From positions 248,001 through 312,000 of the forward strand of contig WION01000028.1 in the NCBI GenBank assembly GCA_015039365.1: DNA of 64,000 bases. The letters are read 5' to 3'. The translations under genes were made by a program, and so were the position numbers. Below are positions 1 through 64,000 of the stretch, piece after piece (position 1 is the first letter of the stretch; each line of letters starts with the position of its first letter). Under the pieces are notes generated by a model. That model did no database searches. It worked only from the letters and a program-made list of their open reading frames with translations, and had not been told where the DNA came from. The stretch is from Amanita rubescens. Lineage: Eukaryota > Basidiomycota > Agaricomycetes > Agaricales > Amanitaceae.

Positions 1-571
1 CTGCGAAGGGTGCTCAGAAACGCACTAAAGTATGTTTTTTTCTACTGCAATCGAACCGTACAGCTGATTTTGCCCATCCCCTTTATTGCAAGGCACCGAC
101 CAAAGCGAGCGGCTCATCACTAGATCTGCCAAACAAGCGACCACGGTTGGTTTATTGACGACAAGTATCCGCCACTGTATCGATTCCTCTCCTCTGTTCT
201 CAGATCATCGTATACCTTGTCGGAAGAGCCCCAAAAATCCACGGAGAACGCGGCAAGTATATTAATTTCAGCAACTGAAGCGTCAACACGTGAAGTCAAG
301 TCGCCTCAGCTATCATTCGGTGAAAGTTTCTCAGTTGCGGCCGGAACAGTTGGTGCCCAGTAGAAGACTCCTCAAAGCTCATGCCTGCTATATGTTTCTT
401 GAACTGCCACTGCCTATATTTCGGTCACTTGTTTATTTATCACTCTATCTTTACAGGGAACAAGAGATGCTTCGGGCGGTAAGCAGAGTCGTGAGGGTCA
501 CAGCACTACAAAGGGCCATCTCTTCTACGTTAGCATATCCGTCGTCTGCATTCATTGTGTACCCTTTGTGA
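1..571 (+). CDS. 3' end of an unidentified gene (partial)
   Basis: The 5' part lies outside the window. A reading frame ending in a Lys-rich stretch (AKGAQKRTK) is followed by an intron starting GTATGT at about 31 and ending near 93. The frame then runs on through LPNKRPR, and a second intron (about 139-202) leads into SSYTLSEEPQKSTEN and a long open stretch to about 360. A third intron (GTAGAAG to TTTACAG, about 360-458) would bring in a last exon with a TGA at 569-571. The product is basic and Ser/Thr rich with no recognised domain. The exon chain is inferred from splice signals and frame only; the last exon is the least certain part. Confidence 0.4.
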
Positions 572-708
572 ACACTAAACTGTAATTTACATAAATAAAT
601 ACCGTATAAAGTTATCTGATAATTACATGACTCACTTTTCGTTTTTTGCTGTGTGCATCAAAGTGCATGGCTTTGCAGATCTCCAGCCTCGTAGGTCCGT
701 CACGGATC

Positions 709-1851
709 CCCATGAACCTACGATCTTCAGCGCCGAACACGCCCAATAAGCCTAGGGGTGTCAACGTCACGCCCAACACGACGCCGACGCGCAAATTACC
801 ACACTGCAGAAAGTGCCAAAGACCGCGGGCAGGACACCCGCGTTCTGGGTGTCCGTACGTCGAGGAGAATAACCCTGCACCGACAAGAGAGGCGACGGCA
901 GAACCTGACAATCACATCGCACATGCATTGAATTCTCTCCACATCACTCCGGAAAACGATCACAACAACACCGCTGCCAACAAAGAAAACACGAGCGTCA
1001 GAACGCGTCCGAATCCCAGTACTGCGCAACCTGCGCAACCTCGTGCAAATGCTACGCGTCTTTCGCTATCTACGACTGCGGGAGAGGTATTTCAAAGACT
1101 ACGAGCTGGTGAAAACGAGCCTCCTCCGTATTATGATCTTTCGCTTTCGAGGAGGCAAAGTCGGATTGCGAGGATTGAGGAGTGGCAGCATTCGGTTGCT
1201 GTCGCTATGGAGTCGACTGAGAGCGATACGGATGGTTCTGGGAATTGTTCTGGGCCGTTGAACGTGGTGGATAACGCGTCCGAGGGGCCCAGTTCTAACA
1301 GGTCGAATTCACGGCGTGGATTGGGGTTGAGAAACCCGAACGGCGGAAACGGCGCGTTGTTGTCGCTTTCTTCTAGATCCAGGGCTTCAAATTCAAATTC
1401 GAACGGGGGGGCTCGGAGACCTCTCGTCCGTTCGATGAGTATGGAAGAACGTGAAGCGTTTGTCAAGAGTTTAAACGAAGCGTCCGATGCGACTGTGTAC
1501 GTCCTTCCCAAAGTGGACATTCACGATGTCAACGCTACGGCGGTCAAACTTGGGTTTCGGACGAGGATTGTGATGAATGAGAGGGATGAGGATGATTTGC
1601 AGGCGTTGCTTGTGTTGGCGAGGGATGAGGAAAGATTTGAGTGGTTGTCGGAGAAGATTGAGAAGGAGGATAAGGCTTTGAGGAAGGGACAGCAGTCGAC
1701 GAGGACGTTTGGGCTTGTGGCGGGTGGTGCGGTTATTGGTGCTGTGGGCGCCTGGGCTAGGGTTGGCGTTCTCGTAATGCTTGGATATTTCGACGTGGAC
1801 ATTTCAATCCCTTACCGTACGGAGACCTCATCTTACTTATCACACGAATAG
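709..1851 (+). CDS. Hypothetical protein with Cys motif and C-terminal membrane segment
   Basis: A single long open frame of about 380 codons. I chose the ATG at 709 (MNLRSSAPNTP) because the upstream ATG at 646 only adds an unconserved-looking leader. Visible parts are a short N-terminal cysteine motif (CRKCQRP then SGCPY), a long low-complexity Asn/Ser/Thr-rich middle, a PPYYDLSLSRRQSRIARIEEW helix, a compact conserved-looking segment (about residues 255-330, VYVLPKVDIHDVNATAVKLGF), and a Gly/Ala-rich hydrophobic segment near the end (TFGLVAGGAVIGAVGAW) that looks like a membrane anchor. The reading frame after this segment may really be an intron, so the 3' end is uncertain. I do not recognise the family, and no function can be given from sequence. 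Confidence 0.6.
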   Translation, partial: PMNLRSSAPNTPNKPRGVNVTPNTTPTRKLPHCRKCQRPRAGHPRSGCPYVEENNPAPTREATAEPDNHIAHALNSLHITPENDHNNTAANKENTSVRTRPNPSTAQPAQPRANATRLSLSTTAGEVFQRLRAGENEPPPYYDLSLSRRQSRIARIEEWQHSVAVAMESTESDTDGSGNCSGPLNVVDNASEGPSSNRSNSRRGLGLRNPNGGNGALLSLSSRSRASNSNSNGGARRPLVRSMSMEEREAFVKSLNEASDATVYVLPKVDIHDVNATAVKLGFRTRIVMNERDEDDLQALLVLARDEERFEWLSEKIEKEDKALRKGQQSTRTFGLVAGGAVIGAVGAWARVGVLVMLGYFDVDISIPYRTETSSYLSHE

Positions 1852-1879
1852 TTGTATCGGTAGAAATAACAATTTGATA

Positions 1880-4009
1880 TTACTGTTCTCCTTTAATGAT
1901 ATGCTCGATCATGGTTCGAGCAGCCTGGGCATTGGCACGCCCACGACTGTCTTTCATGACGTGTCCAACGAGCCTGTTAAGCACGTTGACATTCCCTCTC
2001 CGAAATGATTCAACTTCGGATGGAAGCGCTTCTACAGCTTGTGTGCAGAGCTGTTCCAAAAGATCATCCTTCCCTTCTCCCTGAGCTGCCGGAGCGTTCA
2101 AGAACGCCAATAACTTCAATTCTTGAGCAATTTAGAGAGGAGAAGCTTGTGTAGGGTTGTCCAGCAAATGCCGAAGAAGTAGTTTTCCTGACGTTCCTGG
2201 ATACGGCATGAGAGCTTGTTAGCTGTAGCGATGTGAAAAGACGAACGGGTTATTGTTCCTTGTTCAACCAAGTCGATAAGCTGTCCTAATTGGGAAACTG
2301 AGATCTTGTTGTCTTTGAAAGGACTCTTTTCGGGCGGAAAGCTTCCCAATCAGTTCGTGCACCAACCTAAAATACCTTCATGTTAAAGACGAAAAAGACT
2401 GAAGCTACGCGATACTGACCAATTGATGACGACTTTGGGGTCCCTTTTCTGTGCACAGAGATTGTCAAAGTAGGCAACCGCACCACTCTGGTTTTTCTCG
2501 TCTTCACCATCAAAAGGCACTTCACGTTCATTGTCAATGGCGAGCAACACGTCAATGTCCCGATCCGGAAGCTCGTATTGTTGTTGCAATCTTTGACGAG
2601 TCTTGTGAGGTAGTTCGGAGAGGTTACGATCAATGTCCTTGACACGTTCCTATAACGACGATGAACGCGAAAAAAGCGCAAATGAGTACGTGAACGTACT
2701 TCACTAATCACGAGCGTGCCCAAGTTTGGGTCGGGCATGTATCGATAATCGGGAGCATCCTCTTTGCTGCGAAGAGTGAAAGTCTCGAAACGGTGCTCGT
2801 CAAAGCCACGTGTTTCTTGAGGGATTGAGGCTTTTTCTGGGTCCGAGGAGGATTCAAGGATAGCTCGTTGCCGATGAACTTCGTGAACTGAAAAGCGAAT
2901 CGTTAACGGAGATCGTTTTGCAAATGAGTGAGACGGACCGATGGCGGCCATCATGAACCTAACGCTGTTGAGATTCTTAATCTCGCACCGAGTACCTGGA
3001 GGTTGTCCGACGCGGTTAATTGAAATGTTGACATCACACCGCAGTGATCCCTGCATACGTCAGCCGACAACGACAGGTAAGGGTTGAGGAATCGCGGACC
3101 TCTTCCATATTTCCAGTCACTTGCACCAATTGCCCGGAGAATGGCTTGCAGGGTGCGGACATACGCCCCTGCTTCTTCGGGTGACCTTGAGGCCAACAGT
3201 ATCAGAAAGAGAGTTGTAACCCTGGCGTGTGGACTCGTTACCGCATGTCAGGTTCTGTCACGATTTCCATGAGCCCGGCCCCTGCTCTGTTAAGGTCTAT
3301 ATATGATGTGTGGTTGCGAGGATTCAACGTAGGACTTTGCGGTATCCTAGGGTTATTAATGAGCTGTGGGAGTCTGCATGATAGACAAACAATTGGACCT
3401 GTTCAAGTTGAACTTGTTTTATGCGAACGGAAAAGGGAAGACTTGACAAAGGGGATAACGCAGTGAGTTTTCCATTAATCGCCAGAGGCGCTAAATGAAA
3501 GGTGGATTAAAGAGAGCATTACCGACGGTCGAGTAGACGTACCATAGTGCTGCGTTATCTGGTAGCCCAAAGGGAGGTCATGATAAAAATAGTGCTTCCT
3601 ATCAAAAGATGATTTCATTTGAACGTCACAACCTAGTGCTAGGGATGTTCGGAGTGCCAAATCAACGCATTTAGCATTCAATCTCTGGTAAGAGTCAACG
3701 TGAGTACGGATACGTCGACGGATGTTTTCCACACAAACAGGTAGGGTTCCTGGAAATGCGGCATCAAACTGGGGAGACATGAGTGTTTGGGTTGTCCCCG
3801 AGTTCAGAGTTGAGTGCTTCTGTGTTCGGGTTCGGGTCAGTGGTTTGTCGAGGCGGAGTGTAAGACTTACTTGAGAAGAGCTTCTGACGGGCCTTGATTT
3901 GAGCGTGGGTTTCTATTCCAATTATGACCTGCCAACCTAGCCATCTTGGGTCTTCCTTGTGCTCACGTACGCTGTGAAAGCAGCGGCGCAGACTGAGCGC
4001 ACAGCGCAT
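1880..4009 (-). CDS. GatB (PET112): Mitochondrial glutamyl-tRNA(Gln) amidotransferase subunit B
   Basis: GatB is the kinase-like/tRNA-binding subunit of the GatCAB-type enzyme that converts Glu-tRNA(Gln) to Gln-tRNA(Gln) in mitochondria. The gene is multi-exon. The first exon (from 4009) has an Arg-rich presequence ([13 protein letters not shown]) and then the family start [12 protein letters not shown]. The next exons give [51 protein letters not shown] with [28 protein letters not shown], and a GatB/Yqey-type tail ending [16 protein letters not shown] before the stop at 1880. These are signature blocks of GatB in the right order. Introns lie between blocks; exact exon edges were not all fixed. 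It is convergent with the hypothetical gene at 709, with only about 30 bp between them, and divergent from the membrane gene at 4130. Confidence 0.93.
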
Positions 4010-4129
4010 GTATTGAAAGTGTTTCTAATAATAAGCTGTGAGTGTCACAGCTGATGTAAGCGTCACATAAACAGGAGGGCACTCCAACGCTCCACTCACC
4101 GCTGGGGCTCGTGCTCGTCGTTCAAGACG

Positions 4130-7100
4130 ATGAGCTCACTCTTCAACCTTCCTCGCTCGCTCACTTATTTCCTCCTTCTTTTGATTCTTCCCACCACATT
4201 CGCCGATCCCGCAACGCTAGAATTCACGAACTGCAGTCAATCCTCCAGCTCCTCTCAACCACTCAACATCACCAATGTCTATGCCCAGATTCTGCCAAGC
4301 GATACGTTGGGCGCGTATATGAACCTAACGATGATAGGAGAAAGCTCCCAGGAGATTGTCGGATTTTCCAATACAAGTAGCAGCCTTTGTATGTCACACA
4401 GCCCCTCTAGAGATTTTTGTACTCAGGTTTAACTTAGCAACGCTTTTCACAACCACATCCGTATTAACCTTGACGGCTTGGTCAAATGGCTCGTATCTTT
4501 GTGCGTCGCTCCGCCCGCCATCGCCCCTCCCGGACCTTGCCAGCAATGCATCCACGTATTGCCCCATCAGCCCCGGACCTTTCGCTGTTTCTCTCACAGT
4601 ACCCCTGGGCAACCATCGTGCCCTTACCACGCTTACAACTCAAGTGCGCGCCGTAGATCCATACACCAACGAGCTATTTTGTCTAGACGTATCAACTAAC
4701 GCCCCTTAACCCCATACCTCATTCCCCCTATGGACAAGCCCGGATCATCCTTTGGACCACTATAGCACTTACAACCGGTTATTGGGTTGTCATCGGCGTT
4801 GCTAGAATTATCTCTGCCTGGGGTCGTGGTACTACCGAAAAAGGCCCCTGGGCCCGAGCGCGCAGCGCAGGGTTTATCCTCGCGAGCGCTATCAGTGGCG
4901 AGAGACTCGCGGCCTCACCCGCATTAATGAGATTCTGTACGTGATTTACTTTTTTGATGATCAGATGTCCGGGAATACAACTAATCAATCGCACGTCATG
5001 GGTTTGTTTAGGTACACCTTCCATGCGAGATGTAGGTCTTTCATACGCAGTGGTGTTCGGCATTAGCAATGGTTGCGGTCGAGTGGCCAGTGTTCGTCTG
5101 TGGGTGTGGTTATTACATCTCATCATTCGGAATAACGTTTCCTCTACGTAACAGACCCCATACTCAGGCAGACGGCCTGGTCGACCCTCACGTATAGTAA
5201 GCGTATTTCCTTAATATACAATGCCGTACTCATCGCCCCAACCCCATTGTAGATATTACGCTAATACCGAGTTCCGAAGATCTTCATTGGAATCCACTGG
5301 CCACCCTTCCTTACTCCCCGCCGCAAGATTTTGCAGACCAATTCTCTGATCCATCCTCACCGCTGTATATTAATCCATCTGTGCCGAACCGTCTTTTCAC
5401 CCTTCCCGCTAATGCCACTCCCGGGATATCCACTTTTGCATACACTGTTGGACTGCGTCCAGAAGACCTCTTTGGAAATTGCCTAATCTTGTTCCTTGGT
5501 ATCATTGCTGCCACGATTACCATCTCTGCCCTCGTGTGGTTCATTGACCACATAGCGAATATTGTTTTCGACTCGAATAACTGACTTACCGTACCCGGGA
5601 CTTCACACGGTTGGAAGGTTTCGATCGCTCCAAGGATGCAGAAGGCTCTGTTGCCGCAGTCATGTCCTCTGACGACACCAAATCCCAAAATGGAAACTTT
5701 GCAAATTTGTTAAGACCAAGCTCTCGATTCCACCTGTCGAGTATTGCAAGTACAGGCGATCGAGCAACAAGCACGTATAGGGCGTGGTGGAAAATCCGAT
5801 CTGACATCAATTCATTCCATGGTAGCGTCTTGCACGGAAACCTCGTCCGCATACTCGTCCTTTTCCACCTCCCCGTTACGATCTTCTCCTGCCTATCACA
5901 TGACGCTCCCACATTCAAGCGTCTCACTGTCGTCTATCGCCCTCGCAGCATTATCCTTTCTCTTCTTCTCCGTTCTTATACCCGCGCATCTAGTCCTCCG
6001 CGTGACGCTCACTTCAACCAACAAACTATACGACGAAACGCGAACGCTGTTGAACTATGGAGCGTTGTATAACCATTATCGACATGGTTCGCAAATGTTT
6101 GCTAGTTTGCTGTTCGCCACGAATATCGTGTTTGGTGTCACGATTGGAGTTGGACAAAAGAGCGGTACTGCGCAGGCGGTCGTTTTACTCGTGGTTGAAG
6201 TCATTTCGGCGCTTGTGACGAGCATATGGCTTCCTTGGGGGAGCGGTGCCAGTATGGGCCTCATCAACTTCCTCTTTTGCGTTGCCCGCATAGTTATGGC
6301 GGTGTTATTAGTCATTCTAACTCCGACGGTAAGGAGCTACTTTTCATCGGTGAAGGCAACGTATTGATCTGCTATCAGATTTCGATTGGTGCTGGACCTG
6401 CTGGCTGGGTGGCATACGGAATTCTGATCATAATGGCGCTCGTCTTTCTTGCCCTTGGTCTCATGTTACTCATCAAGCTAGTCGAGGCCGCCATCCGCAT
6501 CGTAGGAAGGGTCGACTTTGATCGAAGCAGGCACGTCATGGATAGTGGACTTATTGGCGTGTTGGGTCTGCTAGGCTGTTGTGGCCCGCCCTCTGAAAGT
6601 CGGAGACAACGTCGTGCGAGAGAACAACAGGCTGCCGAGAAGAAAACGCACAGGCAGGTATCGGACGTCGGATTCATCGGAGCTTCCCCCTCTTGATCCC
6701 CATGTTGCATATGACAGTCCGACCTTTACTGGGCAACACCCGTTTGTAGATTCGGCATTGGGGAGGGGTTCGTTGAATTCTGTTCCAACTCCGTCTGTTC
6801 TCCGCCCTGAACACGCGCTGCGCCCATATAGAGAAGATAGCGACGACGAGGGGTACATTATGGGCGCCTGGAAGCCATTTGCGTCGCAACGGTCGGGGTA
6901 TAGTCCCGTTTCGGAGACCTTGCGCGGGACCCCTGCGTCCAGCCCTTCTCAGAAACAACCCTCTGGGTTTTCGAGAGTGGGAGGAGGCAAAGCGCATATC
7001 GATTCGCCATACTCCATCTCACATCCAGGACGCGCATCTGGTTCGATGCATTCGTTCCCTTCCATTGGAGACAAGAGTCCCGTGGGCCCCGGTCCTTCCA

Positions 7101-7714
7101 GCCTTTCTAATCCTGTATTCTACGATGGAGATGAGTCACTACCGCCATCTCTGTCCAATATGTCCAATATTGGATTAAGCGCACTGCCACCGGGGGCGAT
7201 GCAGCCGTCGCATATAAGGACAAAGTCACAATCGGCGGTTATTGAAGATGCCGGATGGATAATGCCTCTCAGCCCTTTGACTGGTCAAACTACGCAACAG
7301 GCGCCAGAGAACTCATGTTCTGGTGGTGTAGCGAGTTTCCTGAGACCACGGTTATCCAGTTTCATGGGAAGCAATAATACGAATCCATTAGCATCGCAGG
7401 CCGCTCCTGCAACGACTGGGATGATGAATGTTCCAAACTCACCACCTTCTGATGACGACGATTCGGAGAGACAACCGCGGAAGAAGAAACCTTGGTATTT
7501 CCTCAAGCGACACCGGCCACACACGAGCGAGGATTCCTATATGGGTCCACCGGAACCTGTTGAAGGTGAATTTGGGGGACTCGACTTGTCGACGTCGAAT
7601 AGCACACCTGGGCGTTCGTTTGTGGTTATCAGGAAGAATCAGAGCGCAGGGCAAACAACGAGTCATGATAATAGTGCACCGAGCGAATTCAAGACGGCGA
7701 CAGCCAACTTTTAG
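4130..7714 (+). CDS. TRP/Flc-like multi-pass membrane protein (ML-like domain)
   Basis: Begins with a signal peptide (residues 1-25, SLTYFLLLLILPTTFA) followed by an ML-like lumenal domain (TLEFTNCS, PLNITNVYAQIL, YLCASL). Next come many hydrophobic segments: IILWTTIALTTGYWVVIGV (about 4750), CLILFLGIIAATITISALVW (about 5480-5540), SIALAALSFLFFSVLIPAHLVLRV cut into two shorter helices (about 5930-6010), then helices through 6500. It ends with a long Ser/Pro-rich cytosolic tail (about 6650-7714). This architecture is that of fungal TRP-like/Flc flavin-carrier proteins (ML-like plus TRP Pfam domains), which act in the ER or plasma membrane in calcium or flavin handling. Several short introns are needed (for example 4390-4428). 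Near 4700 the frame ends at a TAA while the next coding block is in another frame, so either an intron I could not place or a frameshift is present. Confidence 0.82.
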
Positions 7715-8008
7715 CTTAAGCAAGAGGACAGACACTTATATATCATTAATACTCCCCCCCCCCTCTAATCAAACCAGTTCTTCTTGATCATGGACCTTCA
7801 AAATTGCCCTGAAATTCCTACCTACCTATATAACCTATTGCTCTGAAAGAGAACTCTCCGTCGGGTATAACACAGGGACTTTTTTCACATAGTATAATAG
7901 GCCTACGTATATGAATTACCTAGGGGTGTACAAAGAACAATTAGAAATCAGTCACGTAAAAAAAAGTCCAAGTAGAAAAATGCAACAAGTTGATGACATC
8001 GTTAGAGG

Positions 8009-10821
8009 TCAGAGGTAATCGTTGTTGTTGGGGTCATCATCACCCTCGTTAGCAGAAGAAGCGGTCCCTCCGATCCAAAATACGCGCCAATCTTGTAAAT
8101 CCTTGCACCACCAACCGTACACGCCTTCCTGTTTCTTGAGCTTGACCAGGATCTCTTCCGTTTCACAAGTACCGTTCGAAGCGCCGGACGTGGATACGTC
8201 GCTCGTGCTCGAACTACGAGAAAGGTCGTCGTCCAACGAGGACGACGAGGATGACGTAGCGGACTGTCGTTGAACGTAATCATCCCATCGACCTCCTTTG
8301 CATAAAAAGCCAACGGGACCTCCGAGATCCTCATGAGTTCGTAGAAGCGTCAGGGGGTGGTACCCTTCGCTCTCCCTTTTTCTTTCCTTTCCCTTGAGTC
8401 ATGATCAAGAGGCTAATCGGGACCTCCTGAACTTCGATCCCTCCCTCTCCAAACGCCACGATCTGGATAAACGGAAGCATACCCTTTCCTCCGCGTCCTT
8501 TCCTCTCCCCGTCGTAGTATTCATCTTCGTCGTCGTCATCGTCGTCGTCCGCAACGGGAAACAACAACTCGGGGTTATACACCCTCCCGAGACATGCGTA
8601 GGTGGTGATTTCCAATGCGCCATCCATAACGGAGGCGAGGAAGCGTAATTCGAGGAAAGTGGGCTGGGGACGAGGTGAGTTTGTTTACCCCGCGTGATGA
8701 AGAGGACTTGGCTAGGGGTTGGGGATACCCCCGGTTCGAAGGGGAGATCTAGCTTGGTGATGGGAGGACCCCACTTGTTCGCTGCGTACATTTCGATGGA
8801 GTGTCGGATTCGGCGGACGGCGAGTGTTGGGGAGTTGATGACGGTAGAATCTCGGCCTGATGTGTTGTGATGCGTAGCACCACCCGCGGGTGAAGGAGGT
8901 GGATGTGGATGTGGATGAGGAAGCGGATAGTGACAACCCTCCGTCAGTCGAAGAGTTCCATCTCGCCGACGGCGGAGTCGGCTATCCGGATCCTGCCTGC
9001 TTTCTTGTCAAAGACGACGAAGAGGCTGAGGTGGTTTCCGTAGTCTTGGTGGAGAGTGGAGGGAATGTAGCTTGCGCGTGGGTTGTTGTGGCTCCCGTTG
9101 CGGATGGTCATTGAGCTGTCTGTCCGTCGGTGGCCGCGACTGCTGGATTCTTGTTGGATCTGGACGTTTTGGTGGAAGAATGAGATGGTTCGTGGTTGAT
9201 ATGGGATATAAAAATCCTGGAAGACGATGTGAAGTTAGTATATATAAATGGAAGCATAATGACGAACCTTGACAAAACGGAAAGCACGTTCACCTTTAGG
9301 AGTTTCATACAAAAGAATGCTATTCTTTGTCGCGACGGCTAACAAATGGCCTCCCCTGCTTTTGCGGTTTTCGTCGCACCAAAATGCATATGAGAGTACG
9401 TTCTGGTTGACCAAGCGCGAACCAGGCGATGCGAGAGGCACATGGTCATTCACCCAACGCATCGGAATGTTGTCAAAGTCGACGAACTCCCATTGGGATT
9501 CCGGTGACGATTTCTCTTGATCTGGTATTGAGGGAGTGATGGGTGACATTGATCTTCGATAGGTTCCAGTGTCGGGGGTAAGAGACTTTGTATATGAGCT
9601 GGGTATATCCAAGCCGTGATTTCGAGGAGGGCTGTGATGCTGTTGCTTGAAGCTCCCGGCAAAGCTGTGGTGGGCTCGATGCTTCTTGGATGGTGTAGTT
9701 TTAGATGCGCTGGGACTATTGCTTTTGTGCAAGTCAAGCGGGTGGGCACCCTTGGGTAGGTCAGATAGTGGATAATGAGACAATAGAGTGCATATTCACC
9801 TTTGTTGATATAGCCCATTTTGCAAGGCTAACAAGACTTGCGAGGTTGTACATGCGCAAATGTCGAGGAGATTCGCCATCCTTGGTGTATCCAAGGTCTG
9901 GGCCCACGAGGGCAAGCACGATGCCGCTCGGAGTTCCCTCTGCAGTGCTTTCTGCCTCGAGAATTGTCATCTGGTGCACACTACAAGCTTTCTAACAATG
10001 CACAGCGCAGGGTAGATATAGACGAACCTTTCGCCGATCCATATCTGTCGAGCTATCGCCTCTGAAGGACCTTTGTCGATGAGAGCTCCAGACTCGCTCC
10101 ATTCTTGGGGGAACATGTCCAGGACGGACAAACCCTCGTCATGGCCGATCAACAAATATCTATCACCCAGTATCGGTAATAGACATCGTATTTGGGAAGT
10201 TGCATGTGGTAGAAAGCGAGAACCAAACTGGCATATTTTCAGATGCGAGGATGGCACACGATCAACGGTGAAGGGGAGGGGTTGAAAGTTACTGGTAGGT
10301 AGCGGTACACCTGCTACCAGTGTAGCTTCATCGCTATCGATGCTGAGATTGTTTGTCCGGATGTGCAGGGGTATGGCAGCGGGCCTTGACGGATGCGTCT
10401 GCGTCGGGAGACTTGTTGATGATGGCTGGTCCTAAGCACAACCAACGTTAACAAGACTTTATATTCCAGTCATACTTACTAGTTCCCAGCCTCTGGTCCT
10501 TCTACGCTCGTATTCCTCCGGAGTAAGATCGGCATATCTTTCACGAGCCCTGGCAGAAAGTGGAACTGAGTCAAACGTTGGACGCACGACCCTGAGGCAG
10601 TGAGTGATAACCCACAGTACCTTTTTTCGATCCAGCCTCGCCATCGTCCAAATCTATGATCATTAATTGCGTCAGTCACGGTTAAAGAATTACTCGCTAG
10701 TGGTAACGTGCCTTGAATTTGGACCGTTATGTGCCGCAAGCTCGTCGTACGAGGGAAGTTCATTTGGGCCACTGAAGATGACATTATCCTTCTCTACAAA
10801 TGATGGATTACTTGACGACAT
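8009..10821 (-). CDS. CNH (citron homology) domain protein
   Basis: Start ATG at 10819-10821 (MSSSNPSFVEKD, then PSYDELAAHN). Exons read downward: RPTFDSVPLSARARERYADLT, then the CNH-type core IRCLLPILGDRYLLIGHDE with GLSVLDMFP (about 10190), MTILEAESTAEGTPSGIVLA (about 9960), a Ser/Pro-rich linker, FVDFDNIPMRWVNDHVPL (about 9470), GGHLLAVATKNSILLYETPK (about 9320), LFVVFDKKAGRIRIADSAVG (about 8990), YAANKWGPPITKLDLPFEPG and a final block GVYGWWCKDLQDWRVFWIGG before the stop at 8009. CNH domains are beta-propeller-like folds used by Rho-pathway regulators; no kinase or RhoGEF domain is visible here. An acidic Asp run lies near 8530. At least six short introns are needed. Family call is firm, the cellular role is not. 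Confidence 0.83.
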
Positions 10822-11039
10822 GACGGGTAGCACGGAGAATCAGAAGGGAAAGGGCTTGATAGCGTTATTTGGTGCTGTCCGAAAGCAGTGCAAGCCATCC
10901 TCTTTATGGTGAGAGGCGCTGTTCAATCTGGCTGTGCTCATTTCACAAGACTCACATTTTACTCCTTAATCGGGCGCTAACAGCTTTATTGTGTGTGTAT
11001 AATAACTTATACCTTGCACCGGTCTTACTCGGATCATCC

Positions 11040-12178
11040 ATGGGCTCTTCTTCTTCATCCTTGTCATCATCATCTCAAAGACAACACAGTCGACGACGAC
11101 GCACTGGCAAGCGCGTTATAACAACTGACTTGGATCTCCCACCACCACCTTATGAGACATTCAGTCCGGTCACCTACCCAAACAATGACGGTTCGGTTCA
11201 TTCACAACGTGCCACTTGCCATTCTGACCTTTCAACAGAAATCCAAAATGCCCTAGAGCTGTTATCAAAGGTCAAGACAGTATTCATCGTAGACGACTCG
11301 TCTTCCATGCAAGGGGAACGATGGCAAGAGGTGAGGAACATCACATCTCCAATCATAGCCGTTGTGAACCTCACGGTCTCGGTAGGCAAAGAACGCGATT
11401 GCAACTCTCACAGAGATGGCTAGCCCTTATGACACGGATGGTATCGACGTCCATTTCCTGAACCACGAAGCCGTTGGGCGGAACATTAAAGTCAGCACCA
11501 CGTCTCCTGTACGCGTGACACGTCCCTGACTATCGTTATTCAGGATCCCGAAGCCATAAATGCGCTCTTTCAAGCCCTCATTCCCAAAGGCCTCACGCTG
11601 ATTGGGAACAAGTTGGAAGAACTATTACAAGAATATCTTTCCATCATCGAGCCGCTTCACACCAAACCGGCACTGCTCAAGAAAATCAAACCCATAAATT
11701 TCTTGATTATAACGGATGGTTACCCCAGTACGTTCAAATTACTCCGGGCTTCCGTTTCCAATTCTCAATAACATACATATATTAGCCGATGACCCTGAAG
11801 CCGTCATTGTCCAAGTGGCCAAGAGACTGGATGATAAATATCTCCCGATAACCCAGGTACGTATACCATCCTAAAATCTAAAATCGACTCCAAACTCAAA
11901 GTCAATCTCAAGGTCGGCATTCAGTTCGTACAGATAGGCAACGACATGTCCGCAACGGAATACTTGAGGCAGCTCGACGACGGACTTTCTAATAAGCACA
12001 AAATAAGAGTACTGCCATTAACTTCTTTTCGTTCTGGATCGTGTTTGATAATGGATCACAGGATATAGTGGACACCACTCCCTACAGAGGACCGGTAGAT
12101 GGGAATTCTCTGCTCAAGATACTATTGGGTGGTATCAATCGCCGAGTTGACGCTCATGGTTCTGATGCCTTCCGCTAA
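11040..12178 (+). CDS. von Willebrand factor A (vWA) domain protein
   Basis: Start ATG at 11040 (MGSSSSSLSSSSQRQ), a basic Ser-rich leader, then PPPPYETFSPV and the vWA fold. VFIVDDSSSMQGERWQE carries the MIDAS metal site (D-x-S-x-S), followed after an intron (about 11331-11411) by EMASPYDTDGIDVHFLNH, DPEAINALFQALIPKGLT, INFLIITDGYP, VGIQFVQIGNDMSATEYL with a C-terminal block DIVDTTPYRGPVDGNSLL and stop TAA at 12176-12178. At least five short introns restore one frame across all blocks. Stand-alone fungal vWA proteins of this size are common; the partner is unknown. The strand is opposite to the CNH gene, so the two genes are divergently transcribed from about 220 bp. Confidence 0.9.
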
Positions 12179-12902
12179 TGGAGGGGAAATGATGGTTAAA
12201 TTATAGACTGGTTTAAAACATTCATGTAATTATTGATGTTCTTGTTAGATACCCGTTATACTACTGGATTGCTGCCTATACCTTTTTTCTCTTACCAGCT
12301 ATTGGTGATACTAGTTGGAAGGACATTGTATTGTGTATGACCCTTGCATTTAACTTCAGTGGGCCAATGGTATTGCCAAAAGCTCCCATGACCCAAACCT
12401 GGCAATGTTGCTAGTGATCTTGCTCTGTTACCATTTTCACCCTCAAATATTTACAAGGGATTCACAGTTGGAAAAAGGAATTGTTTAGGTGAGGTGTAGT
12501 GCCACTACTTACATAACATTCTTGTCTAATTAGTGAAGCAATTCCCTGGCTATTGCTATCATTGCGCTAGCTAGTAATCAGGTGGTGGGTTATACAATGC
12601 TGGTGACATGGACATGCATTATGTATGTCACTGCAACTTATAGGGAGTCAAAGTCTCCACAATTGAAGGGGGCCAGGGCTACACACTGTGTCCTGTATGT
12701 ATATCTCAGAAAGCACCCCACCAATTCCTTAGCAGGACTTATGCATAGAAGCTTTCAATTTCCATTTTGAATTTCAGTGTTGTAAAACTTGTACATATAT
12801 GCATAGGTATTGGAAACACATTAATCTACAAATAAATATGAGCTTGATGAAAAGGCCATGCAGCCAAATTAGCCAATAAATCACCTGCACACCATGTTGA
12901 TT
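12179..12902. other. Intergenic, AT-rich, no gene seen
   Basis: About 720 bp between the vWA stop and the predicted stop of the minus-strand G-domain gene. It is CpG-poor like the G-domain gene itself. Only one short plus-strand frame (12582-12770) exists, with no recognisable content. It probably includes the 3' untranslated regions of the two convergent genes. Confidence 0.5.
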
Positions 12903-15900
12903 TCACCCTGCAATAAATGGTTGATACATATGTAGTGCATAACTAGACAACTTATACATACCATCAATGCAAGTCACTTGCCTATGGAGTACTGTGACAA
13001 GATCTTGAGCATCAAGGCTTACAATGGCTTGAGTAATGCCAGTCTTCAGCTTCTGAAAATAGCCTTTTTGCTTGTATTGATCAAAGGCTTCTGTGACTGA
13101 TGCCTCAAATGGTTTATTGATCCAAAAGGATAGCTTGGCAATGATAACAATTGCTTCAGAGCTTAAGCAGAAACACAGTAAATGAAAAGGAATAAATTAC
13201 AAACTAAGACTTTGAAACCAGTATCCTAATTGCAATGGCATCAGTTGGGTACTCTCCACAAAAAAAGAACAAAAATACTGTGGTTGCAAAGGGGTGACCT
13301 TGTATGTCTCCAAACATGGAGAAAAGTTCATGCTATGCCATACTTGTGAGATAGAGTAAAACATCCAATGTATCATCAGACCTACACACTAGCATGCAAA
13401 ATGGTATGAAAATCAATGCCTCATGAGTCAGTATTGCTCACCTGTAAATCAAGGAAAGTTGTGTAAGTGAGGGGAATGATCACATGAGGTGGAAGTGGGT
13501 GAGCTGAAATGAAATCTTACAATCTATGATGAGGTAATAATGTAAAACTTGGAAGACATGGAAAAGATATGGCAACATGCTCACTTTCTTATAAATGTAA
13601 GATCCAATATGGATGGATTAAGGTATGTTGAGAATGCAGGTCAGAAAATTTGTGATGTCACTCACTTTCTGGTGGTGGAAAAGATATAATGTGAGTGAGA
13701 CTTGATGTGTAATATCACTCACAAGCTGTTGGTTGTAGGAAAAAATGTGATGAGAGTGCCTTTCACAAAATGTGTAATACTAATCACACACTTCCTGTCA
13801 GTCAAGGAAGAGATGTGATGAGACTGCCTTTCACAAAACACGTAATGCCATCACTCACTCTCTGTCAGCCATAGAAAAAGATGTGCTGAGACTGCCTGTC
13901 ACAAAATGTGCAATGTCACTCACTTGCTGTCAGTCATAGGAAAGGATGTGAAGAGACTGCCTTTCACAAAATGTGCAATGTCACTCACTCGCTGTCAGTG
14001 ATAGGAAAAGTTTAAAGATGTGATGAGATTGCCTTTCACAAAATGTGCAATGCTACTCACTTGCTGTTGGTATAGGAAAGATGTGATGAGACTGCATTTA
14101 TGTACATACAGTGTGCAATGTGGCTCACTCGCTGTAGGTCATAGGAAAAGATATGATGAGACTGCCTTTCACAAGATATGCAAAGTCACTCACAGTCTGT
14201 TGGTCATAGTAGGAAAAGATGTGATGAGGCTGCCTTTCACAAAATGTGCAATGTCACTCACAAGCTGTTGGTAATAGGAAAAGATGTGATGAGATTGCCT
14301 TTCACAAGATGTGCAATGTCACTCACACGCTGTTGGTCATAGAAAAAGATGTGATGAGACCAGCTTTCACAAAATGTGCAATGTCACTCACTTGCTGTTG
14401 GTCACATGAAAAGATGTGATGAGACTGATTTTTCACAAAATGTAAAATGTAACCCACAAACTGTTGGTTATAGAAAAAGATGCAATAAGACAGCCCTTCA
14501 TAAAATGTGTAATGTTGCTTACATCCTGATGGTCAAAGAGAAAAGAATGTGATGAGACTGCCTTTCACAAAATGTGCAATATCACTCACAGACTGTTGGT
14601 CATAGGAAAAGATGCAATGAGACTGCCTTTCACAAAATATGCAAAGTGTGACTGACTCCCTATTGGTCATAGAAAAAGATGAAATGAGACTGCCTTTCAA
14701 AAATTTTGTAACATCACTCACTCCCTGTTGGTCATAGGAAAAAAAGTGATGAGACCATTGCCTTTCAACAAAATGTGCAATGTCACTTACTCGCTATCAT
14801 TGGTAATAGGAAAAGATGTGATGAGACTACACTTCACAAAATGTGCAATATCACTCACTCCCTGTTAATTGTAGAAGGTTTGGTGAAACTTCCTTCACAA
14901 AATGTGCAATATGATATCACTTACTCCCTGTTGGTCATAGGAAAAGATGTAATTAAATTCGCCTTTCACAAAATGTGCAATGTCACCCACAAGCTGTTAG
15001 TTATAGGAAAAGATGTGATGGGATTGCCTTTTACAAAATGTGCAATGTCACTCACAAACTATTGATTATAGGAAAAGATGTGATGAGACTTCCATCCATA
15101 AGATGTGTAATATCACTCACTTCCTGTTGGTCAAGGAAAATATGTGATGAGATTGACATTCACAGAATATGCAAACATCACTTGCTGCCTGTTAAAATAT
15201 GTGGTGAGATTGCATTTTACATTTGTAATGTCACTCACTCGCTGTTAGTCATAGGAAATAATATGATGAAAATGCCTTTCACAAAATATCAAATGTCACC
15301 CACAAACTGTTGGTCGTAGGAAAAGATTTGATGAGACTGTCTTTCACAAAACTTGCAATGTCACTCACATCCTGTTGGTCATAGTAAAAGATGTGATGAG
15401 ACTGCCATTCACAAAATATGCAATCTCACTCACTCGCTGTTGGTCATAGAAAAAGTTGTGATGAGACAGCCTTTCACAAAATGTGCAATTACTCACTCGC
15501 TGTTGGTCATAAGAAAAGATGAGACTGCCTTTCACAAAATGTGCAATGTCACTCACTTCCTATTGGTCATAGGAAAAGATGTGATGAAACTACCTTCACA
15601 ATATGTGCAATATCACTCACTGTCTGTTCAAGGTTATAGGAGAAGATGTGATGAGATTACCTTGCACAAAAACCTTCAACATTGCTTACATGCTATCATT
15701 CATAGGGAAAGAACATAGAACCCCTCTTCAGAAATGTTTGTAATGTTACTCACATTCTGTTGCCCATAGCAGAATTTAATAAGGTTATTTGTCTTTTGAA
15801 CCATTAAACAAGTAGGGCATGCTGCTAACCTCCTATGTCCATAGGAAAATATGTGATTTCACTGCTTTTCACAAAACTTGAAATATCACACACCATCTGT

Positions 15901-18341
15901 AGAGAAAAGAATATGTCCAAGTTGTCCTGTGCTAGTAGCAGAGTAATCGTCATTACTTACTTGCTTTTAGAATGGAATTAGCATCATGAGTTGAGAAAAA
16001 GAAAACAATACCACTGACTTGCTTTTGCCATACATAGTATTGCATATGATGAGTTCACATGTCACAGAAGGATCACATACATCCTGTTTGTTTTGGAATA
16101 GTTTGTGAAGAGGTTTTGAAAAGGAGAAACACCATTTACTGTCTGTCATTTTGGGACATGATGTAATGTTTATATGTAACCAGATAGAAAGGAAAATGTC
16201 ACTTACTTCCTGTTATTGATCAAATGACATTTGTTGAGACTCCCTTTGAGATAATAGTATGCCACTAACTTTCTGTTGTTCAATGATTGAGTTATGTCTG
16301 ATACAGTGCCCACAGACATCAATGTTTGCTTACTTTCTTTAAGCAGATCAAATGTGGTCTGAAGCAGTGTTTCACTGATACTCACTCCCTGTCCATGAGA
16401 GACTGGGTTGATAAGTCTGCTTACAGTAATAGATTAACTCACTTTCTATTGATCATGTATGTGATGCACCATGAGATCATTTACCAAAAATAAAATCAGT
16501 CACATCACTCACTTTCTGTATATTATGGGACTCCAACACTGCTGATCACAAAAGAAAGCATTACTCACAAACTGATGTCATGAGACAATATATCAGATGC
16601 TAGTGCAATGTTATTTAGTACTTACCCACTGATATCAATATCATCAGATCCTGCCACCAAGAATATGATGACAACAAACCTGCATTTCACTCAGTTGTTC
16701 ATTGGCCATCTGAAGCATACTAATCTTGTTTTTGTGTGAAGGCATTGGTGTGTTACTTACAGGCTCCTGATGAACTTTTGAGAGTATTTATCATTCCATA
16801 TGAAGACCACCTACCACTCTGCCCCCTACCTATTGCCATTCAAATTTTGTCATGCTGATGTGCAGTTTGACAAAAATACATACCCAGAAGTGTGGAAATT
16901 TTGAAAAAACTATGAGGATGATATCATCCCATTGCCAATGGTGATGTTTCAGAACATGTCTGAACATTGTCAATGAAGTAAGTGACATTTTGGATGTGGC
17001 CCTCACCGAAGTGCAGATTTAATACAAAGATCAAGGTTATTAATCTGTGTTGAAACAAACAGCTGATGTATGCTGTCATCATTTATTGCATCAGCAGTTT
17101 GTTGAGATAATTCAGCACAAGTCTTCTCTGGTAAATCCATGTCTATGAAACAACATTACCTCCATTTTTCAGGAAGAAATTCTCATCATTCTCACCTTCC
17201 AACAGTACATATGCCTTTGGAGGAAATTTGACATCCAAAATTTTAGGAAGATAAACTTTCTGAAAAGTGAATTCAGCAATTTCCCTGGCTCTCTCCCACT
17301 TATCTTCATCCTTTGAATCAGTCAAGTTGACAAATTCAGTTGCTATTTGACCATCAAATTTGGTGAATACAACCACCAAAGGAACTGTAAAGGACATATT
17401 TACTAATCAATACAATGTAAATTGGCACTTGGTAGCCTTTGTGGAAATTTGGCCAATGGAAAAGGAGGTGACAACAGTCAAGGGTAAACAACCTCTCCAA
17501 AACAACAAGACAAGATATGTATGAATTCATTAGGACTTACCACTGCCTGTCCCTTTATTGAAGAATTCAAGTTCTGCAGGTAGAATGGGGCGAGGGCTGT
17601 CCATGGGTATACAGTACCTACAGGAAGCAAGGTCAGACAATACTATAAAGGGATAAAGCAAGATACCAAATTGCATGCAGCTGTTTATTCAGCTCAGTTT
17701 CTGCAGACTTCCTTTCAATGAACTTCCAAGCAATCTCCGATTCCTCAGTTGAACCAGATTCAAAACCCTGAGAGTCATGAAACATAAAGTTACTTCCAGG
17801 GTATGTAATTTGATGTTCAATATCATGCAGGCCTCTCTGTTATCCTTGCATGTGAATGGACAGATCCATACATCATTGTGACTCACCTCCATTGATGGCA
17901 TCAAATGAATCACAGACTGTTGAAGCTTCTTACCTGCAAGAAACTCAACAGTTAAAGGAAGCACAACTTAACCCAGACTGACTTACCATCCTTGTCATAT
18001 ATGATGGACTTTGTCCCCTTTGCTACACCACAAACTTTCTCAAGGATGGTTGTCTTGCCTGCATTAGCCCTTCCAATGACAAGGATGTGAAAGTGTGGGC
18101 ATTGATAGCGCTTCCTGAGCATTTGGACATGTGTCTCATCCAGAGCTGATATGTGTCAGTCAAGGACTAGCAATACTGAGACATAAATTAGCCTACTGAA
18201 AGAAGGTGCCACAAGACCAGTTGTAGCTTCAGATGTTGTACTAGGAACATGAGTTTGAGTTGCCTTGCTTGCCAAATCCTGCTTGAATTTCTGGGCTAAC
18301 TTTCCCAGTATTGAGTCGATAACTTTTTTTGTCCCACTCAT
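12903..18341 (-). CDS. G-domain (P-loop GTPase-like) protein with 65 predicted exons, 50 of them single codons
   Basis: A predicted 481-aa protein. Normal exons: 18197-18341, 17987-18145, 17887-17933, 17667-17836, 17541-17617, 17196-17384, 17007-17142, 16884-16959. They give a full G domain: G1/P-loop HILVIGRANAGKTTILEK, G3-like FMFHDSQGFESGS, then WYCIPMDSPRPILPAELEFF, G4 VVVFTKFDGQI, and IHQLFVSTQINNLDLCIKSA. This matches the expanded basidiomycete GTPase family. Exons of 15 nt (16815-16829), 6 nt (16761-16766) and 30 nt (16680-16709) follow, then fifty 3-nt exons (16626 down to 13388). The tail exons are 13299-13332, 13219-13225, 12962-13161 (SEAIVIIAKLSFWINKPFEA) and a last one with TGA at 12903-12905. 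Exon lengths sum to a multiple of three with no internal stop. The donor at 13298 (GTCACC) is the weakest splice call. Nucleotide-binding function is inferred from motifs; the role of the tail is unknown. Confidence 0.85.
13386..16628 (-). other. Run of 50 consecutive 3-nt (single-codon) exons
   Basis: Every site reads intron-AG, three bases, GT-intron on the minus strand. Lowest coordinate and codon: 16626 TGG, 16569 TTT, 16513 AAA, 16443 AAA, 16386 GGA, 16334 AAA, 16270 AAA, 16207 GAA, 16140 ACA, 16081 GAT, 16019 CAA, 15961 CAA, 15894 ATG, 15830 GAG, 15754 AAT, 15690 CAT, 15621 ACA, 15557 GAA, 15497 CGA, 15434 CGA, 15369 GAT, 15304 TTT, 15239 CGA, 15186 GCA, 15121 GAA, 15056 TTT, 14991 CTT, 14925 GGA, 14859 GGA, 14791 CGA, 14722 GGA, 14657 GGA, 14590 TCT, 14523 GAT, 14458 TTT, 14392 CAA, 14327 CGT, 14262 CTT, 14194 ACT, 14129 CGA, 14061 CAA, 13989 CGA, 13924 CAA, 13859 AGA, 13792 GAA, 13723 CTT, 13666 AAA, 13585 AAA, 13521 ATT, 13386 TGT. 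Donors are mostly GTGAGT or GTAAGT, acceptors CAG, TAG or AAG. Introns are 49-78 nt apart from one of 132 nt. None of the fifty is a stop codon. Confidence 0.82.
13726..15689 (-). repeat. Tandem array, ~65 bp unit = one intron plus one codon
   Basis: About 30 imperfect head-to-tail copies. On the minus strand a unit starts with the donor GTGAGTGACATTGCACATTT, continues through TGTGAAAGGCAGTCTCATCA, then CATCTTTTCC, and ends TATGACCAACAG (acceptor), a 62-nt intron followed by a 3-nt exon. Intron parts are very similar between copies, while the three exon bases differ from copy to copy. Outside the array (15.7-16.6 kb and below 13.7 kb) the introns are unrelated in sequence, yet the 3-nt exon spacing continues. 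The array therefore looks secondary to the exon structure. Confidence 0.9.
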
Positions 18342-19090
18342 TTTCGGGACCAGCTAGCGGGCAACGGGGTTGCAAGCTACCCCCATCAAGATGAGATTGC
18401 TTGATGAGAGGAAAAGGAAATGCGCACCAGCGATAATGTGGAAAATGGTTGTGTCAGGTGACCGGGGCCCGTGGGACAGGCTCCAGCTGGTTAGAAACGA
18501 TTGCGTTTGGTCAAAACTTGCGCGCAGAGTGTACTTTGTGGCAGCGTCTGGTCAAAGGGTTGAGAACACACTGGACTAGCACGGACTCTCAGGAACCCGC
18601 GGCCGGTTGACGTCGTACATATATGGATAACTTCTCCATTCGGCACCGTCCCGGAATCTCAGGCCTCGGGCAACGGCTGGCGCCCTGACTCCTGAGTAGT
18701 CGCTCTTGTTCGTTCTTTCTCCAGGCCAACTTTCCTGACGTTTCTCGTATCTCGACATGCCATTCTTCGATTGTGGATACTATGTGCAGCAAGAGTACAT
18801 CAAGCCATTTATTATGAGACCTCGTGACGATTATAACTCTATCGCCCTGGCAGTGGATGTCAGTATATGGTGGTTAAATCTACCTCGCCACATACGTCAC
18901 ACTATTCCTATGCCAGACAGTGCGTATACGTTTTGCCGCTATTATCCGCAACGATAGTCCTGACACTTGTTTTAGTGTGTGTAGATGTGTTGAACTCTCT
19001 ACGTTCGGCAATCCTCGGCCAGCCAAACAAGGCATAACATCTTGCTACTATAACTAGCATACTTATCTAAGACATCTCATCTAATCATCA
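18342..19090. other. Upstream region of the G-domain gene, no clear gene
   Basis: CpG content jumps back to normal at about 18345, right at the start codon of the G-domain gene. The segment should hold its promoter; no unambiguous TATA or other site was identified. Small frames (such as 18757-18957 plus) have no recognisable content. Confidence 0.4.
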
Positions 19091-21450
19091 TCTATCTCAC
19101 GGGCGCTCAATCGCCCTCTGTCGTTGCGTGCCTCAACTCCGTTTATCACTCTCTCGCCTGTCTCCGTAAACTCCGACCGAACCCTTTTCAACAAGATGAC
19201 CCTGACAAAACTTATGATGACGGTGTCATTTATATACGCACGCGGCGTGCCGTTGCCGCTCAGCGAATTGAAGACCTCAGCGAGACAGGCAGCTGATATG
19301 GCGCTGATATGGCGCTCAAGGATAACTTTTTACAAGCGATTGGGGATAAGTTCGATCCTGAAAGAGTTGACATTCTTGGTAAAACGCTACTAGTAACTAG
19401 GATCTGTCAGACACACATTTGTGACCCTTTGTGACTGTACAATATTGATTTATATCGGAATGTTGCTAAGATATATTCACTCAGAATAGTTCTCGATTAG
19501 TTTGCCTGACTCGGAGTACGTACATCTTCAACGGCGTGAGGCCAGATGGTCTGTCAATGGGTTGGCCGATAGGTGAGAGCGTGTCTGTGTGATAACGAGG
19601 GGAAGAGTGAAGAAACACGGACGTCTTGACGCGCAAAGTTTCTACCCTGTTCCCTCTACAGGTCGAACGTGCAACCTTACCTGGTCCATTAAAATTTCTG
19701 GAGGAGCGCGTACACCAGAAAATGATGAGGCGGAAGATTGAGAGTAGAGAAGATGACTATCTGTCACGAGACATTCTTGCTCCCGCTCTCACCTCTTCGC
19801 ATGGTACACTAGAAATGTCTCCAGCACGTAAACGAGATTTCGAAGAGTCCCAAACCGATTCCAACTTGATTGACGAGGAAGACGATGTCCTATCGAGTGG
19901 TAGCGACGAACCACCCTGAGTCGCGCATGGCAACACGTTCTTATACCCTACGCTACCTTCAAACCCATAACAGACTTGATATGATGTTGATAGCGCAGCA
20001 ATTCGCCGGTGAAACCATCTCGAGTTGATTCCCATTATTCTTTTAGACTTTCGGTTTACAGCCGCGAAGGAGAAGCGACGGGAAGTCAAATTGCTCAAGA
20101 GCACGGAAAGGCAACTAGATCAGGAGGTAAGGGGCGCATATATCGACTTTATCTGCGGATAACCAATAATTGTCATCTCGAGCATAGCTTGCTAAGCCCG
20201 TACAAGCGGTTAGGACAATGACGAAGAACATGTTTGTCATTCTCCATGCCAATATTATCTAGCAAAGGTCTTGAAACCGTGCAGCGAGAAGTTATGAAAT
20301 GTTTTTGATCGATAATGCTACCTGCGAAGACAGAATCCGGTCGCTTTGGGTACAGTTGCTTGAAGAGCATGAAAAACTCTACGTGCGTCTCATCCGGACT
20401 TTCCTGTCTCTAACGCATCCGATTTTTATAACATGTGCAGGTTATCGAGCGCACCCTACACGAGAAGCACGAAAAAGCAGCAGCTCGTCATGAAGGGCAA
20501 GAGATCGAGGTTTTGTCGAAAATTAATACTGCTTTTGAAGGTCAGACTCGATTTTGCGTCGGCGTTCGATTTTCCCGTGCTGATTGCTCGCAGAGAAGAA
20601 TGCAATTATAAGTCAGTTATTGGCATCGTAATTCAGATGAATGCAGAGGCAGCAACCAGTAATAAATAATAGGTATAATACAAGATGAGTAATACATCCA
20701 ATTTGAAGTACTTGACGCGTACTAAACGCCCCTCAAGCACAGATAGATAGATAAGAATGAAGCAAATGGCACAAGGGATGGCAAACCATGAGCCGTTGAC
20801 TTTAATGGCTGTCGTGAACTGCTTGAAAGTAGGATGTACCTCATGCCCAGTGAAAAACGCGGCTATTTCCCGTCGATTTCTTCCATTGTTTTGAATTCAA
20901 AATTGTGTTCGATTGTGGGGGGGAGCCAGACAGCAGATATCTGTAAATAGATCATCTATTTTAAACGTTTAAATCACTTTCAACAATTGAAGAAAATACG
21001 ATTCGACTTCAACATCACGCGTCCCTCTGCAGGCGACGGACTTAGGAGGAATTTTGCCGCACCCTGCTGTATCAAATGAGGTGCTCTTGCAAAGACATCA
21101 AACCAGAGTCTCAACGCCGCGCGATACAGGCGAAAATACCCACGTGAAGACCATGAAACCCGGATTCGAGAGTTCTGCTTTATCTTTTTCTCGTAATGAG
21201 ATAGATCATACAAGAAGAACGATGTGCTCCGATGGACATCGAGGCTTTGGAGATGTATGGTGCAAAAGGTTTCCGTGAATGTTCTAGAAGCGTATACCCT
21301 GGGCATTCGATCGGACTACAGCTCGTTGTGAATTTCATGCGGCATTTCATTGCCACGGACAGGGCTAGAAAGCATCTCGAGACTCTCGAGCACAAGGAGC
21401 AGTTGTCCAGACTCCAGGGAGCGGGTTGAGGGGGAGGAAAGACTGGTGAT
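19091..21450 (+). pseudogene. Possible decayed or intron-rich coiled-coil gene
   Basis: Several plus-strand blocks look protein-like but sit in different frames. They are ALKDNFLQAIGDKFDPERVD (about 19311-19370, frame-shifted relative to a longer open frame starting near 19124), LEERVHQKMMRRKIESREDD with LIDEEDDVLSSGSDEPP (19626-19919), EKRREVKLLKSTERQLDQE (about 20070), LLEEHEKLYV and ERTLHEKHEKAAARHEGQEI (about 20355-20510), and ETLEHKEQLSRLQGAG (about 21380-21428). The composition (alternating Glu/Lys/Arg/Leu) suggests coiled coil. I could not join them into one clean frame, so this is either a gene with introns I failed to place or a pseudogene. Family not recognised. Confidence 0.25.
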
Positions 21451-22380
21451 GGAAACTTTTCAGTGACGGGGCTTGGAAAAGGAGCAGGCGATGATAAGTG
21501 TATTATTAGGACAATTGGAATAGTCAGACGCTCCCTAAAATCTTCGGAGCTGTCAGCGAAGGAACGAGGAAGAGATTTTAAGCAACACCATGAATCTGAT
21601 CTGAATCGACATTAAACGTTGCCGAGGCAGAGAAAAATGGAAACGCGGAAGACACGATTGATCCAGTTCCAAGAGCATGCATGCGCAGCCTACGAGGTCC
21701 TCCTGCCTGAACACTTGTGTGCGACACGGAGCAGTTGTGGAGCCAGCACGTACAATGCAGTGGCCTCCTGCACCGGGGATCGTGTCGGGCTCGGTCTCCT
21801 GCATAAATGAAACTTGTTAGGGATATTGAACAGTGTTCAGAGTAGATGCACATTGTCGGCATGTTATATATGAAAACCTGTCCCGAGTCAATTAGGGCTA
21901 AACAGGATGTTCACGGGCATACCTACTTCCTCGTCTCAAGATTTAACATAAGCTGATCTTCTCCCTGTCTAGCGAGTATCAAGATATCCCATGAAGTACA
22001 ACAGTCGAGTTCTGTGCATGGTATAAATGATGGTGGTGCAGCGTAAGTCATGGCGAGATTAAGGAGGTCTTCGAGGTCACGAGTTTGGGCGATGAGTTGA
22101 TCTACTGTGTATACGGAATGAGATGGCAGAACCTTCGTACGCTAGTGTCCGTCCGCGGCTGTGTATTTGTCTTTCTTCGTCAACATATTCACCAGGCATA
22201 GCGAAGGGGATCTGTCCATTAGGTTGAGCGTAGTTGTCAGTCTGTTATTCCTCGATTTGGACATGGAAGAAGATCAGTAGGCCCAGCTGAAGGGGTTGTT
22301 GGTAGAGGCACATGATCCGGTGTGCATCACTGAGGCAGTGGATTAGACATCATCCGTTGTAAGAGGAGTGAACGACTTAC
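21451..22380. other. No gene recognised
   Basis: Mixed sequence with short overlapping frames on both strands (for example 21553-21804 minus), none with recognisable domains. It lies between the possible coiled-coil remnant and the stop codon of the split EEP pseudogene. Confidence 0.4.
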
Positions 22381-23770
22381 TCAGATGGTAAAGCTAAGCT
22401 TCAGCCCGTAATGGTCACTACAAGGGATATAGTCGGAATCCCCGCTGGGCCCGGGCACCTCGCTTAGACCAGGGCGCAGAATCTCCATGTCCTTCCCGTC
22501 TACGCCCGATATCGCAACCTTGTGACGAAGAAGACAGGTCTACGCGAGAGCGTGTCCACAGCATGAGCAGGTGCAATAGCTTACCTATTGCGATATGATC
22601 TTAGCACTACCCTTCGGCGTAGTAGTGATAGTAAGAGGAAGAGAATGGATTGTCCTATTCTACGATACAGGACAGGTTTATATACTAAGAGAGAACAAAT
22701 ATGTGTCTACATATGTGTAAGCATATAGTATAGATGGGAAGATATGGCGTGCTAAGCACACCATAAGGTGTGATCATGAGTCTATCATGATGTCACCATG
22801 ATATCATAATGAAGTCATTATGATGTCATCTCTATGTCATACATAAAGGATGACGCGAGCGATATGAGTAACATTGATTGTAGTCAATCAATAGTTAATC
22901 ATTCTATAAATATAATTCTATATTTAACACCTTGCCCAACCTTCCAGGTCCCAGTCCGTCATGTCGTTCTACCCCCACTCCCCACGTAGCTCCGTCAAGC
23001 CCTTTCTTTCCATGTAATACGACCCAGTCAGTTCCTGTCGAGGAGAGCATGATCCTCGGGGCTGATGGCGTTGAAGTCTCCCGCGATCAGTCCACCACCG
23101 CATCCAGGCTCGTGCAGGAGGTTGGCAAGGATCTCCATTTGCTCGGTCACTACGGTAAGGGAGCGTGTCCCCAAGAGAATCGAGATGAAGGTTGATGAGA
23201 TGACGTTGTGGTTGGGGTGGATGGGGGGGAAATGTCCACGGAAAGCGCACACCTCCCAGTTTGACGCGGAAAATGGGACCAAGCATGTACTTCCCCCTCT
23301 CTCGATCCCATCCTCCTCCTTCTGCAACTCCAAGTCAAAGGCAGAGCGCTTTCTAGACAGTAAGGTCATATTCGCAAAGGGTACTCCCTCGAACGACGTT
23401 TGGTCCCCGGCGTCCGTCACCAGGAAGGCTTCGCGAACTTTCGGATTGCCCAGGATAGAGGTGCGCCGGACATCGGACGTGACTTCTTGGAGAAAGATAA
23501 TGCCAGGACGTTTAAATTCCTGAGGATACTACTGAGGAGTAGGTTGGCTCGTGCGACGGGACGCGAGGAGAAGGCGTCGAAGTTCTGTGTTATGAGAGAA
23601 AGAGGGGATGTGAGAGCAAGCAGTGGTGCGGATCTCGAAGATACTGGTACCCATATAGTGCGCTGGCGGCCATGGGTGGAAGGTATGTGGGAAGTGTCCT
23701 GTTGGTGATTACATTGTGGAGGGTGCTAACGGCCGTACCTGTGTTATCCAGAGATTGAGCGGACACCAGG
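22381..23770 (-). pseudogene. Endonuclease/exonuclease/phosphatase (EEP, DNase I-like fold) gene, broken
   Basis: Reading downward on the minus strand: FDAFSSRPVARANLLLSIL, PGIIFLQEVTSDVRR, TDAGDQTSFEGVPFANMTLL, the catalytic-type motif GGLIAGDFNAISPEDHALL, then DGATWGVGVERHDGLGPGR. After an interrupting LTR it resumes with DMEILRPGLSEVPGPSGDSD and the C-terminal YIPCSDHYGLKLSFTI, stop at 22381-22383. GDFN and SDH are the usual late EEP motifs, and TDP2-like fungal proteins share this layout. Breaks: a frameshift just before PGIIFLQEV (about 23515), another after HALLDRN (about 23030), and insertion of a solo LTR in the last exon. The gene is therefore dead in this strain unless the breaks are assembly errors. 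Confidence 0.85.
22523..22929 (-). mobile_element. Solo LTR (407 bp) inside the EEP gene
   Basis: On the minus strand the insert starts TGTTAAATATAG and ends CTTCTTCGTCA, giving the standard TG...CA ends. It is flanked by a perfect 5 bp duplication: CCTTG (plus strand) at 22518-22522 and 22930-22934. A TATA-like TATATAAACC sits at 22675-22684 on the minus strand. Removing the LTR and one CCTTG copy rejoins the EEP frame exactly (GRLGK-V-AISGVDG). No internal retroelement sequence remains, so it formed by LTR-LTR recombination. Its class is not certain. Confidence 0.88.
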
Positions 23771-23961
23771 GCCAGGCCCAACCCTCTGCACGCGCAAACG
23801 CCGCTCCAGAGGTGGCCACGCGTATTCCCCACGCCCTCACCCGAACCCTTCCAATGTCCTTGACGTCTCTCCTGAACCGGTGAACGGTATGTCTCTTCCC
23901 ATGATGTCTCGTCCTTATCTACGAGTCTTGCTTTTCAATGCAGTAATGTCCAGATCCAACA

Positions 23962-25261
23962 GTGCTGCAGCAATCACAATCAATGGCCATAACACATGTA
24001 TCGTGGAGTCGCCTACCGCTGGATATCGTCCCTGAGATATTCGTATATCTATCATCACCTTTGCGAGTCCACAGATTATATGAATTTCCATGGTATCTCG
24101 GCCACATTTGCTCCCAATGGAGGGCCGTATTGTTCTCAATGTGGCCATCCTTTTGCAACGAAATCGAGATAAAGTCCTGGCAGTACCATAACGGAGATCG
24201 GGACTTTGTGCGTGTCATGCGGATCCTGGGATTCTTTCTTGATGCCGTTCGTGGTGCACCATTCTCCTTCACGTTTCATATGGTCGAAAATCCCGGGAAA
24301 GGCAGATCATTCGCGCCCGACATTCTCTGGAAACTCTCGAAGCATTCCGATCAGTGGGAGAATGTATCGATGCGACTTCAGGAATCAGAGTTTATATTGC
24401 TTCATAAAGTCAGGAACCATCTTCAAACTCTACAAAAGTTGGAGTTGATTCTATTTAACGATTTCATCGACGGTTTCCTACCTGGGAATATTTTTGCGAG
24501 CGCTCCGCTTTTAACGCACATCAAACTTCGATGTTTTTCAGATGCTCTGCGGAAGTTCAACTGGAAATTACTCACCAGTATTCATCTCCATTCTACGCGA
24601 GATCCGGAAATCATCATCTCCGCCCTTTGACAGACTATCAACCTGGAGAAGCTCATGAGTCATCATCGATGAAAATTTTATTTATAATTCGCAGCTGAAG
24701 GACGCCGGAATCATCCTCCTTCCGAGCTTGACATATCTATCCCTTCAGGGGGCAACTCTCTTGACCGTCCTCGAAACGCCGGTTTTGAAGAGTCTGGAGA
24801 TTTCGTTCCAGTACAACTATGTGACAGACCTTGCACTGGAAGAAACGAGGTCAACGATATCCTTCATCCTCAGATCGAAATGCCCACTCTCCACGTTCTC
24901 AGCAAAAAAAATGGAATCAATCCCCCTCATAATGGTTTTATCCTATATGCCAGATATCGAGGATTTATATCTGCATGACATCCTACACTTTTCAAGATTA
25001 TTCGAATGGCTTGCCGGAGCGGAACCCAGTGGTGTCGCATTTAAGCCACGGGAGTTGCAGTTACAATGCTTGAATGAATTGACCCTCTTTCCATCGAAAT
25101 TCGACCGTGCTGACCTTGCTTCACTTGAAGACATGATCTCACGTCGCACCATGAAGGTGCTGCACATCAAGACCCTCAATACGGTATTGGTCGATCGGGA
25201 ATCGAACAAATTGGAATCGTTGTGTCGGGACAAGGGTATTCTTTTTGTGAATAACAAATGA
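23962..25261 (+). pseudogene. F-box-like protein gene, copy 1, with nonsense codon and frameshift
   Basis: An F-box-like N-terminus (SRLPLDIVPEIFVYLSSPLR, then YEFPWYLGHICSQWRAVLFS) is followed by an LRR-like region (ASAPLLTHIKLRCFSDALRK). The frame stops at TGA 24628-24630, where copy 2 downstream has CGA (ISALRQTINLEEL); the sequence after the stop still matches copy 2 (QTINLEKL). After a further frameshift the C-terminal half is open again (24728-25261: TYLSLQGATLLTVLETPVLK to GILFVNNK). F-box proteins recruit substrates to SCF ubiquitin ligases. With a single C-to-T stop plus a frameshift this copy looks recently inactivated. Confidence 0.8.
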
Positions 25262-25709
25262 GATATTAGGTATTTGACACTATGCTACAGACTTATTGTC
25301 CTACAAAATTTCGTATATTTTTGCAAAGTTCATATCACGAACAGAATCGAATCTCACCGATCGGTCGAATCTTATGAATAGAACTCAAAGATTAGACTGT
25401 CCTTTCCGCATACATCCCATTCATGCCCTTGCTCGTTGTCGTTCATCTTGGGGAGCTTCCAGCGTCAATGGTGCGTTGGGAGACTGACATTACCGCCCAC
25501 CTGCAAGGTACCGTCAGACCAATAGGAATCCAACCAATTTATCATTCTGAGATGAGGAAATTGATATGTAAGTACAGCCAATGGATCATTAGAACAACCA
25601 GTGGCAACCATTGAGAATTTTCACTTGATTGGAATGATGGCGCCGTGCTGGGTTTAAATATCCGTTGTTGTACGTTGCACACCACTCTCAACTTCAACTT
25701 GGCTCTATA
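25262..25709. other. Intergenic between F-box copies
   Basis: About 450 bp with no recognisable gene. It should contain the promoter of the second F-box copy; no specific element identified. Confidence 0.4.
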
Positions 25710-26543
25710 ATGGACTCAGATTCAATGGATATACCAACTTCGCGTCGCATACGCATACCTCTGGAAATCGTTTACGACATATTCTCCCATCTATCCTCCC
25801 CATTGCGGGTTGACAGAGCACACGAGTTTCCGTGGTATCTGGGCCAAGTTTGCTCGGAATGGAGATCCATATTTCTTTCAATGTTGCCGTACTTTTGGAA
25901 GGAGATTCAGATAGAGTGGCGGAAGCACCTCAATGAAGAGGACGATTACGAGCATGTCGCGACGATGTTGGCATTCTTTCTTGATACCATTCGTGGAGCG
26001 GCATTCTCCTTCACTCTGCGCAGATATGGGAGGAAAATCCTATCGTCGACGCAGCTCATTCTTGAGAAACTTTTAGATCATTCCGAGCAGTGGGAGAAGG
26101 CATCAATGCAATTGCAAGAATTAGAGTTTGCAACACTTCATAGACTCAAGAACCACCTACCGTTATTGCAGGAGTTGCGGCTTGACATATTAAGGAACCC
26201 CGAACTTGAATATGAGGACACTTCGTTTGTCCCACCTGGAGATGTCTTCGCGAGTGCTCCACTCTTAACGCACATTAATCTTGAAAATTTCTCAGACATT
26301 CTGTGGGGTTTCAACTGGTCATCACTTACCGGTATTACACTCACTTACGCAGACTCTATCAATATCGTCATCTCAGCCCTTCGACAGACTATCAACCTAG
26401 AGGAGCTGACTATTCACGAAGGCTTTGCTGGCGACGAGATGGTGGACATCGGAATCATCGGAATCATCAAGCTTCCACGCTTGAGATATCTGTTCCTCGA
26501 AGGGGTGTCTCTCTTCATCAGGAAAACGGTGGAAAATGGATAA
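25710..26543 (+). CDS. F-box-like protein, copy 2, C-terminally truncated
   Basis: Start MDSDSMDIPTSRRIR at 25710. The F-box-like segment IPLEIVYDIFSHLSSPLRVD continues HEFPWYLGQVCSEWRSIFLS, then a helical region and LRR-like repeats (LLTHINLENFSDILWGFNW, TINLEELTIHEG, LPRLRYLFLEGVSLF). The frame then leaves the family: it ends IRKTVENG with a stop at 26541-26543, about 180 residues earlier than copy 1 would end. CpG-poor repetitive DNA starts directly afterwards. Copy 2 is clearly similar to copy 1 along its whole length, so the pair is a tandem duplication. Whether the short protein is functional is unclear. Confidence 0.65.
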   Translation: MDSDSMDIPTSRRIRIPLEIVYDIFSHLSSPLRVDRAHEFPWYLGQVCSEWRSIFLSMLPYFWKEIQIEWRKHLNEEDDYEHVATMLAFFLDTIRGAAFSFTLRRYGRKILSSTQLILEKLLDHSEQWEKASMQLQELEFATLHRLKNHLPLLQELRLDILRNPELEYEDTSFVPPGDVFASAPLLTHINLENFSDILWGFNWSSLTGITLTYADSINIVISALRQTINLEELTIHEGFAGDEMVDIGIIGIIKLPRLRYLFLEGVSLFIRKTVENG

Positions 26544-28010
26544 GGCTAGATAAAGACTTAAAATAAATAAAAAACCTGTAATATTTTCAAGTCTGATATA
26601 CCAATTGGTAATGCAATTTAAAGGACGGTAGGGTTGACAATTTTCACAAGGTAGTCCAGAATTGGCACTTTCACAAGTATTGGACTGTCTGAGAAACTGA
26701 TTACAATCTAGTGATCAGAAATAATAAGTAAGATAATCCTAGGCAATTAGCTAAAAGGGTGACAAAATGCCACCAGCTGTCTCAGGGCAAATAAGAGACG
26801 GTAGCAATGGTAGATTCCACCATATGTATCAGGATGATATTGATGTGCAGGCTGCAATCTTGTGATCAAAAATAATAAGTATGGTAATCCTAGACAATCA
26901 GCCAAAAGAGCTATGGAATGCTACCAGCTATCTCTGGACAGATAAGGGACAGTAGCCATGCTAAATTTCATCACCAGTATCAGGGTGATGAGAATTGGTC
27001 TAGCTTTACCTGTAGATAAGACATGGTAGCAATGGCAGATTACATCACAGATATCAGAGTGTGACCAATGGATACCAGTAGTTGCAACTTGCAAAGATGT
27101 GTAAGGGTGATATACATAGGTCATGAGATGCCAGACATATTAATTTGCATAAGGACTGCCAGTATAACCCAAAAAAGGCCAGGTGTCTCATTAATTACAA
27201 CTTTACAAGGGTGGTACATCTGACCAAGTGCCATCTTGTAGTTGCAATGTGATCAGATGTGCAAGACATGAGATGGCAGATAATGAGTGTCAGCCTATTC
27301 ATCAAATGTCTGAGTTTGCCTTGATGATACCTCTGATTGAGTGCTGTCAGGTAGCCATTGTTTGTAAGATCCACCAGAGTTGAGGAGTTGGATCATGGGC
27401 ATCAACATGTTAATCATTATATCAGGAATAGTAAGTATGACAATTCTGGGCAATTAGCCATAAGATTTACCAAAACCTACCAGATGTCTCAGGGGAGATA
27501 ACAGATGGTAGCAATGGCATATTACATTGCTAGTAGCAGGATGGTGACCCTGATCCAGCTTTACCTAATTATATCAACATTGGCTTGACTGTGCCTCTGG
27601 TTAAGGACCACCAGGCAGCCATAGTTTGTAAAAAGTGCAATACATCAGGGGATTGATCATGTGCATCAGACTGTTAATTATTGTTCTTTGGATGGCAGGA
27701 TTTGGTATGATAGTGCCTCTGATCAGGCACTGTCAGACAGTCATGGTTTGATAGGATGCACAAGGCCTGATCTCATATGCTCAAGTATGGTAAGACAAAC
27801 AATTATTATTGTGTATGGTAATATTCTGTCCCAAATAAGAACCCTACCATCCATGGAGTGCACTGTCAAGCATTACAATGTCATATGTAGGCCTGGTGAT
27901 GTCTGGTTACAGCTCAAATTTGAGCCAACCATAACCACAGCCAGTTACAGAACAGCCCATATCCACCACTAACTTGACTGAACTAGGTGTAGGTTATAAC
28001 CAGTTATAAC
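26544..28010. repeat. CpG-poor block with degenerate repeats
   Basis: AT-rich and nearly free of CG. Loosely repeated blocks include GGTAGCAATGG followed by AGATT or CATATT (about 26800, 27028, 27502), AGTAAGATAATCCTAGGCAA and relatives (about 26730, 26875, 27428), and CACCAGGCAGCC-like pieces. No long open frame with recognisable content. Base composition resembles the G-domain gene region and the block at 50.5-52.4 kb. Confidence 0.5.
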
Positions 28011-28467
28011 CAATCGCCTGGTGTTCACGCGCTTGGCTTACTCTGGGTGTCACAGGAGGCAGCACAGTGTGGAAGGGTGCATCAGGCATGGTGGAGTAGT
28101 TGAGCGATGGGAGCACGAGAGAGGGTAAATGGGTCAGCAATGTCAAAAAGAGCCTTTATTGTGGCTTACCTAGGGTGAGACAAGGTATGAAGGGTGTGGA
28201 TGGGCATGACAGGGCATTGGAGGGTGCAACAGGGCAGCTAAGTTGAGTGGTAGAGGCAAGGGAGGGTGATGGGTCAGCAACAATGAAGCAGGGATTGACG
28301 TGGCTCACCTGGTGCCTGATTTTGTTGGCAGTGAGTTTGCAAACATGGAGAGGCCTGGTAACTGATGATGGAGAACCCGCCGCTATAGAAAAGAAAAGAA
28401 CAGAAACCCGTATGTTTTCGGGGTCTATGGATAGATGGACATCCATCTGTCTTTGTGTTAGGTTGCA
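28011..28467. other. No gene recognised
   Basis: Mostly GT/GA-rich sequence with local repeats of GGGCA and AGGGTG. Open frames on both strands overlap each other and show no domain. Confidence 0.35.
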
Positions 28468-28698
28468 TTAGAGCTGGAGATGAGAGGCGACGAACCATGT
28501 GTCGTAATGTCCTACCATATTATGGGCTAATTGATCAAGGGAGGTGAGTATTCCCTTATCACACTGAATGACGTGAGTGATGTTGTCATCAAAAAGGGCA
28601 CCGGGACGTACTTGAGGGAACCACCATCATCCAGAACTTGTAGTAGCATCTGCCCATTGATCATGAGAATAGCTATAATACGTCCCATCGTAAGTCAT
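28468..28698 (-). pseudogene. Protein-like fragment of unknown gene beside the chromovirus LTR
   Basis: A minus-strand frame from an ATG at 28698 to TAA at 28468 reads DGTYYSYSHDQWADATTSSG, one TGA, then FPQVRPGALFDDNITHVIQC and MVGHYDTWFVASHLQL. The composition is protein-like, unlike the neighbouring frames. It ends only 5 bp from the LTR at 28704, so it may be a host or transposon gene cut by the insertion. Not recognised. Confidence 0.3.
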
Positions 28699-28703
28699 GA
28701 TAT

Positions 28704-29221
28704 TGTTACAAACACGGTACGGACTCCTACATTATGATTACATGACACGTCGGACATGCTTACTTTTTCGTATATGCTTATCCCCTCGTCGCATCCCCAT
28801 TATGTTCATCAAACGGACTACCTCGTTCCCTTGTCGATCCCCATTCCGTTTACCCTATGCCCAACCCCTTGTTCATACACGTACCATCCCCTATGCCCCC
28901 TGTTTTACCTATACTTGCTATCGCCCTTGTTCTACTTACGATACGGCTGTGTTTCTGTACATGTATATAAACCGATGTACTGTAACGTCGAACCTTAAGT
29001 TCGACTTAACTGTCTTTATCAATATCACATCTCATCTCGCCTAAAAGAACGTCGTTTCTACTCCGTTCATTATCGCTCTCAAGGATAAGACTCCTTCTAG
29101 TCGTCTTATCACTTAGCTTATTTGTTCACCTATTGTTTGACTTGTCCGTTGGACTTAGTCTACTTTGTCAAGCGCTCTTAGCGTGGACGCATCGTAGGTG
29201 GAGATCGACGTGATCATAACA
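28704..29221 (+). repeat. 5' LTR of the chromovirus
   Basis: 518 bp, TGTTAC...TAACA. TATA box TATATAA at 28964-28970. About 30 nt downstream is the palindromic stretch GTCGAACCTTAAGTTCGAC (28987-29005), where transcription would be expected to start. Confidence 0.95.
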
Positions 29222-29222
29222 A

Positions 29223-29236
29223 TTAAGTCGAACTTA
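29223..29236 (+). promoter_or_regulatory. Putative self-complementary primer binding site
   Basis: TTAAGTCGAACTTA lies 1 nt after the 5' LTR. It is a perfect 14-nt reverse complement of 28996-29009 (TAAGTTCGACTTAA) in the same LTR, downstream of the TATA box. Tf1/sushi-type elements prime reverse transcription with the 5' end of their own RNA, and this layout fits that mode better than a tRNA primer. Confidence 0.65.
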
Positions 29237-29314
29237 TTCGAAACGATACCCGAGTATTACCTCGTTGGTGAAACACAAAGATAACTATTGAACTTCCGGA
29301 GAACCGGCCCGTAG

Positions 29315-31060
29315 GTTACCGGTCAGCTTGCAACAATTTCGGATCAACAGAGGACACCGCCTAACCGTGCTACAAGAGGAACAAGAGGACATTATTATCT
29401 AGATCACATCGCTATCTACAACGACCCTAAGGACCACCTTTGGAAATATTCGAAAGACCACAGTCTCGTACCAACATCAGAGTTTTGGATACCACAGAGA
29501 GCCAACAGGCCACCCAACAACGCATTCTATCATCGATTCAACGACAAATACTATCTCTTAGGATTTGAAGTCGAATTCGACGAAAATAGCAAACGTTGGG
29601 GAGGATATAACCCAGGCCCTGAATCAGAACTCACATACGAATTTGTACCAGACGATTTCTTCAAAGGACCAAAGTGGATAGAAGGAAACCCAGATAACTT
29701 GCCCGAAAACCTACAGCACAGAAGCGCAGTCTCTACACCGAAAGCAGCAGTCAAAACTACACCAAAAGGTAAAACTTTTGGAGTAACAAAAGAAAGCGAA
29801 TCAGGAACCGAATCAAGTGACGAAAACCCCGATCAGCAATTCGAAAGTTCCAGTGACCTTTCCGAGTCAGAAGACAAAACTGTTCCAGACTTACTTAGCC
29901 CAATCGATTTCAACCCGTTTGAAACAGAACAGGAGAAACCGAATTCCCCAGGACTTCAGTACATAGAAGTCGATCCTAAACCCGACCCTAGTCCAGGACC
30001 ACCAGTACCACCACAAAAACCGCCTACACCACCTCCAGAACCACCCATAGCTACGATGACGACACCAGCAATACAACCGATTCCCAGTCTTTTAGGAGAA
30101 ATCCCTACCTTCACAGGAAAGCGATCTCAAGCACAGGATTTCATAGATCGAATGGAACTATTCCTAGATCTCAATCCAGGTCGCATCAACACAGATAGAC
30201 TTAAAATCGGACTAACGTTGTCTATGATAACCGACAAAGCTGAAAACTGGAGACGCAATCAGAACGACGACCTTAACGATGCAGCAAAGACGGAAATAAC
30301 GTGGAACGACTGGACAGGATTCAAAACCAGATTCCTCAACAATTGGCAAGAAATAGATTCACCAGGAAACGCATACACAGAATTAGTACAGCTACAAAAA
30401 CGCAAAGACAAGAAAGGAAAATGAATCTCAATCCCAAAATACGTTGGTTTATTCAAAGAACTAATAAAGAAAGCTGGAATTACAGGCAGTGCCGCTACCC
30501 ACATGTTCGGACAAGGACTCGACGCCAACACATACAGAGCAGTCGTAATGAGAGACCCCAAAAACTTGGACGAATGGTATGAAGGAGCACTCAGAGCATA
30601 CAACGCCAAAACACGTATTGGCATTCTAGCGACTAACAGAGGAGGAACATCTTCACACAAACCCCCTCGAAACGAATGGGATATGGATCTCGATGCAATA
30701 ATTCTTGGCGCGCTATCAAAGGATGAACGAACCCGACATATCCGCGATGGACTTTGTTTCATATGTCACAAACCGGACCATATGTCAGGACAATGCCCCA
30801 TGAGGAAGGATAAAGGATCTTACAAAGGAAAGAAGAAGTTTAATGGAAAGAAAGGAAAGAAATTCGCACACGGTCGTCATATTCGAGCAACCGAAAGGGA
30901 TGACGATGGCAGTAACTATGAAGACGTCGAAGAGTCTAGCCAGCATGAACAAGAAGAAGAAGAAGACACTAGCGACAGAACGATACGCGCTATGTTAAAG
31001 AAACTCTCTCCAGATCAACATATCAACCTCCTTATCAACGCAGATAAACCGGATTTTTGA
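29315..31060 (+). pseudogene. gag: Chromovirus gag with an in-frame TGA
   Basis: One continuous frame is open from 29315 to 31060 apart from a TGA at 30422-30424. Both sides of that stop are clearly gag: IPSLLGEIPTFTGKRSQAQD (capsid start) before it, and IPKYVGLFKELIKKAGITGS after it. A CCHC zinc knuckle CFICHKPDHMSGQC lies at about 30753-30794. The segment before the capsid (29315-30050) is open and protein-like (YLLGFEVEFDENSKRWGGY) but has no ATG before the one at about 30055. Gag forms the virus-like particle. The TGA is a probable CGA-to-TGA change and would truncate gag before the knuckle. Confidence 0.85.
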
Positions 31061-34000
31061 CAGTGGGACACATGTCAGTGGATGCCTGTCCCATGACTTC
31101 GGATTCAACTCCAAAGGACGATCTTTCGATATCACCTGTAATAGTACGTTCTATTTCAAGCAATCGATTATCTATTCCTCTCGAAGTTGAAACCGAAGAT
31201 AACACTGAATCAATGACTGCACTGGTTGACAGCGGTGCAGAAGGTTTATTTATTAATTCATCAATCGCGCATAAATGGAGAAAGAAGAAACTCGCAAGAC
31301 CGATCCGAGTCAAGAACGTTGACGGCACATACAATACGAATGGAGAAATTTCTGACAAGTGTTTGATCACCATCGATATTAATGGAAAGAAGATGACCGA
31401 ATGGTTCTTGGTCACTTCATTTGGCGATCAAAACTTGATACTGGGACTTCCGTGGCTCGAGAAGCATGACCCAATCATAAGCTGGAGGAATAGAACTCTG
31501 GAGTTCCGTAACTCCAAAGAAGACGAATGGAAGGCATCAATACGGAGCATCTTGCATCGACTCGATGAAGAAGCAATGCCTAAATGGGAAGAAGACGTCG
31601 TAATTCGGTATTTGTTGTCACACAAAGGACCAGAAGAGAAGAGTCTACGTTGGAAACTACCATTTGAAGACATAGGAAGATGGACTGAAGAAGATTATGA
31701 CGAGATCACGATTAATCGCTATTCACCAGCTCAACAAATGGAACATAAGTACAACACCGATCAGAAGGAAATCACGCTACCTCCTGAGTATCTCGAATGG
31801 AAAGAGATATTTGAAAAACAAGCGTCAGAACGATTCCCGGACCGCAGATCATGGGATCACGCAATTGAACTTCGCGAAGATTTTATACCAAAGAAAGGGA
31901 AGATCTACCCAATATCACCACTACAACAAAACACGCTTGACGAATGGATCAAAGAACAACTAACTAAAGGATATATACGGCCATCCAAATCTCCACAGGC
32001 AGCGCCATTCTTTTACGTCGAAAAGAAGGACAGCAAAACACTCAGACCCTGCCAAGATTACCGATACTTGAACGAACACACGAAACCAAACTCCTACCCC
32101 TTACCACTCATATCCGATCTAATGCTACAACTTAAAGGATCGCAATACTTCACGAAACTAGACATCAGATGGGGATACAACAATGTTCGTATCAAAGAAG
32201 GAGACGAATGGAAAGCCGCATTCATCACGAATAAAGGACTATTCGAACCAACAGTTATGTTCTTTGGATTACGCAATTCACCCGCAACATTTCAAGCAAT
32301 GATGGACGATTACTTCAGGGACTTCATGAACGAAGGATGGATCGCCATTTACATGGACGACATCTTGATACACGCGCGCAACAAACAAGAACTCGAGAAA
32401 AGAACAAAGCTAGTACTCGCAAAATTAAAAGAACACGATCTTTACCTGAAACTGGAAAAATGCAAATTTGCCGCCGAAGAAGTGGACTTCTTAGGCATGA
32501 TAATCACAAAAGACACGATAAAAATGGATCCAATAAAACTCGCTGGAATCAGAGACTGGCCCCCTCCGACAACAGTTAAACAAGTACGCTCGTTTCTTGG
32601 ATTTGGAAATTACTACAGACGTTTCATATCCAGATTCGCGCACCTCGCACGACCCCTTCACGACTTAACGAAGAAAAACAAGATATGGGAATGGACACTA
32701 GAATGTAGAGTCGCCTTCGACTCATTAAAGGAAAGTTTCGTAACAGCACCAGTACTAAAGATGCCAGATGTTAATCAACCTTTCATACTCGAAACGGACG
32801 CATCTAAATGGGCTGTCGGAGCCGCCTTAATGCAGAAAGATGAAAACGGAGACTTACACCCTTGTGGATATCTCTCACACGCACTTACACCTACTGAACG
32901 AAACTGGCAAATCTACGACCGAGAGCTCTTTGCCATAATATACGCCCTTGACGAATGGAAATACCTACTGCTTGGAGCAGAACACACACTCACTATACAC
33001 TGCGACCACAAAAATTTAACCTATTATCGCGCACCACAACGCCTCACAGCAAGACAAGCAAGATGGTGGAATAATCTCTCAAGATATAATTACCAACTAA
33101 TTCACGTACCTGGAGCAAAATTGACTCAAGCGGACGCCTTATCCCACCGACCTGATCACACTAATGGAGAGGAAGATGATGAAACAGTCACGATGCTCCC
33201 TGACTCATTATTCATTCAAGTCATCGCCGAAGATCTCCGAGATCAAGTAAAGAACGCAACTCAAACCGATGAGTTTGCTGAAACCATTAGAAGATGCTTA
33301 AAGGAGAAAGGAGCAGCGCCTCTCCGCACAGCAATCACTGATTGGACCGAAGATGACGGAATTATCCTATTTAAAAACAAAGCATACGTTCCGATGGACT
33401 CCGATCTTCGCCGATCTATTATTAAAGAATACCATGAAGCACCAAGTGCAGGACACCCTGGATTCTTCAAAACACTTAGCCTATTAAGAGAACACTATTG
33501 GTGGCCTAGAATGACAACACTTGTCAAAAGTTTTATCGACGGATGTCTCACCTGTCAACAGATGAAACCTAATACACACCCCACCGCCGCACCCCTAATG
33601 CCGATTAAATCCCATGCACACCGACCATTTCAACAGATTACTATGGACTTCATCACTGATCTACCGCCTAGCGACGGTTTTGATTCTATCTTTGTTGTGG
33701 TTGACCAAGGACTTTCAAAGGGAGTAATTCTATGTCCCTGTAATAAAACTATTACATCAGCCGAAACCGCCGACCTCTACATCAAAGAAGTATTCAAAAA
33801 CTTCGGATTACCAGACATCATGATATCTGACAGAGGACCGCAATTCGCAGCAAAAGTCTTCAAAGGGATAATCAGCGCACTTCAAATCAAACACAAGATG
33901 AGCACCGCCTTTCACCCTCAAACAGATGGACAAACGGAACGCTACAACGCCGTACTCGAAGTATACCTCCGCATATTCTGCGCTTATGAGCCAGACAAAT

Positions 34001-34674
34001 GGAACAAGATACTTCCTATCGCGCAATTCGCTCATAATTCTAGAACTCATGAAGAACTGAAACAATCACCGTTCTATCTCATGTACGGATCTAACCCTGT
34101 GGCACTACCCCAGGTTACAGAACAGTCAGCTACCCCTGTAGCAGACGAACGCATCAGACTCCTGATCAAAGCAAGAGAAGAAGCTCTAGCAGCACACGAC
34201 CTTGCACGCCTCAAAATGGCACAACGAACGATGAAACATTCGAAACCATTCAAAGAAGGAGAAAAGGTTTGGCTAGATTCAAAAAACCTACGCATTCCTT
34301 ATCAATCACGTAAACTCGCACCTAAACGAGAAGGACCCTTCAAGATAAAGAAAGTCTTAGGACCTGTCACCTATCAGCTAGACTTACCAAAACAATGGAA
34401 GATACACAGTGTTTTCCACGCATGTCTACTATCGCCATTTAAAGAAACAGAATTCCATGGACCTAACGACACACGTCCACCACCCGATCTGATAGAAGGA
34501 TCAGAAGAATACGAAATAGAAGCTATTCTCGCACACCGAAAGATCGGACGTCAATTACAGTTTCTCGTCAAATGGAAAGGCTATGATACAAGCGAAAACA
34601 CTTGGGAACCCCAAAGGAACTTGTCAAACGCCGAGGATATCCTTGACGAATATAAGAAACGTAGGAAACTCTGA
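31057..34674 (+). CDS. pol: Chromovirus pol polyprotein (PR-RT-RH-IN-chromodomain)
   Basis: About 1205 codons in the -1 frame relative to gag, overlapping its last codons. Aspartic protease LVDSGAEGLFINSS (D58). RT with KLDIRWGYNNVRI and YMDD at residues 432-435. RNase H starts at FILETDASKWAVGAALM (D581). The integrase has an HHCC finger ending CLTCQQMK and D864, D925, E961 (35 residues between the last two, as expected). The C-terminal chromodomain is at about 1152-1205 (FLVKWKGYDTSENTWEPQ), which targets integration to modified chromatin. No internal stop, so pol looks intact. Expression probably uses frameshifting or reinitiation at the GGATTTTTGA overlap. Confidence 0.95.
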   Translation: MTVGHMSVDACPMTSDSTPKDDLSISPVIVRSISSNRLSIPLEVETEDNTESMTALVDSGAEGLFINSSIAHKWRKKKLARPIRVKNVDGTYNTNGEISDKCLITIDINGKKMTEWFLVTSFGDQNLILGLPWLEKHDPIISWRNRTLEFRNSKEDEWKASIRSILHRLDEEAMPKWEEDVVIRYLLSHKGPEEKSLRWKLPFEDIGRWTEEDYDEITINRYSPAQQMEHKYNTDQKEITLPPEYLEWKEIFEKQASERFPDRRSWDHAIELREDFIPKKGKIYPISPLQQNTLDEWIKEQLTKGYIRPSKSPQAAPFFYVEKKDSKTLRPCQDYRYLNEHTKPNSYPLPLISDLMLQLKGSQYFTKLDIRWGYNNVRIKEGDEWKAAFITNKGLFEPTVMFFGLRNSPATFQAMMDDYFRDFMNEGWIAIYMDDILIHARNKQELEKRTKLVLAKLKEHDLYLKLEKCKFAAEEVDFLGMIITKDTIKMDPIKLAGIRDWPPPTTVKQVRSFLGFGNYYRRFISRFAHLARPLHDLTKKNKIWEWTLECRVAFDSLKESFVTAPVLKMPDVNQPFILETDASKWAVGAALMQKDENGDLHPCGYLSHALTPTERNWQIYDRELFAIIYALDEWKYLLLGAEHTLTIHCDHKNLTYYRAPQRLTARQARWWNNLSRYNYQLIHVPGAKLTQADALSHRPDHTNGEEDDETVTMLPDSLFIQVIAEDLRDQVKNATQTDEFAETIRRCLKEKGAAPLRTAITDWTEDDGIILFKNKAYVPMDSDLRRSIIKEYHEAPSAGHPGFFKTLSLLREHYWWPRMTTLVKSFIDGCLTCQQMKPNTHPTAAPLMPIKSHAHRPFQQITMDFITDLPPSDGFDSIFVVVDQGLSKGVILCPCNKTITSAETADLYIKEVFKNFGLPDIMISDRGPQFAAKVFKGIISALQIKHKMSTAFHPQTDGQTERYNAVLEVYLRIFCAYEPDKWNKILPIAQFAHNSRTHEELKQSPFYLMYGSNPVALPQVTEQSATPVADERIRLLIKAREEALAAHDLARLKMAQRTMKHSKPFKEGEKVWLDSKNLRIPYQSRKLAPKREGPFKIKKVLGPVTYQLDLPKQWKIHSVFHACLLSPFKETEFHGPNDTRPPPDLIEGSEEYEIEAILAHRKIGRQLQFLVKWKGYDTSENTWEPQRNLSNAEDILDEYKKRRKL

Positions 34675-34722
34675 ATGAGCAAAAAAATTACACCTACAAC
34701 ACCCAGAAACTACCTATGAATC

Positions 34723-35606
34723 ATGGAATCAACAAGAACCTCACCGACAATCTCGCCAACAACGACGAGAGCACCATCGCCGGAACCGCCCATATACTCA
34801 GTCTTTACCCAGACAACGACAACAACAACACCACCACCGTCGAATCCCCCGATACATCCAATAATCAGGATGCTAGCAGAAGGACAACGATCACCGAACC
34901 CAATAGGCCACGTCTCGTTCCTTATCACAGCGCTTCAGATTCTGACAAAGAGAATCGATCTGATGATTCACCCAGAACAAGCCGAGCTACGAGTCCTCAC
35001 GATACCACAGAAGATCAAGGTAACGGAAGACATAATGAAGATACAAGGAGAGTTAGGAAAATACTTGATAACATGCGAAAAGTATATCACAACCCCGACT
35101 CTCTTGCCGAATTCGACAAGGAATCAACTGGCGATCTTCGCGACAGAAGCAATGATAACAACCCAGCTAGCCCTAGCAGTCATCGAATCATGGCAGACAT
35201 CACTCCCTCTGAACCTCAGACGATCTTTACGACATTCGCAGACTATAACAGCTCAGCTCTTATGCAAAAGACTATTGACGACATTAAAAGACTTTCCGGC
35301 CTGCCAATCAATTCTCAGGAACTGGAACGACTTACCAGACTCTGACGCATTCTCTCAGACGCAAGACTTGCCAAGGCAATCATCGTCAACGCTCGAGAAC
35401 GATACAACTATCACTGCGCAGATCTTATAGAAATCTGGACCAACTTAGATCGTATGGAATGGTACACCAAACTCTCTCATGAATGCACCATCCACCAATT
35501 TGGAATCGACCTCTTACGTCGAATCCTCACTGCTGACGTAGAACGCTTCTACGAACAAGCCATCTTAGACGTCAGGAATGAAGTACACCCTCCATTCATC
35601 CTTAAC
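34723..35606 (+). pseudogene. Third ORF of the chromovirus, 5' part
   Basis: Starts 48 bp after the pol stop: MESTRTSPTISPTTTRAPSP, then PEQAELRVLTIPQKIKVTED and further protein-like helical sequence to about 35340. There the frame changes (one indel) to RILSDARLAKAIIVNARERY and continues to FILN at 35606, where the copia element is inserted. No similarity recognised; it is not an obvious envelope (no signal peptide or membrane helix seen). A second overlapping frame (34716-35345) is open in part of the region. Confidence 0.55.
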
Positions 35607-36311
35607 TGTTGAACTTATAATATACGATATACATACAGTATATAGTAAATATAAGTGATATCATTAGTTTACACTAACTAATGTAATAACGCTCAGTTAC
35701 TTACTTGTCTCTCAACCAATCATAATAGTGGATGATTGAGTGTGAGATAATATATTGACATGAGAATATATTCGACATATTCTCATACTCATCTACCAAT
35801 CATAATAGTGGATGATTGATGATGAGAATATATTCTGACGTGAGAATATCCTAGCGATATTCTCATAAGATCATCCAATCATAATAGTGGAACTATTGAT
35901 GATGTGAATATATGTTGACATGAGAATAGAAGACATATATACGTTATGGTTATCGACCTATCACATTGAAGATTGATAATGTGATGAGTCAGTCAATATA
36001 ATTGATGAGTCAAGTGCTGCGCAAAGCTATGCATTGCTGTACAATAGCTGTGCATTGCTGTGGAATGACGCCTTATGAGTCAAATACCTTTGACTCATAC
36101 TGATAAGACTCTTTGTACTTATTTGTAGTTTAGTAGTATATAAACTGTACTCTAGTAGCGTCAATCCTTATCCTATAATCCTCTCTACTGTCTACTGTTG
36201 AGCCCCAGCTCCAGTAAGCTCTTAACAACTCCACACCACACTCAGTAAGTAGTACATTCCATGTACTATACTGCGCTGCTCGCTAGGGATTTGTTACCCC
36301 TAGCTTCAACA
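35607..36311 (+). repeat. 5' LTR of the copia element, with internal repeats
   Basis: 705 bp. Contains three imperfect copies (about 80 bp) of a block with CCAATCATAATAGTGGA and AGAATAT at about 35716-35930, and a TATA box TATATAAA at 36137-36144. The 3' LTR is the matching copy with its TATA box at 45503-45510. Confidence 0.93.
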
Positions 36312-36323
36312 GGTTATGGGCCC
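36312..36323 (+). promoter_or_regulatory. Copia primer binding site
   Basis: GGTTATGGGCCC immediately follows the 5' LTR. It is complementary to the anticodon-region half of initiator methionine tRNA, the half-tRNA primer known from copia-type elements. Confidence 0.75.
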
Positions 36324-37540
36324 CGAAACCAGACGCCTTTGGCGCTATTGGTTGTGAAGCCAAGCGACGCACACTCTCAAGTCATTGACGGAGAGAAAAG
36401 GTAAAAACAAAGGTAACTGGGCGAGGCGCCCAGTGTGGTTTTCATTTTCTTGTTAGATTAGTCATCGCACTTGGCTAACCCTTCTGGGAAGTGAGGGATA
36501 GACTCAGAGTCATCCGCTTACCTGGATTGTATACGCCCGGACCCAGGGCTAAGGGGACCCCGTTAATTACTCAGCGGTCTAAATTACGAGTATCCCTGTA
36601 CAAGGGACAGTCTTGGATGACGTTAAAAACCGGCCTAGATCGCCTTAAAAATCTCGCAGTGGACCATTACTGCGTCAATAGAAATTGGCTCACTTGTGAA
36701 GTGTGAACTTCACCGGTTATTACCTACCGTATAAAAGGGTGACGTCCCACACTGTATTCCGCTTGGGCAGTGTGATGTGATTGGACATATTGAACCACGC
36801 TATACCATAATCAGGATTTTCGATCCTGTAAAATACCTAATATATGTACAAGTAATAGTAGATTCTAGTATAAGGGGTGAGATGAGGTCACATTGTGGAC
36901 CGTACACTCTGCCTATCGAGAATGCGCCCTTAGGGACTTCTCTAGATTAGGAATACACTCAGCTGTAACCCAGCGGTGTCTAGATTAATTCTTAAAACTT
37001 GTACATACACGTCTAGTGGGGGATTGAGACCCCATAGACCATCTAAGTGATGGACTTATCTCATGCATTTGGGAATGTAGTCGTTATCGTCATGGTTATT
37101 CCAGAGATTAAACGGTTATCATTTGATCATTTAAGAAGGGACAAGGGCCGATCCCCGAGTCTTTAATCTATTGTCAGACGCTTAGGTTGGCTATTCTTAC
37201 CTACATTGGATCATATCCCACGCAAATATAATGCTGCGTTATTAGATGCTAAAAACATCGAAGCGGATACCAATGTGACATAGATCTTGGTTAATATAAC
37301 ACCTTTCATAACGATTAGTACCAAATTCAACATGCATGACAAGAAGAAACAATGATGTGCGAAACTTGTGCCGAAACATCCAATTTGTGTACAAAATTAT
37401 CTGTTTTCTGGGATTAGTAAGGGCTGAAGGCTCTGAACGCCCATTCCTTTCTTTTTGATCTTATCCAAAGAACTATGTGATGATTAAACCTCCTGATTTC
37501 AGCAAAAATTTTAAAATCAATTTTTTCATTTTATATAAAA
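36324..37540 (+). other. Long untranslated leader of the copia element
   Basis: About 1.2 kb between the primer site and the first ORF with no convincing coding frame (only a 71-codon frame at 36491). It holds a possible hairpin GGGCGAGGCGCCC (36419-36431) and a second TATA-like ATAAAAGGG (36732). Confidence 0.5.
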
Positions 37541-38794
37541 ATGTCGTTTGTAAACTCTTTTTCGCCGTTGTCTTCTGCTGGCGGTGCCCTTGGCACTCCG
37601 ATTTCTTCGAGGACAGTCCCCTCTCGGACTACCCCGAACAATTTGCCCGGCTCTGGCGCCCGGCATCTCCAGGCCCCCGTTAGGGCCTTACCAAAGAATT
37701 CGCCGCCGCCTGCAAAGGCACAGGTACCAGAAATGGTACCTTCATTACGTATTCCTGTTCCGACTTCTGCGCCTCAAGCTGTGAGGCTTAATAGGAACTA
37801 TAAAAAGTATCCTGTTCCCATGGGCTCGCGCCCATATATGCCTCATGCAGCAAAGGGCTGCCACTGTTCGCATCCCGATGCGATACATCACGTACACCGC
37901 TGTGTACAAAAAGTCGTCTTCGACTATAAAGGAGTCCCGACGGCTCCTAAATCAATGCGAAGCCCAACAGGTCAGTCTTCTAGAAATACTAGGTGTGCAT
38001 CTTTATCTCATAAAGATAATCTAGTCTCATACGCCAAGGCCGCGAAGGCTGTTGGGCCAGTCTCTCGTCCACAAGGACGACCTGTTATCGTCAACGAAGG
38101 TTGGCGATATAACAAAGATCGTGGATCGCCTTGGATCCACAACGCTAAACCGGAAGAGTGGTCCTATGGACCACCAAACAATGCCCATGTCCAATTCAGG
38201 CCAGTCACCAAAAACGACTGGCATAAGGGTAATCGTCAATGGAAAAATAAGACGAATATCCCTAATGCTTTGGATTCGGATGCGTACCGCCAACATTTCC
38301 TTGGCATCGCATCTGACGAAAGGGGCAGAATTCCTCTTCCGGAGGAGATCACTCAAATATACAAAAAAGGAAAGGTAAATACACCTTTTAACGTATATAA
38401 GACCCAACTAAAACGTAATACAGAACAAAAAGGATGGCGAAAGTCAACAACACCTACCTGGAGTAGATGCGCCCCCAACATTGCAAGTTGGGGATATATC
38501 GTATCTAAAACTCGAGCCCAAAGCAGAGCGGCTGGAGTGTTTCCTTCAAATCAAGAGGGAACCGAAGTGAAAAGGGTTGTTGACGAATATAGTAATGACA
38601 TGGGAATATGGCAGGAAACTGGAAGGCTTCCCGGACGGTATAAAGACTTTCCTCACATAAAATTACCTAAAGAATCTATTTTCGACAAACCTGTCGATGA
38701 TAGAGACAATAGGAGGGCTAGATTCGCATCTAACCCTGTGACGGAAATTCGATATTACATACCTGAAAGGACGTGTAAAAAAGATATTCCCTAG
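37541..38794 (+). CDS. Extra ORF upstream of copia gag-pol (417 aa, unknown)
   Basis: Starts MSFVNSFSPLSSAGGALG, with a Pro/Ser-rich first 100 residues, a His/Cys cluster GCHCSHPDAIHHVHRC (about 106-121) that could bind zinc, then a basic region rich in Lys/Arg/Trp (EGWRYNKDRGSPWIH, NDWHKGNRQWKNKTNI), ending KDIP. The frame is intact and only 190 bp before gag-pol, in frame class independent of it. Canonical Ty1/copia elements have no such ORF. The basic composition and possible zinc cluster suggest RNA binding, but the family is not recognised. Confidence 0.8.
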   Translation: MSFVNSFSPLSSAGGALGTPISSRTVPSRTTPNNLPGSGARHLQAPVRALPKNSPPPAKAQVPEMVPSLRIPVPTSAPQAVRLNRNYKKYPVPMGSRPYMPHAAKGCHCSHPDAIHHVHRCVQKVVFDYKGVPTAPKSMRSPTGQSSRNTRCASLSHKDNLVSYAKAAKAVGPVSRPQGRPVIVNEGWRYNKDRGSPWIHNAKPEEWSYGPPNNAHVQFRPVTKNDWHKGNRQWKNKTNIPNALDSDAYRQHFLGIASDERGRIPLPEEITQIYKKGKVNTPFNVYKTQLKRNTEQKGWRKSTTPTWSRCAPNIASWGYIVSKTRAQSRAAGVFPSNQEGTEVKRVVDEYSNDMGIWQETGRLPGRYKDFPHIKLPKESIFDKPVDDRDNRRARFASNPVTEIRYYIPERTCKKDIP

Positions 38795-38984
38795 TTTACT
38801 TTCTAGTATTGACACTAGATAGTAAAATACTATATTCTTGTCATTTTAACATGAACGACATTAAGCTTAAGAAATCAGGACGGAGATTACATCATCACAT
38901 ATATTCTTATGCCTTATTATTATTTGAACCTTTTCTTACGAAAAATCTTCTTAGATTTTAAACAAACTTAACCAAAGTAAGAAA

Positions 38985-41900
38985 ATGTCTTCTTCCAATT
39001 CGATAAACTCCATTGTTCCTGTTCTTACCGGATCAAATTGGCTTGCATTCGAAAGACTTATGACCGCGTACTTAAACAGTCAAGGTCTTGGTGCACATAT
39101 TGATCCTAAACTTGACTGGCCCAGAGATCTTGAACCATCTGAAAAAGCAGCAATCAAGACATCTGACATTAAGCCAGATCAATTAAAAACCCTTAAAGAA
39201 ATTCGCAAAGAATACGTCGAATTTAAAGAGGACAATATGAAAGCCAAAGGTTACATTACCTTAAAACTAGCACCTAATCTAGTACACCTTGTTGACGATA
39301 AAAATGATAAAGCCGAAGTCCTTTGGAAATCTCTAAAAGATAAATTTGGTAAACAAGGTCTGGCTGCTACGTTTGGACTCTATAGACAAATTGTCGATTG
39401 GAAACTCAAAGAGAATTCCAATCCAAACACTCAAGTTCCACATCTTATGGACTTGATTAATAGAGTATCAAACCAAGGTGTAACCTTAACCGTCAAAATG
39501 CAAATTATGACGATCCTACATGCCTTACCTCCTTCATGGGACAGCTTTGTCGCCAATCTGTTGGCACACTCCGCAGATGATGACACTGTAGATGAATTCC
39601 TTAATCTCATATCTGAGGAATGGTCCCGAAGGAAAGGTAACAGGAACAATGCCAATACTTCTGTTGTCACGAGAGGGAATAAAAATTCTAACTCTCAAGT
39701 AGTTGCAAATATGGCACGCCAACAATTGCAACAAGGACAACCTCGCACCCCTTGGAATTCCTATCGTGGGAAATCCTTTCGAGGCAGAGGTGGAAGAAAA
39801 CCAATGGGAAATCGAAGAAACCCAACACAACATACTTCGACAGGTGGACCATCTAATGGACCAAAACATACACCTGGCCAATCTCAGACTCCTTTTAGAC
39901 CCCAATGGGCTGGTCAAGTCCCTAATCAGTCTAAAGGACCAAATTGGGAACGCAATAAGGAAGCTAAAACAAAGAATCGTGCGAATAAACTTGCTGCTCG
40001 CACAGCAGCTCAATCAACACTTGGTTCTGGGCATGCTATGGCATCTTCGACATCAGCATCTTTACCTCTGATTGCCAGAATTGGAGATCAGGTAATGACA
40101 GATTTTGATGAAGAATTTGTCCCCAAGATTTACAAGTACAAAGGTACTCGTGCGGTTCCCACGGACGACTTCATGGGGAGAATTGATGAGATATCCGAAG
40201 ATTCGGGAGATTCTGTATCCAGAGATGTACAAAAAGTACGAACTGAATCAACGGACTACTCTGATATCTTTGATTCTGCAATATTTGCAGATACTAAAGA
40301 TACTCAAAGTGTGGACGATCTTGCTAGTCCTATCTTTGCTTCCTCTAGTATATCCCATCATCAAACCAATAATGAAGGATATCAAACAGATAATGAATCA
40401 CATCAATCTGAGGCCAATTCTTCAGGGTATGAAGGACTTTATACCGATGAGGAGCCTGAAGGACCAATGCCTGGTTCCTTTGATGATGAACAAATAAGTT
40501 GGTGGTATGTACATACCAGACAATATTATGTGGATCAAGTTCGACGAGCTAATTTGGAAGCTCGAAGAATGAATACTAATGCACGCACTTTAGAACACTT
40601 ACAAAATATGTTGAGAGGGATGGTAAATGACCATGACACTGTATCCCTCCGACCAGAATCTGTAAGTTCATCAGATTTAAATTACTTTTATCAATCTGAT
40701 CAAGATTCTGTTTACCATACGGCTCCAGAATCTATGGCATCATCTCAAATCCCAACAAGGCCTATTACGCCTTATGAAGATTTTTTCAATTTATACGATT
40801 ATCCAACTAATCGTACTATTGATACTGTACCGGTAATACCATCAAATGTACCGATAGTAAACCCTACACCAAGAAGATCTACTGATCTTCAGAATTTATA
40901 TTATTTTGATGCCAATATGCGTGAGAATGAAAGATATAGACAAAACATGTCTAATCTTCAAAATCTTCCAAATTATGGAACATTCTCTGAATTATATAAT
41001 CAATATAACTTGGATGAATTCATAATAGAAGAAAACAATAGAAGACGTGCTAATGTTATTAACATTGGACATCTTCAGGATCCATATAATCTACCTTGTA
41101 GTAAATCACCTTCTTGCAAATGTCCTGAATGTTATAAAAATAATAAAGGACTTACAATATGGATGTGTGACTCAGGTGCATCACATCATTTTACCGCACA
41201 CTTAGAAGATTTTGTCAGCTATAAAAAATATGAAGTTCCTACTTCAGTATTTACAGCTAATAATCAAGCAGATATATTAGGTATAGGGACTGTGATTTTG
41301 GATCACACTCTTAATAATGGTTCGGTTTCAAGATTGAAACTTTATCCGGTCCTACATATGCCAAGTGCCACACTACAACTAATAAGCAATGGAACATTGT
41401 GTAAACAAGGTTTTATTGCAAAACAAGATAATGATAGGATTTCTTTCTACAGAGAAGGCTCTGAAAATGCATCACTGGAAGGATTTCCAGGAGATGGTAA
41501 CGAAACATTAATGTGGACAGAAGGTCAAATAATTAAACCTTCAAATTATAAATTAATGATGACCACCATTAATGTTGTTGGATATGAAATTTGGCATCAA
41601 CGGATGGGTCATCCTAGCCAACAAATATTAAAATTAGGCTCTAAAAACTTAGAGGGTTTCCCTCCCTTAACAATTCCTAAAGACTTAGAACCTTGTAACG
41701 GTTGTCTAAAGGGAAAAGCTGTTTCACAAAGCTTTCCTCTTTCAGAAAAACGTGCTACCCAACCCTTTGAACGTATACACTGTGACTTGATGACTTTTCC
41801 AATACAATCTTATCATAAACAGAAATATTTACTTGTAATATTTGATGATTGTACATCACATGTATGGGTAAAACCATTACAGAAAAAGTCTAACGTCGCT

Positions 41901-44900
41901 GTAGTATTTGAAGGTTGGCACAAACAAATATACAACCAATATGGATATAACATAAAAATCGTTCGTTCCGATCGAGGGGGCGAATTTATGTCCACAAACA
42001 TACAAGATTACTTAACTGATGTAGGAATCATTCATGAAAAATCTACTCCATATATACATCAACAAAATGGAAAGGTTGAACGCATGAATAGAACACTTTG
42101 GGAAAAGAGTGAAGCATTGAGATTACATGCTTCATGCCCTCAATCTTGGTGGAACTTTGCGATCGAAACTGCCGTACATGTTTATAATCGTACTCCACTT
42201 AGACGAACCAAATGGAAGACCCCTGTTGAAAATCTTACTGGAAAGAAACCTGATGTTTCTTACTTTAAGATATTCGGATCTAAAGCTTGGGTATTTATCC
42301 CACATGAATCGCGCGAAAATAAATTAACACCAAGGTCTGAAATAATGACCTTTATTGGATACGAACCGAATGCAAAAGCATACCGCTTCATGACAAATAC
42401 AAATCAACTTCGAGTATCCACCCAAGCTGAATTTGATGAAACCAAATTTCCAAGAGCCAAACCTCAAGATGAAAATTATACAAAAAACTTGGACCCTATC
42501 AGGCCTATTGAGCAGGATAATTCTGTAAACTCAGATAAAAATATCTCTAATGGTAAAACAGATAATGAAGGAGATATTTCATCTGAACAGCAGCATTCAG
42601 ATGATGATTTCTTTGATTTCAACTTTGAAAATCATCCTAGTTCTGATTCATCAGATGATGATGATGATGACACTAAATGGGATGATAAATTAGAATCTTT
42701 CTTTGAAAAGAAAGATACATCTTCAAAAGACAAAGGTGCTGAATTAGATCAACCTACAGGCGTTGAATTAGATCTACCTGTACAAAGTCTTAAAGATAAA
42801 CCTACTAAAGGAAAAGGCAAAGGAATTGCTAAAAAACCTGTAGAACCTACTCGAAGATCTGAAAGATCTAGAAAACCGGTTATACAGAAAGACAATGCTT
42901 ATGGTAATAAAACACCATTAGAAATTGAAAAAGAAATTACAGAAGAACAAGATGTTGTTCGAGAATTGATTCAAGATCTTAAAGAAAAAGATAAATCTGA
43001 TCCAAGACTTGATGTCACAATCAGATATTCTCTTAGATCTAAAATACGACAACATATTGATAAAGTTAAATTACTTTATTCAACATTACACAATGCTCAA
43101 ATTAATGAAATGTCATGTCTCATTAAAGAGCAAGGTAATGGTTTTCTGAATTACTTACTCGCACAAGCAATTCCTGCCATTGATATTTCAAGAGATAATA
43201 TCAGAGAATATCAATACAAAGATATTCAAAAAGTCAAAATTACTGATCCCAAATCTTATGAACAATGGGAGACAGCAATGAATGATGAAATGAAATCATT
43301 AAATGATAGAAAAATTTGGGAGCTTACAGAATTACCTCATAATCGTACACCTATTAAATGTAGATGGGTATACGATATTAAATCTGACGGTCGAAAGAAG
43401 GCTCGACTTGTCGCTAAAGGATTTTCTCAAAGACCTGGACTTGACTATGATGAAACGTTTTCGCCAGTGGCAAGATATGAAACGATTCGCCTTTTGTTAG
43501 CAATATCTGTGCTAGAAAAATGGGATATTGAAGCACTAGATGTTAAAACAGCCTTTTTGTACGGAGATCTCGAAGCGGATATCTATATGCAACAACCAGA
43601 AGGTTATGTAGTCAAAGGCCAAGAACAAAAAGTTTACCAACTTAAAAAGGCAATATATGGACTTAAACAAGCCTCATATGCCTGGAATAAACAAGCTAAT
43701 AAATCCTTAGAGGATTTAGGATTTATACGCTGTTTATCTGATTCTGGCGTATACGTCAGAAGAGAAGACGACACTATAATAGTGTGTATAGTATATGTCG
43801 ATGACATGCTTTTCATGGGTGACAATATATCAGAAATTCATAAAATTAAAAATGCTTTTATGAAGAAATGGGAATGTCACGATCTTGGAAAAGTTAAAGA
43901 ATACTTAGGTATGCAAATCAATTACAATAAGAACATGGGTACTCTTATTATTGATCAACATGCATATGCTAAGAAAGTTGTAACAAGATTTGGTTTAGAA
44001 AATTGTAAACCAACTCGTACACCTTTACCAACAGGATATATTCCAACTGCTGCTACAAAAGAATGTACAGCAGAAATGCGATCTTATTTTCAACAAATAA
44101 TAGGATCGTTGTTATATCTTGCATTAGGAACAAGACCTGATATTACTTATCAAGTAATATTAATGTCTCAGTTTTGTGCAAACCCAAATGAAGAGCACAT
44201 ACAGAAAGCATTATACATAGTACGCTATGTTAATACCACTGTACAAACTAAAATAGTTTATAATGGTTTAAATAAAGAAGGCTTTGTAGCCTTTACTGAT
44301 GCTGACTGGGGTGCTGACAAGATTACAAGAAAATCTGTCACTGGATATATAGTAAAACTCGCAGGAGGAGCTATATCATGGGTTTCACGAAAACAAAAAG
44401 TAGTGGCACTATCTTCAACTGAAGCAGAATACATGTCAATGTCTGATACATCAAGACAAATAGTTTGGATTGAGTCACTTATGAGTGAACTTGATTTTCC
44501 AATTAAAACTATTTTCTTATGTTGTGATAATCAAGGTGCAATGTTTTTAGCCAGTAACCCTGCACAAGAACATCGTTCAAAACATATTGACATAAGATTC
44601 CACTACATTAGAGAATGTGTTGAAAGTGAGAAAATTAAACTCACATACATTCCTACCAATGAACAAGTTGCGGATATAATGACCAAAAATCTACCATATT
44701 CAAAATTTGTAATATTCCGAATGAAGATGGGATTAATCCTAGATGATAGTCAAATATCATTAACCAATCATATTAAGGCATCACAAACTTTTGCTAATTA
44801 TATTAAAAGTAAAACCCTTAATAAGTCCTCAGGACAACATAGTAAAATATTTGAAAGAATTCAAGATCTTGAAGTGCGAGGATATCTTGAAGAAATCTTT

Positions 44901-44957
44901 AAATACTATGAAAGAGAAAATGATAAATTGACTACCCTTTTGAAAGCTAATAAATAA
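38985..44957 (+). CDS. gag-pol: Copia gag-pol polyprotein (1990 aa)
   Basis: A single open frame. The copia-type gag (residues about 1-215, SNWLAFERLMTAYLNSQGLG) is followed by a basic linker, a long acidic region, then a small Cys cluster CSKSPSCKCPEC (about 705) instead of a canonical CCHC knuckle. Protease WMCDSGASHHFTA (D729). GAG-pre-integrase WHQRMGHPS with CNGCLKGK. Integrase core D934, D996, E1032 (35 residues between the last two). RT from about 1440 (IKCRWVYDIKSDGRKKARLV) with YVDD at 1604-1607. RNase H DADWGADKITRKSVTG and ALSSTEAEYMSMSD. The domain order PR-IN-RT-RH defines Ty1/copia. All catalytic residues seen, so it may be active. Confidence 0.96.
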   Translation: MSSSNSINSIVPVLTGSNWLAFERLMTAYLNSQGLGAHIDPKLDWPRDLEPSEKAAIKTSDIKPDQLKTLKEIRKEYVEFKEDNMKAKGYITLKLAPNLVHLVDDKNDKAEVLWKSLKDKFGKQGLAATFGLYRQIVDWKLKENSNPNTQVPHLMDLINRVSNQGVTLTVKMQIMTILHALPPSWDSFVANLLAHSADDDTVDEFLNLISEEWSRRKGNRNNANTSVVTRGNKNSNSQVVANMARQQLQQGQPRTPWNSYRGKSFRGRGGRKPMGNRRNPTQHTSTGGPSNGPKHTPGQSQTPFRPQWAGQVPNQSKGPNWERNKEAKTKNRANKLAARTAAQSTLGSGHAMASSTSASLPLIARIGDQVMTDFDEEFVPKIYKYKGTRAVPTDDFMGRIDEISEDSGDSVSRDVQKVRTESTDYSDIFDSAIFADTKDTQSVDDLASPIFASSSISHHQTNNEGYQTDNESHQSEANSSGYEGLYTDEEPEGPMPGSFDDEQISWWYVHTRQYYVDQVRRANLEARRMNTNARTLEHLQNMLRGMVNDHDTVSLRPESVSSSDLNYFYQSDQDSVYHTAPESMASSQIPTRPITPYEDFFNLYDYPTNRTIDTVPVIPSNVPIVNPTPRRSTDLQNLYYFDANMRENERYRQNMSNLQNLPNYGTFSELYNQYNLDEFIIEENNRRRANVINIGHLQDPYNLPCSKSPSCKCPECYKNNKGLTIWMCDSGASHHFTAHLEDFVSYKKYEVPTSVFTANNQADILGIGTVILDHTLNNGSVSRLKLYPVLHMPSATLQLISNGTLCKQGFIAKQDNDRISFYREGSENASLEGFPGDGNETLMWTEGQIIKPSNYKLMMTTINVVGYEIWHQRMGHPSQQILKLGSKNLEGFPPLTIPKDLEPCNGCLKGKAVSQSFPLSEKRATQPFERIHCDLMTFPIQSYHKQKYLLVIFDDCTSHVWVKPLQKKSNVAVVFEGWHKQIYNQYGYNIKIVRSDRGGEFMSTNIQDYLTDVGIIHEKSTPYIHQQNGKVERMNRTLWEKSEALRLHASCPQSWWNFAIETAVHVYNRTPLRRTKWKTPVENLTGKKPDVSYFKIFGSKAWVFIPHESRENKLTPRSEIMTFIGYEPNAKAYRFMTNTNQLRVSTQAEFDETKFPRAKPQDENYTKNLDPIRPIEQDNSVNSDKNISNGKTDNEGDISSEQQHSDDDFFDFNFENHPSSDSSDDDDDDTKWDDKLESFFEKKDTSSKDKGAELDQPTGVELDLPVQSLKDKPTKGKGKGIAKKPVEPTRRSERSRKPVIQKDNAYGNKTPLEIEKEITEEQDVVRELIQDLKEKDKSDPRLDVTIRYSLRSKIRQHIDKVKLLYSTLHNAQINEMSCLIKEQGNGFLNYLLAQAIPAIDISRDNIREYQYKDIQKVKITDPKSYEQWETAMNDEMKSLNDRKIWELTELPHNRTPIKCRWVYDIKSDGRKKARLVAKGFSQRPGLDYDETFSPVARYETIRLLLAISVLEKWDIEALDVKTAFLYGDLEADIYMQQPEGYVVKGQEQKVYQLKKAIYGLKQASYAWNKQANKSLEDLGFIRCLSDSGVYVRREDDTIIVCIVYVDDMLFMGDNISEIHKIKNAFMKKWECHDLGKVKEYLGMQINYNKNMGTLIIDQHAYAKKVVTRFGLENCKPTRTPLPTGYIPTAATKECTAEMRSYFQQIIGSLLYLALGTRPDITYQVILMSQFCANPNEEHIQKALYIVRYVNTTVQTKIVYNGLNKEGFVAFTDADWGADKITRKSVTGYIVKLAGGAISWVSRKQKVVALSSTEAEYMSMSDTSRQIVWIESLMSELDFPIKTIFLCCDNQGAMFLASNPAQEHRSKHIDIRFHYIRECVESEKIKLTYIPTNEQVADIMTKNLPYSKFVIFRMKMGLILDDSQISLTNHIKASQTFANYIKSKTLNKSSGQHSKIFERIQDLEVRGYLEEIFKYYERENDKLTTLLKANK

Positions 44958-44972
44958 CTTAGCGAAGGGGAG

Positions 44973-45677
44973 TGTTGAACTTATAATATACGATATACAT
45001 ACAGTATATAGTAAATATAAGTGATATCATTAGTTTACACTAACTAATGTAATAACGCTCAGTTACTTACTCGTCTCTCAACCAATCATAATAGTGGATG
45101 ATTGAGTGTGAGATAATATATTGACATGAGAATATATTCGACATATTCTCATACTCATCTACCAATCATAATAGTGGATGATTGATGATGAGAATATATT
45201 CTGACATGAGAATATCCTAGCGATATTCTCATAAGATCATCCAATCATAATAGTGGAACTATTGATGATGTGAATATATGTTGACATGAGAATAGAAGAC
45301 ATATATACGTTATGGTTATCGACCTATCACATTGAAGATTGATAATGTGATGAGTCAGTCAATATAATTGATGAGTCAAGTGCTGCGCAAAGCTATGCAT
45401 TGCTGTACAATAGCTGTGCATTGCTGTGGAATGACGCCTTATGAGTCAAATACCTTTGACTCATACTGATAAGACTCTTTGTACTTATTTGTAGTTTAGT
45501 AGTATATAAACTGTACTCTAGTAGCGTCAATCCTTATCCTATAATCCTCTCTACTGTCTACTGTTGAGCCCCAGCTCCAGTAAGCTCTTAACAACTCCAC
45601 ACCACACTCGGTAAGTAGTACATTCCATGTACTATACTGCGCTGCTCGCTAGGGATTTGTTACCCCTAGCTTCAACA
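44973..45677 (+). repeat. 3' LTR of the copia element
   Basis: 705 bp, nearly identical to 35607-36311. The differences seen are single-base transitions (for example TTACTTGTC against TTACTCGTC, CTGACGTGAG against CTGACATGAG, CACTCAGTAAG against CACTCGGTAAG). Confidence 0.95.
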
Positions 45678-46428
45678 TTAACGACGACCCCAACGATCTT
45701 GTCGCCATCCACCACAGCTTCGACCCTCACAGGATCGCACCAGATGCACAGCATATCTTAGAGCTCACAAACAGAACCGAAATCGGAGCAATTGCCCTAG
45801 CCGATCTAGCAGATCGAATCAAGGAGATCGCCGAATCCTCTAGACGGACTACCGCGTGGACAGAAGATCTGTTTACCAAAGGAGCCAAACCGCAGCAACT
45901 CTCTCACAACGCCTATGAAGAAGTTGCCCACGTCATGATGGAATTAGATCTCCATCAGAATCTTATACCTTCCACACCTGTCGCCCAGACCGCTGAAAGA
46001 TTTAAGAACCTCGGACGTTCGCTCATTCCCCAACACAACCTTTATCGATTATGGAAGGGAACACAGAACAGACCCAACAGACCCCCACCGTCTCCAACGC
46101 CGCATCGGCCTCCACCCCCACCGCCTTTAGCATCGGCGCCTTCGACGGTCGAGAACGTCTCGCCCGCATTCATCAGGAAATCTCGGATTTCCTCCACTAC
46201 CAGTCCCACGTCCGGCTTTTCGCCGCCACATCCCTACCACCAACGGTCCCTCGTCCCGACGACGAATCCAAGGAGCGCATCATCAAGCTCCTCAAAGAAG
46301 AGAACCGACGTCTCAAGGTTCTCCACAAACTCCTCAACTCGCTTGAGGCCAATAACGAAGAACTCGTCCAAACGTATACGGACACACCCACCGACTGGAA
46401 CGCAGGAGGATGGAACCAAGACGAATGA
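45678..46428 (+). pseudogene. Third ORF of the chromovirus, 3' part
   Basis: Directly after the copia element and its TSD the frame FILN-DDPNDLVAIHHSF resumes, continuing RIAPDAQHILELTNRTEIGA, AWTEDLFTKGAKPQQLSHNA and LIPSTPVAQTAERFKNLGR. Two frames overlap afterwards: one Pro/Ser-rich, the other (46051-46428) helical with a leucine-rich segment (IIKLLKEENRRLKVLHKLL). Function unknown; a coiled coil is likely in the second. Confidence 0.5.
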
Positions 46429-47074
46429 CTTCGCCGTCTTCGTCGACAACTCAGCCGGCTATCATCCTTACGACGATGAAGACGCCCGCCACAACCTCGA
46501 CACCTAGAGGATACCCGCATATTGTTGTTGCGGTCAACAACGTAGAGGAGAGCTAGTGTTACAAACACGGTACGGACTCCTACATTATGATTACATGACA
46601 CGTCGGACATGCTTACTTTTTCGTATATGCTTATCCCCTCGTCGCATCCCCATTATGTTCATCAAACGGACTACCTCGTTCCCTTGTCGATCCCCATTCC
46701 GTTTACCCTATGCCCAACCCCTTGTTCATACACGTACCATCCCCTATGCCCCCTGTTTTACCTATACTTGCTATCGCCCTTGTTCTACTTACGATACGGC
46801 TGTGTTTCTGTACATGTATATAAACCGATGTACTGTAACGTCGAACCTTAAGTTCGACTTAACTGTCTTTATCAATATCACATCTCATCTCGCCTAAAAG
46901 AACGTCATTTCTACTCCGTTCATTATCGCTCTCAAGGATAAGACTCCTTCTAGTCGTCTTATCACTTAGCTTATTTGTTCACCTATTGTTTGACTTGTCC
47001 GTTGGACTTAGTCTACTTTGTCAAGCGCTCTTAGCGTGGACGCATCGTAGGTGGAGATCGACGTGATCATAACA

Positions 47075-47688
47075 GTGAAGGCAGTAGGGTTTTTCTTGAG
47101 GAACGTTCGTATGGCTTTGCCATTGTCTTGGTTATAGATGAGGTCATTTAAGGACCTAAGGAGGGATGAGTATTTTGTACATTCTACGAGTATGTGATGT
47201 CGGGAGTGGAAAGTACCGTATCCACAGTGATGACAATGAGTAGCTTTATCTGGGAAGAAACGCTCCCGGTATTCACCTGTAGGAGCGTGGCCTGTAAGGA
47301 TACGCGTTAGCCGGCTGACATTGACAATATTATTGTTACCGAGATCGATGAAGAAGTTTTTGTTTTTTGACTTGAAGTATGGGCGGAATGGTTTCCCCTT
47401 ACGTCGGATGCGGATGAAGTTGTGCCCGATGTAGTTTTCTTGTAGCGCCCTCAGGCGCCACCATTTCTGAGCGCATTCCTTGTCTTCTTCAAGGAGGTGG
47501 AGGCGAAGGCCTCCCGGGTGGACGTCCACATCCCCCCCACCGTTTGCTGCTCTGTCAGCACGTTCATTGTCATCGATACCTACATGTGATGGGCACCACG
47601 TAAAGCGTAATTGGTGTTCTGGTGATCTTTGGAGCCATTCCCGAGCGAGGACGGCTGAATGCATACATAATAGCACAGTTTGGGTCAC
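47075..47688 (-). mobile_element. Truncated non-LTR retrotransposon (LINE) ORF2 C-terminus
   Basis: The minus-strand frame carries the end of a LINE-type RNase H (HQLRFTWCPSHVGIDDNERA) and the typical Cys/His tail TGHAPTGEYRERFFPDKATH with CHHCGYGTFHSRHHILVEC. The 3' side is cut by the chromovirus LTR at 47074; the apparent frame continues into LTR sequence to 47008. The RT part is absent. Confidence 0.75.
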
Positions 47689-48384
47689 GGTTGGTGAAAG
47701 AGCGACGCAAGAGTCTACCCCTTGAGGGGCGACGTAAAGTCTGCCCCTGGATTCTTCTGTGCGAGACCGTGGGGATGATGAGGGCGAGAAAACGAACAGA
47801 GTACATGGTGGTGACCGTCGAGTCAGATCAGATTATAAGTGCAGTCAAAACACGCGCAAAGTTCCGAGGCCCTGAAAGGACTCAGGTCCAGAATCTTGCA
47901 CCGGGAAAACGCGAGAAACGCCAGTGCGGACGGCATTTTCCGGCGAACATCCCCGAGACAACAACGGCTCCACTCACGACGTTTTTCGGCACTATGCGAG
48001 ACATCCATGCAACTCGTGGAAGACGCGACACATCCAAGCTCTACACAGAGCTGCCCACATTGCCAAATTGTGAAGACCGGATGCCGTTCAAAATGGATTC
48101 ATAATGGACGTGGATGGTATGTGTCGTTTCGTATCCTCCAAAACCTTACTCATATCATCCTATCTACAGCTTCCATCTCTATGCATGAACCATGCTCTTC
48201 CAGTCTCCAAAATATGGGTCATCCTTCACGACGAATACCAACGCGCTCTTACCTCCCACTTTATCAAAACATCAGGATGCTATCGAGTATGCAGAGTCTG
48301 TCTTGGGCCTTGTGCGATTCTATCGAGCTCAGATCACCGGGTGATTGAGTCACTTTCGACAAGGACGTACATCCAATCTGACTA
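47689..48384. other. No gene recognised
   Basis: Overlapping short frames on both strands with no recognisable content. It may contain further eroded LINE or host sequence. Confidence 0.35.
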
Positions 48385-48905
48385 CTTGTCTTTGGTGATA
48401 GCCATGCGCAAGGATTCTTACCACCGGATCTCAACTCGCTGACTAGTAGTTCATGCAATTTCAAGGGGATGTTTTACTATACCAACGTGAGCCCATCTTT
48501 CCTCTCGTTTTCACCCACCCATCTAACGCCCGCCCCAGAGCCGACACTTCACCTACTTCCCTATATCCTACAACAACCCCTACAACGGACTCTCCCAAGT
48601 CTACAACATCACCCACGTTCTCACCCCCAACACCTATTCGACTCGCAAGCCTTCAACGATTACTCCCCGCTTTTCCTGCAACCTACGCCATGACCTACCT
48701 CATCACATTCGCACTGTACAGTTGTGTGATCGTCCACGACCAACGACCTCAAACGGGCGACATCCAAACTAATGCAAAACTACTCCGAAGTGGTGGTACT
48801 TGGGTGTGTTTTGTGTCTTTCCCGAAATGGCCTACGCCCCGTCCTCTCCCACCTCCCGCAGATCATCTCCCCTCTACCCACTCCAAACTGAATCATCCCA
48901 ACATC
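48385..48905 (+). repeat. Partial duplicate of the region at 55.6-56.0 kb
   Basis: From GACTAGTAGTTCATGC on (48441), the sequence parallels 55706 onwards: ACTATACCAACG, AGCCCATCTTTCC, CCCAAGTCTACAACATCACC and the following Tyr/Thr-rich frame. Divergence is substantial, so the duplication is not recent. In the 55.6 kb copy the same sequence leads into a CBM21 gene; here the CBM21 part is missing. Confidence 0.65.
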
Positions 48906-49225
48906 TACAGTCAATGAGACTCGCACCGCAGGATAAAGCGTGACTAACGGGCCGTCTTCCTCTTCGTCGAGTTCTGGAGCGACCAGTCCGCCAAATTCGG
49001 TGGTCAGTTGGGAAGCATACAAATGCGGTTACGAGGCGATGCCAGAAAAGGAAAAGAAGACGACGAGCATATCGTAAGTAGGGGCACATAACAGAATTTG
49101 GTAACTGACGAGAGTTGTATAGAACGATTTTGAGAGAAAGTCGTTGCATATGACAAAGAGCATCGGGGAGAGTATCTAGCGCCCACGTTGGCGCAGATTG
49201 GGCGTTGCGTTGCCCGCTATTCAAC
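48780..49225 (-). pseudogene. Fragment of an unidentified gene
   Basis: Two minus-strand blocks look like exons of one gene: SAPTWALDTLPDALCHMQRL with SLKIVLYNS (about 49110-49190) and, after a possible intron, MYASQLTTEFGGLVAPELDE with EEDGPLVTLYPAVRVSLTVD (about 48905-49022). Neither end of the gene is visible. Not recognised. Confidence 0.35.
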
Positions 49226-49872
49226 CTCGCTTACCGCCTGTCAATCGTATGACATTGATCGATGGACATTGTATTGACGACTGCCAAACCGTTTATTCGC
49301 TGTCCGCCACTACGAAATTTCAGTGTGATAGATTGTCTCTATGTTTTCCGCATATGCTGGTCCTCACTTATTTAATGTCAGTGTCAGCTTCATACTTAAT
49401 GTTGTAGATATGAGTAGCGGGAATCAAATGGGTTCATGAATAATTCTATTAAAGACGGGCCAAAAAGAGACTTACATACTCTCTGAAAGCAAGGTTGCAG
49501 CCCGCGAAGCCGGCACTTCACGAGTACTGAAGTAACAGCTCTACGTGAAACATCCGAGCAGCGAACGGCGATTCACGAGAGAACTTTTCCGCCAGTGAAG
49601 GATACGGCTCTAAGCAAGACATCCAAGCAGTGTCCCGCAATTCGCGCAACACATCCATGCAGTTAGGCTATAGTGCTGTCCAAGCAGCGCACGTCATCAG
49701 GCCTAGAATATCTCGAATCGTTAAAGACATGGAAATAAGAATGTTGAGACTTGAAACATGCTAAGCTAGCCATTTTCTGACGAACGACTTGCTCGTCTGT
49801 CTAGAATTTTGTGGGCCAAATGGCCTCATTTATTTTTTTAAAAAAAAAGACATATGACTTGTGAAGCCGCCC
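49226..49872. other. No gene recognised
   Basis: Contains an irregular run of imperfect short repeats (ACATCCGAGCAG, ACATCCAAGCAG, TGTCCAAGCAG near 49550-49690) and an A/T run at about 49831-49849. No coding frame. Confidence 0.4.
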
Positions 49873-50353
49873 AGCCTCGGACCATGCCACGCGAAGTGGT
49901 GGCCCACATCCCACAAGTTCTCTAGGAGGTATTGAACAGGTATTACAACTATTCACAAGCTTCATGAGCTAGAAACACATAACAAAAGTATGGCTTTCAT
50001 TGAACGCACAAGTGGTCTACTCCTATTGTGAGCTATGGGCCTATGGCCATTTATGATTGGCCGAAGCATCGTCACATACACAAGACTATACAGCTTGCAG
50101 GAAAAGAGTGTTCAATCTGAAGCATGCCGTACGCAGTGAAAATCGCAAACTTGAGTGGTTACATCAGACAGTACAGTAGAATCAATTGTTGCTGGGTGGA
50201 GGGACACCCCATTCTGGTAAATAAATAAAAAATGGGTGCTGGAAGGAAGTCCAATAAGGTTAAGCTACGGTTTGATGCAGCGCAACGGGACCGCATCTCC
50301 TGAATATTCACAGAGCAAGAGGCTGGGAGTTCTTAAATTAGCTTACTAGGGTA

Positions 50354-50471
50354 TCACGACGCTCGTCCATTCTGCAATTGCTTCAGCTTTTCCCTCTTCT
50401 CCTTCAGCTTCGCTAGTGCGCTTTGCTTCGTTATTCCACCTTCACGATTCACGTAGCTGGGGAATACCTGG
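50354..50471 (-). CDS. C-terminal exon of an unidentified gene
   Basis: After an acceptor TTTTTGTAG (minus strand) the frame reads FPSYVNREGGITKQSALAKL then KEKREKLKQLQNGRAS with TGA at 50354-50356. The basic helical tail is protein-like and unlike surrounding sequence. The upstream exons would lie in the CpG-poor block; I could not place them. Confidence 0.4.
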
Positions 50472-50664
50472 CTACAAAAAGATGAGATAGAAGCCCTTTT
50501 CTTTATTGATTAGTGACAGTCTCCCCAGGCTGGACTGTAACTATGGTGGATTTTTGAATTTTTGAAAAGGGTGGTCCATCCAGTGCTTCCATTGCTAAAG
50601 GACTATCACTCCATGTGTTTTGTGGTAAATACTAGTATCAAATAGACTGTGTTACCTAGGGAAC

Positions 50665-51690
50665 TCCAGGGGATGTACCCTTTTGGATGCCAGTGACCAC
50701 TGGGGAAGTACTCCTGCTGTTCCCCAGCCTCCTGGTGTCCACTGGGGCCACTGGGGGAGTACCCCTCAGCTGTTCCCCAGCCTCCTGGTGTCCACTGGTC
50801 ACCAGTGGGGCAAGTACCCCTGCTGTTCCCCCCCTCCTGGTGTCCACTGGGGACCACTAGGGGGAGTACCCCTCAGCTGCTGTCCACTGGTGACCACTTG
50901 GGTACTTTTTGCTGTTCCCCAGCCTCCCATTGGTATCCACTGTACCACTGGGGAGTACCCCAGCTGTTCCCCAGCTTCCTGCCAGTATCCACTGGTGACC
51001 ATTGGGGGAGTACCCCTGCTGTTCCCCAGCCTCCTGGTGTCCACTGGTGACCACCGGGGGAGTACCCCTGCTGTTCCACGCAGCCTCCTGGTATCCACTG
51101 GTGACCACTGGGGGGAGTACCCCTCCTGTTCCTCAGCCTCCTGGTGTCCACTGGGGACCACTGGGGGGAGTACCCATGCTGTTCCCCAGCCTCCTGGTGT
51201 CCACTTGGGGAGTACCCCTCAGCTGCTGTCCACTGGGGACCACTAGGGGGAGTACCCCTCAGCTGCTGTCCACTGGTGACCACCTGGGGACTTGTACACC
51301 TGCTGTTCCCCAGCCTCCCAGTGGTATCCACTGGCAACCACTGGAGGAGTACCCCTGCTGTTCCCCAGCTTCCTGGTGGACCACTTGGGGGAGTACCCCT
51401 GCTGTTCCCCACCCTCCTGGTGCCCACTGGGGACCATTGGGGGGAGTACCCCTCAGCTGCTGTCCACTGGTGACCACCTGGGTACTCGTTGCTGTTCCCC
51501 AGCCTCCCAGTGGTATCCACTGGCAACCACTGGGGGAGTACCCCTGCTGTTCCCCAGCTTCCTGGTGTCCACTGGCAACCACTGGGGAGTACCCCTGCTG
51601 TTCCTCAGCTTCCTGGTGTCCACTGGGGACCACTGGGGGGAGTACCCCTGCTGTTCCCCAGCCTCCTGGTGACCACTGGGGGAGTACCGC
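50665..51690. repeat. Minisatellite, ~52 bp unit
   Basis: About 18-20 imperfect copies of a unit containing GGGGGAGTACCCCTGCTGTT, CCCCAGCCTCCTGGTGTCCA and CTGGTGACCA. The unit lacks stop codons in several frames, so long frames on both strands are artefacts of the repeat. A shorter related array (GGGTACTCGGGGAGTGCCCC) follows at about 52035-52155. Confidence 0.9.
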
Positions 51691-51910
51691 TGTTTACAAT
51701 GTTCATGCATATTCGAATCCTGACCGAAATATGCATGAAATTGGGCATTCTTGTATAACTGGTGTGCGCATTACTGATTGCTACAGGGTTGTCAATCGCT
51801 CTGCATCTCAAAAAGAGAAACTTCTTGCTTGCATTACTAGTAGTGGGAAAACACCATAAAATGTACCTCAAACTGAATAGTAGTACTTGTAGTAGTATTG
51901 CAAAACATAC

Positions 51911-52013
51911 CTGAGCTCACTTCCCTCATTTCCAGCCCAAGTTGTTGTAGTGCAGCAACCTTGTCAATTGTCACTGCCTTTGTGTTTTTTGATACAACTT
52001 TGGGAACAATGAT
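51911..52013 (-). other. Exon-like segment in the CpG-poor block
   Basis: Bounded by an acceptor CTTCTACCAG and a donor GTATGT on the minus strand, 103 nt, open in the frame IIVPKVVSKNTKAVTID followed by KVAALQQLGLEMREVSS. It looks like a genuine coding exon, but no neighbouring exons fit in phase. Possibly part of the same gene as 50354-50471. Confidence 0.35.
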
Positions 52014-52499
52014 CTGGTAGAAGGTAGGAAAAAAGCATCCACCAGGGTACTCGGGGAGTGCCCCTGGAGTACCCCAGTGTCCTGGCGTCCACCAGGGTAC
52101 ATCGGGGGAGTGCCCCTGGAGTACCCCAGTGTCCTGGCGTCCACCAGGGTACGTCCACCATCAATTCTGCAAAGTCCATTCAGATGTACTGGTAGTGTGT
52201 CCTAATCATTTCTTCTGAGAGATCCTAACTAACTTGGTGCTGTGGGCCACCGCTTTGCATGGCATATCCGTGGCCATTTGGTTTGGTAGTATTTGATATT
52301 TTATAGCAGCAGAGGCAAACCTTTGAGGAAATAATAGAGTAAATGTATATAAAAATGTCGGCCCGCACAACACTATTTGATCATGCTTGCCAAGTCGCGA
52401 GTCGGTATTTGCCGCTACAGTTCGGAGTGAAGCGATTCCAGAATGAAACTTAGAGGTGTGCCAGGCCACCACTTTGCGTGGCACAGTGGTCCGAGGCCA

Positions 52500-53120
52500 C
52501 AGAGCCTCATATATAGCAGCCTGTTCCTGCAGTCTTGCAAATTTAAATTATGTTCAGTTGTCTCTTCGGTGGTCGGCACGCGGCGAATCTGTCTCGCGCG
52601 ATGAAGGGGAGATGTCTCACGTACGGCCGGGGCCTTCGTCGGAAGATGCCGCGCGTAGCGTACACCGATCGCTAATTTCTTAATTGGGCTCAGCTATCTC
52701 GGACTCACGAGCCGCTCGCTTAAGATACCTCATCCTTTCAGGCCTCGGAATGAAATGAGGCTCGGGAGACTTATGATCTCTGAATACGATAGCTAGATCT
52801 TATTATATAAATCTGTAGACCAATATGTATAACTTTTGTGAGAAACAGATACAAGTAACATCGGCAAAAAGCATGTTAATTAGTTTTTTTTTTTTAGAAG
52901 GCCTCGGCCATCATCGGCAGCTTAAAGTGTTACAAAACTCGACGTTAAAAAAACCGATTCCTCCTTTCAGTCGGCCTCGGAATGTGGAGTTTGGATAGTA
53001 CCCACGAGTTTTGGAATGTGGTCCATCATTTGCCAGCACCGGAAATGTGAGTGCTCGTTTTTCGCCCCTTCTGTTGTTCTTTCACCCAATGATACGATTA
53101 GCATATTCTGTCGAATATCT
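52500..53120. other. No gene recognised
   Basis: GC-rich start then AT-rich sequence with a T run (about 52885) and several GGCCTCGG motifs (52740, 52900, 52972). No convincing coding frame. Confidence 0.4.
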
Positions 53121-53154
53121 ATGAAGGTCCGTATCGGACAAATTCAGTTGCATA

Positions 53155-53310
53155 TGCCCTCACACCGTGATCCATCATGAACCGCCGTGACCCGCCGTAA
53201 CCCATCGTGATCCAGTGTGATCCGCCATGGCACATCGTGATCCAGCATGAACCGTCGTGATCCAGCGTGGGCGGGCGTGATCCAGCGTGAATGTGAACCG
53301 CCGTGGACCT
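53155..53310. repeat. Subterminal repeat array, left
   Basis: Ten or so short degenerate copies of a 10-14 bp motif: CGTGATCCAGCGTGA, CATGAACCGCCGTGA, CGTGATCCATC. The same family of motif occurs in inverted orientation at the right end. Confidence 0.6.
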
Positions 53311-53429
53311 CTCACTGCCCGAATTAGTCCTTTGATCCCACCCGTGACCCAACAACGTCCAACAACAACAACCCTCTTATTCAAAGCCAAGGAAGCTTTT
53401 CGCAGCGAAGTACCAAACGAGTGAACGTC

Positions 53430-55190
53430 AGCGGTTCAATCGCAGGCTGAATGAGGATGCTCCGATCAAGCACAGTGCGAGATGAGGGTGGAAATGTAAC
53501 GTCAAAACAGATTGGGCGATGATGTGTCTTAGCATACAGATCTCGCGAGACCTTGGCAGATTGTTCATGATTCGCCCAGCGATTGTAATGTATGACAAGA
53601 AGACAACCTGCATGTAAGTATCGCTCCAGAGACGCACGGCTTCGACTCTGAGTATCTTGGGTATCCACCCCTGCTTTCTCGTCATATCGGTTACAGCTGT
53701 ACCACGCGATTTCGCTCCACGGACCTGTCATCTCGTTAGCCACTATATGCGCTATAACTGCTACGAACATAAATTACTTACCCATGCACACCCAACAGAA
53801 TTCATGCTTGCACTTCTTGCACTTCATATGACTGGAAGGTTCGGTCAAGCAACTATTCCATGTAGAGAAGCACAGGAGCACCTACTTGCGCCCTCCATTC
53901 TTCTAAATCGTACTCTGACAGTTGCCGCACTCTTTCGTATTGCTCTTGATCTAATTAGCCGTCTCACGGCACTTCTTGAGCCACATCTTCGCGATAGCGC
54001 ATACAATTGGCCTGTGATCATCTTCAATTGTACAGCCAAAGCAAAACCTGTGTTCCTTCGCCGCCAAACCCAATGTAGGCCCTATTTCTTTTGGACTGTC
54101 TAGACCGGGAACCCGCGGGCCGCAAGACACAGTGGGAACAATTCATCAAGCTGAACTTGGATGCAGCGGACGGGCAAGAAACCGTGTTCGTGCAACCGGG
54201 GTAGGGGCAATACTTCAACTCCTTCTTCGACCCGACAAAGTTGTGTGCGAGCAACTCTTGGAAACGTGCCCAGATCTGTACATTTTCCTTCTGTTGTTCT
54301 GGATCGATCCCGGATGTGGATGCGTCGGTCGGAATCAGAATATCACGGACAAACGGATCTGGTGCCACCATTGAATTGACAGCCCTCCGCCATGCAGCGA
54401 ACGACGTGTTCGCCTTCGTCGTGAATCTTTGAAACCAAAAACATGTTCCAACAGGCAGGTGTAGCAGAACATGTGTACGCAGTGAAGCAAAAGGGTTGTG
54501 ATGTCGGACAAATCATCATAGCATATGGGGCATGTGAAAGGCTCGTCCAGTTTAGGAGTGTATTTGGTATACCTCGGCGCAGCATGTAACGAGGATGGAG
54601 AACGCGAGACGGAAGATGTGATACTAGGGGACCGTTTTGAACCAGAAAGTTCAAATAGTTTGCTTGCAGTGGATCTCGTCGAACGGCGGGAAGAGGTGGA
54701 GGAGCCGCTGGACCTGACAGGATACACGAAAGATGCCACAACCTACCTCAACGCCAGGAATGTTGCAGATATACTCCACGTCCTCTCGCATCTGTTTCAA
54801 TCTCGACCTCTGTCTGGCTCAAAGAACGGTAATCGATCCCGTAGGCTTTACGCATCGTCTTTGGAGCGACTTTGAAGTCGTCGCCATCTGCGTCCATGTC
54901 CATCTCATTGTCAGAAACTGCATAAGTGTCGTGAATTAGGGTTGCTGTGTCGCGATAAACGAGGTGACTTACTATTGTCGTCGTCGTTTTGGGTTGCATC
55001 GAACATTTCGTCATCATAGTACTCCTCGTCATCTGAGTATATAAGTAACCTCGGGACAATGGCTGGTAAGACGCTAGCTTGCCTCGTTGGACGTTGGTGG
55101 CTGGGCGTGAGGGGCTCTGTGAGGGGGGACCATGTCTTACGGAGGTGATGGTTGCATTGCTTCTGATGATCCCATGCATTGCCGGGACTT
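53430..55190 (-). pseudogene. Ariadne-type RBR E3 ubiquitin ligase, decayed
   Basis: Reading downward: acidic N-terminus SDDEEYYDDEMFDATQND, MDMDADGDDFKVAPK, GIDYRSLSQTEVE; then a Ser-rich linker, RING1 FTCPICYDDLSDITTLLLHC with CYTCLLEHV; EGEHVVRCMAEGCQF; PTDASTSGIDPEQQKENVQI, IBR ELKYCPYPGCTNTVSCPSA; RING2 with KECGNCQSTI and MKCKKCKHEFCWVC; and the Ariadne tail WYSCNRYDEKAGVD, RASLERYLH, NRWANHEQSAKVSRDLYAKT. The order matches RBR ligases. Breaks: a frameshift after QTEVE, TAG in place of Trp before IKSNTKEC, a second TAG after QSTI, an Arg codon where a RING2 zinc Cys is expected (GGRN instead of GGCN), and several damaged splice junctions. Non-functional. Confidence 0.88.
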
Positions 55191-55279
55191 CTTTTGTCGT
55201 ACAATAACGAGGAGTGAAAGAGCCATCCTCATTTGAGCTCCGTTGTGGGAATGTTATGTCAGCTTATCGTGATCACGAC

Positions 55280-55560
55280 GGTTCACATTCACGCTTTGCA
55301 TGCCAACGATGATTCACGCCAGGCCACGGTGATTCACGCCGGGACACTGTGATTCACGCCAGGACATGGCGGTTCACGATGAGCCGCCGTGATCACTCTC
55401 TATTTTTACACGCAACTGAATTTTGTCTGATACGGACCTTCATAATGGTGTGCTACTAGTATGTAAAACACAGTTCACGATAGGACACAATGGTTCACTG
55501 CGGTTCACGGTGTTTCACGATGGGTCACGATGGTTCACGACAGTTCACGGTGATCAAGGG
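55280..55560. repeat. Subterminal repeat array, right
   Basis: Short degenerate copies of GGTGATTCACGCC, GCGGTTCACGATG and GGTTCACGATGG, on both sides of the inverted end at 55444. Confidence 0.6.
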
Positions 55561-55634
55561 TGATCAGGGCGTGTATAGCTGTGTATCCACATTTTGTCCA
55601 ATACGGACCGTCATACGGGAGACTGAGCTGACCA

Positions 55635-56000
55635 CTTGTCTTTAGCGATGCGGCCCACAGTGCAAAAATTCTTATGACCGGATTTGAACTCACTATTGAC
55701 TACTAGTGACTAGTAGTTCATGCGATTTCGAGGGCCGTTGTACTATACCAACGCAAGCCCATCTTTCCCCTTGTTTTCATGCATGCGTCTAACCCTCACC
55801 CTAGGACTGATACCTCGCCTTCCCTGAATCCGGAAATAACCCTACACCCAACTCACCCAAGTCTACAACATCACCCGTGTTCACCTGTACAACTCATGAA
55901 CCTTCAACAATCACTCCCCTACATTGGATTCTACGTGATCGTCTACAGCTCTACCACGCCGGCGTGCTGCTCAACCTCGTACAACTTCAACCCCAGTCCT
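55635..56000 (+). repeat. Duplicate of the 48.4-48.9 kb segment
   Basis: Shares TGACTAGTAGTTCATGC, ACTATACCAACG, AGCCCATCTTTCC and CCCAAGTCTACAACATCACC in the same order and orientation as 48385-48905. It lies directly upstream of the CBM21 reading frame. Confidence 0.65.
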
Positions 56001-56939
56001 CCTTGTTAATGGCAAACCTCTAAAGTCATCTCTAAAATCTTCAAATTCTTCTCCATCACTCGTCATTCAACCATCTCGAACACGTTCAGAGCCAACTACC
56101 CCATTGTTAGCTCAGAAAAATGTTCATTTCCCAGAAGGTGACCTTGTTTCCGTCCGCGTCTTCAATCGTTCTGCAAGACCGGCTTCCCTCTCAAAGCCTT
56201 TTGGAGATGATACGGAGACAGAGACAGAGACCGACAACAACGGCGTTGCAGCTTGGCCAGCCGCTGCTTCCTATTTTAAATCCCTCGCCGTTGCAAAACC
56301 TGCCAAAAAATCTTACCAACTAGACGCTGAAAAATGTTCTGTGGTCCCACACAAGCACGAACAGCTCGACCGCTACTCCAATGTCCATCTCGAGAGCCTC
56401 CAACTCAAATCCTCTCCAACGGTCTCTCCCGTTGTCTCATGCTCCATCCTCGTCCGCAATGTGGCTTTTGAGAAAACGGTCGCGGTTCGTTTCACCCTCG
56501 ACAATTGGCAGACCACCAGCGAGGTTTTGGCTCGCCACCAGGCTTCCCTCGCTCGTCTTCCGGAACATTTTCCCCGCTCGTCACAGCGTCATCGCCCTGT
56601 ACCACCCCAGGTTGTGCCTATGGTCTCACCATCGGCGATCTCGTAGCCAAGGCGCCCGAATGGGACCGTTTTTCGTTTACAATCAAACTCGAGGATTACG
56701 CTCAGCATCTAGATCAGAAAACGATGTGGCTAGTTGTGAGGTACACCGTTCCAGGCTCTGGCGAGGACAGTGGCAGTGAATGGTGGGACAACAACGCATG
56801 TGCGAATTACAAATTATGGTTTAGAGCGGCCAGTTCTAGTGCGTTCTTTCTTTCTTTTATCGCTCAAGCCCTCGTTTCTAACGTTATATCCAGCCCCTCA
56901 ATCGCTGCCCAAGTTGTCTTCCCCCACCTCCCGCTCTAA
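55940..56939 (+). pseudogene. CBM21-domain protein (PP1 glycogen-targeting subunit type), frameshifted
   Basis: An open frame runs RTTSTPVLLVNGKPLKSS, then TTPLLAQKNVHFPEGD, then the start of a CBM21 domain: NVHLESLQLKSSPTVSPVVS, ILVRNVAFEKTVAVRFTLDN, WQTTSEVLARHQ. The second half of the domain is in another frame: GLTIGDLVAKAPEWDRFSFT, IKLEDYAQHLDQKTMWLVVR and EWWDNNACANYKLWFR. The frames cross between about 56560 and 56620 with no convincing intron, so an indel is likely. CBM21 proteins of fungi (Gac1-like) tether protein phosphatase 1 to glycogen. A 1-2 nt sequencing error is an alternative explanation. Confidence 0.78.
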
Positions 56940-57365
56940 TTCTGTCCCCTCCCAGCACCAACTAAACCCGCACGGACCCATCCATTACCACCTTCGTCTT
57001 CCTTTGCCCTGTCATCTCTCATATCACCAACAATAACCGGAATGCCACCCAATGCGCCCATGTCTTTGTCACATTGTGGTCTCCCCTCACACAGACATCG
57101 CAAACAGTCGTGGCCTCTCCATCATGTACACGTCTGAGTCTTGAGGCCAGACTAACACCCCAGTATATGGAATTCTGCTATCCCCAGTCATCAAGCCCAC
57201 CACCCGGTGGCCCGTCCTTCCTGGCTGTATTCTCAGGTCAACCTCAAATGCCCGTACCCTCGACGCTGGCGTCTGATCCTGTCACGGCCTTACTTCTAGC
57301 TGATGTGCCGAAGAGCGGTCCGCCGTTTCACAAGCGAGCTCAGTGGTTGGGTCCTGGACCGACAC
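56940..57365 (+). other. Region 3' of the CBM21 frame, no gene recognised
   Basis: An open plus-strand frame (57074-57385) is Ser/Thr/Pro rich without domain signal. It could be a degraded C-terminal part of the CBM21 protein. Confidence 0.3.
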
Positions 57366-57490
57366 CTATCACTTTCCTTATATAGATAAATAACGTTCGT
57401 CACTTTCCGTACACAGGTAAAATGCGTTCGTCACTTTCCCTTATATAGATAAATCACGTTCGTCACTTTTCCTTATATAGATAAACCATG
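57366..57490. repeat. Short tandem repeat, ~37 bp unit
   Basis: Three and a half copies of a unit containing CGTTCGTCACTTTCC, TTATATAGATAAA. One copy is diverged (CGTACACAGGTAAA). Confidence 0.85.
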
Positions 57491-58857
57491 TCCACCAACA
57501 CTCCCTAGGTACGAAATGCCGTTTCACATAACCCCGTCAATGAGGCGAAAGCAGCGATGAGGCCTGAGGCCTGAGGTGTGAATAGCACAGGAAAAGCTGC
57601 AAAAGGGAACGGGAAAATGACACCAAAAGCTGGCTGGCTGAGCCCCCAGTAACGACTAACAAACACTTGGTACTATGGGCCGCTGCTTTGCACGGCAGGT
57701 CCGAGGCCCTTTTTTTTGCAATTTACTCCGCAAAGATGGATACTTGTAAAGACAAGGTTTACATTGTTGTAATATAAAGTATGACAATGGTGGCAATAGA
57801 ACAGACAAAACTGGTAATTTGCACGAGACATGAGTAGACTGATTACCATTACACCAATTGCACAAACAAGCCAAGGACGATTGTCGAACAAGGCTCCCAC
57901 CACTAGTCACGAGTATGAAAAATGAGGTCCCAACCCACGCGTGAATCCGTGATGATGTTGTGCTCACCGTCAAGGGAATCGTGAGGTCAATGAGTATGAC
58001 CTTTCTTTCCAGCACCGAAGTACGACTAGATGTCCAGAGCTTCTGGACAAAGAAACACAACCCAACTTGCGGAACACTCGGAGAAGTAGAGCGGCTCAAC
58101 AACCACAGACTCACGCAGGTGAAAACGTCATCCACCTCGCATTACAACCATCCACCCAAAGCGGTCCTTGCCATCCTTCTGGCTGGATCCTAACATCATC
58201 TAAACTTCAAGGAATGTTCATAGATATGAATACGGGCAAATTGGTAGCGATGCTTACCGTTGAAACAATAAAGAGAAGGCCGACGTGGAACAGTGTTCGG
58301 CCAAAGGGGCTACGGAGGTCTGACCGATGTGCTTAAGTGCGATAGAGTGCCGAGAGCGAAGGAGAAGGAACGGAACGGTGACCGAGTCACCGAGCGAGAA
58401 GGAGAACGGAAATCGGACGCAAGGGAACGAGAAAGAGAGCGGAAGTGAGACCGGCTGTATATTCGATGTCCAACTACTACAGACAATGCCGTATATATAC
58501 TACGAGGACATGAGGCTTACCTGCGACGAGCCTTCCTCCGAGTCCGTTGGTCCGTGCGCGTCTAGGTGCCCCGTTGCGTTCGAATATCGCTCAAGTTGCG
58601 GGAATGGCCCTGTCGGAATATGGCCGAAGGTCGTTGGCGCGAAGGTTTGACTTCGGAAGCTTCCGTGATGCGTGATGTGATGCCGAGAATCGGAATGCGG
58701 TGCGCTTCGGTGTTCGGTTCCAACGTAGCCGGAACCGGCTCGTTACACCTCCCGGGGTCTTTTAATACTGACCTCCTGGTCAGGTCCGAGGAGATAAGAG
58801 GGCGATAAGAGATAGAGGGGAGTGGAGGGTGGGTTCTTCTCTTCCTCTTCTACAATC
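57491..58857. other. No gene recognised
   Basis: A minus-strand frame (57656-58135) contains a hydrophobic stretch and could be an exon remnant of a membrane protein, but nothing is recognised. At about 57670-57703 is a copy of the GGGCC-CTTTGC-GGCA motif seen at 49.9 and 52.4 kb. The final 120 bp should contain the promoter of the gene at 58858; TTTTAATA at 58759 is a weak TATA candidate. Confidence 0.4.
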
Positions 58858-59959
58858 ATGTCGGCCGTATCCGCAGGCGGTGGGAGCAGTGTCACGAAGC
58901 TGATAGCGCGCAAGCTGGACAAGCACGTCGAGGCGTTTGGCGAGCGGTTGCTGGATGTGCCAGAGGGGGAAGTAAACTTGAGCAATGAGGGGGATGTCCG
59001 GAAATGGCTAGAGCTGGCGAAGAACGACGTGGTGAGTAAGGGGTACGTTGTCGTTGGCGGAAACTTAATCGTGTCCAGGAGAAGATCCGGACGTATAGCC
59101 GGGAGCTTGCAGATGCGGGGTCAACGACAAAGCTTGTTTCAGTCATCACGGATGGCCTCGTCCAGTACGATAAGCTCGGCGTCGGTCTACGAGAACTTAG
59201 TACAACGGTGAACCTGGCAAGGTCCTCCTCCGGGGCGAGTTTGCGTCCAGAGGACTCTGCGAGCCATATCAGTTCCGGTTCGGTTGCGCGAAGTAGCGTC
59301 CTAGAAAGGTCGTCGCATGCGGGTGCGCCTGCTGGCCGTCAAACTGTCCCAGAAGTGCCAGTCGTCGATTTCAAGAGACCTGCGCCGAGGCCTCGTACTA
59401 CACGCAGTAAGGTCGCTCCGGCTGTCGGTTCAGAGTTGATTTCCCTTCAACAGGTACGTTGGTGATGGACTATGTCGCGGTCCCTCAGCTGATGCCCGAA
59501 TCGCAGCGCTGCGAAACTTGCGTAAGGCTGAATAAGGCCTGTGTCTTCTCCGGCGACCATACGGCATGCGATCTCTGTCGAGCGAAGAAGGTAAGGTGCG
59601 CCATGCCTGGTGCGGATGCTCCTGTTGTGCGATCCTCAAGCGTCGCGTCGTCGGCTGCTAAGAGCATTCCGTCGTCTTTGGCGCGAGGTGTAGGCGCACT
59701 TGGGGTATCGGGCTCGTCGGTGAAGACGCCGTCTCGGTCGGATAAACGGAAGATCGAGGTTGGGAGTAGTCCGGAGGAGCAACCTCCGCGTAGGCGTAGC
59801 AAGACGGATCTGAAGGAGGCCGGTGACGTGGAGACGGGTTCTGAAGGCGGTTCGGGAGCAGGTAAGACGAAGGCGGGCTATGAGGATCGTATCGGCAGGC
59901 TGGAGAGGAAGCTGACGAGATTCCAGGACCTTTACAAGCGGTCGGTGGAGGACTTCTAG
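58858..59959 (+). CDS. Zinc-cysteine-cluster protein, possibly truncated at a transposon junction
   Basis: Start MSAVSAGGGSSVTKLIARKL. Intron 1 (GTGAGT at 59032 to TGTCCAG at about 59079) and intron 2 (GTACGT at 59453 to ATCGCAG at about 59505) give one frame: KIRTYSRELADAGSTTKLV, a Ser-rich linker, then a Cys cluster RCETCVRLNKACVF with ACDLCRAKKVRC resembling a Zn(II)2Cys6-like cluster, a Ser/Arg-rich stretch and a C-terminal coiled coil RIGRLERKLTRFQDLY. It ends SVEDF-TAG; that TAG is created by the first bases of the antisense integrase sequence of the neighbouring Gypsy element. The true C-terminus may therefore be lost. Such clusters bind DNA or RNA in fungi; a repeat-associated role is possible. 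Confidence 0.65.
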
Positions 59960-62539
59960 AGCAGCTACATATGGCGTTCCGTTGTCGGTGACAATGACTT
60001 CTATGGCTCCGTGGCGGCAGAGAATATCTTCGAATATGAACTTGGCGATAGCTGTTGCGTTTTCGGAGCGGAGCATTTTGTACTCGGGCCATGCGGAGAG
60101 AGAGCATCTTGCTTGCGTGATGTAGGTAAATCCGCCGGATGCTGGCATCTTCATGGTGTCCATGTGTACGATTCGGAAGAGACCTCCGGGCTCTGGAACA
60201 GTCGGCGGAATGTGTAGGCGTTGGGCGTTTCGGATCTGGCAGTTATGACACGTCCGGACGTACCATTTAACGTCGTAGTCAAGGGAGGACCACCAGAAAC
60301 GGTCTCAGATACGAGCGCGAGTCGCGAAGATGCCTTTGTGTCCGGTGTCATCATGTGCTTCCTGTATGATCTGTAGTCGCTTGGAGTCGTTGAGGATGAC
60401 GAGCTTGTGTCGGCGGTGATCGTCTCGGTACCAGAGCCGGTCGCCTTGAATAAAGAATCGCTTGGCCTTGTTGAGCCATTGTCGGAATCGATCGGCTGAC
60501 ATGTCGGGCGGCCGTTGCGGGTTTTTGAGGTAGGCTTCAATCCTGAGTATGTCGGCGTCTCGGGCTAGCTGTTTTTCGGATCGGGAGAATATGTCGGGGC
60601 CGTCAGTTCCGGTGGCGTAGCATGCGGCGGTGAGGTGCGGCTTGAAAGTCCAGTTGGCGGCCTCGATACAGAATGCGTTAGCTTCGTCAATCCAGTCGTC
60701 CGGGTCGGAGTCGTCTGGAGGCTCGTCCTCTTCGGATGCTCGGCGCCTAGATAATCCGTCGGCGGGAGTGTGCTTCTTTGCGGAGACGTGGCGAAGTTTG
60801 AAGTCGAAGAGGAGGATTCCTGCTATCCATCTGTTAATCGTGTTATTCGGCTGGATATCCGGGTTATTGATCATTCCTTTAATATACTTAGCGTCCACCT
60901 CGACTACAAGATTTTTGACGCCGATGATGAATATCCGGGTAGCTTTGAGCGCGCGGAAGAGTCCGTAAAGCTCGAGTTTGGCCTGGGAGTATCGTTGTTC
61001 TCGCTCGTTGAAGGTAATAGATCCATAGCGGTTCGGATAGCGCTTCTTGTCGGGACCGATCTGTGATAGCCAGTATCCGACAGCGTACCAGGATGAGTCG
61101 ACGGCTAGGATAACCTCGAGAAGTGATTCGTAGTCGATGCCTCGGATGGCGTTGCAATTGATAGCGATGAGCTTGAGGTTCTCGAAGGCGGCGATATGGT
61201 GACCAATAAATTCGAACTCGACGCCCTTCCGTAGGAGTTCCGAGAGTGAGCGAGCGTGTTCGGCATAGTCTTTGACGTAGATGCGGATGGTGCCCATAGT
61301 TCCTAGAAAACCTCTAACTTCGGTGATAGATTCGGGGATAGGCCAGTTCCTGATCTTTTCGATTCGTGAGTCGTCCGGAAGGCGTCCTTCGTAAGTGCAT
61401 TTGTGTCCGACGACGATAGCTTCTGGAATACAGAAAAATGACTTCTTTCCGGAAAAGGTACCGCCGGCGTGTTTGACGCGTTGGATAACTCGGTTAATGT
61501 TCTGGATGTGTTCCCATACGAAGCGTCGGATGCCAGAATTTTCGGGGATGGTCTCGAAGGTTCCGTCGGGGAGCTCGTAGCGGGTTTTCGGTCCTTTACA
61601 GGGGCAGTCGTCGACGAAGGGTTTGGTGACATGCGGAATTTCATCTTGAAGGATATAGGTGAGGTCGCCGTGCTGGATCTGCATCGAGTTGGTGTATCCC
61701 ATCGGAATAGACGTGAGGCGGAAGGTACCGAGAGGCGTTTGGAAGGTCGTAAGGTCTCGGGATTCGGTGGCAAGGCGGCGCTGGTCAAAACCGACGAATA
61801 GATCAAAGGTAGCGTAGCATGAGTACCCACCAAATGACTCGGCGAGTAGTTCTACGTTCGGCGGCTGTCCAGAGTCTTTGATAGTGACGGCGTTAAGCGG
61901 CTGTAGGTCGTGGACGATGCGCAATGATTTCCCGTCTTTCTTGTAAACGCAGAACCAGTGGGACCGATAGGATGAGCTGGACGGCTCGTAGACTCCGGAA
62001 GCGATTTTGTCTTTGATGATGCGTACGATCTCGTTGTATTTGCCAGGCGGAATCGGCATGTTCTTTAGCGTCCAGGGCACGTGTTCAATGGTCGGAATCA
62101 CCACGGGGTCGAAGTAGTCGTCGGAGAACTTCCCTTTCTCTGCTTCGGTCCATGCGAAGCCTTTTTCGTGTATGCGGATTAGATGGTGGATGAGCTTTTC
62201 TTCTTCGGCGGTTAAGAATCCAGTGGGGTTGATATTTTGTGCCTGCATTCGTTCTTTGGTGTATCGGGTTCCTGGGGTAAAGTCCGGTGGCTGTGTCGGA
62301 AGGGTAGGGAGATCGGCGAGGGGATCGGATGGTATGCGGCGGATAATTCGGAATTTCTCGGGTAGCGTGGTAGCGACTGGCTTAATTCGGTTGGCGACTT
62401 TCTTATATGCTAGTGTTTCGGCGGCGGGGACAAAATTAAATTCGAGCTCTGTAGTACTGATATGTCCGTTGTAAGGTAAGAGTATATTACCGATCATTCT
62501 GGGCGCGGTCAACATGTCCAAGAAATGCTCCTCCGACAA
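59957..62539 (-). pseudogene. pol: Gypsy pol (RT-RNase H-integrase), with internal stop and truncation
   Basis: RT: VYEPSSSSYRSHWFCVYKKD, LRIVHDLQPLNAVTIKDSG, FDLFVGFDQRRLA, TFQTPLGTFRLTSIPMGYTN, and the active site PFVDDCPCKGP (FVDD at residues 308-311). RNase H: EVILAVDSSWYAVGYWLSQ through HVSAKKHTPADGLSRR. The frame stops at TGA 60305-60307, but integrase sequence continues in the same frame (DRFWWSSLDYDVKWYVRTCH, CQIRN, then DTMKMPASGGFTYI and VTDNGTPYVAAL). It ends at the junction with the plus-strand gene at 59957, before the catalytic Glu. No ATG begins the frame; the first open codons extend to about 62755. Non-autonomous. Confidence 0.88.
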
Positions 62540-62787
62540 GTGGTATGGGTTGTCTCCCTTTCCAACTGTGTAAACGGTCGGCGCGTCGGTAGTTTCGGGC
62601 GTTGGCGTAGTGGCATCGGGGTCAGCGGGATTAGCGATCGTCGGTTGATTAAAGATGGTTGTGGGTGTGATATCGTGTATGTGCGGCGTAGATGTATGTA
62701 CGTTTGGCAGTTCTTCATTATTGACATGTTTGGTGGGCGACTGCGGATTCCGAGCGTCTCATCTCCGTGTGGGCGATTCATCGACAA

Positions 62788-64000
62788 TTAAAAACCCGTT
62801 TTGACGGTATGTGCTCCGCATGTGCTGCGGGACGATCTCGGGCGTGTGACAAGGACGGCGGAGGTTTTAGATTCGGGGCAGGTGATCGTGATGTCCTGGT
62901 TGCCATTGGGGTAGTCGCGGGTGACGGCGGAGAGCAGGGTGAAGAATGGGCGGCCGAGTAAAACTTCGTAAGGTGCGTCTTCCACGATGTATGCTTGGAC
63001 TTGGACCGGTAATCCGCCGATAGTCAGGGTGAGGTTTTCGGTGATGCCAAGGGTCCAGTTCGATGTGCCGTTAGCGGTTTCCATCATGATGCGCCTAGAA
63101 GCGGAGTAGCCGGAGCCTGTGCGTTCCCATTTGTCCTTTCTGATGACGATAATCTGAGAGCCGTTGTCGACGACGCATTCGCATTTGACGGATCCGCTGA
63201 AAGTACCGTCTACGACTCGGAGGGTCTCGATAGGCTTAGTAGTGGCCATGAGAACATCGATCGGATCGTCTTCCGGGGGCTCGGTTTCAGTGGCGGAGAC
63301 CTCATTGCTAGATGCGGATTCAACGCATTTGGCGGTAACCAATTGACGTAAGTCTTTTTGGATGGCCGGGGATATTGCAATGAGGTCCTTAGCGGCTAGG
63401 GTCACGGGTAGGCTGAGAAGATGGTCTATGATTCGCTGGGCGGCGGTCGTGTCATCGATCGGCGAGCGAAACTTGAAAGCGGGAGTATCTTTTTCTTTTC
63501 CTTTGGACGTGGAAGCGACGGGCGGTGTCGTGGGCTGTGGCGGAGCGGGGGTCTGCTTGGATCGGGGCATAGCGGTAGAGTTTTTCTTTTGTTCGGCTGC
63601 GAATGTTTCGGCATGATCGGAGATCTCCAGCAGGTTGGCGGAGGCTACGCGTGGCTGCGGCGTGTTCGGCTGTGGATTGTCCTGAAGCCATTTATCAACA
63701 CGTTCTTTGAACCATCGTCCGTGCATTCGGTATTTATCCATATTCGGTTCCTCGCCATTCAGGAGCTGTATGCGGCCATCAACTAGCCTGATCTTGCCTT
63801 GTCTGACGTATTCGTCCCTGACTCGGCACCAAGGAGTTCGGTGCTCTGAATCTCCACAGAAAACGCATCCGTTGAAGAGTCGTTGGGCGAAAGTTTCTGC
63901 TGCCTGTGCGGTCGGAGGGGCGGTTGGATAGGAAGGGGCGACTGGCGCAGGCGCGGGTGCAGGCGTGGGAGGCGTGGTAGCTGCAAGGAGTGCTATCGCA
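62788..64000 (-). CDS. gag-pro: Gypsy gag-protease (partial, 5' end outside window)
   Basis: Open from the window edge. A Pro/Ala-rich stretch, then the CCHC zinc knuckle CVFCGDSEHRTPWC (63826-63867), then KYRMHGRWFKERVDKWL and a low-complexity linker. A retropepsin-like domain follows with CVVDNGSQIIVIRKDKW (D-N-G-S active site in place of the usual D-S/T-G) and YEVLLGRPFFTLLSAV. The stop TAA is at 62788-62790. Gag packages RNA and the protease matures it. The pol frame opens about 30 nt later in another frame. Confidence 0.85.
   Translation of the reverse strand, partial: AIALLAATTPPTPAPAPAPVAPSYPTAPPTAQAAETFAQRLFNGCVFCGDSEHRTPWCRVRDEYVRQGKIRLVDGRIQLLNGEEPNMDKYRMHGRWFKERVDKWLQDNPQPNTPQPRVASANLLEISDHAETFAAEQKKNSTAMPRSKQTPAPPQPTTPPVASTSKGKEKDTPAFKFRSPIDDTTAAQRIIDHLLSLPVTLAAKDLIAISPAIQKDLRQLVTAKCVESASSNEVSATETEPPEDDPIDVLMATTKPIETLRVVDGTFSGSVKCECVVDNGSQIIVIRKDKWERTGSGYSASRRIMMETANGTSNWTLGITENLTLTIGGLPVQVQAYIVEDAPYEVLLGRPFFTLLSAVTRDYPNGNQDITITCPESKTSAVLVTRPRSSRSTCGAHTVKTGF

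Follow-up and report, generated by a model that had tools for sequence, protein, structure and literature searches.

Amanita rubescens is ectomycorrhizal, and the gene that we describe from it can be compared with genes of Tuber melanosporum, an ascomycete, for which Iotti et al. 2012 (Fungal Biol 116:261) is said to be the source cited for codon-sized microexons. Passages of three papers attribute codon-sized or 3-bp microexons to Tuber melanosporum genes of the NACHT-ankyrin or NLR type, and one of these citing papers counts the microexons in tens (PMC4986451, PMC10197012, PMC3689799). The author of an earlier note on the Amanita DNA had known of no described gene built from a run of such length; judged by these passages, where a run of codon-sized microexons is already cited, that statement has to be corrected. 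On the same footing, the two systems share tens of codon-sized exons, an expanded paralogous family, and an ectomycorrhizal fungus as the bearer. They differ in that the Tuber genes are NACHT-ankyrin genes of an ascomycete, whereas the Amanita gene encodes a G-domain protein of a basidiomycete without a NACHT or ankyrin match. Further, the diversity of the Tuber family is cited there as alternative splicing, whereas in Amanita the codons themselves differ between near-identical introns.

Other systems resemble the Amanita locus in part. The HNWD/HIC repeat NLRs of Podospora anserina (het-d, het-e) are described, in the cited excerpt, as having concerted, near-identical repeats with hypervariable sites and diversifying selection (PMC12222747). 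Near-identical tandem repeats with hypervariable sites also characterize the Amanita arrays, there at the DNA level; however, as that excerpt has it, the Podospora repeat is a WD40 protein domain, whereas in Amanita the homogenised part is the intron and each repeat supplies one amino acid. The MEG genes of Schistosoma mansoni, according to the portion of the source that treats them, have exons mostly of 15 bp and introns that range from 100 to almost 5000 bp, and their products are secreted (PMC10526429). To that extent they are like the Amanita genes in having many short exons, mostly multiples of three, and in forming a family that is hard for automatic annotation; they differ in their long introns, against 3-nt exons, tandem introns of ~62 nt (longest 156), and a GTPase product in Amanita. 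A single 3-bp exon is reported for Drosophila homothorax (PMC7392893) and a microexon for Trichoderma Xlr2 (PMC11121469), both, as excerpted, cases of ordinary splicing with apparently one microexon per gene, in contrast to the fifty consecutive ones of the Amanita gene. The immunity-related GTPases (IRG: GM4951, Irga6, IRGB10) are also among the nearest known systems. The Amanita arrays combine Tuber-type codon exons with Podospora-type hypervariable repeats, in another protein family and another phylum, as far as the cited excerpts describe those systems. No account of codon-sized exon arrays or microexons in Amanita was found among the papers listed from the literature searched, whose coverage leaves out most subscription journals.

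The window, the whole stretch of 64,000 nucleotides that was analysed, carries on its minus strand a gene that we modelled with homologous proteins as a guide (Table 1). The model has 65 exons and a coding sequence of 1476 nt including the stop, and reads as 491 amino acids with no internal stop; all 64 introns are GT-AG and measure 47-156 nt (median 62). Fifty-two of the exons are at most 15 nt long and divisible by three, namely fifty of 3 nt, one of 6, and one of 15; the counterpart of the 6-nt exon EP is a single codon (E or V) in 12 of 16 parsed loci. The earlier note had proposed fifty consecutive phase-0 AG-NNN-GT sites, and all fifty are present, inside the GTPase gene. The intron sizes it gave are likewise borne out (48 of the 49 between sites are 49-78 nt and one is 132 nt), and the exons of 15, 6, and 30 nt lie upstream of the run, as it had said. 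It had also put the exon sum at 1446 nt with no internal stop, of which the absence of an internal stop stands and the length has to give way to the longer value above. Weaker sites are CAA at 15184, whose donor reads GTGATG and which our chain program skipped, and TGT at 13388, which follows the 132-nt intron and is backed by a protein record, P0121, reading ...LK-I-C-DELFSMF. At ~13441 on the minus strand, between codons I and C, an AG is immediately followed by GTGAGC, and the 132-nt intron may be split there by a zero-length exon or a recursive splice site.

Table 1. Parts of the one-codon-exon gene in the window, with the basis on which each was placed
Feature	Position	Strand	Basis
Whole gene, 65 exons	12903..18341	-	GT-AG introns, open frame, homologs
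Seven exons, N-terminus and G domain, P-loop GRANAGKT	17007..18341	-	PF01926; partly annotated as P0001
76-nt exon HVLKHHHWQWDDIILIVFSKFPHFW	16884..16959	-	Match in P0007 and P0046; similar stretch in P0002
15-nt exon VGGRV	16815..16829	-	Counterpart VDRA / VGRD in P0007 and P0046
6-nt exon EP	16761..16766	-	Gene model
30-nt exon MANEQLSEMQ	16680..16709	-	MANKQLSEAQ in P0046, TNEQLSETK in P0007
Leader, 15 one-codon exons WFKKGKKETDQQMEN; common paralog form WFEQGKKETDREIKY	15754..16628	-	Joined in P0007, P0046
Array core, 65-bp tandem repeat (~62-nt intron plus one codon)	13705..15671	-	30 copies, 75% matches
Full set of 50 one-codon exons: WFKKGKKETDQQMENHTERRDFRQEFLGGRGGSDFQRLTRQRQRELKKIC	13386..16628	-	AG-NNN-GT sites, gene model
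Trailer codons K (13587), I (13523), C (13388)	13386..13587	-	K-I-C then [DH]ELFSMF also in P0121
54-nt exon HELFSMFGDIQGHPFATT	13279..13332	-	Gene model, related protein records
25-nt exon DTGFKVLV	13201..13225	-	PTDCQVLV in P0121
192-nt exon, C-terminal domain SIVIIAKLSFWINKPFEAS...	12962..13153	-	Predicted helical in the model of relative P0053
Final coding exon (GG TGA) with stop	12903..12907	-	Gene model

The match of the encoded protein to the G domain PF01926 is marginal (22.2 bits against a cut-off of 21.9), with GRANAGKT as the P-loop. A Pfam scan of the G-domain part and the C-terminal exon gave no match to NACHT or ankyrin at E values up to 1; no STAND NTPase with WD40, ankyrin, or TPR repeats came above the cut-off, nSTAND_NTPase5 (E 0.16) lying below it; and sequence searches of Pfam, NCBIfam, and PDB returned nothing closer than the G domain. 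The nearest proteins to the window gene are hypothetical proteins of Amanita rubescens. As the earlier note had expected, the annotated protein covers only the G domain: P0001 (241 aa) ends in ...CIKSALR, the G-domain end, and equals this part of the window gene except for a later start and one short exon. Because the annotated protein is without the array segment, that segment would escape ordinary comparisons.

Under a strict chain rule that admits introns of 45-80 nt, 25 consecutive sites chain at the array, compared with 2 elsewhere on the minus strand and 2 on the plus strand. Every one of 100 dinucleotide shuffles of the window gave a longest strict chain of 1-2, and 1000 shuffles of the array region gave none above 4, which rules out chance chains as the source of the run (25 observed versus at most 4); elsewhere in the window the chain program found no run of six or more codon-sized exons. 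However, a single 65-bp tandem repeat makes up much of the run (13705-15671), so that the fifty sites do not count as independent events, and the evidence for exon status comes from tests other than the site count. The suggestion that the sites are one-codon exons of a protein gene gains support, at the level of sequence, from stop avoidance, preserved splice sites, a leader shared by paralogs, and the same leader found joined in the protein records of relatives.

What goes beyond the earlier note is that the run is one among many paralogous arrays with homogenised introns and hypervariable codons. Array DNA occurs on at least 38 contigs of the assembly, which measures 75.7 Mb (the window's contig and haplotype copies included, with 40 of 176 candidates scored), and P-loops at no fewer than 150 places (150 of 264 candidates scored, again with haplotype copies). 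We compared 20 stretches from 19 contigs with the window, making 21 loci in all, near-copies included; every one of the 20 carries one-codon exon arrays, and L009 is identical to the window across their overlap. Units were cut by alignment to a 62-nt intron consensus plus three free bases, with the last partial unit of each locus dropped. Of 918 exons in the 21 loci, 900 are 3 nt (three of these in L020, once an acceptor displaced by a 10-nt deletion was corrected), a count biased toward 3 by an alignment that expects three exon bases. Once joined, the array is open and divisible by three in 18 of the 21 loci. L011 has one 2-nt exon and, sixteen units later, two more, with the frame regained and no stops. 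Broken arrays are those of L021 (contig C749; 14 exons that are not 3 nt, and one stop once joined), L025 (one 2-nt exon, two stops), and L026 (one stop). Array sizes vary among paralogs, with the longest chained run, 86 one-codon exons, in L018; in L028, periods of 130 and 195 bp mark block duplication.

In most arrays the introns are homogeneous and the codons different, stops are avoided, and splice sites are preserved. Over the 813 units of the 21 loci with intron identity >0.7, the two bases of the donor GT are retained in 100% and 99.8% and those of the acceptor AG in 98.5% and 98.5%, and entropy is 0.0-0.6 bit in intron columns and 1.79, 1.85, and 1.38 bits in the three exon columns. 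Leaving out the near-copies L009, L014, L015, L016, and L017 gives 16 non-redundant arrays, in which diversity is 0.013-0.177 for introns and 0.38-0.65 for exons. The exon/intron ratio runs from 3.6 in the window, whose array has the most divergent introns of the sixteen, to 32 in L018, and in 11 of the 16 arrays the three most variable of the 65 columns are the exon columns. Of the bases compared between L010 and L012, 35 of 84 differ in the exons, 10 of 1762 in the array introns, and 49 of 1699 in the flanks. Three of six close pairs (window/L009, L015/L018, and L016/L018) show no exon base difference and 0-1 array-intron differences, L015 and L018 being one unit apart. L014 and L019 differ in a run of four adjacent codons and L017 and L019 in a run of two, at 1-3 bases per codon; one of these six changed codons is synonymous, and the intron changes number three and two, respectively, in ~2490 bases. 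That adjacent codons change together suggests that entire units were exchanged, rather than altered by point mutation.

Stop codons are rare in the arrays. They account for 1 of 545 codons in the 16 non-redundant arrays and, with near-copies included, for 2 of 897 in all 21 loci, versus 47.8 expected from base frequencies. Genome-wide there are 1316 exact junctions of the form AACAG-NNN-GTGAGTGACATTG, one of them with a stop, in the L026 array; a control with the reversed pattern gave 0. T stands in first position in 1 of 324 stop-prone contexts versus 55 of 221 others (Fisher p ~1e-22, over codons that share ancestry and are non-independent). Codon preference was read from 13 arrays picked as intact, for which reason their zero stops are a biased count. 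There, nearly a single codon serves each of several residues: arginine is CGA in 89 of 94 cases, glycine GGA in 63 of 63, and glutamine CAA in 55 of 55. Among codons of these arrays that end in A or T, the T-ending ones make up 1 of 153 for glycine and arginine together and 76 of 94 for leucine, valine, and alanine; a codon ending in GT would place another potential donor two bases ahead of the true one. Depletion of AG inside codons was not seen in the 13 arrays (9 observed, 9.4 expected).

Upstream of the hypervariable part, 18 of the 21 loci chain through a one-codon leader, commonly of the form WFEQGKKETDREIKY. Our comparison of leaders was made without L009, without L011 and L024 (whose chain lacks WF), and without L014, L016, L017, L018, and L020 (each within 1% of another row). 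With the window, L025, and L026 also left out and the broken L021 included, ten paralogs show an exon identity of 0.957 (gaps 0/2025) and an intron identity of 0.896 (gaps 1246/33383), and exons beat introns in 39 of 45 pairs. A wider count, which adds the window, L025, L026, and a variable 16th codon, gives 0.900 versus 0.880, with exons higher in 47 of 78 pairs. The window is the family outlier in its leader: compared with L010, its exons are at 0.81 and its introns at 0.85, and its leader codons are no better kept than its introns against the paralogs shown.

Protein records show parts of the array in joined form. P0007, an open frame of 386 residues on a 1446-bp contig, passes from the G domain through TNEQLSETK-WFEKGKKESDREIEY and 42 more residues to I, after which it apparently reads through the last intron (IVRFHF). 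P0046 reads MANKQLSEAQ-WFEHGKKDTDKQIVY and then leaves the expected frame; it and P0124, a C-terminal piece, are both on contigs of 1903 bp and may be one partly spliced transcript. Given the read-through of P0007 and the frame departure of P0046, splicing may be incomplete. P0121 reads LK-I-C-DELFSMFGDGQRNFAVKPTDCQVLVSIIIIAKLSFW, in the order of the window's trailer and downstream exons. Since their frames are uninterrupted, P0007, P0046, and P0121 are presumably cDNA. In P0126 and P0150 a single frame leads from a WF leader to the C-terminal domain, and the linkers are unrelated; P0051-P0053 likewise have unrelated linkers at the array position, and P0052 and P0053, which share 89% identity over their alignment, differ in their linkers. 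With the C-terminal half of one paralog as query, only P0007 was found among 199 candidates; an alignment of eight C-terminal halves found 108 proteins, 26 of which were read. The leader had no match as a contiguous peptide in the genome, a result that says little, given a 28-aa query and no positive control.

From the DNA and protein records, we think it highly probable that this is a GTPase gene whose fifty one-codon exons would be spliced into a hypervariable linker that connects the G domain with a helical C-terminal domain. The unit of ~65 bp that is repeated can be regarded as a codon cassette, one ~62-nt intron with one codon; splicing likely joins the cassettes into the linker, and recombination between near-identical introns, through what may be gene conversion or unequal crossing over, likely reshuffles the units. 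Because each exon is one phase-0 codon, units could be gained, lost, or swapped without frameshift or stop. Selection would favor different residues, and the linker might serve to recognize something variable. We put forward tentatively that the family is a repertoire of GTPase receptors in which one linker varies from member to member, residue by residue, their variable peptides being reshuffled via the homogenised introns, and, with the same reserve, that such a repertoire would be a codon-level counterpart of immune-repertoire generation. On the cassette explanation itself, the fungus can likely rewrite one stretch of protein amino acid by amino acid, with a hypervariable segment for which introns would supply the homology for recombination and single codons the content. 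Dozens of consecutive 3-nt exons, far under ordinary exon size, would also place splicing near its limit.

The cassette explanation has to be weighed against others. A 65-bp tandem repeat does exist here, and copying alone keeps AG and GT in register, so the array might be a non-coding minisatellite in one large intron, with the splice-site letters copied along and the 3-nt spacers meaningless. We regard this as very improbable, however, because only one stop occurs in 1316 junctions, in all 16 arrays the spacer bases vary far more than the introns do on average, frame is preserved in 18 of 21 loci, and the leader codons are found joined in uninterrupted protein records. Hardly more credible is that an introner-like mobile intron inserted repeatedly into an older uninterrupted exon, each time between two codons, the variable codons being the old coding sequence. 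It would account for near-identical introns beside dissimilar codons and for the unrelated linkers of P0051-P0053 at the array position, and some of the at least 410 matches of the array intron may lie in unrelated genes; but insertions that leave exactly one codon between them, dozens of times, seem improbable, and the block duplication seen in L028, with its periods of 130 and 195 bp, and the differing array sizes of paralogs also speak against it. Least plausible of all is that the runs are remnants of a decaying family. The broken arrays of L021, L025, and L026 fit such relics, whereas the 18 open arrays, the single stop among 1316 junctions, and the near-invariant splice sites do not.

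A different kind of alternative concerns where the diversity arises. Each gene might yield many isoforms through the skipping of single codons in many different combinations, as the passages on the Tuber family that cite alternative splicing of microexons would lead one to consider; since every exon of the run is 3 nt and in phase 0, any subset could be skipped. The exon-versus-intron divergence among paralogs means that change at the DNA level is already large, and we consider it rather unlikely that diversification by splicing is the main function of the array, though this would be compatible with the cassette explanation.

Several members of the family are irregular. L021 is the most irregular, its 14 aberrant exons being of 0-2 nt; it may be in decay, or skipping may rescue it. 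L029 (C3:126500-136400) has runs of 84 and 36 codon-sized exons, a different start (EIGLNQLVKQ...), and a C-terminal exon between the runs; we dropped the reading of this part of C3 as one longer array, since that exon parts the 84 codons from the 36, and L029 is perhaps two tandem genes. At C8:77513-80165, like junctions recur at 56 bp or multiples of it over part of the run, in a subfamily with shorter introns.

The window also contains mobile elements and other repeats. On the plus strand, a Ty3/Gypsy-like retrotransposon frame with reverse transcriptase, RNase H, integrase, and chromodomain lies at 31057-34674, and a Ty1/Copia-like polyprotein frame of 1990 aa at 38985-44957. The latter is flanked by two stretches ~9.4 kb apart (35712-35928 and 45078-45294) that have an 80-bp tandem unit in common and are probably within the terminal repeats of the Ty1/Copia-like element. 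A further retroelement occupies 60308-63741 on the minus strand in two frames (RNase H with reverse transcriptase, and aspartyl protease with DUF4100), and a GC-rich tandem repeat with a unit of 51-53 bp in ~19 copies lies at 50695-51681.
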